From a virus: DNA of 33,301 bases. The position numbers were made by a program, and so were the translations under genes. The DNA lies in the IMG/VR virus record IMGVR_UViG_3300032087_006362, positions 1-33,301 of that record; one strand, given 5' to 3'. The notes beneath the pieces were generated by a model. The model did not search any database. It was not told the DNA's origin and saw only the letters and a program-made list of their open reading frames with translations. Every line of letters starts with the position of its first letter. Position 1 is the first letter of the stretch. Of this stretch, positions 1-33,301 are shown piece by piece.

Positions 1-115
1 CTCCAAGATCATGAATCGCACCCATTAGATTCTGATATTTAATTTGTATTGCTTCTTGTTTACTGATAATGTCTGGTATATAATGCCAACCCTTCTTTGC
101 AAATGATGAAGTCAT
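1..115 (-). CDS. Partial CDS, N-terminus of a putative 2OG-Fe(II) oxygenase-like protein
   Basis: On the minus strand an open frame begins with ATG at 115 and runs off the left edge of the window with no stop, giving 38 codons. The peptide starts MTSSFAKKGWHYIPDIISKQ. A 'KKGWHYIPDIISKQEA' type opening is reminiscent of phytanoyl-CoA dioxygenase and other 2OG-Fe(II) oxygenases, where a short strand is followed by 'ls..ea..l'. The catalytic residues would lie outside the window, so the family call is only an inference. The gene is divergent from the radical SAM gene, with about 57 bases between the start codons. An accessory modification role would fit its neighbours. Confidence 0.45.
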   Translation of the reverse strand, partial: MTSSFAKKGWHYIPDIISKQEAIQIKYQNLMGAIHDLG

Positions 116-127
116 GCTGTATCATTG

Positions 128-136
128 TGGTATAAT
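128..136 (+). promoter_or_regulatory. Candidate extended -10 promoter
   Basis: The sequence TGGTATAAT is a perfect -10 hexamer (131-136) with an upstream TGn extension. No convincing -35 box sits 17 bases upstream. It lies 37 bases before the ATG at 173, in the divergent intergenic gap, and could drive the radical SAM/FkbM pair. Motif evidence only. Confidence 0.4.
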
Positions 137-172
137 ATATAGAAGTGATTTTATCATACAAAATATTTTTTG

Positions 173-2008
173 ATGGGATATATGAATTTTGCACAAACTG
201 TATTGAGTCATGGTGGAATTATAAAACCATTAATTATCCCTGCTTATATGAATCAGGGATTGGGATTGATGAACCCATCGATTTTAAATCACAATGGCAA
301 ATTAATTGTAATTTTAAGAGCCGTAAACTATACATTTTATCATTCAGAAAAAAAGATTTTTCAACATCCGTATGGTCCTTTGACTTATCTTCATCCAGAG
401 AATGATATTAAATTGAGAACTTGGAATTATTATCTGGAACTAGATGATAAATATAATATTTCTCGCATTACTAAAATAGACACATCAAGTTTTCCGGAGA
501 AAGAACTTTGGGAATTTGTTGGTCTTGAGGATGCCCGCATATTTGAGTGGGAAGGAAAAATGTATACTTCTGGTGTTAGGAGAGATCTTGATACCAAAGG
601 AACTGGACGCATGGAATTGTGCGAGATTGATATTCGTGAGGATGAGGTAAAGGAACTTTCTAGAGTTAGAATTGAACCTCCAAATAATCCAAATTCATAT
701 TGTGAAAAAAATTGGATGCCAGTTTTAGATAAACCATATCACTATGTTAAGTGGTCAAATCCAACGGAAGTTGTCAAGGTGAATCCGGAAACTGGAACTT
801 CCGAAACTGTATTCTTAGAAAAAAGTCCACGCATTGGTGCAGATACTCGTGGAGGATCGCAACTTATTCCTTGGAAAGATTATTATGTTGCAGTCACTCA
901 TGATGTTTCATTATTTAAAAGTGAAACTGGCAGAAAAGATGCCGTTTATACACATAGATTTTTACTTTGGGATAAAGAATTTAATCTTATTAAATGGACA
1001 GATCCTTTCTCAATCATGGGAGGTCATGTAGAGTTCTGTATTGGATTGGCGCAAAAAGAAGATGATTTCTTAATGACTTTCGGGTTTCAAGATAATGCTG
1101 CTTACCTTCTCAAGTTTCATGAAAAAGTTCTTGAAGAAATGTTTGGGGATTTGAAAGTAAAACGAAATGATGATTGGAAAAAAACTCCATTCCCAACAAT
1201 GGAATTTACAACTTCGATTAATACCGAAACCGGATGTGTTGTTGATTGTGTATTCTGCCCACAAAGAACTCTTCAAAAATCTTATAAAGGTGAAAGATTT
1301 TTGAGTCTTGATAACTTTAAAAAGTGTATTGATAAAATACCAAAGGAAGTCAGAATTACATTTGCAGGATTTACTGAACCTTGGTTGAATCCAAATTGTA
1401 CTGACATGCTTTTATATGCTCATGAAATGGGACATCCAGTTTCTGTTTTTACTACAGGAATAGGAATGAAATTGGATGATATTGAAAGAATTAAAGATAT
1501 TCCTTTTGCCGGAGAACCAAATGGGGGATTTACTTTTCATCTTCCCGATAGAGAAAGAAATGCGAAGCATCCCATAACAGATCGATATATTAAAGTCGTT
1601 GAAAGATTTGGAGAACTTCGTGATAAAATACAAAACTTTAATGTAGTAGCTATGGGTGAAGTTCATGATTCTGTCAGTCATGTTTTTTCTAAGGCTCACG
1701 TTCATGATATGTGGGACAGAGCTGGAAATTTATCCCGTGAAAGTATTTTAAAACCGGAGTTATTGAATAAAAAAGATCAATATAAATCGTTTTATCACGG
1801 AGAAAAAGAAAAAACATGTGGATGTCTGGAAAAACTCTATCATAATGTGGTTCTTCCTAATGGTGATGTTTCTTTGTGTTGCCAAGACTATAATCTTGAA
1901 CACATATTAGGCAATTTGTTAGATCAAAGTTTTGAGGATGTAATTCCAAAAGATAACAGTTGCTTTAATCTTTGTAGATTTTGTATAAATGGAGTTGATC
2001 CAAAATGA
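173..2008 (+). CDS. Beta-propeller glycosidase-like domain fused to a radical SAM/SPASM domain
   Basis: This 611-residue protein joins two families. Residues about 20-330 look like the five-bladed propeller of GH130/PH1107-type glycosidase-related proteins: 'GLEDARIFEWEGKMY', 'EKNWMPV', 'RGGSQLIPWKDYYVAV' and 'HVEFCIGLA' are spaced as in that group. From about residue 340 a radical SAM domain follows, with the cluster motif CVVDCVFC (CxxxCxxC, C355, C359, C362). The C-terminus is Cys-rich (CGC, then LPNGDVSLCC, then CFNLCRFC), as in SPASM/twitch auxiliary Fe-S regions. No strong ribosome site is visible; ATG 173 is chosen, with ATG 182 as the alternative. The stop overlaps the next start by four bases (ATGA), so the two products are probably co-expressed. 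The substrate is unknown; sugar or peptide modification is an inference. Confidence 0.8.
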   Translation: MGYMNFAQTVLSHGGIIKPLIIPAYMNQGLGLMNPSILNHNGKLIVILRAVNYTFYHSEKKIFQHPYGPLTYLHPENDIKLRTWNYYLELDDKYNISRITKIDTSSFPEKELWEFVGLEDARIFEWEGKMYTSGVRRDLDTKGTGRMELCEIDIREDEVKELSRVRIEPPNNPNSYCEKNWMPVLDKPYHYVKWSNPTEVVKVNPETGTSETVFLEKSPRIGADTRGGSQLIPWKDYYVAVTHDVSLFKSETGRKDAVYTHRFLLWDKEFNLIKWTDPFSIMGGHVEFCIGLAQKEDDFLMTFGFQDNAAYLLKFHEKVLEEMFGDLKVKRNDDWKKTPFPTMEFTTSINTETGCVVDCVFCPQRTLQKSYKGERFLSLDNFKKCIDKIPKEVRITFAGFTEPWLNPNCTDMLLYAHEMGHPVSVFTTGIGMKLDDIERIKDIPFAGEPNGGFTFHLPDRERNAKHPITDRYIKVVERFGELRDKIQNFNVVAMGEVHDSVSHVFSKAHVHDMWDRAGNLSRESILKPELLNKKDQYKSFYHGEKEKTCGCLEKLYHNVVLPNGDVSLCCQDYNLEHILGNLLDQSFEDVIPKDNSCFNLCRFCINGVDPK

Positions 2009-3897
2009 ATGACTTACAAAAACTTCTGAATGGTTTTATCAAAAACCCAGAAGATCCTGATATTAATTTTCAACTTGGAAATTATTATTTTTCTATAGAT
2101 CAAACTGCTTCTGCAGTTTCATATTACATTAGAACATCTGAAAGAACCGAAGATCAAAAACTTGCATACACATGTTTATTGGCTGCGGCAAATTGCTTTG
2201 ACCTTCAGGGTTGTCGTAGTAATTCTGTGAGGGGAATGTTAAAAAATGCAATATCAATGCTTCCATCTAGACCAGAAGGTTACTTTCTTCTTTCTAGATT
2301 TTATGAGAGAGAAAAGAATTATCAAGATTCATACTTAATTGCATCAATAGGTGAAAAAATATGTGATAAAAATTGTGAATCATTGGAAATTGATGTTGGA
2401 TATCCCGGATTTTATGGGATTGTTTTTGAAAAAGCTGTCTCAGCATGGCATTGTGGATTGTGTGATGAGTCCTGCACTCTTCATCAAAAACTAAAAACGG
2501 AGTATCACATTGATACTATACATATGCAAGCTGTTGATAGTAATATTGAAAGATTATTTAAGGGTAGGATTAAAAATGAAAATTATGTTTGGCATGATCC
2601 AATTCCATATAATAAAGAAAAACTGAATTCCTTGAGATATAAATTTTCTGGATCTGAAAATATTGAAAAAAATTATGCTCAGGTCTATCAAGATTTGTTT
2701 GTTCTTTCTATGTTAAATGGAAAAAGAAATGGATGTTTTCTTGAAATTGGAGGATCGAGACCTTACTTTGGAAATAATACTGCTCTTTTGGAAGAAGGTT
2801 TTGGTTGGTGTGGTGTCTCAATAGAATTTAATGAAGAATTTTCTAAGCAGTATCGTGAAGCACGTAAAAAAACCAGTACAATTTGTGCCGATGCCACTAA
2901 AATAGATTATAGTCAATTAATAAATGAGTATTATAAGGATGAAGTTATTGATTATCTTCAATTAGATATTGATCCTCCAGATGCAACTTATGAAGTGCTT
3001 TTGAAAATTCCTTTTGACAAATATAAATTTAGAGTGATCACGTATGAACATGATTTTTACAATAGTAACTATAAATCATATAGAGAAAAATCTAGAGAGT
3101 ATTTGAAGTCGAAGGGGTATGTCATGGTTGTTGGTGACATATCTCCAGATGATAAAACACCATTTGAAGACTGGTGGGTTCATCCAGATTTTGTGGATGA
3201 AAATATACTTAACATGATGAGTGATAAATCTGATAAGATTAATAAAGTTGATGATTATATGTTCTCTGGAGATTATTATGCAGAATTTGAAACAGATCGA
3301 TATATAAGAACAAAATTCTTCTCTGATTTTTCTTATCAGGGAACTATGGTTGAAGTTGGTGCTGGTCCACCAACATTCATTAGTTCTTCTAAACATTTTA
3401 GAAATAATGGTTGGAGAACAATTTGTGTCGATCCAAATCCCAAATTTGTTGAGCAACATCAAAAAGAGGGAAGTGAAATATATCAGTATGCCTGTTATAA
3501 CAAAAACGGAAAGTCAAAATTTACTGTTAATTTAAATAATGATGATTGGTATTCTGAAGAAAATGATGGAGTCAGTTTTTCTTCACTTGGAATTAGATAT
3601 GAAGGAGTTCCAAAACATAATACTCAAGAAACCATAGAAGTTAAAACAATAAAATTAGACACTCTTCTTAAAAAAATAGATGCCAAATCTATTGATATTC
3701 TTTCCATCGATGTTGAGGGATGGGAAATGGAAGTGCTTCAGGGATTTAATCATGTAAAATATAAACCAAAGGTAATTGTTTTGGAAAATTATCAGAATAA
3801 ATTAGACTATGAAAAATATATGAATGATATTGGATATGAAAAGGATGTTAATCTTGGATACAATCAAGTGTATGTTAGAATCAAAGATGAAGAATAA
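2005..3897 (+). CDS. TPR protein with two tandem FkbM-type methyltransferase domains
   Basis: This is a 630-residue protein with three parts. Residues about 1-190 are helical with TPR-like periodicity ('DPDINFQLGNYYFSIDQTASAVSYY', 'PSRPEGYFLLSRFYEREKNYQDSY'). Residues about 222-405 resemble a FkbM methyltransferase: 'YAQVYQDLFVLSML' is followed by the SAM-site motif 'GCFLEIGG', then 'IEFNEEF' and 'DYLQLDID'. Residues about 432-630 contain a second, clearer FkbM domain with 'GTMVEVGAGPP', 'CVDPNPKF', 'DILSIDVEGWEMEVLQG' and 'PKVIVLENY'. FkbM enzymes O-methylate small molecules or sugars. Translation is coupled to the upstream radical SAM gene by an ATGA overlap. Two methyltransferase domains in one chain are unusual. 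The substrate is unknown. Confidence 0.8.
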   Translation: MNDLQKLLNGFIKNPEDPDINFQLGNYYFSIDQTASAVSYYIRTSERTEDQKLAYTCLLAAANCFDLQGCRSNSVRGMLKNAISMLPSRPEGYFLLSRFYEREKNYQDSYLIASIGEKICDKNCESLEIDVGYPGFYGIVFEKAVSAWHCGLCDESCTLHQKLKTEYHIDTIHMQAVDSNIERLFKGRIKNENYVWHDPIPYNKEKLNSLRYKFSGSENIEKNYAQVYQDLFVLSMLNGKRNGCFLEIGGSRPYFGNNTALLEEGFGWCGVSIEFNEEFSKQYREARKKTSTICADATKIDYSQLINEYYKDEVIDYLQLDIDPPDATYEVLLKIPFDKYKFRVITYEHDFYNSNYKSYREKSREYLKSKGYVMVVGDISPDDKTPFEDWWVHPDFVDENILNMMSDKSDKINKVDDYMFSGDYYAEFETDRYIRTKFFSDFSYQGTMVEVGAGPPTFISSSKHFRNNGWRTICVDPNPKFVEQHQKEGSEIYQYACYNKNGKSKFTVNLNNDDWYSEENDGVSFSSLGIRYEGVPKHNTQETIEVKTIKLDTLLKKIDAKSIDILSIDVEGWEMEVLQGFNHVKYKPKVIVLENYQNKLDYEKYMNDIGYEKDVNLGYNQVYVRIKDEE

Positions 3898-3933
3898 AAC
3901 TTTTTTATCAAACAATATATAATAAAAAGATTA

Positions 3934-4179
3934 ATGATGAATTTTACTGTATACACAAAAGATGATTGCCCTTATTGCTATAAGGTTAAACAAGTGTTAG
4001 AATTAACAGGAAGTAAATTTGTTTCTTTTAATCTTGGAAAAGATTTTTCAAAGGAAGAATTTTATGATATCTTTGGAGAAGGTTCAACTTTTCCTCAAAT
4101 AATCTGTGACGATAAAAAAATAGGAGGGTGTGTTGACACAATCAAATTCCTCAGAGAACAACAGGTCATCAAATCCTGA
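3934..4179 (+). CDS. Glutaredoxin
   Basis: The small 81-residue protein has the glutaredoxin fold signatures: an N-terminal strand 'FTVYTKDDCPYC' with the CPYC redox pair (C12, C15), the cis-proline segment 'STFPQI' and the glutathione-binding 'IGGCVDTIKFL'. It probably reduces phage or host ribonucleotide reductase or other disulfides, as phage NrdC/Grx proteins do. An alternative start lies at the next ATG (3937). A TATAAT hexamer at 3918-3923 could be a -10 box, but no -35 is visible. The two glycine codons near its end form an AGGAGG sequence that could serve the overlapping downstream frame. Confidence 0.92.
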   Translation: MMNFTVYTKDDCPYCYKVKQVLELTGSKFVSFNLGKDFSKEEFYDIFGEGSTFPQIICDDKKIGGCVDTIKFLREQQVIKS

Positions 4180-4384
4180 CCTAAATAAATCAGATAGCCA
4201 CACTAATCGTGGTGTTGAGTTTCTAATTAATGGAGGTAAAAGAAAGCAGACGCAACCATTTCACATCATCTTCGAAAAGATGGTTTGCTTTCTGAGACGG
4301 GAAGTCACCATCTATTTCGAATTTTCCATTAAATCACGGAAAAGAATAGTAGTTTCCCGAGGTAAGAACAATGTTAGCAGTTAG
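4133..4384 (+). CDS. Hypothetical basic protein with TTG start, overlapping glutaredoxin
   Basis: An open frame of 83 codons begins inside the 3' end of the glutaredoxin gene and ends 14 bases into the next gene. There is no early ATG. TTG at 4133 is preceded, five bases upstream, by a perfect AGGAGG at 4122-4127; GTG at 4130 is closer to it. The product ends in a very basic, strand-like segment ('MVCFLRREVTIYFEF', 'SIKSRKRIVV'). I do not recognise a domain, though it resembles short conserved cyanophage hypotheticals. The DNA also contains hairpins (CATCTT-CGAA-AAGATG near 4270, and CGGGAA pairing with a distant TTCCCG), so a structured RNA or leader is a real alternative. Confidence 0.45.
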   Translation: MTQSNSSENNRSSNPDLNKSDSHTNRGVEFLINGGKRKQTQPFHIIFEKMVCFLRREVTIYFEFSIKSRKRIVVSRGKNNVSS

Positions 4385-4595
4385 TTTAGTTTTTGGTTCT
4401 TTTTTAACCATTTTGTTTCTAATACTAGGTACTCTCATTGGTTGGACTGCTAGAGAATATATGATGAACTATCGGGAAGTGCCAAGACCTCATCCCGAAA
4501 TGTTTGATGAGCAAGGTAATTTAATTCCTGATGAAGTAATCGCATTTAATTTTGAAAATTATGACTACAACAACGAAGAAGAAGACGACGACTAG
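4371..4595 (+). CDS. Small single-pass membrane protein
   Basis: This 74-residue protein starts at ATG 4371, with GAGGTAAG a few bases upstream as ribosome site. Residues about 3-25 ('VSLVFGSFLTILFLILGTLI') form one hydrophobic helix with no lysine or arginine, followed by 'GWTAREYMMNYREVPRPHPEMF' and a very acidic tail (NNEEEDDD). It is probably an inner-membrane protein with the acidic tail on one side. The last 35 bases overlap the start of the following gene in another frame. Similar small proteins of unknown function occur in marine cyanophages; the function is unknown. Confidence 0.75.
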   Translation: MLAVSLVFGSFLTILFLILGTLIGWTAREYMMNYREVPRPHPEMFDEQGNLIPDEVIAFNFENYDYNNEEEDDD

Positions 4596-5139
4596 TACAA
4601 CATCATTAGAACTTCCAAGAAATCCTTTTGCTTTTGAAGTTCTAAGTCTTGTATCAAAACAAAGAAGCAAGGCAAAAAAGATTGAAGTTCTCAAAAAATA
4701 TGAACATCCCTCTTTAAAAGCAATTTTTATTTGGAATTTTGATGAGACTGTAATTTCTGTTCTTCCTGCGGGGGATGTTCCTTATTCTGGGTTTGAAGAT
4801 CAGGCAAAGTCCAATGGAACCCTGAGCACTAAGATTGATGAAGAGGTTCGTAGAATGCATGAAACTGACTCCTTCTCTATGGGTTCAGGTGATAAGAATG
4901 GTCATACCACAATTCGTAGGGAGTTTAAAAACTTTTATCATTTTGTTAAAGGTGGTAATGATGGTATGAGTAATATTCGTCGTGAGACAATGTTTATTAA
5001 TGTTCTTGAGGGATTGCATCCACTTGAGGCAGAGATTGTTTGTCTTTGTAAGGACAAAAAACTCTCTGATAAGTATAAGATCACAAAAGAAATTATTGCA
5101 GAAGCATATCCAGATATTAGTTGGGGTGGTAGAAGCTAA
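4561..5139 (+). CDS. Conserved cyanophage protein, DUF6433-like
   Basis: The product has 192 residues from ATG 4561. An in-frame TTG at 4552 is less likely as the start. After a Thr/Lys-rich N-terminus comes 'LPRNPFAFEVLSLVSKQRSKAKKIEVLKKYE', then 'LKAIFIWNFDETVISVLP' and the C-terminal 'ETMFINVLEGLHPLEAEIVCLCKDKKLSDKYKIT'. The overall layout matches a family annotated as DUF6433 in T4-like cyanophages, whose function is not known. The start codon lies inside the acidic tail of the upstream gene, and the next gene begins two bases after the stop, so it is part of a small operon. No catalytic motif is visible. Confidence 0.75.
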   Translation: MTTTTKKKTTTSTTSLELPRNPFAFEVLSLVSKQRSKAKKIEVLKKYEHPSLKAIFIWNFDETVISVLPAGDVPYSGFEDQAKSNGTLSTKIDEEVRRMHETDSFSMGSGDKNGHTTIRREFKNFYHFVKGGNDGMSNIRRETMFINVLEGLHPLEAEIVCLCKDKKLSDKYKITKEIIAEAYPDISWGGRS

Positions 5140-5141
5140 CT

Positions 5142-5396
5142 ATGAAAATTCTTTATGAAGATTGTGACCCAGATAAGGCAAAAGATAAATCACTTCCTTA
5201 TACTGCATATTTGATAGAGTATAAAAAAGAAGGACAGTCTCATTATGATGTTGCCCTTGCAAAAAAGATGGTTGATATCTTTGATTACTATTGGGATAAG
5301 TATCGTAATGACTTTGTAAACATGACACAGAGTGAGGGTAGAATCAATCCCAAACTGTGGGGTAATGAACCACCAAAAACCAAAACGAAAAAATAA
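5142..5396 (+). CDS. Conserved cyanophage hypothetical protein (84 aa)
   Basis: This soluble 84-residue protein reads 'MKILYEDCDPDKAKDKSLPY', then 'AYLIEYKKEGQSHYDVALAKK', 'VDIFDYYWDKYRNDF', 'EGRINPKLWGNEPPK' and a lysine-rich end. The 'DYYWDKY...GRINPKLWG' segment resembles small conserved proteins of T4-like cyanophages that have no assigned role. It starts two bases after the stop of the preceding gene, and the closing lysine codons run up to a transcription boundary (an early promoter 70 bases on). It is not gp33; that gene is found at 9411. Confidence 0.75.
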   Translation: MKILYEDCDPDKAKDKSLPYTAYLIEYKKEGQSHYDVALAKKMVDIFDYYWDKYRNDFVNMTQSEGRINPKLWGNEPPKTKTKK

Positions 5397-5468
5397 TTCC
5401 AAAAAAGTCGAGAAAAAATCTCCGGAAAATTTTTGGTCTGTAGGGTCGATCCTAAAATTGACCCCCCC

Positions 5469-5497
5469 TTGACTAAATAAGGTATAAGGTCTATAAT
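5469..5497 (+). promoter_or_regulatory. Strong sigma70-type early promoter with a palindrome over the -10 box
   Basis: TTGACT (5469-5474) and TATAAT (5492-5497) are separated by exactly 17 bases. The -10 box sits inside a 6-bp-arm inverted repeat, GGTCTA-TAA-TAGACC (5488-5502), which could be an operator or just chance. The hairpin-like GGGTCGAT/ATTGACCC at about 5447-5465 upstream lacks a T-run, so I do not call a terminator there. Transcription would start near 5504, right at the first CGTTCATCC box of the leader repeat. Confidence 0.8.
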
Positions 5498-5505
5498 AGA
5501 CCTGT

Positions 5506-5557
5506 CGTTCATCCAGGAAACTGGACGCAAGTAAGTCGCGGAACGGAGCGTTCATCC
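5506..5557 (+). repeat. Leader repeat element, copy 1 (CGTTCATCC ... GGACGCAA ... GGAACG-GAG-CGTTCATCC)
   Basis: This untranslated leader holds CGTTCATCC at 5506-5514, GGACGCAAGTAAG at 5523-5535, GGAACG at 5540-5545 and a second CGTTCATCC at 5549-5557, two bases before an ATG. GAACG and CGTTC form a 5-bp stem around a GAG loop. No Shine-Dalgarno sequence is otherwise present before the ATG, so the element may replace or control it. Related copies occur at 5732-5796 and 6336-6371. Confidence 0.75.
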
Positions 5558-5558
5558 T

Positions 5559-5732
5559 ATGATTGAGTTACTACTATTATCTAATTTACATAGTCCTCCA
5601 AACATGACTTGTCAGCAAGTTAGAGAGGTGGCAGAAACCGTACTGGATTCTGATATGTCTCAACAAGATAAGCAAAGATTCTTATCTCGTTTGTTTGGAC
5701 AGCATATGATGCTAAAGTGTCTTAAGAAATAG
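5559..5732 (+). CDS. Small hypothetical early protein (57 aa)
   Basis: The frame runs from ATG 5559 to TAG 5730-5732 and encodes 57 residues, starting MIELLLLSNLHSPPNMTCQQ and ending 'DKQRFLSRLFGQHMMLKCLKK'. It looks helical and soluble, and no domain is recognised. Similar short proteins are common downstream of early promoters in cyanophages, and an early host-takeover role would be a guess. The start follows the CGTTCATCC box of the leader element after one base, and the stop codon merges with the next copy (the G of TAG is the first G of GGACGCAA). The gene is therefore bracketed by repeat copies. Confidence 0.65.
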   Translation: MIELLLLSNLHSPPNMTCQQVREVAETVLDSDMSQQDKQRFLSRLFGQHMMLKCLKK

Positions 5733-5796
5733 GACGCAAACGACTAAAGGAACGACTGAAGGAAACACTTTTATAAATAAAAGTGTACGTTCATCC
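5732..5796 (+). repeat. Leader repeat element, copy 2, with an expanded loop
   Basis: GGACGCAA (5732-5739) and GGAACG (5749-5754) are spaced 17 bases apart, start to start, exactly as in copy 1. CGTTCATCC closes the element at 5788-5796. Where copy 1 has a three-base loop between GGAACG and CGTTC, this copy has 33 bases, which include the 22-base hairpin with the late promoter. Confidence 0.75.
5765..5786 (+). promoter_or_regulatory. Perfect 10-bp hairpin containing a T4-type late promoter
   Basis: ACACTTTTAT (5765-5774), AA, and ATAAAAGTGT (5777-5786) form a perfect inverted repeat with a two-base centre. The octamer TATAAATA, the T4-family late promoter consensus, lies across the centre at 5772-5779. 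Late transcription should start near 5786, so late transcripts would lack the hairpin's 5' arm while read-through early transcripts would contain it whole. It sits 19 bases before the HNH endonuclease ATG. Confidence 0.75.
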
Positions 5797-5805
5797 CATC
5801 AGATA

Positions 5806-6354
5806 ATGAGGCAGTGCTCTAAATGTTCTGAATATAAACCTTTATCTTCTTTCTACTCTCAAAAGAATAGAAATGGTTCAATCACATTGAAACAACAATG
5901 TAAAGAGTGTTATAATAAGTCCCGCAAGGATAAGTATAACGGTGATAAAGAATTTAGAACTAAACGAGCAAAACAAATTCAACAGTATAAAAGTGAGAGG
6001 GAATCATCCGATAGTGAATTCTATTTAAGAAAGCATCTATCAAGAAGAATTAGACAAACTTTGGTAAAACAGGGTGAATCTAAAATTCTCTTTAATCAAT
6101 ATGGTATTGATGTAAACTCAATATTGTTGAATATTGGAGAAAGACCTTCTCCAGATTATCATTTGGATCATATTCTTCCAGTTTCTGCTTTTGATTTTAC
6201 AGATCCATTTCAAGTATGGGCTTGTAATCATAAAGATAATTTAAGATGGTTAGAATCTAAAAAGAATATGGAAAAAAGTGATAAACATTCTCCAGAAGAT
6301 CTTTTAAAGTATCTGCAAGAGATGAAATCTGAATGGGACGCAAGTAGAGCATAA
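5806..6354 (+). CDS. HNH endonuclease with N-terminal zinc finger
   Basis: This 182-residue protein starts with a zinc-binding unit (C4, C7, C32, C35: 'CSKCSEYKPLSSFY' and 'CKECYNKSRK'). A basic linker follows, then a C-terminal HNH nuclease core: 'YHLDHILPVSAFDF' (D121, H122) and 'NHKDNLRWLESKKNMEKSD' (N145, N154). This arrangement is typical of free-standing phage homing endonucleases, which cut DNA at cognate sites to spread their own gene. The start ATG 5806 has no clear Shine-Dalgarno site and is preceded by the leader element and the hairpin/late promoter. The last codons (encoding DASRA) contain part of the third repeat copy, so the gene end and repeat are fused. Confidence 0.88.
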   Translation: MRQCSKCSEYKPLSSFYSQKNRNGSITLKQQCKECYNKSRKDKYNGDKEFRTKRAKQIQQYKSERESSDSEFYLRKHLSRRIRQTLVKQGESKILFNQYGIDVNSILLNIGERPSPDYHLDHILPVSAFDFTDPFQVWACNHKDNLRWLESKKNMEKSDKHSPEDLLKYLQEMKSEWDASRA

Positions 6355-6371
6355 GGGAACGGTACGTTCGG
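6336..6371 (+). repeat. Leader repeat element, copy 3, overlapping the HNH gene end
   Basis: GGACGCAAGTA (6336-6346) lies within the final HNH codons. GGAACG (6356-6361), GTA and CGTTC (6365-6369) follow, giving the same 5-bp stem (GAACG/CGTTC) with a different three-base loop. The ATCC part of the closing box is replaced by GG. The spacing GGACGCAA to GGAACG is 20 bases here against 17 in the other copies. Confidence 0.65.
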
Positions 6372-6482
6372 AAAGGAAATCATCTCAACCTTTCTGCGTT
6401 CTATGCTCCAAGGAACGGGAACTCGGATCACCCTACGGGGTTAAAGGAGAAAAAACTACCCATTCTTTTAGGAGTACCTACA
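6355..6482 (+). other. Leader of the DUF4278 gene
   Basis: These 128 bases contain no gene that I can support. They hold the distal part of repeat copy 3, a diverged GGAACGGGAACTCGG sequence near 6414, the GC-rich segment ACCCTACGGGGTT and, at the end, TTTTAGGAG, a good ribosome site for the gene starting at 6483. No sigma70 promoter is evident. Confidence 0.5.
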
Positions 6483-6650
6483 ATGAATACACTTCTCATG
6501 ATCAAGAAGCAGATCGACAAAGCATCTGCACTTCACGACGCTCAAATTGCTCATACTGCATATCGTGGTGTTGAGTATAACGTATGTGGTCATGAACCAC
6601 ATGAGACTCACGGTACATTCTGCTATCGTGGCCATACTTATAACAAGTGA
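6483..6650 (+). CDS. DUF4278 domain protein (55 aa)
   Basis: The frame ATG 6483 to TGA 6648-6650 encodes 55 residues. It is preceded by TAGGAG at a good distance. The core shows two YRG(V/H)xY units, 'AYRGVEYNVCGHEPHETHG' and 'CYRGHTYNK'. This is the pattern of DUF4278, a short domain widespread in cyanobacteria and also carried by cyanophages, whose function is unknown. It is followed after 22 bases by a rho-independent terminator, so it is the last gene of the 5504-6700 transcription unit. The base composition is less AT-rich than its neighbours, which would suit a host-derived or highly expressed gene. Confidence 0.75.
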   Translation: MNTLLMIKKQIDKASALHDAQIAHTAYRGVEYNVCGHEPHETHGTFCYRGHTYNK

Positions 6651-6672
6651 ATTACTTGTATTCAAATATATG

Positions 6673-6699
6673 AGAGAGGTTGACTACCTCTCTTTTTTT
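6673..6699 (+). terminator. Rho-independent terminator whose loop is a -35 box
   Basis: AGAGAGG (6673-6679) pairs perfectly with CCTCTCT (6687-6693) and is followed by a run of seven T (6693-6699). The seven-base loop TTGACTA contains the -35 hexamer of the overlapping promoter. It ends the DUF4278 transcript. Confidence 0.85.
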
Positions 6700-6708
6700 G
6701 TCTATAAT
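6680..6708 (+). promoter_or_regulatory. Sigma70-type early promoter embedded in the terminator
   Basis: TTGACT (6680-6685), the loop of the terminator hairpin, and TATAAT (6703-6708) are exactly 17 bases apart. Transcription should start near 6715 and serve the downstream run of early genes (6730 onward, including thyX and phoH). Confidence 0.85.
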
Positions 6709-6729
6709 TGTAGTAGTTGACTCCATTTC

Positions 6730-6903
6730 ATGGATAGAGATAAATTAAAACTCATCATCAAAAACATGGAACTCCTTCTCGATTCTTTGAAAGCAGAAGT
6801 ACTTTCTGAACCTGAATCGTACTTACAGGGGGAATACTCAAATTATCCACAAATTACTGACTATGATGAGGTATTTGATGATGACGATGGATACCCCGAT
6901 TAA
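6730..6903 (+). CDS. Small acidic hypothetical protein (57 aa)
   Basis: The frame from ATG 6730 to TAA 6901-6903 encodes 57 residues. It has a helical N-terminus 'MDRDKLKLIIKNMELLLDSL' and an acidic end 'DYDEVFDDDDGYPD'. It is the first gene after the early promoter at 6680-6708. Short proteins with the same helix-plus-acidic-tail plan are common in cyanophages, and no function is assigned. Its last 26 bases overlap the following gene in another frame, suggesting coupled translation. Confidence 0.7.
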   Translation: MDRDKLKLIIKNMELLLDSLKAEVLSEPESYLQGEYSNYPQITDYDEVFDDDDGYPD

Positions 6904-7087
6904 AAGTATGTACGAAGAATTAAATTGCTTCGAAGAAGCTCTTAAACATTTCGGAACCAGAGTAGAGTTTGCTATTGCTATGGAGATGGGTAGAAAACTG
7001 ACTCCAGAAGAAGCATATCAAATTATCAAAACTGAACTAAAAGCATTAAAATCCTGTCGTAAGAAATTTAAAAAAGATGAATGTTAG
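6878..7087 (+). CDS. Small helical hypothetical protein (69 aa)
   Basis: The start ATG 6878 is chosen because GAGG lies six bases upstream (6868-6871); further in-frame ATGs occur upstream (6863, 6866) and downstream (6881, 6887). The product contains 'YEELNCFEEALKHFGTRVEF', 'AMEMGRKLTPEEAYQIIKTE' and a lysine-rich end. It is mostly helical and I recognise no domain. It overlaps the upstream gene by 26 bases and thyX by 11 bases, so the three genes form a tightly coupled early operon. Confidence 0.65.
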   Translation: MMTMDTPIKSMYEELNCFEEALKHFGTRVEFAIAMEMGRKLTPEEAYQIIKTELKALKSCRKKFKKDEC

Positions 7088-7712
7088 ATTGATTAGTGTG
7101 ACTCCCGATGCGGAGAAAACAATGGGTTATGTTGCTCGTGTGAGTAATCCTTCCAACCAAGAGAATCCTAAAGTTGCAGGACTTCTCAAGTATTGTGTGA
7201 ATCACCAACACTGGTCTGTGTTTGAGCAGGCATTCATGACTCTTGAAATTGAGACTACCAGGGGACTGGCGGCCCAAATTTTGAGGCACCGTTCGTTCAC
7301 ATATCAAGAGTTTTCCCAACGATATGCTGATTCTTCCCTACTCGGTAAGACAATTCCTCTGCCTGAATTACGTCGCCAAGACACCAAAAATCGTCAAAAT
7401 TCTATTGATGATGTTGATCCCTTTATTGTACAAAAATATGAGATGTTGATGCAAGACCATTTTAGGGATGCAATGGACTTGTATCAAAAAATGCTTGATG
7501 AGGGAATTGCAAAGGAATGTGCTCGTTTTGTACTTCCCCTTGCCACGCCCACCAGACTCTACATGTCAGGTTCATGCAGGTCATGGATCCATTATATCTC
7601 TTTGAGGTCGGCCAACGGCACACAGAAGGAGCACATGGACATTGCAGAGGCATGTAAAAAAATCTTTGTGGAGCAATTTCCGACCGTTGCCGAAGCACTA
7701 GAATGGGTCTAA
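7077..7712 (+). CDS. thyX: Flavin-dependent thymidylate synthase ThyX
   Basis: This enzyme methylates dUMP to dTMP using methylene-tetrahydrofolate, FAD and NADPH, supplying thymidine for phage DNA synthesis. The 211-residue protein has the ThyX signature RHRx7S: R70-H71-R72, then S80-Q81-R82 in 'ILRHRSFTYQEFSQRY'. It also has the C-terminal 'SCRSWIHYISLRSANGTQKEH' region that helps bind FAD and dUMP. The length fits the family (about 210-250). The gene begins 11 bases inside the preceding small gene. ThyX is common in T4-like cyanophages, where it replaces the T4 td enzyme. Confidence 0.97.
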   Translation: MNVRLISVTPDAEKTMGYVARVSNPSNQENPKVAGLLKYCVNHQHWSVFEQAFMTLEIETTRGLAAQILRHRSFTYQEFSQRYADSSLLGKTIPLPELRRQDTKNRQNSIDDVDPFIVQKYEMLMQDHFRDAMDLYQKMLDEGIAKECARFVLPLATPTRLYMSGSCRSWIHYISLRSANGTQKEHMDIAEACKKIFVEQFPTVAEALEWV

Positions 7713-7737
7713 ATATCTTTATCTTGAATTTATAACT

Positions 7738-7983
7738 ATGGCAACATATCCTGTTAAACACAAAGAAACTGGTGAAACCAAAGATGTAAAAATGAGCGTT
7801 CATGATTGGGATCAGTGGCGTAAAGATAACCCAGATTGGGAAAGATACTATACTCCAGAAAATGCTCCCAACTTTGGTGAAGTTGGTGAAGTATATGATA
7901 AACTCAAAAAATCTCATCCTGGTTGGAATGATGTTCTTCATAAAGCATCAAAAGTTCCAGGTTCAAACGTAAAACCAGTCTAA
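7738..7983 (+). CDS. Conserved cyanophage hypothetical protein upstream of phoH (81 aa)
   Basis: This 81-residue soluble protein reads 'MATYPVKHKETGETKDVKMS', 'VHDWDQWRKDNPDWERYYTP' and 'DKLKKSHPGWNDVLHKASK'. The start resembles short zinc-ribbon (FmdB-like) proteins in layout ('MATYPVxxKETGE'), but no cysteines are present. The repeated W-D/N-P pattern is characteristic of a small protein that commonly precedes phoH in marine phages; its function is unknown. The gap to thyX is 25 bases and to phoH five bases, so it is likely co-transcribed with both. Confidence 0.75.
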   Translation: MATYPVKHKETGETKDVKMSVHDWDQWRKDNPDWERYYTPENAPNFGEVGEVYDKLKKSHPGWNDVLHKASKVPGSNVKPV

Positions 7984-7988
7984 AGTTT

Positions 7989-8744
7989 ATGCCAAGAAGA
8001 AAAAAAACAACTGATCAACCAATTGGTGTTGGACTAACTGCAAAACAAATGAAGAGGAAAAAACCAATTAATCTCGATTTAATGCGAGATATTGAACCTC
8101 TCACAGAAAATCAAAAAATTCTATTTGATTCATATGACGACGAAAAAAATATCGTAGCCTATGGTGCTGCTGGAACAGGAAAAACATTCATTACACTTTA
8201 TAATGCACTTCAAGATGTTCTAGATGAAACAACACCCTACGAAAAAATTTATATTGTAAGATCACTTGTTTCTACCCGTGAAATTGGGTTCCTTCCCGGA
8301 GATCATGAAGACAAGTCTTCTCTGTATCAGATTCCATATAAAAACATGGCAAAGTACATGTTTGAAATGCCTACAGATGCTGACTTTGAGATGCTTTATG
8401 GTAATCTCAAAACTCAAGGAACAATTAGTTTTTGGAGTACTTCATTCATTCGTGGAACCACATTGGATAGATGTATTGTAATTGTTGATGAATTTCAAAA
8501 CTTGAATTTTCACGAACTTGATAGTATTATTACAAGAGTTGGTGAAAACACCAAAATTATGTTCTGTGGAGATGCCACTCAAAGTGATTTAATCAAACAA
8601 AATGAAAGAAATGGTGTGGTTGATTTTATGAAAATTTTGAGAGCTATGCCATCTTTCAATGTTATTGAATTTGGCGTTGAGGACATTGTAAGGTCTGGTC
8701 TCTGTAAGGAATATCTACTAACAAAACTGCAAATGAATCTATGA
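7989..8744 (+). CDS. phoH: PhoH-like P-loop ATPase
   Basis: The product has 251 residues and is a PhoH-family NTPase. The Walker A motif GAAGTGKT lies at residues 59-66, Walker B in 'IVIVDEFQN' near 163-171, and 'FCGDATQSDL' further on is the sensor/motif III region. 'IYIVRSLVSTREIGFLPGD' is also characteristic of the family. PhoH proteins bind ATP and have been linked to phosphate starvation and RNA metabolism; the role in phages is not settled. The stop overlaps the start of the exonuclease gene by four bases. Confidence 0.95.
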   Translation: MPRRKKTTDQPIGVGLTAKQMKRKKPINLDLMRDIEPLTENQKILFDSYDDEKNIVAYGAAGTGKTFITLYNALQDVLDETTPYEKIYIVRSLVSTREIGFLPGDHEDKSSLYQIPYKNMAKYMFEMPTDADFEMLYGNLKTQGTISFWSTSFIRGTTLDRCIVIVDEFQNLNFHELDSIITRVGENTKIMFCGDATQSDLIKQNERNGVVDFMKILRAMPSFNVIEFGVEDIVRSGLCKEYLLTKLQMNL

Positions 8745-9421
8745 ATTTTATTCATCATAATTATCTCGGTGAAATTGAACTTGACAAAAAAGAAACTAAT
8801 GGAATGCGCCTATACCATCTTCCCGATGGTCAATGGGTGCCTTCCATTACATCAGTAACCTCTTTTTACAATCGACAAATTTTCGTAGAGTGGCGAAAAA
8901 GAGTTGGTGTTGAAAAGGCAAATGCGATTACAAAAAAAGCAACTGCAAGAGGGACAGATTTTCACGAAGCAGCCCAGGCATATTTGATGAATTTGGAAAT
9001 GGACTGGAATGAGTTCATGCCAATGACTAAAATTATGTTCACTCATGCAAGACCTTATCTTGATAAGATAAATAATATACATGCCATTGAAAGAACTCTG
9101 TATTCTAAATATCTTGGTTTGGCAGGAAGGGTTGATTGTATTGCAGAATACGAGGGAGAACTTGCAGTAATCGACTTTAAGACATCTGATAAAATTAAAC
9201 CGGAAAAGTGGATTGAAAACTATTTCGTGCAAGAAATGTTTTATGCATCTGCTTATTATGAGATGACTGGTATTCCTGTTAAAAAGTTAATTACTTTGAT
9301 GGTCACTCCTGGTGGAGACGTGAAAGTATTTGACAAAAGAAACAAAGAAGATTATATTAGGCTATTAGTTCGGTATATTAAAGAATTTGTACATCACAAT
9401 ACTGGGTCAGATGCAGAATGA
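8741..9421 (+). CDS. PD-(D/E)XK superfamily exonuclease
   Basis: This 226-residue protein has the RecB/MGME1-like nuclease pattern: 'RGTDFHEAAQAYL' with H75, 'LGLAGRVDCIAEYEGELAVIDFKTSDK' with D132 and the D145-x-K147 pair, and 'YFVQEMFYASAYYE' (QxxxY, Q164) as motif IV. Such enzymes degrade single- or double-stranded DNA using two metal ions. The setting, between phoH and the late-transcription/helicase-loader genes, fits a role in phage recombination, repair or host DNA degradation. The start overlaps phoH by four bases and the end overlaps gp33 by 11 bases. Confidence 0.85.
   Translation: MNFIHHNYLGEIELDKKETNGMRLYHLPDGQWVPSITSVTSFYNRQIFVEWRKRVGVEKANAITKKATARGTDFHEAAQAYLMNLEMDWNEFMPMTKIMFTHARPYLDKINNIHAIERTLYSKYLGLAGRVDCIAEYEGELAVIDFKTSDKIKPEKWIENYFVQEMFYASAYYEMTGIPVKKLITLMVTPGGDVKVFDKRNKEDYIRLLVRYIKEFVHHNTGSDAE
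9330..9358 (+). promoter_or_regulatory. Possible internal sigma70 promoter before gp33
   Basis: TTGACA (9330-9335) and TATATT (9353-9358) are separated by 17 bases inside the exonuclease gene, about 50 bases before the gp33 start. It could give separate expression of gp33/gp59. AT-rich coding DNA produces such matches by chance. Confidence 0.35.
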
Positions 9422-9668
9422 ATTAGAGGAAATTTTAGAAAAAAAGTTTTTTTGTCCATCCCGCTTTGCACAAGAAATAGAAAAAATCGTTCTTGATCAA
9501 GAGAAAGCAAGTTATATTGATGCAATCATTTATTTTTGCGATCAGAATAAAATAGAATTAGAATCAGTACCAAAACTAATTTCAAAACCACTTAAAGAAA
9601 AAATTAAGTGTGAAGCAATCGAATTGAATTTCATGAAAAAAAATTCCAAAGCAAAACTTCCTCTTTGA
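9411..9668 (+). CDS. 33: gp33 late-promoter transcription co-activator
   Basis: The 85-residue protein starts at ATG 9411, eleven bases before the end of the exonuclease frame. It aligns by eye with T4 gp33: 'FAQEIEKIVLDQEKASYIDAI' matches the 'IIEKMVEEFGMSYLEA' region, 'LISKPLKEKIKCEAIELNFM' matches 'IPSGIIEKIQSEAIDENLL', and the end 'NSKAKLPL' resembles the clamp-binding tail 'TLDFLL'. gp33 links the sliding clamp to RNA polymerase with gp55 to start late transcription at NATAAATA promoters. It is shorter than T4 gp33 (112 residues) at the N-terminus. Its position immediately before gp59 matches T4 synteny. Confidence 0.85.
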   Translation: MQNELEEILEKKFFCPSRFAQEIEKIVLDQEKASYIDAIIYFCDQNKIELESVPKLISKPLKEKIKCEAIELNFMKKNSKAKLPL

Positions 9669-9669
9669 T

Positions 9670-10272
9670 ATGAAAGTGACTCCTTTCGAAACTTATAAGA
9701 CGTATTTGGCACTCAAAAATCATTTTTCGAAAGATAAGTATGATTATCATAAGTATTGTAAGAAAACGAGAGCTACTGTCCAATCGTTTTATAAGAGAAA
9801 AGATAGATTCTGGTTTGAAAAAATATCCAGACAAAAAAGTGATAAAGAAATAGAACAATTTTTTGTTTCAAATTTTGTTGCTACCGACACCCCAGAAAAT
9901 TTATGGATTGGAGAGATTATCAATTCTGGCGAAAGAAATTACGTCGAATGGACAAAACGACATCAGAGTTTGACGTACTTGTTCAAAGAACAAAGCAGCG
10001 AATTGTTCTTGGAAAACGAATTAGAGAGTGTTTTCGATTGTTCGAAAGGCCATCCTCCCATTCTAAAAAAGTTTTTAAGTGGAGAAATTTCAATCGAAAC
10101 TCTGGTGATTTATAATAAAATATTTTCTTTCAAAAACAAATTTGACAAGCAACTTTCAGACCCAGTGTGGGAAACCGTAAGTATGAAGATAAAAAAATAT
10201 TCTTCTTTCATACATATAGATGTATTTCGTTATAAGAAAATTTTAAAACAAATTGTACTTGGAGAGGTATGA
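9670..10272 (+). CDS. 59: gp59 helicase loader
   Basis: This 200-residue protein matches T4 gp59 (217 residues) along its length: 'PFETYKTYLALKNHFSKDKYDYHKY' (T4 'VYKLYLMIKQHMNGKYDVIKY'), 'QSFYKRKDRFWFEKISR' (T4 'AAYQKRRDKYFFQKLSE'), 'FVSNFVATDTPENLWIGEI' (T4 'FISNLVANQDAWIGDI') and 'ISIETLVIYNKIF' (T4 'ISFETFILLDSFL'). gp59 binds fork DNA and gp32, and loads the gp41 helicase. The gene begins one base after the gp33 stop and overlaps the DUF1825 gene by four bases. gp32 follows two genes on, so the loader and its partner are in one cluster. Confidence 0.9.
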   Translation: MKVTPFETYKTYLALKNHFSKDKYDYHKYCKKTRATVQSFYKRKDRFWFEKISRQKSDKEIEQFFVSNFVATDTPENLWIGEIINSGERNYVEWTKRHQSLTYLFKEQSSELFLENELESVFDCSKGHPPILKKFLSGEISIETLVIYNKIFSFKNKFDKQLSDPVWETVSMKIKKYSSFIHIDVFRYKKILKQIVLGEV

Positions 10273-10613
10273 GTTTTTTCGAGTCTAAAATGGTTCAAGA
10301 TGAATTAAAAAGCATCAATGACCTACAAGAAATTGTGTATGCAGGGATTTTTAAATTTCCTGCTATGGATCGTTCTGAAAAATTGAATCATATTAAAATG
10401 CTGGAAGAACTTTTAGAAAAACAAAAAGTTCTTTATATGAGATTGTCATTATCCGATGATCCTGATGCTAAATTGATGAAAGAAAGAATTCAAGAATCCG
10501 CCGCTCTTATGGGTATAACAAAAGGTGATGACATCACAAGTCATTTGAATGGGATGTCCGAAGTTCTAGAAAAATTCAAGCAAACGCTTGACATTTCAGA
10601 TTCTGACGACTAA
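10269..10613 (+). CDS. DUF1825 family protein
   Basis: This 114-residue protein reads 'MSFFESKMVQDELKSINDLQ', 'FKFPAMDRSEKLNHIKMLEELLEKQKVLYMRLSLSDDPDA', and then 'MKERIQESAALMGI'. That is the pattern of DUF1825, a helical protein conserved in cyanobacteria and carried by their T4-like phages. Its function is unknown. The gene is inserted between gp59 and gp32, an arrangement absent from T4, and overlaps gp59 by four bases. The promoter for gp32 lies in its last codons. A regulatory or replication-linked role is possible from context only. Confidence 0.9.
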   Translation: MSFFESKMVQDELKSINDLQEIVYAGIFKFPAMDRSEKLNHIKMLEELLEKQKVLYMRLSLSDDPDAKLMKERIQESAALMGITKGDDITSHLNGMSEVLEKFKQTLDISDSDD

Positions 10614-10616
10614 AAT
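10588..10616 (+). promoter_or_regulatory. Sigma70-type promoter for gp32
   Basis: TTGACA (10588-10593), a 17-base spacer and TAAAAT (10611-10616) lie at the end of the DUF1825 gene. The predicted start near 10623 gives a leader of about 40 bases that is A/C-rich and apparently unstructured. The leader ends in two ATCCGA copies flanking the GAGGT ribosome site, a plausible gp32 autoregulatory operator. Confidence 0.7.
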
Positions 10617-10662
10617 AACGAAGTACACAAAAGCCAAATCTAAACAATCCGAGGTAATCCGA

Positions 10663-11598
10663 ATGTCATTCGCAAATCTTAAGAAGCAATCTTCTCTTGG
10701 TTCTCTCACTTCTAAACTTGTTAAAGAAGTTGAGAAAATGAACAATACTTCAGGTGGCGCAGATGAGCGTCTCTGGAAACCAGAAATGGATAAAAGTGGT
10801 AATGGTTATGCCGTTATCCGTTTTCTTCCTGCACCTGATGGAGAAGAACTTCCTTGGGCAAAGATGTACTCTCATGCTTTCCAGGGCCCTGGTGGTTGGT
10901 ACATTGAGAACTCCCTGACCACTCTGGGTCAAAAAGATCCTGTTTCCGAGCACAACCGTGAACTCTGGAATAGTGGTAACGAAGCAGATAAAGATACTGT
11001 ACGTAAGCAAAAGCGTAAACTCTCTTACTATGCGAACATCTACGTTGTAAAGGATGCTGCAAATCCTCACAATGAGGGTCAGGTCTTCCTTTATAAGTTT
11101 GGTAAGAAAATCTTCGACAAAATCATGGAAGCAATGCAACCTGAATTTGAAGATGAAACTCCTATCAATCCTTTCGACTTCTGGCAAGGTGCAAACTTCA
11201 AACTGAAACTGAAGAAAGTTCAAGGTTACTGGAACTATGATTCTTCAGAGTTTGATCGTCCTGCTCCTCTGTTGGATGATGATGATGCACTTGAAGCTGT
11301 CTGGAAGAAGCAATATTCTCTGACTGCACTCACTGCTGCTGATCAGTTTAAGGACTATGATCAACTTGCAAAACGTCTTGCAATGGTTCTTGGTCAGAAG
11401 TCTCCTTCACGTCGTTATGATGAAGAAACTGATAATGAAGATACTGGTCGTGGTTCTTTCACTCCAGAATTTTCTTCTCGTCAGCAAAAGAGTGAACTTC
11501 CTGAAGAATTGAGCAATCAACTCAATAATATCTCATCTTCAAATGATGAAGATGAGGATGATGCACTGTCTTATTTCCAAAAACTGGCAGAAAGTTAA
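10663..11598 (+). CDS. 32: gp32 single-stranded DNA-binding protein
   Basis: The product has 311 residues from ATG 10663, preceded by GAGGTAATCCG. It covers ssDNA at replication and recombination forks. The core matches T4 gp32: 'IRFLPAPDGEELPWAKMYSHAF', 'GWYIENSLTTLGQKDP', 'RKLSYYANIYVVKDAANPHNEGQVFLYKFGKKI' and 'FDFWQGANFKLKLKKVQGYWNYD'. The basic N-terminal segment (FANLKKQSS) is the cooperative-binding arm, and the C-terminal acidic tail (SSNDEDEDDALSYF) is the partner-recruiting domain. Unlike T4 gp32 there is no cysteine at all, so the zinc site (H64, C77, C87 and C90 in T4) is missing. The stop overlaps that of the convergent gp53 gene. Confidence 0.97.
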   Translation: MSFANLKKQSSLGSLTSKLVKEVEKMNNTSGGADERLWKPEMDKSGNGYAVIRFLPAPDGEELPWAKMYSHAFQGPGGWYIENSLTTLGQKDPVSEHNRELWNSGNEADKDTVRKQKRKLSYYANIYVVKDAANPHNEGQVFLYKFGKKIFDKIMEAMQPEFEDETPINPFDFWQGANFKLKLKKVQGYWNYDSSEFDRPAPLLDDDDALEAVWKKQYSLTALTAADQFKDYDQLAKRLAMVLGQKSPSRRYDEETDNEDTGRGSFTPEFSSRQQKSELPEELSNQLNNISSSNDEDEDDALSYFQKLAES

Positions 11599-12269
11599 GT
11601 ATAAAGTCTGATATTATCAGCTCTTTGAAGGGTTTCACTCACATACTGGGTGGAACCTTTTTTATACTCCATTATTTCTTCCATATCATCAAGAACAACA
11701 GGAAGATAATCGGCCTTTAATACAAAAATATTTCGTCTATCATTATTCAATTTTTCTTCATACTCATAATTTGTCACTGGGACAGATAAATTTGGAATTG
11801 AAACATTTGAGGAAATCTCATAATCATAATAATTTAAACTTTGAACTGAATCAACTTTAAGACCTTTTGGAAAAATAATATTACCTGAAGTATCCTTTAT
11901 TTCCATAGACTCATAGTGATGCACTCCATTGTAGAGATTGTCATATGTGGCATATTTTTCTAATAGGTATTCATCAAAAGTTTGTTGTGGCATTGGCCAT
12001 TCACTATAGATATTTAAAATATTGTTTGCTAACAATATAACCCAATCTAAAGTTGGGTCATCATATAAGTCAAAAGCTACATTATCTGGGCGATCATCAC
12101 CAAAAATTGTATATTTGTCAAAAAATACTAAATTTTCAAAAATATCATCTCTAAGCTTTCCTTTTTTAAAAAGATTTTTTACTTGAATGAAATCATCAAG
12201 ATTAACAGTACTTTCTGTACGATTAACATATTCAACATTAGGAAGTTTTCTGAAATACTGATTTGCCAT
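11595..12269 (-). CDS. 53: gp53 baseplate wedge protein
   Basis: This 224-residue protein begins 'MANQYFRKLPNVEYVNRTES' and continues 'VKNLFKKGKLRDDIFENLVFFDKYTIFGDDRPDN' and 'FDLYDDPTLDWVILLANNI', which is the T4 gp53 N-terminal pattern (T4 gp53 is 196 residues). gp53 binds the wedge core and joins the six wedges around the hub. It sits in a minus-strand late operon, two bases downstream of gp48. The stop codon overlaps the gp32 stop, so the early plus-strand and late minus-strand units are convergent with no terminator between them. Confidence 0.85.
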   Translation of the reverse strand: MANQYFRKLPNVEYVNRTESTVNLDDFIQVKNLFKKGKLRDDIFENLVFFDKYTIFGDDRPDNVAFDLYDDPTLDWVILLANNILNIYSEWPMPQQTFDEYLLEKYATYDNLYNGVHHYESMEIKDTSGNIIFPKGLKVDSVQSLNYYDYEISSNVSIPNLSVPVTNYEYEEKLNNDRRNIFVLKADYLPVVLDDMEEIMEYKKGSTQYVSETLQRADNIRLYT

Positions 12270-12271
12270 TT

Positions 12272-13660
12272 TTAGAAACCTATAGATGCGTTATCATTAC
12301 CATAATCGTCATTATATATTGGTTCAAGTTCTTGAAATTCAAATGTAAGTTCATATGCAGCCATGGAACTGTTATACATTGTCGAATATGTTCCGTCTGG
12401 CGTATAATTTACATTGAAGGATAATAAAGCACATTCTTTGATTTTGGGTAAAAACTCATGTTCGGTTTCTCCTTCTTTTATCCCACTCATAAATTGCAAT
12501 TTATATGTATTAGGAGTTTTTAAGAATAAATTACTTTCAGTTCTTTGTACTGACATTGATTGTTTGAACATCCTAATAATTTTTTTGATCATGGTAGATT
12601 CGTTTGGTGTTCTAGGACTCATTCGATAGTTAAAAGTAAATGGCCTGAGAGTCGGAGCATTAAAAAGAAGTTCTAGATTTGGATTTGTAACTACACCTTC
12701 TGTTCTTTGTAAATATCCAGTTACGCCTGTTGCACCTTCTGTAAAAAAACTAGCAAGTCCTCTTTTAGCATCTGGTAAAGCATTTTGTAATGCATTAAGT
12801 CCACCTTGTGCAGTTTGGGTTGTCTGGCTTGGTTTCATAATAGCCTTGTATGCTAGTTCTCCCATGATTGCTTGCAATGCATTCATTTTTCCTTCACCCC
12901 AGGTGACTCTATTATTATCAGAGATTCCTCCAGGAATGTATAAAGTTGCAGACCCTATAACATCACCAGGTGCCCTATCTTGAAATCCAAAACTACCTTG
13001 TGAGGCACTGAATTGTCTAGGTCTGTATTTAAGGACTGATATTTTTAAAGTATCTTGTTGAGGTGTCATATCTTCAGGATACCTCAAATTTAAATCATAG
13101 TTTTCTCTTACATTTTTACCTGCAAATGCTTTGTTTAATTCTTCTTGAGTTATTGGAGCTGCGTTGAAACTTACTTGATTAGCTTGATCTAGCTGTTGTG
13201 CGGTTACTGTTGATTGATAACCTTTAGCGGTTGCAAGATTTTGAGTTTGTTGAGATGCCTGCTGTTTAGCTTCAGATGAAGCATCTTCACTATTTTGAAT
13301 TTTAGATAAATTTTGAATTGTTCTTTGTTTATTTTCATAATTTGCGTTGTTTAAATTGGATTCTATAGCATCAACATGGTCTTTGTAGTTAGAGTTGTTG
13401 GCGGAGGGAAGTTTAGTGGTTGTATTTGTACTTGCATTATATTCAAATAAGGGAGCTCCTCCATCGTAAACGTTATTACCGGTCGCCGGATAATAGATAA
13501 TATTTCCAGTTGCAGGATCTGCAACTACAAATACCATTTTACCTCCTATGGTTTGAGTCGCTGTAAAAACCTCCTTATTGCCTATGCTTTTTTTTACCGC
13601 CCAACCACCCGATAAAATACCTTCACCGTTATTAGGAAAATTACTATATACGTCTGCCAT
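12272..13660 (-). CDS. 48: gp48-like baseplate tail-tube cap protein
   Basis: The 462-residue product has a gp48-like C-terminal half: 'DTLKISVLKYRPRQF', 'IPGGISDNNRVTWGEGKMN', 'NPNLELLFNAPTLRPFTFNYRMSPRTPNESTMIKKIIRMFK' and 'LSFNVNYTPDGTYSTMYNSSMAAYELTFEFQELEPIY'. T4 gp48 (364 residues) caps the baseplate hub and starts tube polymerisation. The N-terminal half is longer, Asn/Gln/Ala-rich and probably coiled coil (residues about 95-170). It begins with a segment 'GGKMVFVVADPATGNIIYYP' that I do not recognise. A late promoter lies 16 bases before the start. The gp48 call rests on synteny with gp53 and the C-terminal pattern. Confidence 0.75.
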   Translation of the reverse strand: MADVYSNFPNNGEGILSGGWAVKKSIGNKEVFTATQTIGGKMVFVVADPATGNIIYYPATGNNVYDGGAPLFEYNASTNTTTKLPSANNSNYKDHVDAIESNLNNANYENKQRTIQNLSKIQNSEDASSEAKQQASQQTQNLATAKGYQSTVTAQQLDQANQVSFNAAPITQEELNKAFAGKNVRENYDLNLRYPEDMTPQQDTLKISVLKYRPRQFSASQGSFGFQDRAPGDVIGSATLYIPGGISDNNRVTWGEGKMNALQAIMGELAYKAIMKPSQTTQTAQGGLNALQNALPDAKRGLASFFTEGATGVTGYLQRTEGVVTNPNLELLFNAPTLRPFTFNYRMSPRTPNESTMIKKIIRMFKQSMSVQRTESNLFLKTPNTYKLQFMSGIKEGETEHEFLPKIKECALLSFNVNYTPDGTYSTMYNSSMAAYELTFEFQELEPIYNDDYGNDNASIGF

Positions 13661-13674
13661 TACATTTATGGTTT

Positions 13675-14046
13675 TTATTTATTTAGTTTAAATTTTGCAT
13701 AAGGTATTGCTAGAAGTTCATCAAGTTCATCCCATTGAACCTCATACAATTGGCCTGCAAGTTCTTCCCATGTATAATTTCTGATTGGAGACTCTGATTC
13801 CATCTGATATTCTCTCCAATGAAAGTTGAATGCTTTAAATCCCCATCTTTGCAATTCAATACAAGCAATCAAAGGATGTTGATCATAGTTAATATTTGGT
13901 GTTTTGGGATTATAGACAAAGGTATAATATTTTCCTGGTTCTGGAATAGGTTCAACTGTATCATTCAATAATTGCATAATTTCCAACATCATATCTTCTG
14001 GATCGTTTGTTTTAAGATTGATGTCGTTTCCTTGCAATCTGCTCAT
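13675..14046 (-). CDS. Conserved cyanophage protein between gp4 and gp48 (123 aa)
   Basis: This 123-residue soluble protein contains 'PEPGKYYTFVYNPKTPNINYDQHPLIACIELQRWGFKAFNFHWREY' followed by 'NYTWEELAGQLYEVQWDELDELLAIPYAKF'. The 'GKYYTFVY..KTP...YD.HPLI' arrangement recurs in T4-like cyanophages as a hypothetical or structural protein; its function is not known. The start overlaps the gp4 stop by four bases, so it is translated with the head-completion gene. A head or tail accessory role is likely from context alone. Confidence 0.75.
   Translation of the reverse strand: MSRLQGNDINLKTNDPEDMMLEIMQLLNDTVEPIPEPGKYYTFVYNPKTPNINYDQHPLIACIELQRWGFKAFNFHWREYQMESESPIRNYTWEELAGQLYEVQWDELDELLAIPYAKFKLNK
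13676..13683 (-). promoter_or_regulatory. Late promoter for gp48/gp53
   Basis: On the minus strand AATAAATA lies 15 bases upstream of the gp48 start, within a CTAAATAAATA run at the end of the preceding gene. It matches the NATAAATA late consensus. The very short distance to ATG 13660 would leave a leader of only about 10 bases. Confidence 0.5.
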
Positions 14047-14486
14047 TTGATTCCTAGTTCGTTTTCGGTGATGATTTTAAATTCTATTTTTCGATCAGCA
14101 CACCATTCTCTTGCAGCTTTCCATTTTGCCTGATTTATAGAATAGGTAACACATTCATAAAGATATGATTTAGTTTGTCGTTTTGGTTGTTTTGGTGGAA
14201 CAGTTTGTTTCTTTGGTTTTACTTCAACAACATATGTTTTTATTGATCCGTTTGTTTCTTTTACTTTAACCAAGTAATCTGGAAAATAACGATGAATTCT
14301 ATTATCTGCAGGGGATACATATGGAATACAAAATTCTTCTGAAGCCCAAGAAATTATATTTTCATTTGTATCACACCACTTACAGAATCTTCTTTCCCAA
14401 GAACTTCTGCAGATAATGTTTTTCCAATCCCCTTTATATTTTTGTGGATTTGAAGGAATATACTTGCTTTTAATACTTTCTGCCAT
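14043..14486 (-). CDS. 4: gp4 head-completion protein
   Basis: The 147-residue protein shows the T4 gp4(50) pattern: 'SKYIPSNPQKYKGDWKNIICRSSWERRFCKWCD', 'ISWASEEFCIPYVSPAD', 'HRYFPDYLVKVK', 'VVEVKPKKQTVPPKQPKRQT' and 'INQAKWKAAREWCADRKIEFKIITE'. This is a nuclease-like fold: the 'FPDY...VEVKPKK' residues correspond to the D...ExK core of PD-(D/E)XK proteins. T4 gp4 is needed to finish heads after DNA packaging. It is the first gene of the minus-strand late operon, with TATAAATA upstream. Confidence 0.92.
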   Translation of the reverse strand: MAESIKSKYIPSNPQKYKGDWKNIICRSSWERRFCKWCDTNENIISWASEEFCIPYVSPADNRIHRYFPDYLVKVKETNGSIKTYVVEVKPKKQTVPPKQPKRQTKSYLYECVTYSINQAKWKAAREWCADRKIEFKIITENELGIK

Positions 14487-14511
14487 ATCTTGTCTACATA
14501 ATATACAAGAT
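14487..14511 (-). repeat. 7-bp inverted repeat next to the gp4 start
   Basis: ATCTTGT (14487-14493) and ACAAGAT (14505-14511) are perfect inverted repeats with an 11-base spacer, immediately before the gp4 ATG. In the gp4 mRNA they could form a hairpin abutting the start codon, where no Shine-Dalgarno sequence is visible. Confidence 0.5.
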
Positions 14512-14518
14512 CAAAAAG

Positions 14519-14526
14519 TATTTATA
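14519..14526 (-). promoter_or_regulatory. Late promoter for the gp4-gp48-gp53 operon
   Basis: The minus strand carries TATAAATA here, an exact match to the T4 late consensus, 33 bases before the gp4 start. It lies two bases before the divergent plus-strand start at 14528. I see no equivalent plus-strand octamer for that gene. Confidence 0.75.
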
Positions 14527-14527
14527 G

Positions 14528-15529
14528 ATGTCTTATCGCCCTAGAGCCTTAAAAGTAAGTGAGGTTAAGGCAAAACTTTTAAATCCAGCATTAACTTCCC
14601 ATTTTTATGTGGAAATTGGCATACCTAATGGTCCAGGTTTTGCTGGACAAATGATTGCTATGACTGGAGAAGCATTTAATAGTGAAAAGATAAGTTTAGC
14701 ATGTTGTGATGCAGTTCTTCCTGGATCAAGTTTGGCAACAGGAGAGCAAAATAATGATTATACTGGTGTAACAGAGAGACATGTATATCGAAGAATATAT
14801 GATGATCGAATAGATCTTACTTTTTATGTTGATGCACAAAAGTATTACCCAATTCGCTTTTTTGAAGCATGGATGAAATATTGTGTAGCTGAATCCTACA
14901 ATTCAGGCCCTACTTCTCCAGGATCTCAAGGACAAAATACTTTTTACAGAATGAGATTTCCTAATGAATATAAAGCATCAACTTTAAAGGTTCATAAATT
15001 TGAAAGAAATCATGAGTCAAGGAGAAAATCTATTCAATTAGAATATGGATTTGTAAATGTATTTCCGATTTCTATAGCATCGATGCCAGTTTCTTATGAA
15101 TCTGGTTCATTACTAAAGTGTACTGTTTCTATGAATTATAGTAGATATTATTTGGTTCCGTCTGGAAGAGATCCTGATCCTATAGCACAAGATTCCCCAC
15201 AAAGTCCTGTAATAAGTGATCCAAGTAATCCAGCTTATTTCCCAACGAGTAATAATTTTGACCTGGGCAATAGTTTGTCTGATTATGCCAGAACTAATAT
15301 TTGGTCTTCTATTACTAATAATAGCCCAGAGGGGCAAGCTGGATTTAACAATTTGTCATTTACTGATAATCCAGATATAAACCTTAACTATGCTTCTGAT
15401 TTTTATAATGGTGGTTATACTGAAGAAGGACCAGCCGAACTTCAACAACTTCGATACTCAAGAAATTTAGAATCAGAACTTCGTCGTACTGGCAGACTTC
15501 GTGATAATGGTGGATTAGATAATACTTAA
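14528..15529 (+). CDS. gp54/gp19-like baseplate tail-tube protein
   Basis: This 333-residue protein has the tail-tube family pattern: 'PALTSHFYVEIGIP', 'CCDAVLPGSSLATGEQ', 'GVTERHVYRRIYDDRIDLTFYVDAQKYYPIRFFEAWMKYC' and 'YGFVNVFPISIASMPVSYESGSLLKCTVSMNYSRYYL'. These strands and the 'FPISI..MPVSY' turn occur in T4 gp19 (tube) and gp54 (tube initiator). Its position at the head of the hub operon favours a gp54-like initiator. The C-terminal 100 residues (Asn/Ser-rich, ending 'ESELRRTGRLRDNGGLDNT') are an extension. ATG 14528 is the only good start and directly abuts the minus-strand late promoter. Confidence 0.65.
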   Translation: MSYRPRALKVSEVKAKLLNPALTSHFYVEIGIPNGPGFAGQMIAMTGEAFNSEKISLACCDAVLPGSSLATGEQNNDYTGVTERHVYRRIYDDRIDLTFYVDAQKYYPIRFFEAWMKYCVAESYNSGPTSPGSQGQNTFYRMRFPNEYKASTLKVHKFERNHESRRKSIQLEYGFVNVFPISIASMPVSYESGSLLKCTVSMNYSRYYLVPSGRDPDPIAQDSPQSPVISDPSNPAYFPTSNNFDLGNSLSDYARTNIWSSITNNSPEGQAGFNNLSFTDNPDINLNYASDFYNGGYTEEGPAELQQLRYSRNLESELRRTGRLRDNGGLDNT

Positions 15530-15535
15530 TAAATA
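15528..15535 (+). promoter_or_regulatory. Late promoter for the hub operon
   Basis: AATAAATA matches the NATAAATA late consensus and overlaps the TAA stop of the previous gene (15527-15529). It lies 26 bases before the gp26 start, a usual distance. Confidence 0.65.
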
Positions 15536-15561
15536 AAAATATCTGAATTGTTTAGGACATT

Positions 15562-16281
15562 ATGCCTTTACCAAAAATTGCTACACCAACTTATGAACTT
15601 GAGTTGCCTTCAAGTGGAGAGACTGTTCGATATAGACCTTTTTTAGTTAAAGAAGAAAAAGTATTAGTTATTGCTTTAGAAAGTTCTGATACAAAACAAA
15701 TAACTTCTGCAATTAAAAATGTCATTAAAAATTGCATCCTTACGAGGGGAATTAAAGTAGAAACTTTACCCACTTTTGATATTGAATATCTATTTTTAAA
15801 TATCAGAGGAAAATCTGTTGGTGAAGAAGTTGAAGTTAATATTATTTGTCCAGATGATGAAGAAACTAAAGTATCAGTAAATATTGGCCTCGATGAGATC
15901 AAAGTTCAAAAAAATGATGATCACACTAATAAAATAAAAGTAGATAAATCAATTATGATGGAAATGAAATATCCATCTCTTGATCAGTTTATCAAAAATA
16001 ATTTTGATTTTTCTGATGAATCTTCTATGGATCAATCATTTACTTTAATTTCTTCATGTATTGATAAAATTTACACTGAAGATGAGGTATGGATAGCTAA
16101 TGATGTTACTAAAAAGGAATTAAATGACTTTTTAGAATCAATGAACTCTTCACAATTTAAAGAGATTGAAAAGTTTTTTGAAACCATGCCCAAGCTATCT
16201 CATAAAATTGAAGTTACAAATCCAAAAACGAAAGTAAAAAGTGAAGTTGTTTTAGAAGGGTTAGCATCTTTTTTCGCATAG
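15562..16281 (+). CDS. 26: gp26 baseplate hub assembly protein
   Basis: The 239-residue protein begins 'MPLPKIATPTYELELPSSGE' and continues 'VRYRPFLVKEEKVLVIALES', 'NVIKNCILTRGIKVETLPTFDIEYLFLNIRGKSVGE' and 'VNIICPDDEE'. These are the signatures of gp26, a hub protein in T4 (208 residues). The pattern 'f.iEylfl.lR.ksvGe' is well preserved across T4-like phages. It is followed two bases later by a gp51-like gene and is preceded by a late promoter, so it opens the hub module. Confidence 0.9.
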   Translation: MPLPKIATPTYELELPSSGETVRYRPFLVKEEKVLVIALESSDTKQITSAIKNVIKNCILTRGIKVETLPTFDIEYLFLNIRGKSVGEEVEVNIICPDDEETKVSVNIGLDEIKVQKNDDHTNKIKVDKSIMMEMKYPSLDQFIKNNFDFSDESSMDQSFTLISSCIDKIYTEDEVWIANDVTKKELNDFLESMNSSQFKEIEKFFETMPKLSHKIEVTNPKTKVKSEVVLEGLASFFA

Positions 16282-16283
16282 GC

Positions 16284-16472
16284 ATGATCCATATGGATCT
16301 GGAGAATTATTTCCGTCTTAATTTTGCCTTGATGCAGTATCATAAATATTCTTTGACTGAACTTGAAAATATGATGCCTTGGGAACGAGACATCTATGTT
16401 GGATTATTGCAACAACATTTGGAAGAAGAACAATTGAAGCAACAGCAGCAGCAAAACAATGCCAAGTTCTAA
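16284..16472 (+). CDS. gp51-like baseplate hub assembly catalyst (62 aa)
   Basis: This small protein of 62 residues contains 'YHKYSLTELENMMPWERDIYVGLLQQHLEEE' and a Gln-rich end. The 'l.ELe.MmPWERDIYv.LL...leeE' core is found in short proteins directly after gp26 in cyanophages, annotated as gp51-like hub assembly catalysts. The same motif follows tail chaperone-like genes in other phages. ATG 16284 is used; ATG 16293 is an alternative. Its last 14 bases overlap the first tape-measure-like gene. Confidence 0.6.
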   Translation: MIHMDLENYFRLNFALMQYHKYSLTELENMMPWERDIYVGLLQQHLEEEQLKQQQQQNNAKF

Positions 16473-18966
16473 AGCAGAAAAGTTAAGAAAGGCATATGAG
16501 TTTAAACTCGGAAAGAGCTTAGTATCTAAACTTTCCGACGATCAAATTAACTTACTTTCTAAATTTTATAATTCTTTAAGTGAATCTGAACAGAGTGATA
16601 TTGATAATAAAATTTTCAAGGGGCATACTGATACTGACCTCCATGAAATGGCAGAGGCATTTTATCAAGAACAGGTAGAAAATAAGGAATCAAAAGAAAC
16701 TCCAAAAGAGACTCCAACAAAATCATCTGCGATTGTTCCATCAAATTTTTTCGGAAAAGATAGATATGAAAAATATCTTGAGGAGATTAATGCTCAAGGA
16801 ACAATAGAAGGGCATAAATTAACATCACAAGAAAGAAAAGACGCATTTAAGAGTAGAAAAAATAAAATTAATTTTCAAACTTTTGTTGATAGAGTATTAG
16901 AAAAAAAAGTTGCAACTGCATCAGTTCAAAAAAATTCAGCAGCATTTTCTCTTGGAGGTAGTGGTGCATTAGTCACTACAAATAACAATATTATTAATTC
17001 CAAAAATTTCACTCAAAATTTGATGGGAGAGGGTGGTAATTTTGAAGAAATATCTAAAAAAATAGATGAAATTATAGAATCTTTAAAAGATTCTGAAAAA
17101 CTTAAAGAAAAAAGAGAAAAGTTAAACAAAAGAAATCAAGAAAGAGAAAGAAGATCCAAGCAAGAATCTAAATTAGAGAGTGGATTTAAAAAAGTTAAAA
17201 AGGCAGTTCAAAAAGTTATTGCACCAGTAAAAGGAATTTTAGATAAAATATTTGGATTTTTATTCAATGTTTTCCTTGGAAGATTCTTTATAAAATTATT
17301 AGATTGGTTTGGCGATCCTAAAAATCAATCTAAAATAAATGCAATAGGAAGATTTTTGGGTGAAAATTGGCCAAAACTTTTGGCACTTTATATTGCTTTT
17401 GGCACATCATTTGGTAAATTTGTAAGAGGATTATTAAGACTTGTAATAAGATCAACTGTAAAACTAGTTGCTGTCACTGCAAAATTATTAGCTAAAGCAA
17501 CAGCAGGAAAAATTGGAGGTAAGTTATCAAGATTTTTAGGAAGAAATTCTAAAGGATTATCAACAGCACTTGAAGTTGGAACAATGGCTATTGGAACCCT
17601 AGCTTTATCGCAGGGAATTGAAGATTTTGGGGGTATTGATCAAGAAACACAAGGATTTTCGGGTGGTGGATTTGCTTTTCCAAAATTTAAAATGTCTCCA
17701 AAATCCAATATGTTTGGTAAAGCAAAATCTAAACCTCAAGAAGTATATAATTCTGATATAGATGGAGGATATGTAAGTGGCGAGAAAGGTATAGATAAAA
17801 TTCCTGCCATGCTTTCTGATGGTGAATTTGTGATGTCAGAAGGTGCTGTTCGAAAATATGGTGTTGATGTTCTTGAGTCAATGAATGCAGCAGGTGGTGG
17901 AACAAATAGACCAAAAATGATGAATAATGTCACATATGCTGCCGGTGGTGGTTCAATTGGATCAGGAGAAGATTTATTACATCCAAGAGCAAAAACGATA
18001 TTTAATTTATTGGTAAATGGTGGAATGTCGCCAGTCGCTGCAGGAGGAATCGTTGCAAATATTGGAACGGAGACTGGATATACTTATGATCCCACTACAA
18101 AACAAGGTGGAGGAGGTCCTGGTAGAGGATTAGCTCAGTGGGAAAAGGGTGGTAGATATGATACTGATAATATAAATCTTAAAGATTATGCCAAGAGTCA
18201 GAACAAATCCTGGGAGGATTTGACCACACAAGTGAATTTTATATTGCATGAAATGATGCATCATCCAGAGTATGTTCAAGTGAAAAAGAGAATGAATAAG
18301 GCTCAAGATATTAATGAGGCAACCAGAATATTTTTACTTGATTATGAGAAAGCAGGTACTCCACATATGGATAGACGATTAAAGGTTGCAAAACAAATTC
18401 AAGGTTCAGATTGGTTTAAATCAAAAGGAAAATCTTGGTTGGAGAAAAAATTTAAATCACAATTTTTCCCCAAGTTTTTCAGCGGAGGATTAGTTGAAGG
18501 GAAACATGTAAATATTGCTGGAGGAAACACTGGCAATCGTCCTACTGGTTCAAAATCAACTCCATCTGGTGCAGTGCGGGATCATTATAATATGAAATGG
18601 GATCCTCATATGAAAATCTGGGCTCCAAATATAAGAAAAGCCTCTGGCACCAACTCATTGCAACAAGCGAGAGAAGCAGACAATCCATATAATATTCGAT
18701 GGCCAAGAGATTATTATCCTGGTAAGAAAGCACCACCAGGACCTGGACATGTACCAGTAAAACTTGCATCAAATACGAGGTCTCAAAAAGGTCTTCCTTC
18801 GATTGCCCCACCAATGAGTTCAAATGTTGAGATTGCATATGTTCCAATAGGAGGAAATGCTTCACAAATGGGGTCGAGTGGATATGTTGGTTCTGATATT
18901 CCAACATTCTCTGCATCAACTTCTGGTATATCATCTAAAAAAGAAACATTGGGAATAAGTGTATAA
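16459..18966 (+). CDS. Tape-measure-like tail protein with tail lysozyme domain (835 aa)
   Basis: The order of regions is as follows. A charged N-terminus is followed by a long coiled coil (about 190-265). Hydrophobic helices come next ('FGFLFNVFLGRFFIKLLDWFG', 'LLALYIAFGTSFGKFVRGLLRLVI', about 270-345). A Gly-rich segment contains 'KGIDKIPAMLSDGEFVMSEGAVRKYG', a motif recurrent in tail tape-measure and hub proteins. A phage tail lysozyme domain spans about 503-650 ('LLHPRAKTIFNLLVNGGMSP', 'IVANIGTETGY' with likely catalytic E538, 'RGLAQWEKGGRYD'). The C-terminus is low-complexity. It probably spans the tail lumen and digests peptidoglycan during injection. It could be the gp29 counterpart, though that is not certain. 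It shares this architecture with the next gene. Confidence 0.7.
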   Translation: MPSSKAEKLRKAYEFKLGKSLVSKLSDDQINLLSKFYNSLSESEQSDIDNKIFKGHTDTDLHEMAEAFYQEQVENKESKETPKETPTKSSAIVPSNFFGKDRYEKYLEEINAQGTIEGHKLTSQERKDAFKSRKNKINFQTFVDRVLEKKVATASVQKNSAAFSLGGSGALVTTNNNIINSKNFTQNLMGEGGNFEEISKKIDEIIESLKDSEKLKEKREKLNKRNQERERRSKQESKLESGFKKVKKAVQKVIAPVKGILDKIFGFLFNVFLGRFFIKLLDWFGDPKNQSKINAIGRFLGENWPKLLALYIAFGTSFGKFVRGLLRLVIRSTVKLVAVTAKLLAKATAGKIGGKLSRFLGRNSKGLSTALEVGTMAIGTLALSQGIEDFGGIDQETQGFSGGGFAFPKFKMSPKSNMFGKAKSKPQEVYNSDIDGGYVSGEKGIDKIPAMLSDGEFVMSEGAVRKYGVDVLESMNAAGGGTNRPKMMNNVTYAAGGGSIGSGEDLLHPRAKTIFNLLVNGGMSPVAAGGIVANIGTETGYTYDPTTKQGGGGPGRGLAQWEKGGRYDTDNINLKDYAKSQNKSWEDLTTQVNFILHEMMHHPEYVQVKKRMNKAQDINEATRIFLLDYEKAGTPHMDRRLKVAKQIQGSDWFKSKGKSWLEKKFKSQFFPKFFSGGLVEGKHVNIAGGNTGNRPTGSKSTPSGAVRDHYNMKWDPHMKIWAPNIRKASGTNSLQQAREADNPYNIRWPRDYYPGKKAPPGPGHVPVKLASNTRSQKGLPSIAPPMSSNVEIAYVPIGGNASQMGSSGYVGSDIPTFSASTSGISSKKETLGISV

Positions 18967-18967
18967 A

Positions 18968-21919
18968 ATGGCAATCAACACTCAAAAACTCCTACCATCT
19001 AAAACAAGTCCCATTGTAAATTCATCCTCTGTTGGAATTTCGCAATCTAAAATTTCACAATATTCTTTTAATACTGGTAAAAAATCTAATAATATAGTCG
19101 AAATTAATGATAAACTAACAGTTATTCATAATTTATTGAAGGGATCTGTTGCTTTTGATAAAAAAGTAATGGATGATGAGAGAAAAGAATCTCAAGATAG
19201 TAGGAGAAAAAAGAGAGAAAAGGAGTTAGAAAAGAAAGATGAAAAGGAAAATAAAAAGGAAAATAAAAAAATAAATCTTCCAAGAATTGGTTTTTTAGAT
19301 AGAGTTAAAAATTTTATTGGAAATATTTTAATTGGTTATCTTGCTGTCCGTATGATAGATCATTTACCAAAATTGGTAGGTGCTTTTAATTTGGTTTTAA
19401 GTGTGGGTGATTTCATTACTGATTTTGGTATTGCATTTATTGATAGAATGGGTTCATTTCTCGATGCCGGATATAAAGCTTATGATGCTACAAAAGGATT
19501 CTTAAAGTTTCTTGGTGGAGATAATGCTGTAGATGCTTTTGTTGGATTTACTAATGCGGTAGGAAAACTTGTTGATGTTGCTATCATTGCTGCGATTGCA
19601 ATGTCAACAATGAATGATGATGGTGGAAGAGGTGATGTTCCTCGTGATAGGATTAGAGGTAGAGGAAAAGGAAGAAGTATAAAAGGTGGTGCAAGTTCTC
19701 AAGCAGCAAGAAGATATGCACAAAGATTTGGTAGAGATGCTGCCGTTAAAAGATTTGGTAGTGATGCTGTAAAAAGTTTAGGAGGTAAATATGGACGATC
19801 TGCAGCAACTAATCTTGCAAGACGAGGTGCTGCTAGTCTTCTTGGTAAACAGGGGTTAAGAATAGCTGTTAGAACATTAAAACCATTTGTAAGTAGAGTT
19901 CCACTGATTGGTGGTATAATGGAATTTGTATTATCATGGATAGCTGGTGATCCTGTTGGAAAGGCAGCATTTAGGGGTGTAGGTGCTGGTCTTGGAACTT
20001 GGATTGGTGGTGCTTTAGGTACTTTAATACCAGTTCCTGGGGTTGGAACTGCAATTGGTATGTTCCTTGGAGGAATGGGTGGTGCTGAACTTGGTGGCGT
20101 AATATATGATGCAATCTTTAAAGGAAAAGATGTTTCAGGAAATAATGATGTTCAAGGTCGTCAAGAAGGTGGGCCAATTACTAGAGGCAACAAAGTCCAA
20201 TCAGGACCAAGAAGAACCATAACTCAAAAGGTACAAAGAAAAAAACCTAGAAGACCATCAAAGGTAAAATTGCCAGATGTTCCTGGTAAAGATATTGTAA
20301 ATAAAGAAGAATATTATAAAATTTTTCCAAAACCAGTTATTGGAGACAATAAACCCACTGCAACAACCGCAGTAAGAGAATCTGGAAAAGAACTTTCTGA
20401 AGTTGATTATTTTGGCCCAATACTTACTATTACTTCCAAAATTACACTTGGAGAAAAACCATCGTCACAAGATTATGAAAATGCTGCTTTAGGTATATCA
20501 CGTTTACTTTCAAAAGGATTTGATGAAGGTGAATTGAGAGGTGGGTTGATGACTGCCTTTGCAAATGGAGGTCTTGTTAGTGGTGGTGCATTACCTTCTG
20601 GTTCAAGGGGAATGGGAATCACGAAATGGATAAAAAATGAATTTAGAACGGCATTGAACACCAGATTAACCTCATCATTGAAAAAGTTAAGAGGAGTAAC
20701 TGGTGGCAATGTTCCAAGTGATGTCTCTCCTTTTGCAATGGGTGCAGGTAGTGCAGGTGGATGGTATGGTGGATATCGACCACAGGAAGGGATTCAAAAA
20801 GAAATATATGAGTATTTAACTAATGAGAAGGGTTTGAGTGATAATCAGGCTCTTGGTTTGATGGCAAATATTAGTAGAGAAAGTAACTTTGTAGTAAATG
20901 TACCATCTGGAGATGATGGTGGAGCTGGTGGACTATTTCAGTGGAAAAAACCAAGGTCTGATAGAATGTCTGCTGCTGTTCCAGATTGGCAAACTAATTG
21001 GAAAGCACAAATTGATTATGCTTTAATAGAACCAGGAGAACCAGGACCACTTTATGTGTCAACTAGTTTCTCTTCCCCACAACAAGCTGCTGATTGGTGG
21101 ATGGAGAAGTGGGAAAGACCTGCCGATTTGCAAGCAGGATCGAAAAAACATCAAAGGTATTTAGCTAGCGTTCCTAAAGGACCGGATGGAAGTGCAAAAT
21201 TCAGAGCAAGAATTACAACTGGAGGTTCGGGTAGTTTTAATGTTACTCAATATTTAACGGGTGATACCACATATAGGGCAGGTCCTGGTGTTAATCCAAA
21301 TCAGTTTTACTATGATCCGGATCATGGTGGTAATAATTATCATGAACATTTTGGTTTCAATACCGTTGAGGATAAAAATAGAGCAATGCGGCACTTGAGA
21401 AATCAAGGTTGGGAAATTGGTAGTACATATCGAACAAATGATCCTGGTCTACATGGAAGCAATCTTGCTTTTGATGTTCCATTTTATAAACCAAGTGGAG
21501 GAACACAAAAAGGATATTCTGATGACACTGCAGGAGAACAAGCATTTAGTGCAGCAGTTAGAGCATCTATGGGTATGTTTCATGGAGGATCAACAGGAAA
21601 AGGTGGTCTCATATACACTCACGAAGGCGAATACATAATAGATAAAGACACTGTAAGTTTATTAGGTACAGATTTCTTTGACATTGTAAATCGAATTGAA
21701 AATGAAAGTCAACTCAAACAAAAGGCAGGTTTGTTGGTTTCAAGATTGTCTCAATTCACTACATATGATAGTAGATCTGCTAAAAAAGTAGTTGTTCCAA
21801 TTCCAAATAATCAACCATCTATGATTCCTGTGGGTGGCGATAATTCTGGAGTTATGATACCAATGTCACCAATGTCTGAAGAAAATGATGCATATAAACA
21901 ATTGTACATAGGAGCATAG
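18968..21919 (+). CDS. Second tape-measure-like tail protein with lysozyme and M15-like motifs (983 aa)
   Basis: ATG 18968 follows the upstream stop after one base; an in-frame GTG at 18959 is less likely as the start. The plan repeats that of the previous gene. A Lys/Glu coiled coil (about 55-105) is followed by hydrophobic helices ('FIGNILIGYLAVRMIDHLPKLV', 'VDVAIIAAIAM') and an Ala/Gly/Arg-rich stretch. A tail lysozyme domain spans about 610-750 ('LGLMANISRESNF' with likely catalytic E638, 'GGLFQWKKPRSDRM'). Then comes 'HEHFGF ... GLHGSNLAFDVPF' (about 787-838), a His/Asp pattern like M15 peptidases, and finally 'GEYIIDKDTVSLLG'. It probably acts in tail assembly and wall penetration. The tandem arrangement suggests duplication. 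Confidence 0.7.
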   Translation: MAINTQKLLPSKTSPIVNSSSVGISQSKISQYSFNTGKKSNNIVEINDKLTVIHNLLKGSVAFDKKVMDDERKESQDSRRKKREKELEKKDEKENKKENKKINLPRIGFLDRVKNFIGNILIGYLAVRMIDHLPKLVGAFNLVLSVGDFITDFGIAFIDRMGSFLDAGYKAYDATKGFLKFLGGDNAVDAFVGFTNAVGKLVDVAIIAAIAMSTMNDDGGRGDVPRDRIRGRGKGRSIKGGASSQAARRYAQRFGRDAAVKRFGSDAVKSLGGKYGRSAATNLARRGAASLLGKQGLRIAVRTLKPFVSRVPLIGGIMEFVLSWIAGDPVGKAAFRGVGAGLGTWIGGALGTLIPVPGVGTAIGMFLGGMGGAELGGVIYDAIFKGKDVSGNNDVQGRQEGGPITRGNKVQSGPRRTITQKVQRKKPRRPSKVKLPDVPGKDIVNKEEYYKIFPKPVIGDNKPTATTAVRESGKELSEVDYFGPILTITSKITLGEKPSSQDYENAALGISRLLSKGFDEGELRGGLMTAFANGGLVSGGALPSGSRGMGITKWIKNEFRTALNTRLTSSLKKLRGVTGGNVPSDVSPFAMGAGSAGGWYGGYRPQEGIQKEIYEYLTNEKGLSDNQALGLMANISRESNFVVNVPSGDDGGAGGLFQWKKPRSDRMSAAVPDWQTNWKAQIDYALIEPGEPGPLYVSTSFSSPQQAADWWMEKWERPADLQAGSKKHQRYLASVPKGPDGSAKFRARITTGGSGSFNVTQYLTGDTTYRAGPGVNPNQFYYDPDHGGNNYHEHFGFNTVEDKNRAMRHLRNQGWEIGSTYRTNDPGLHGSNLAFDVPFYKPSGGTQKGYSDDTAGEQAFSAAVRASMGMFHGGSTGKGGLIYTHEGEYIIDKDTVSLLGTDFFDIVNRIENESQLKQKAGLLVSRLSQFTTYDSRSAKKVVVPIPNNQPSMIPVGGDNSGVMIPMSPMSEENDAYKQLYIGA

Positions 21920-23224
21920 ATGGAAAGGGCAACTTCTAATATAAAAAAATGTACGATTATTTCAAATAAAACTAAACAAGAGGTTAGTTTATTGGGAAAA
22001 GGTGGTGTGGATAGACTTTATTATTATGAAAGCATCCTTCAAGATTCTATAAAAATTGATGTCATATTTAATGATGCTGGTAATGCAATTAATGAAAAAT
22101 CTGTTGTAGAGGGCCTACCTTTGGTTGGAACTGAAGAAGTTGATGTTGAAATTGAAGATGTTAATCAAAGATCATTAAAGGTGAAAATGTATGTTAATAA
22201 AGTTACTCCTTTAGGTGAAGATAGTATGAAATCAAAAGTGAATATAACTTTAGTATCTGATGAATTTATTACAAATGAGGTAGGAAAATCTAGAGTTAAT
22301 AAAAGATTTGATGGAAAAATTTCAGATCATATTCAAAAATTGATGATAGATAATTTAAAATCCAAAAAACAATTGAATATTGAAGAAACTGAAAATAATT
22401 ATAATTTTATAGGAAATAATCGCAAACCAATATATGTTATAAATTGGTTATCAAAAAAATCCATTCCTACGAAGGATGGTAAAAAGGGACAAAGTGCTGG
22501 ATTTTTATGGTTTGAAACATCAAATGGTTACAATTTCAAATCAATTGATAGTTTATTTGCTCAAAAGCAAAAAAAGTCTTATATTTTTACCAATACTACA
22601 GATAAAAATGGTAAAATTCCTGCAGGATATGATGGATCAATTTTACAACATAATCCTGATAATAGAATTAATGCCCAAGAAAAATTTAAAATGGGTACAT
22701 ATGGAACAAGAATAGTTTTATTTGATCCATTTAATTGCTATTATGAAGTTTCTAAACAAACTGCAGATGAAACAAAAGGAGGGACTAAACTTGCAGCAAA
22801 AGATTTACCAAAACTCAATGAAAAGTTTGGAACGATGGATGACTTTACAAGAACAACATATATGCTTATAGATAAAGGTACTTTACCAACAGGAGATAGT
22901 GAAGGCCAAATTGAAAAATCAAAAGAACAAAATTTTGATTCTAAAAGTATTTTAAATCAATCTATTCGTCGTTATAATCAAATTTTTAGTGCAAAAGAAG
23001 AAGTTACAATTGATGCCGATTATTCTTTACATGCAGGTGATGCCATCTTTATTGATACGCCAAGTATTCAAAAAGACACTGGATCAGATGTAAATAGGGA
23101 ATTTGGGGGTCTATATATTATATCAGATCTATGTCATTTCATATCACCCAAAGCATCATACACAAAACTGAATTTGATTAGAGATTCATTCGGAAGAAAA
23201 GGTAATCACACAACATCTGTATAA
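21920..23224 (+). CDS. 27: gp27-like baseplate hub protein
   Basis: The 434-residue protein begins immediately after the previous stop. It shows hub-protein features: 'VEIEDVNQRSLKVKMYVNKVTPLGEDSMKSKVNITLVSDEFI', 'NYNFIGNNRKPIYVINWLSKKSIP', 'GFLWFETSNGYNFKSIDSLF' and 'YSLHAGDAIFIDTPSI...REFGGLYIISDLCH'. These correspond to the T4 gp27 ring-forming hub (391 residues) and related VgrG/gp27 folds. A torus of gp27 trimers binds gp5 and forms the end of the tube. It precedes a CP12-like micro-gene and gp5, giving the gp27-gp5 order expected for the hub. Confidence 0.8.
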   Translation: MERATSNIKKCTIISNKTKQEVSLLGKGGVDRLYYYESILQDSIKIDVIFNDAGNAINEKSVVEGLPLVGTEEVDVEIEDVNQRSLKVKMYVNKVTPLGEDSMKSKVNITLVSDEFITNEVGKSRVNKRFDGKISDHIQKLMIDNLKSKKQLNIEETENNYNFIGNNRKPIYVINWLSKKSIPTKDGKKGQSAGFLWFETSNGYNFKSIDSLFAQKQKKSYIFTNTTDKNGKIPAGYDGSILQHNPDNRINAQEKFKMGTYGTRIVLFDPFNCYYEVSKQTADETKGGTKLAAKDLPKLNEKFGTMDDFTRTTYMLIDKGTLPTGDSEGQIEKSKEQNFDSKSILNQSIRRYNQIFSAKEEVTIDADYSLHAGDAIFIDTPSIQKDTGSDVNREFGGLYIISDLCHFISPKASYTKLNLIRDSFGRKGNHTTSV

Positions 23225-23226
23225 AA

Positions 23227-23445
23227 ATGGAAAAAAAATCTTTACAGCAACATATTAATGACGACAAAGACATGCTTGATGATTCAACTTTGTCGCCACA
23301 AATGCGTCGTCATGTGGAAGATGAGTTAGATCATCTGGAACTTTATCAAGCAAATCATCCAGATGATGATCATGACCCAACTCCTCTTGAAATATACTGT
23401 GATGAAAATCCAGATGCGGACGAATGCAGAATATATGAGGATTGA
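23227..23445 (+). CDS. CP12-like C-terminal domain micro-protein (72 aa)
   Basis: This acidic 72-residue protein has a helical N-terminus ('QHINDDKDMLDDSTLSPQMR', then 'HVEDELDHLELYQANHP') and the C-terminus 'TPLEIYCDENPDADECRIYED'-like, with C58 and C67 in a C-x8-C loop. That ending matches the C-terminal region of cyanobacterial CP12 very closely ('..YC.ENP.A.ECRVY(E/D)D'), the part that docks onto GAPDH when the cysteines are disulfide bonded. The N-terminal CP12 cysteine pair is absent. The gene sits between gp27-like and gp5-like hub genes, two bases after one and four bases before the other, so it would be expressed late. The function is unknown, and metabolic regulation is an inference. 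Confidence 0.7.
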   Translation: MEKKSLQQHINDDKDMLDDSTLSPQMRRHVEDELDHLELYQANHPDDDHDPTPLEIYCDENPDADECRIYED

Positions 23446-23449
23446 TTGA

Positions 23450-26101
23450 ATGGAAGGGGGTGCATTATTTAATCCTGGATTTTTGGGTGGCAACTTTTTA
23501 TGGTGGGTAGGCCAAGTTGCCCCTGATGAAACGTGGAGAGAAAATATAAAATCAGAAAAATTTGATAATCCACAAGATGTTAAAGGATGGGGATATCGAT
23601 ATAAAGTAAGAATCATCGGATTGCATGATCAAGGTGAGGAATCAATTCCTTCAGATCAATTGCCTTGGGCTCAGGTCATGTATCCTATTACTGCTGGTGG
23701 TGGTCAAGGTGGTTCATTTCAAACACCTGGAATTAAGCAAGGTAATTTTGTATTCGGATTTTTCTTGGATGGTCAGGATCAACAAGTTCCTGTTATTATG
23801 GGTGTTCTTGGTAATAACACACAAACATCCTTAAGTTTAACCAATTCTTCTCGTGGTGGAAAAAACTTTACACCCCAGAGTGGATATGCTGGTTATGAAG
23901 AAACAAGACGAGTAGCTGATAGTAATCTTTCTTCTCAACAACCAAAACAAGGAGATGCTCCAACAAAAGAAACACCAACTGCAACTAGTCAGAGTGCTGC
24001 ATCAGATAAGAAAAAAGGTGACAAGTTAAAACAAAAGCACCCTTTATCTTGTCCTGATGAACAAGAAAATTCTGACATGAAAAGAGTGCAAACTGCTCTT
24101 AAGGAACTAACACAAAAAATACAGAATATTCAAAAATCTATTAGTGAATGGGTACATGCAGCATCTCTTCCAATAAAAGAGAGACTTTTGGAAGCTCAAG
24201 AAAGAATATCAAAAGTAATCGGTGAAGCAACTGAACTTATAGGTAGTGCCATGAAAGGCATTATGACTAGAGTTCAAAACTTTGTTACCGATCAATATAA
24301 TAAAACATTAAAACCATTATTAAAACAAGCACCTGGATCATTTGGTATTGATTTGATAAAATTAAAGATACAAGGTCTTGAAAAAATTGCTTGTCAGTTT
24401 AATGCAATTTACAATGGATTAAAAGATTTAATTGGCGGACTTTTAGGAAATTCTCAAAAAAATAAATCAAATAGATCAAAAAGCAAACCTAAAAAATCAG
24501 CAAATAGTTATAGAAATGCTACAACTCAAGCATCAAATATTTTACCAGATGCAAGGATAATTAATCCTAATGATGATCTATTAAATCAAGGTGCTGATGA
24601 TGGTCAAGAAAGTATTTTAGGAGATGTTGTTGAAGATATTTTAGAACAATTGGAGGTGGAACCGATTACAAATCCTGGTTTTACAATTCCAGTTCCAATT
24701 TGTTCAGCAGAAGAATTAGTTGCTGGTGTTTTGGGTGCCCATATTAATGATATTATGACTGTATTTGATGAAGCAGTAAGACCTGTAGTAGATCTTGTAA
24801 TTGATTCGGTTGATGAAGCAGATTCTTCGGAAGTTTCTGCTGTTAAATCCGCTGTCAATAATTTAACAACCGTGAATAGGTTTGCATATACAATTACTCA
24901 GGAAAACGTTACTAATGCAAAAAATTCTGGGGATTTAACTAGAAGTGTATCATCAATTCTTGCTGATAAAGGATTCGGCATGAACCCTGAAGATGCTACT
25001 CAAGCAACTTCATATTTTCTATCCAATAATTGGTATGGTGGATTAGCTGTATCGGGTGCACTTAGTGTTGCACGTAATTCACCCAGAAATCCAGGAGTTA
25101 TTAAATATTCCAATTCTCTTGCTGCATCTAGAGGTAATGCTGATGAAACATTTATAAACATGACAGCCATCAATTTACTTTCAAGAAATAATTCAGAAAG
25201 TGATGTTGATTCTTCTGTTAGTTCTTTAAGATCTGTTTTACCAATTGCAAGAGCACAAAGAGCTGCAAGAGTTGCTGCAGCTGAAGCGGCCGCAGCAACA
25301 ACTCAAGGAGGAGTTTCTCAGACAACACCCCCAATCCCAAGTGTTTACACTCTTGCACTTAATATGTTATCTTCTGGAGTTTTGAGTTCTACTGCAGATG
25401 CTGGAGCAATTACTGGAAATGTTACTGGATTAGATCCAGATACGGCGGCATTGGCATCTTCTTCCTCAATATTACTTTCTAACATATATTCCAACACCCC
25501 AGTTTCAACTAGAGGTACTTTTTCTTCATTACCTTCAGAACCTCAAACAAATAGTTTAGTTAGTGCTGCTGCTTCGATTGCTGGTGGAAATTTTGCTGAT
25601 GGATTTAAAGCACTTTCTGGTTCATTTGGTCTCAATTCACGAATTGCAGGAGAAGTTGGGGATGTTTTTGGAGCAATTGATTCTGGGAATACTGGTATAT
25701 TGACATATTTGACTGGAATTCTTTCTAGATCATATCCACCAATTTTAAATTCTGTATTAAAAAATGGAACACAATTTGATTTTGCAAACCCTGATGCAGT
25801 TCAAGATCTTTCAAAACTTGTTGGTTTGAAATTTGATATTGGTGGGGCATTAGGATTCATTAGTTCCATCAATGAATTTTTTGCATGTGATCCAAAACCA
25901 AAATGTTCTCCTAATGACAGTCATACATTACAGGAAGGTGGAAGTGGAACACCTGGCAAAGAAAAACCAAATTTACTGAACGCAGCACAAAAAGCATATG
26001 AGGAATCACTCCGGTTATCAACTGGTGGCGGTCTTGGTTTAATTGGTGCTGGTACAGAACAAGAATCAAGAAAATATAGTGTTCCTTCAGATGTAGCCTA
26101 A
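23450..26101 (+). CDS. 5: gp5-like baseplate hub protein, lysozyme domain not recognised
   Basis: The 883-residue protein has a gp5-type OB-fold at about 20-125: 'NFLWWVGQVAPDETW', 'GWGYRYKVRIIGLHDQGEESIPSDQLPWAQVMYPITAGGGQGGSFQTPGIKQGNFVFGFFLDGQDQQVPVIMGVLGN'. This matches the N-terminal domain of T4 gp5. In T4 a lysozyme domain follows; here the next part is a Lys/Gln helical region (about 195-330) and then a long Ser/Ala/Asn-rich segment with 'NARNSPRNPGVIKYSNSL'-like repeats and no visible T4 lysozyme motif. Nor is a gp5 beta-helix C-terminus evident; a separate beta-rich gene follows at 27314. The lysozyme function may have moved to the two tape-measure-like proteins. Confidence 0.8.
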   Translation: MEGGALFNPGFLGGNFLWWVGQVAPDETWRENIKSEKFDNPQDVKGWGYRYKVRIIGLHDQGEESIPSDQLPWAQVMYPITAGGGQGGSFQTPGIKQGNFVFGFFLDGQDQQVPVIMGVLGNNTQTSLSLTNSSRGGKNFTPQSGYAGYEETRRVADSNLSSQQPKQGDAPTKETPTATSQSAASDKKKGDKLKQKHPLSCPDEQENSDMKRVQTALKELTQKIQNIQKSISEWVHAASLPIKERLLEAQERISKVIGEATELIGSAMKGIMTRVQNFVTDQYNKTLKPLLKQAPGSFGIDLIKLKIQGLEKIACQFNAIYNGLKDLIGGLLGNSQKNKSNRSKSKPKKSANSYRNATTQASNILPDARIINPNDDLLNQGADDGQESILGDVVEDILEQLEVEPITNPGFTIPVPICSAEELVAGVLGAHINDIMTVFDEAVRPVVDLVIDSVDEADSSEVSAVKSAVNNLTTVNRFAYTITQENVTNAKNSGDLTRSVSSILADKGFGMNPEDATQATSYFLSNNWYGGLAVSGALSVARNSPRNPGVIKYSNSLAASRGNADETFINMTAINLLSRNNSESDVDSSVSSLRSVLPIARAQRAARVAAAEAAAATTQGGVSQTTPPIPSVYTLALNMLSSGVLSSTADAGAITGNVTGLDPDTAALASSSSILLSNIYSNTPVSTRGTFSSLPSEPQTNSLVSAAASIAGGNFADGFKALSGSFGLNSRIAGEVGDVFGAIDSGNTGILTYLTGILSRSYPPILNSVLKNGTQFDFANPDAVQDLSKLVGLKFDIGGALGFISSINEFFACDPKPKCSPNDSHTLQEGGSGTPGKEKPNLLNAAQKAYEESLRLSTGGGLGLIGAGTEQESRKYSVPSDVA

Positions 26102-26102
26102 A

Positions 26103-27287
26103 ATGCCAATAGTACCTCTTTCAAATAATAGTATTAGAGTTGGTTACATTAGTCCTTCTATGGGTCTAATAAATGGTCTCACTGTAGAAGAAGCAAATGC
26201 ATATGCACAATCCAATCCAGGAACAGTTTTTATTTTTGTAGATGGTGATCGTGATATTAATTACTTAACTATCGAACAAGTTAATAATCTGACTTCTGCC
26301 GATTTATTGAGAAAAGAATCTTGCAATACTGACCCAATTCCTTGCGGACCACCAGAAATTAATGTTATTGGTGGTGGTGGAATTGGGGCATCGATAAATC
26401 CTATAATAGATTCTAGTGGAACTATAATAGCAGTGGACATTGTTAATGGTGGGTTTGGATATGATTCTAAACCAAAACTTCAAGTTGTGGATGCTTGTGA
26501 AAATGGTTCTGGTGCTGTTTTAGATCCTATATTAAATGATGATGGATCTATTGGAAATGTAATCGTAGAGGATGGTGGTACAGGATATTTACCGCCACCT
26601 GCTGCACCAACAGATCCTTCATACCCTGTCACATTGCAATTAGATGAAATTCTTGTGAAAGATCCTGGAATTAATTATGATTGTTCAAATGATGAATTAG
26701 TAATTGAACCAAGAAATGGAACCAAATTATCATATCAATGCAATCCTTTTGGTAAAATAAAATCTATAAATGTTGAGGTTGGCGGTTATTTTTCGGAACT
26801 ACCAAATATTTTCTTAAGAAGTAATACTGGTGTGAATGCTTCATTCATTCCGGTATTCAAAGTTGTTAGAGATCCACAAGAAATTGTTGGATTGGAAGCA
26901 GTTCAAGTTGTACAAGTTCTTGATCTAGTTGGATTAACTATCAAAGGTTATCGTGATGGTCGTCCTTTCTATGGTAATGTTTTCTTTGAAAATGGTATTA
27001 AATATGCTGGTACATCAGAATCTACTACGACATCAAGAATACGAGTTTATGACACAAAACTTGAAAGTATTAATCAAACGTCGAATCTTGAAAGAATAAC
27101 AGAAGCTGCATTATCTAGAGTTCAAACAGATCTTCAAGGAGCAGAAGCAGAGAATCCAAGATATGGATATACAGATCCTACATTTTCATCAGCACCAGCA
27201 CCTTCTCCTTCTCCAGCACCTTCTCCAGCACCTTCTCCCTCACCTTCACCACCATCTGACGGGGGAGGATTTAGTGGCGGTTACTAA
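26103..27287 (+). CDS. Virion structural protein with GGxGY repeats and a Pro-Ser-Ala tail
   Basis: The 394-residue protein has four strand-turn units: 'AVDIVNGGFGYDSKP', 'NVIVEDGGTGYLPPP', 'EILVKDPGINYDCSN' and 'SINVEVGGYFSELPNIFLRS'. Such V-x-GG-x-GY-x-x-P repeats are common in phage tail and neck proteins and probably build a beta-structure. It then has 'LVGLTIKGYRDGRPFYGNVFFENGIKYAG', helical residues, and a proline-rich end of AP/SP repeats. It begins one base after the gp5-like stop. The late promoter at 27286-27293 overlaps its stop. The exact virion position is not clear; a spike or baseplate protein is likely. Confidence 0.65.
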   Translation: MPIVPLSNNSIRVGYISPSMGLINGLTVEEANAYAQSNPGTVFIFVDGDRDINYLTIEQVNNLTSADLLRKESCNTDPIPCGPPEINVIGGGGIGASINPIIDSSGTIIAVDIVNGGFGYDSKPKLQVVDACENGSGAVLDPILNDDGSIGNVIVEDGGTGYLPPPAAPTDPSYPVTLQLDEILVKDPGINYDCSNDELVIEPRNGTKLSYQCNPFGKIKSINVEVGGYFSELPNIFLRSNTGVNASFIPVFKVVRDPQEIVGLEAVQVVQVLDLVGLTIKGYRDGRPFYGNVFFENGIKYAGTSESTTTSRIRVYDTKLESINQTSNLERITEAALSRVQTDLQGAEAENPRYGYTDPTFSSAPAPSPSPAPSPAPSPSPSPPSDGGGFSGGY

Positions 27288-27293
27288 TAAATA
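27286..27293 (+). promoter_or_regulatory. Late promoter for spike and fibre genes
   Basis: AATAAATA matches the NATAAATA late consensus, overlaps the TAA of the previous gene and lies 20 bases before ATG 27314. Confidence 0.65.
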
Positions 27294-27313
27294 TTAAAAA
27301 GTAATTTCATAGT

Positions 27314-27856
27314 ATGTCAGAAAAAAAGAATTTTTGGACACAAGTGATTAGTGCCATGAATGGTGCATTGACTTTTGGTGGCATTAGTCCATTTAAGGAT
27401 GTGCGTTCAAGTGTAGAGATACAAGGACTTGATGGCAGGCATTTTATTGATTTGACAGAGGATGGTGTTCGTGAAGGATGGACTACTATAAATTCACCCG
27501 GTGCAACACAAATTAATTCTGGAGAGGATTTAGAAAAAGGACAACAAGCTATTTTCTTAAATGCCGAGAATGGTGATATTACCATTGCTTCGCAAAAGGG
27601 AAAAATTCGTATTGAAGGAACAGATGTTGAAATTGTTGCAACAGGTAATACCCCAGAAGGAGTTTTTTGGGTAAGGGCAAATGAATCTGCAAAGATTGAT
27701 TCGAAAAATATTACAATTGATGCAAAACAATCGCTTAAATTATTGACCACAGGTGCTTTAACATTAGATGGAAAATTGGGGATGCAAATTTTATCTCCAA
27801 TATGTCATGCTGTGACATGTGCTACAGATCCAGAGAAAAAACCAGGAGAAATTTGA
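27314..27856 (+). CDS. Beta-helical baseplate spike-like protein (180 aa)
   Basis: The product, 180 residues, contains 'FGGISPFKDVRSSVEIQGLDGRHFIDLTEDGVREGWTTINSPGATQINSGED' followed by a strand-turn series: 'AIFLNAENGDITIASQKGKIRIEGTDVEIVA', 'KIDSKNITIDAKQSLKLLT' and 'GALTLDGKLGMQILSP'. The DI-x-I-x-A/G-x pattern is typical of the trimeric beta-helix of gp5/VgrG spikes. Because the gp5-like protein lacks an obvious beta-helix, this separate polypeptide may supply the puncturing spike. It ends in two cysteines (CHAVTC). The downstream gene starts 13 bases on, with GAGGAG as ribosome site. Confidence 0.65.
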   Translation: MSEKKNFWTQVISAMNGALTFGGISPFKDVRSSVEIQGLDGRHFIDLTEDGVREGWTTINSPGATQINSGEDLEKGQQAIFLNAENGDITIASQKGKIRIEGTDVEIVATGNTPEGVFWVRANESAKIDSKNITIDAKQSLKLLTTGALTLDGKLGMQILSPICHAVTCATDPEKKPGEI

Positions 27857-27868
27857 GGAGAAAATAAA

Positions 27869-28636
27869 ATGGCATTTCAATCAGATGAACTTTGGGCTTA
27901 TGAGGGACAACTTCTTTGCTGCAAACCAAAAACTATTCCAATTGCTTTAGGAGTTGGTGATAGTAAAATCCTTGGATCTTCTTATGTTCAAGGACCTTTA
28001 ATGGTCGGAAATCCATCAACTTTTCCGAACGTATATGCAACAGTCATGATTGCTCCAGCAGCACACTCTGGTGCACAACCTAGTGTTCCTGGTGCTTTAT
28101 GTTATGGAATTAATAATCCATACTCATTAGCTGTCAAAGGATCTACAGCACTTTTAGGTCCATTAGACACAAATGCTAATATAAGTGCTGGAAACAATGT
28201 TCAGGCACAAGGTGAGGTAATATCAAATTGTGGTGGTCATAAATTATCAAATAAGAAAAATTTTGACATTCCCCACCCAACAAAGGAGGGATGGAGATTA
28301 AGACATACTTGTCCTGAAGGGCCATCAAATGATGTATATTTTAGAGGAAGAGTTACAAATAAGAAGGTAATTCAACTTCCTTTATATTGGGAAGAACTTG
28401 TTGATCCAACAACAATAACGGTCAATTTAACACCGATTGGAGCTCATCAGAATGTAATCGTAAAAGCAATTGCAGACAATAAGGTTTACTTGCAAGCAAA
28501 TGGTGGAATGCCAATCAATTGCTTTTTCCACATTTATGGAACTCGTACTGATGGTGAACGATTAATTCCTGAATATGAGGGATTGACTCCTGATGATTAT
28601 CCAGGAGATAATAGTGAATATAATATCAACACATAA
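27869..28636 (+). CDS. Tail fibre or spike-associated structural protein (255 aa)
   Basis: The 255-residue protein is preceded by GAGGAG. Residues about 1-110 contain Gly/Ala-rich strand repeats ('ALGVGDSKILGSSYVQGPLM', 'AVKGSTALLGPLDTNANISAGNN'). The C-terminal half begins 'NKKNFDIPHPTKEGWRLRHT', which resembles the conserved tail-fibre module 'KNFDIPHPTK.GWRLRH.C.EGPs..VYfRG.v....I.LP.YW..LVD...ItV.LTPig..Q..'. That module occurs at the end of many phage fibre and spike proteins and in cyanophage structural proteins. It is likely part of the tail or baseplate spike complex. The next gene starts after one base. Confidence 0.75.
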   Translation: MAFQSDELWAYEGQLLCCKPKTIPIALGVGDSKILGSSYVQGPLMVGNPSTFPNVYATVMIAPAAHSGAQPSVPGALCYGINNPYSLAVKGSTALLGPLDTNANISAGNNVQAQGEVISNCGGHKLSNKKNFDIPHPTKEGWRLRHTCPEGPSNDVYFRGRVTNKKVIQLPLYWEELVDPTTITVNLTPIGAHQNVIVKAIADNKVYLQANGGMPINCFFHIYGTRTDGERLIPEYEGLTPDDYPGDNSEYNINT

Positions 28637-28637
28637 T

Positions 28638-29306
28638 ATGAAGATACATGAAATATTTCCTACAGTAGTGTTGCAAGACACGATTGAAAATCATGATGAA
28701 TTTAAAGAAAAATACTTTGTAGAATTAAAGTCTCAATGGTTTGATGGATATAATAACGAAACTCCAGAAAATTCTGGAAGATGTTCTCTACATTTAAATC
28801 CAAATTATTATTCTTTTTTCAAATCTCTTGCTAAATCAGTTCGCAATTATCTTGATGTTTTAGATGTATATCATGAAAAGCTTGATATTAATATTGTAAA
28901 GGCATGGGTGGGATATCATAATAAAGATATTCCACAACTAAAACCACATATACATAATGCCTCCGATATATCTTTTTGTTACTATATTTCGTCAGATCCA
29001 TCATCAGATAAATTATGCGTTCATAATAAAAACAATATCAATGAAGTGTGTGGGGGATTATTTGAAACCAGTGACAGATTTAATCTATTGAAGAAATTTA
29101 ATAGATATAATTGTGAGAACTATACAATTACACCACATGAAGGAACTGTTGTATTGTTTCCAAGTAGTTTAATGCATTCAACACTGAAAAAAGACAATTT
29201 AAGTGACAGATACGTTATAGCTGGTGATATTAAATTATGTCTAAAAGAAGAATATAATCTTCATCATCAAAGTATGGTAAATCCAAAACTCTGGCTTTCA
29301 TTTTAG
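28638..29306 (+). CDS. Putative 2OG-Fe(II) oxygenase
   Basis: The product has 222 residues from ATG 28638, one base after the upstream stop. It opens 'MKIHEIFPTVVLQDTIENHD', like 2OG-oxygenases of the TIGR02466 type ('i..iFPtpv....l'). The metal site looks to be in 'LKPHIHNASDISFCYYISSD' near residues 102-120 and the distal histidine in 'FPSSLMHSTLKKD' near 188. The late basic/hydrophobic segment 'RYVIAGDIKL' supplies the usual 2OG-binding Arg. The HxH pair resembles 'PHxHxxx.lSgvyYl' rather than the HxD of other families. Such enzymes hydroxylate proteins or small molecules. It lies directly before the fibre gene, so a fibre substrate is possible but unproven. Confidence 0.65.
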   Translation: MKIHEIFPTVVLQDTIENHDEFKEKYFVELKSQWFDGYNNETPENSGRCSLHLNPNYYSFFKSLAKSVRNYLDVLDVYHEKLDINIVKAWVGYHNKDIPQLKPHIHNASDISFCYYISSDPSSDKLCVHNKNNINEVCGGLFETSDRFNLLKKFNRYNCENYTITPHEGTVVLFPSSLMHSTLKKDNLSDRYVIAGDIKLCLKEEYNLHHQSMVNPKLWLSF

Positions 29307-29316
29307 AGGAAAATAA

Positions 29317-32300
29317 ATGGCACAAACACCAATTGGAACTCCTGAATTTATAGATCCTAATTTACCACCTATAGTTGATGATGGATTTACTGCCTCAAAT
29401 ATCAATGCATCTGGAATTATCACTGCAACAACTTTTGTTGGTGATGATATCACAATTGGAACTGGTGTTACTATTAATGACTCTGGAATACATGCAACAG
29501 GTATTGTAACCGCAACTTCTTTTGTTGGTGATGGCTCTAATATAACAGGAGTTACTGCAACATCTGTTGGTGATGATATTACAATTGGAACTGGTGTTAC
29601 TATTAATGACTCTGGAATACATGCAACAGGAGTCATCACTGCAACTTCTTTTGTTGGTGATGATATTACAATTGGAACTGGTGTTACTATTAATGACTCT
29701 GGAATACATGTAACAGGAGTCATCACTGCAACAACTTTTGTTGGTGATGGTTCTGGACTTACAAATGCTGGAGCATTTTCGTATGATAACACCACAAATG
29801 TCTTTACAACAAATCTAACATCATTACCAGATAGAGATACTGGTTCTGATAATTTCTTTGTAGGGGCAAATGCAGGAAATCGTATTACAACGGGTTCTCA
29901 TAATATAGGAATAGGAAAATCTGCCGGAAATCAACTTACTACTGGATGCTTCAATAACTTTATTGGTTTTTGTGCAGGACATAACACCACCTGTGGGTTT
30001 TGGAATAACTTCTTTGGTTGTTATGCAGGACACTACAACACCAGTGGTTGTTGGAATAACTTCCTTGGTTGTAATGCAGGAAGAAAAAACACCACCGGAT
30101 GTTTCAATAACTTCTTTAGTGGTGGTGCAGGATACAACAACACCACTGGAAGTCATAATAACTTTTTTGGATATAGTGCAGGATGTTTTAATAATGCAAG
30201 TGACAATAACTTCTTTGGTCAGTGTGCAGGATACAAAAACACTAGCGGAGCTTGTAATAACTTCCTTGGAACATTTGCAGGACAATGCAACACCACTGGA
30301 GGACGAAATAACTTCCTTGGAGCATTTGCAGGAAGATGCAACACCTGTGGATCCTATAATAACTTCATTGGTCAGTGTGCAGGACATTTCAGTTGTAGTG
30401 GATTTTACAATAACTTCATTGGTGATAGGGCAGGATATTGCAACACTTCTGGATCTAATAATAACTTCTTTGGATTTTTGGCAGGATGTAGTAATACCTC
30501 CGGATCTTATAATAACTTCTTTGGACATGATGCAGGATACAAAAACACCTCTGGGTGTTATAATAACTTCTTTGGACGATGTGCAGGATACTGCAACACC
30601 GATACTAATGGCTCAGTAGCAATTGGACAATCGGCAGGATATCATAATGATGGTAATGATAATGTCTTCTTGGGAAGAAATACTGGTTTTAGTGAAAATG
30701 TTAGATCCCCATCTGACCTCATTACGGGTTCTAATAACTTTATATCGGGTGTTGGAGCTGGCTCCTCATTAACCACTGGAAATCAGAATATTTTCTTGGG
30801 AGTTTGTGCAGGATTTGCACATACCACTAGAGATAGAAATGTTTTTATTGGATATCATGCTGGATGTAATGCTTTAAAGGCATCACACATTGTTGGTATA
30901 GGAAACTCTGTTGGTAAGAATTTAACATTGACGTGTGGGTCGGGAACTTATACTATTCCTGACCACTCAAGTGGTAGTGTTTTGATTGGTAGTAATGCTG
31001 GAGGAGGAACAAATTATACTAGATATGATATTTTTATAGGAGAATGTGCTGGATATGGGCAGAATGGGTGCAATAATAGTAACGTAGTTATTGGATACCA
31101 TGCAGGTAGATGTTTAACTTTTGGAAGCAATAATATTTTTCTTGGAAGATATGCAGGCAAGAGCAACACCGGTCAAAGTTATAATTTTTATGCTGGAGCT
31201 TGTGCAGGATGTACTGGGACTGGGGCATCTTATAATGTTATGATTGGGTGGGCCGCAGGGTGTTCAAACAGTAGTGGTGATGATCACATTTTTCTTGGAA
31301 GAAGTTCAGGATGTAAAAATAGTACTGGACAGGCCAATACTTTTCTTGGCAATTTTGCAGGACGTTATAACACCACCGGAAGTTATAATATTTTTATAGG
31401 TAAGTGTGCAGGATGTAAAAACACCATTGCAAGCCATAATATCTTTTTAGGTTGTCAGACAGGATGGTGCAATACCGAAGGATGTAATAATACTTTCCTT
31501 GGTTGTTTGGCAGGATGTAGTAACACTACTGGAAATTATAATAACTTCATTGGTGCAGGTGCAGGATACAACAACACCACTGGAAGTTACAATAACTTCT
31601 TTGGTAGATGTGCAGGACAATCAAACACTACTGCATGTTATAATAACTACTTTGGAGCATGTGCAGGCTGCGGAGGCCTTGGTGCAAATAATAATAACTT
31701 CTTTGGAAGAAGTACGGGACGTGTAAACTGTGGAAGTGGTAATAATTTCTTCGGATATTACGCAGGACGATGCAATACCAATGGACGCTGTAATAACTTC
31801 CTTGGTAGCCAGGCAGGACAATACAACACCACTGGAAATTATAACAACTTCATTGGACTACTTGCAGGATATTGCAATACTTCTGGATCTTATAATAACT
31901 TCATTGGTTCTTGTGCAGGAAGATGCAACACCGATGGATGTTGGAATAACTTTTTTGGACATTGTGCAGGATACCTGAGTTGTACTGGAGATCACAATAA
32001 CTTCTTTGGATTTCAGGCAGGATGCAGCAATAGTGCTGGAAATGATAATAACTTCATTGGTAGGAATGCAGGAAGATCCAACACCTCTGGACATTGCAAT
32101 AACTTCTTTGGTGAAGATGCAGGATACTTCAATAGCGTTGGCGATTATAATACCTTCATTGGTTATCGTGCAGGATTCGTTAACACCACTGGATGTCATA
32201 ATAACTTCATTGGTTATCGGGCAGGATACAACAACAGCACTGGAGAAAATAATGTTTCAATAGGCCAAAGTGCAGGATGTTTAGTAACCGGTTCCAATAA

Positions 32301-32754
32301 TATTATGATTGGTTGTGGAACTGGTATTGGTGTGAATGGAATGGGAGACCATACTGGTAGTGATACGATCTATATGGGTAATACTAGTCATACAAAGGCT
32401 TGTATTCAAATTGCATGGACAACAAACTCTGATATTCGTAACAAGTGTATTTGGGGTAATGTTTCACATGGAAGAGATTTCTTGAGAAATGTAAATCCAA
32501 TTAAGTATTCATTTAAGAGTAGAGATACAGATGAACTTATTGATGAAAAAATGAGATATGGTTTCTGTGCTCAAGAAATTTTATCTCTTGAACTTCCAGA
32601 ACAACCAGTTATTACTAATGTAGATAATGCAGATAATTATGGTGTCACCCATGAGTATTTGATTCCTATCTTGGTAAATGCTATTAAAGAACTTGATGCA
32701 GAAAACAAAGCAATTCTTGCTCGCTTGGAGGCCCTGGAGAACGAAAGCCCTTGA
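29317..32754 (+). CDS. Repeat-rich Cys/Asn tail fibre with peptidase S74 chaperone
   Basis: The 1145-residue protein has an N-terminal attachment segment and three copies of a 29-residue repeat ('ITIGTGVTINDSGIHATG', about residues 41-142). About 45 copies of a 17-residue repeat with consensus NNF(F/L)GxxAGxxN(T/S)(T/S)Gxx follow (about 204-990). The C-terminus is a peptidase S74 domain (about 1035-1140: 'TNSDIRNKCIWG', 'FLRNVNPIKYSFKSRDTDE', 'RYGFCAQEI', 'YLIPILVNAIKELDAENKAI'). S74 domains fold trimeric fibres and are cut off in front of the Ser in 'NSD'; here that would be between N1037 and S1038. Most repeats contain cysteines in fixed positions, such as GxCAG, YCN and SGC. The start has AGAGGA upstream. 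It is the likely host-recognition fibre. Confidence 0.9.
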   Translation: MAQTPIGTPEFIDPNLPPIVDDGFTASNINASGIITATTFVGDDITIGTGVTINDSGIHATGIVTATSFVGDGSNITGVTATSVGDDITIGTGVTINDSGIHATGVITATSFVGDDITIGTGVTINDSGIHVTGVITATTFVGDGSGLTNAGAFSYDNTTNVFTTNLTSLPDRDTGSDNFFVGANAGNRITTGSHNIGIGKSAGNQLTTGCFNNFIGFCAGHNTTCGFWNNFFGCYAGHYNTSGCWNNFLGCNAGRKNTTGCFNNFFSGGAGYNNTTGSHNNFFGYSAGCFNNASDNNFFGQCAGYKNTSGACNNFLGTFAGQCNTTGGRNNFLGAFAGRCNTCGSYNNFIGQCAGHFSCSGFYNNFIGDRAGYCNTSGSNNNFFGFLAGCSNTSGSYNNFFGHDAGYKNTSGCYNNFFGRCAGYCNTDTNGSVAIGQSAGYHNDGNDNVFLGRNTGFSENVRSPSDLITGSNNFISGVGAGSSLTTGNQNIFLGVCAGFAHTTRDRNVFIGYHAGCNALKASHIVGIGNSVGKNLTLTCGSGTYTIPDHSSGSVLIGSNAGGGTNYTRYDIFIGECAGYGQNGCNNSNVVIGYHAGRCLTFGSNNIFLGRYAGKSNTGQSYNFYAGACAGCTGTGASYNVMIGWAAGCSNSSGDDHIFLGRSSGCKNSTGQANTFLGNFAGRYNTTGSYNIFIGKCAGCKNTIASHNIFLGCQTGWCNTEGCNNTFLGCLAGCSNTTGNYNNFIGAGAGYNNTTGSYNNFFGRCAGQSNTTACYNNYFGACAGCGGLGANNNNFFGRSTGRVNCGSGNNFFGYYAGRCNTNGRCNNFLGSQAGQYNTTGNYNNFIGLLAGYCNTSGSYNNFIGSCAGRCNTDGCWNNFFGHCAGYLSCTGDHNNFFGFQAGCSNSAGNDNNFIGRNAGRSNTSGHCNNFFGEDAGYFNSVGDYNTFIGYRAGFVNTTGCHNNFIGYRAGYNNSTGENNVSIGQSAGCLVTGSNNIMIGCGTGIGVNGMGDHTGSDTIYMGNTSHTKACIQIAWTTNSDIRNKCIWGNVSHGRDFLRNVNPIKYSFKSRDTDELIDEKMRYGFCAQEILSLELPEQPVITNVDNADNYGVTHEYLIPILVNAIKELDAENKAILARLEALENESP
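29437..29742 (+). repeat. Three near-identical 87-base coding repeats
   Basis: Copies begin at about 29437, 29566 and 29653 (spacings 129 and 87, the first with a 42-base insertion). They share runs such as ACTGGTGTTACTATTAATGA and CTCTGGAATACATG. They encode the 29-residue fibre repeats and are similar enough for recombination or slippage. Confidence 0.85.
29930..32290 (+). repeat. About 45 tandem 51-base coding repeats
   Basis: AATAAC...TTTGG blocks recur mainly every 51 bases; four successive starts at 30004, 30055, 30106 and 30157 are 51 apart. The repeats encode the 17-residue fibre units. They are diverged at codon level, so this is a protein-level array, not a CRISPR array. Confidence 0.9.
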
Positions 32755-32779
32755 CGACCCCATCGCTTCCTGCTATACT
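32751..32779 (+). promoter_or_regulatory. Sigma70-type early promoter overlapping the fibre stop
   Basis: TTGACG (32751-32756), a 17-base spacer and TATACT (32774-32779) form a strong match. The -35 box contains the fibre stop codon TGA (32752-32754). It would serve the gene at 32807 and perhaps the tRNAs. Confidence 0.8.
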
Positions 32780-32806
32780 ATATGAGTAATCAAGGAAACC
32801 CACCGA

Positions 32807-32989
32807 ATGCAAGACGAGTTTCTCACCCGTTGTGTTGTTGATCCTACTAAAAGGAAGTTCTATTTGTTTTCAAACGAAGGTGACGAGAAAGTGATTGATT
32901 GTGAAACAATGGAACAATTCATGAGCGTTCTTCAATTTGTTCGTGCTACTTGTAGTGAAGATGTTCTTGCATATTCCAATCCTCTTTGA
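32807..32989 (+). CDS. Small conserved hypothetical early protein (60 aa)
   Basis: The 60-residue product reads 'MQDEFLTRCVVDPTKRKFYL', 'FSNEGDEKVIDCETMEQFMS' and 'VLQFVRATCSEDVLAYSNPL'. The 'FLTRC.VDPTKR.F.l.s..G....v.CET..QFM.VL..vRa' layout resembles short proteins of T4-like cyanophages without a known function. It lies about 20 bases downstream of the predicted start of the early promoter at 32751-32779, so it should be expressed early. No Shine-Dalgarno site is obvious (AAGGAAACC lies 14 bases upstream). Confidence 0.75.
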   Translation: MQDEFLTRCVVDPTKRKFYLFSNEGDEKVIDCETMEQFMSVLQFVRATCSEDVLAYSNPL

Positions 32990-32993
32990 TAAG

Positions 32994-33158
32994 ATGAATG
33001 TATATTCTCCAGAGCTTTACAAAGATATCCTAGAATGCTATAATTATGAGACCAGAAACCCGACAGTCTATGGAAATGTTATTTGCAGCGAAATGGAATT
33101 TACCAAAAGCAGCGAAAAACGCAGGACTGACCAACAAGGAGATGAAAATTACATTTAA
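32994..33158 (+). CDS. Doubtful small frame overlapping the 33046 gene
   Basis: A 54-codon frame starts at ATG 32994 with 'MNVYSPELYKDILECYNYET', whose first part looks protein-like. Its second half lies wholly within the frame of the 33046 gene and has an atypical end (EKRRTDQQGDENYI). No ribosome site is visible. Either only its 5' part is used as a short leader peptide, or it is not a gene. Confidence 0.3.
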   Translation: MNVYSPELYKDILECYNYETRNPTVYGNVICSEMEFTKSSEKRRTDQQGDENYI

Positions 33159-33201
33159 CGAGTATTGTACTTTTCATCCACCAACATATAAACCTGAATA
33201 A
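33046..33201 (+). CDS. Small HTH-like hypothetical protein (51 aa)
   Basis: The frame from ATG 33046 to TAA 33199-33201 encodes 51 residues, including 'MRPETRQSMEMLFAAKWNLP', 'KAAKNAGLTNKEMKITFNEY' and 'CTFHPPTYKPE'. The 'LPKAAKNAGLTNKEMKITFNEY' stretch looks like a helix-turn-helix, so DNA binding is a reasonable guess. Similar short proteins occur in cyanophages, without a known function. The stop codon lies in the loop of the hairpin preceding the tRNA. There is no clear ribosome site, and the frame at 32994 overlaps it. Confidence 0.6.
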   Translation: MRPETRQSMEMLFAAKWNLPKAAKNAGLTNKEMKITFNEYCTFHPPTYKPE

Positions 33202-33208
33202 GGTTTTT
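33190..33208 (+). terminator. Short terminator-like hairpin before the tRNA
   Basis: AAACCT (33190-33195) pairs with AGGTTT (33201-33206) around the loop GAATA, followed by a short T-run to 33208. The 6-bp stem is weak and may instead be an RNA-processing signal at the 5' end of the tRNA. Confidence 0.4.
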
Positions 33209-33211
33209 CTT

Positions 33212-33283
33212 GGGAGTGTCGCATATTGGTTAATGCCCATGCCTTATAAGCGTGTGAACCGAGTTCAATTCTCGGCATTCCCA
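33212..33283 (+). tRNA. tRNA-Ile (anticodon UAU)
   Basis: All arms fold. The acceptor GGGAGTG/CATTCCC includes one G-T pair, and the discriminator is A. The D stem is GCAT/ATGC with loop ATTGGTTA. The anticodon stem is CATGC/GCGTG with loop CTTATAA, and the T stem is CCGAG/CTCGG with loop TTCAATT. The anticodon TAT reads AUA isoleucine codons, which are rare in GC-richer hosts but favoured in AT-rich phage genes. The variable region has four bases, and no CCA is encoded (CTTG follows). The 72-base length is normal. Confidence 0.92.
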
Positions 33284-33286
33284 CTT

Positions 33287-33301
33287 GCTCCTTTAGCTCT
33301 C
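33287..33301 (+). tRNA. Probable start of a second tRNA, cut by the window edge
   Basis: GCTCCTT-TA-GCTCTC has the layout of an acceptor arm, positions 8-9 and the beginning of a D stem. It follows the first tRNA by three bases. Only 15 bases are present, so the identity cannot be read. Confidence 0.45.

Follow-up and report, generated by a model that had tools for sequence, protein, structure and literature searches.

A cyanophage CP12 gene inside the baseplate hub operon: family, genomic site and putative late expression

CP12 proteins dock on GAPDH, recruit PRK and lower CO2 fixation, and in the accepted model the CP12 encoded by phages diverts carbon during genome replication. The gene has been reported in 15 of 16 cyanomyoviruses, where it lies "near gp5" (Sullivan 2010, PMC3037559), and its product is described as a carbon metabolic regulator (T4-GC337 / PHROG 627; Sullivan 2010, Thompson 2011). 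In the hosts, the classical CP12 form is missing from the marine picoplanktonic group according to a review (PMC3906501). The DNA analysed here, called the window, is a stretch of 33,301 nucleotides (positions 1 to 33,301 of IMG/VR record IMGVR_UViG_3300032087_006362) which carries a cp12 gene in its baseplate hub operon. For this gene the family membership, the conservation over the full length, the site, the tight packing and the positions of promoter motifs were established directly. It very probably serves a T4-like marine cyanophage (Kyanoviridae type) as an auxiliary metabolic gene, and its CP12 would inhibit the host Calvin cycle and be expressed late from the hub operon without being a part of the tail.

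The cp12 gene and its product

The gene and the two parts of its product are the following.

23227–23445, + strand: cp12, encoding a CP12 of 72 residues (basis: Pfam PF02672, PHROG 627 and same-site orthologues)
23242–23355, + strand: predicted N-terminal two-helix hairpin, residues 6-43 (AlphaFold2), without the canonical cysteine pair or AWD_VEEL
23398–23427, + strand: C58-x8-C67 loop, the GAPDH-binding end, with a conserved cysteine pair and aligning with the CP12 chains of PDB entries 6gfo, 3zdf and 3b1j

The translation of this ORF is MEKKSLQQHINDDKDMLDDSTLSPQMRRHVEDELDHLELYQANHPDDDHDPTPLEIYCDENPDADECRIYED. A first-pass annotation had described it as a CP12-like micro-protein, and the profile search bore this out: the Pfam CP12 profile (PF02672) matched with 51.2 bits (E=2.1e-13), more than twice its gathering cut-off of 22.7 bits, and residues 6-71 aligned with positions 5-70 of 70, which is about the whole profile. 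PHROG 627 matched at 5e-26, and a phmmer search of the PDB ranked cyanobacterial CP12 chains first (6gfo, 3zdf, 6kez, 3qv1, 3b1j, 2lj9 and 5nmu); a search with the NCBIfam profiles gave no match. The ORF is not a chance one since same-site proteins, identical or 75-88% identical to its product, are found in 80 IMG/VR contigs and the gene is under strong purifying selection (median dN/dS 0.06; 530 pairs, 72 distinct coding sequences). Among 50,697 phage records searched by tblastn, 372 contained a relative, each of them from a cyanophage or a "marine" virus. The CP12 of SynMITS9220M01 shares 80.6% identity with that of the window, and 13 other aligned phage CP12s share 44-69%. Judged from its sequence the gene is a real ORF encoding a genuine cyanophage CP12, with the family, length, cysteine pair and core of the regulator already described. 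It is one more member of a known set of phage auxiliary metabolic genes, and most of the surprise voiced in the first-pass annotation goes.

The loop (C58-DENPDADE-C67) has a central proline, and its cysteine pair is kept in 101 of 101 phage loci, which represent 73 distinct sequences, as well as in all 73 marine host sequences. Moreover, 14 of the last 21 residues are identical to Thermosynechococcus CP12 in the PDB phmmer alignment, and the proposed resemblance to the GAPDH-binding end of CP12 is therefore confirmed by both the pair and the alignment. The absence of N-terminal cysteines had also been noted correctly, C58 and C67 being the only cysteines of the protein. No further cysteine was found in the 101 phage loci or the 73 marine host sequences, and the AWD of the AWD_VEEL core occurs in none of either (0/101 and 0/73). 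The window CP12 thus has PF02672 and the GAPDH-binding C-terminal end in common with the canonical CP12 of S. elongatus, Thermosynechococcus and plants, whereas it has neither of the canonical N/C-subtype features, the N-terminal cysteine pair and the AWD_VEE(L) core.

This absence had led to the suggestion of a GAPDH-only inhibitor, in which the C-terminal end is kept, the PRK-binding half has decayed and no bridging to PRK takes place. The lack of the N-terminal pair and of AWD_VEEL in every phage sequence agrees with this, as does the fact that the strongest PDB similarity lies at the C-terminal end, but the suggestion is weakened by several observations and we consider it unlikely. The CP12s of marine Synechococcus, Prochlorococcus and their relatives align end to end with the phage protein, and in 73 of 73 (55 distinct) the C-terminal cysteine pair is the only one and AWD is lacking. 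This is the CP12-C(M) type, exemplified by Prochlorococcus PMM0220, which also ends in C-x8-C. Because all these host proteins lack the same features, the phage carries, as far as sequences tell, the local host type of CP12, and the missing pair does not point to a design restricted to GAPDH. In addition the N-terminal half is not decayed; it is strongly constrained, with 24 of 46 residues invariant in the window clade against 8 of 26 in the C-terminal half. The invariant stretches are QQHINDD, SP, RRH, DEL and HLE, and H9, D13, H29, E33 and L37 are common to host and phage CP12s. Finally, a review (PMC9406205) states that the ternary complex is also formed by CP12s without the N-terminal pair, namely in Galdieria and S. 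elongatus 7942.

The AlphaFold2 model of the window CP12 predicts three helices resembling those of CP12, at residues 6-17, 24-43 and 53-60 (mean pLDDT 90). Its best Foldseek match, 6gfo_F, is a full-length CP12 on GAPDH, and this weak match (E 0.1, prob 0.82) is consistent with a CP12 fold for the model. Host and phage proteins differ in the turn, which is SPxxRRH in the phages and of AKAxGN type in the hosts. In a tree of 63 sequences one branch (99/98) parts host from phage CP12s, although the alignment has 72 columns and long branches meet there; the tree supports this split only, and an origin in host or phage is beyond the reach of 72 columns.

The hub operon as a genomic site

In the window cp12 belongs to a string of closely packed genes.

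15562–16281, + strand: gp26-like baseplate hub gene, the first of the operon (PHROG 150, 3.7e-80)
16284–16472, + strand: gp51-like hub assembly catalyst (PHROG 634, 1.4e-28)
16459–18966, + strand: tail lysozyme / tape-measure-like protein (Pfam Phage_lysozyme2, 2.1e-29)
18959–21919, + strand: second tail lysozyme-like protein (Pfam Phage_lysozyme2, 2.8e-18)
21920–23224, + strand: gp27-like tail protein (T4-GC15), upstream neighbour of cp12 (PHROG 350 tail protein, 4.6e-82)
23437–23440, + strand: GAGG in the last cp12 codons, a candidate Shine-Dalgarno sequence for gp5 (from the sequence)
23450–26101, + strand: gp5 baseplate hub / tail lysozyme homologue, downstream neighbour of cp12 (Pfam Gp5_OB, 3.5e-7; PHROG 33098, 4.5e-90)
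26103–27287, + strand: gp5-associated structural protein (gp5b), the end of the tight string (PHROG 32965, 5.4e-73)

Successive genes of the series gp26-gp51-lysozyme-lysozyme-GC15-cp12-gp5-gp5b are spaced by -14 to +4 nt. The start of cp12 is separated by 2 nt from the stop of the upstream gene, and its end by 4 nt from the ATG of gp5; through the GAGG gp5 may be translationally coupled to it. Among 101 loci, cp12 overlaps the upstream gene by 4 nt in 42 and the downstream gene by 1 nt (stop/start) in 52. The first-pass annotation had placed it between gp27 and gp5 in the hub operon; the operon and the gp5 neighbour stand, while the upstream gene is better described as the T4-GC15 / PHROG 350 tail protein, which is gp27-like. 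The T4-GC15 name is that used in the records of S-ShM2, Syn33 and P-HM2.

The site is the same in most cyanomyoviruses. In 17 of the 21 named genomes inspected cp12 directly follows the gene for the T4-GC15 tail protein and precedes gp5; some of the 17 also carry cpeT, tRNAs or oxygenase genes inserted there. It lies off the hub in the other four: in S-TIM5, near plastocyanin, transaldolase and PTOX; in P-HM2, 3 nt before talC and with nrdC, td and phoH nearby; and in S-SRM01 and P-SSM2. To avoid bias, a second scan was seeded with the GC15 neighbour and not with CP12, a locus being informative when its contig does not end at the site. There, cp12 directly follows GC15 in 70 of 93 informative loci (gp5 then follows on the contig in 66), and GC15 is followed directly by gp5, without cp12, in 23; GC15 also adjoins gp5 in P-HM2. 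Since 70 loci are occupied and 23 empty, the GC15-gp5 junction can be regarded as a cargo site. A cyanophage cp12 auxiliary metabolic gene is expected to have orthologues in T4-like cyanophages in the psbA or the gp5 region, and the 372 phage records with a relative and the GC15-cp12-gp5 order of the loci inspected agree with this. The view that cyanophage cp12 belongs to metabolic clusters holds for P-HM2 (cp12-talC) and S-TIM5, but cp12 is most often found at the hub, a location already reported in 2010.

At five of the loci cpeT, 2OG-Fe(II) oxygenase genes or tRNAs have been inserted in this junction as well, which makes it a hot spot for cargo within a structural operon. Phage-type CP12 was also met at six loci on contigs of Nonlabens xiamenensis, Euryarchaeota and Rhodopirellula assemblies (one of them NZ_RMVE01000006.1). 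On several of these CP12 adjoins GC15/gp5 homologues, and they look like cyanophage contigs present through contamination or mis-binning.

Another reading, in part proposed earlier, makes the protein a redox clip or an assembly factor that the baseplate hub has borrowed and that may be packaged. Although the stop/start coupling to the hub genes is tight and the site conserved, this is very improbable. Hubs without cp12 exist (the 23 loci and P-HM2) and cp12 exists away from hubs (P-HM2, S-TIM5, S-SRM01 and P-SSM2), so cp12 is not a needed hub part; other cargo also occupies the same junction. Packaging is likewise not supported. In the S-SZBM1 virion proteome (PMC9146016, 30 proteins) SSZBM1_65, encoded immediately upstream of cp12, was found with three peptides, whereas this single mass spectrometry dataset (Table 1) does not list the cp12 product SSZBM1_64, for which two tryptic peptides of ordinary length (12 and 13 residues) would be expected. 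As the protein is small and acidic, its absence from one virion dataset is only moderate evidence against packaging. A structural protein would be required with the hub and found in it or in the virion, and CP12 is missing from some hubs and from this proteome.

Other genes of the window deserve mention. A protein of 612 residues (170–2008) combines a radical SAM domain with a SPASM domain at its C-terminal end, both behind about 350 residues without Pfam match, an unusual enzyme for a phage. The gene at 2005–3897, overlapping it by 4 nt, encodes 630 residues that match FkbM-type methyltransferases twice and TPR weakly, and the two perhaps form a modification cassette. At 29317–32754 a protein of 1145 residues contains many short Cys-rich NNFFG-AG-x-NTSG-like repeats, which leave long open frames on both strands; it had no Pfam match at E 0.001 and probably represents a tail fibre whose end is chaperone-like.

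Promoter motifs and expression timing

The late motif of cyanophages is NATAAATA (PMC2984593), and two sites in the window frame the operon.

15528–15535, + strand: AATAAATA, late-promoter-like motif at -34 of gp26, an exact match to NATAAATA
27286–27293, + strand: AATAAATA, the next late-like motif, at -28 of ORF 27314 (motif scan)

On the + strand the exact motif occurs at 15528, once inside gp51 (16341) and then at 27286; none lies between 16341 and 27286 and hence none directly before cp12. As NATAAATA-type sites are no more frequent across the window than expected by chance, only the motif position was used. A sigma70 scan near cp12 gave nothing above chance. The motif at 15528 presumably marks the start of a late operon holding cp12. 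The window clade differs in this from other cyanophage cp12 genes, since its cp12 closely adjoins or overlaps the neighbouring genes and no separate promoter could be found for it; P-HM2 has instead a cp12-talC unit.

The orthologues comprise 221 distinct hub leaders, in which the late-type -10 motif N[ACT]TAAATA was sought at -48 to -22. It is present in 0-1 of 83 tight loci (gap ≤8 nt), in 31 of 49 leaders of 9-20 nt and in 88 of 89 distinct leaders above 20 nt. Most of the latter have it at -30 to -33, roughly 31 nt ahead of cp12. Among random + strand sites about 1% have the motif, and among shuffled leaders 4%. The hub leaders are related by descent, so their counts do not amount to independent trials; nevertheless the late-type motif precedes cp12 in at least nine named phages that belong to different types (S-SZBM1, S-RIM8, S-RSM4, Syn9, S-8S29, Syn33, ACG-2014d, S-TIM4 and S-CAM4). 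In Syn9, where cp12 has CTAAATA at -34, the motif is found only at cp12 and a fibre gene among 12 genes tested, and in S-RSM4 at gp26, cp12 and one more among 11. Host-like (sigma70-like) promoters are scarce at hub cp12 genes except where the gap exceeds 45 nt (9/13; background 3.75%). The class of "nonhub" leaders holds at least one hub copy by annotation, that of S-ShM2, and no conclusion is drawn from it. The earlier proposal that the protein is made late gains support from this promoter architecture, that is the motif before gp26 and the 88 of 89 leaders, and at the level of sequence late expression is plausible.

The P-HM2 cp12 has a late-like motif at -32, overlapping a TTGACA-type promoter, in a region where 10 of 61 genes have the motif. 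It belongs nevertheless to the middle cluster and is among the most highly expressed genes (PMC5082946), so a late-like motif alone does not fix the timing. This published timing concerns a copy outside the hub, in another context. The literature that could be read gave no expression or timing data for a hub-located cp12, and PMC10976474 does not mention the gene. In S-TIM4 a perfect TTGACA-17-TATAAT stands just upstream of the late-type motif before cp12, with overlapping versions in S-ShM2 and P-HM2; these are candidate dual middle/late promoters.

Function and meaning of a hub-located CP12

Returning to the auxiliary metabolic gene reading, we infer enzyme binding, PRK binding and late timing of the window CP12 along the following lines. 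The oxidised C58-C67 loop would dock in the active site of host Gap2 (GAPDH) in the manner seen in solved structures of CP12 with GAPDH. The N-terminal helical hairpin probably recruits PRK or another partner, as is presumed for the CP12 of the host. Holding down the Calvin cycle would reduce CO2 fixation and spare NADPH and ATP, and NADPH and pentose phosphates could then be used for phage nucleotides. The hub operon would be a place for cp12 expression and not a mark of tail membership; in the window clade, where no separate promoter was found for the gene, its transcription would start at the late promoter ahead of gp26 and its product would be made late.

A strictly late CP12 would fit poorly with an early flux switch. 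It is conceivable, if the less probable case, that the hub-located late CP12 has another job after replication, such as keeping Calvin enzymes inactive during virion assembly, the flux switch of mid-infection being left to the cp12-talC copies. The late-type motif that precedes almost every leadered hub cp12, the embedding in a late operon in the window clade and the P-HM2 copy, a middle gene in a talC/nrdC/td/phoH region, speak for this; sigma70-like promoters at wide-gap hub loci (gap above 45 nt) and some others speak against it and suggest mixed timing. Only tentatively, phage CP12 could have two regulatory forms: a mid-infection one (cp12-talC or host-like promoter) and a hub-embedded late one with gp55-type promoters, which in the window clade is stop/start-fused into the hub operon and would tie Calvin-cycle inhibition to virion assembly.

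In the readable literature the expression basis of the accepted model is P-HM2, in which cp12 lies outside the hub, whereas most cyanomyovirus cp12 genes found here are in the hub operon and usually behind a late-type motif. If hub cp12 is truly late, the accepted model of carbon diversion would need a second phase; if it is not, the late motif would have to be read differently in cyanophages.
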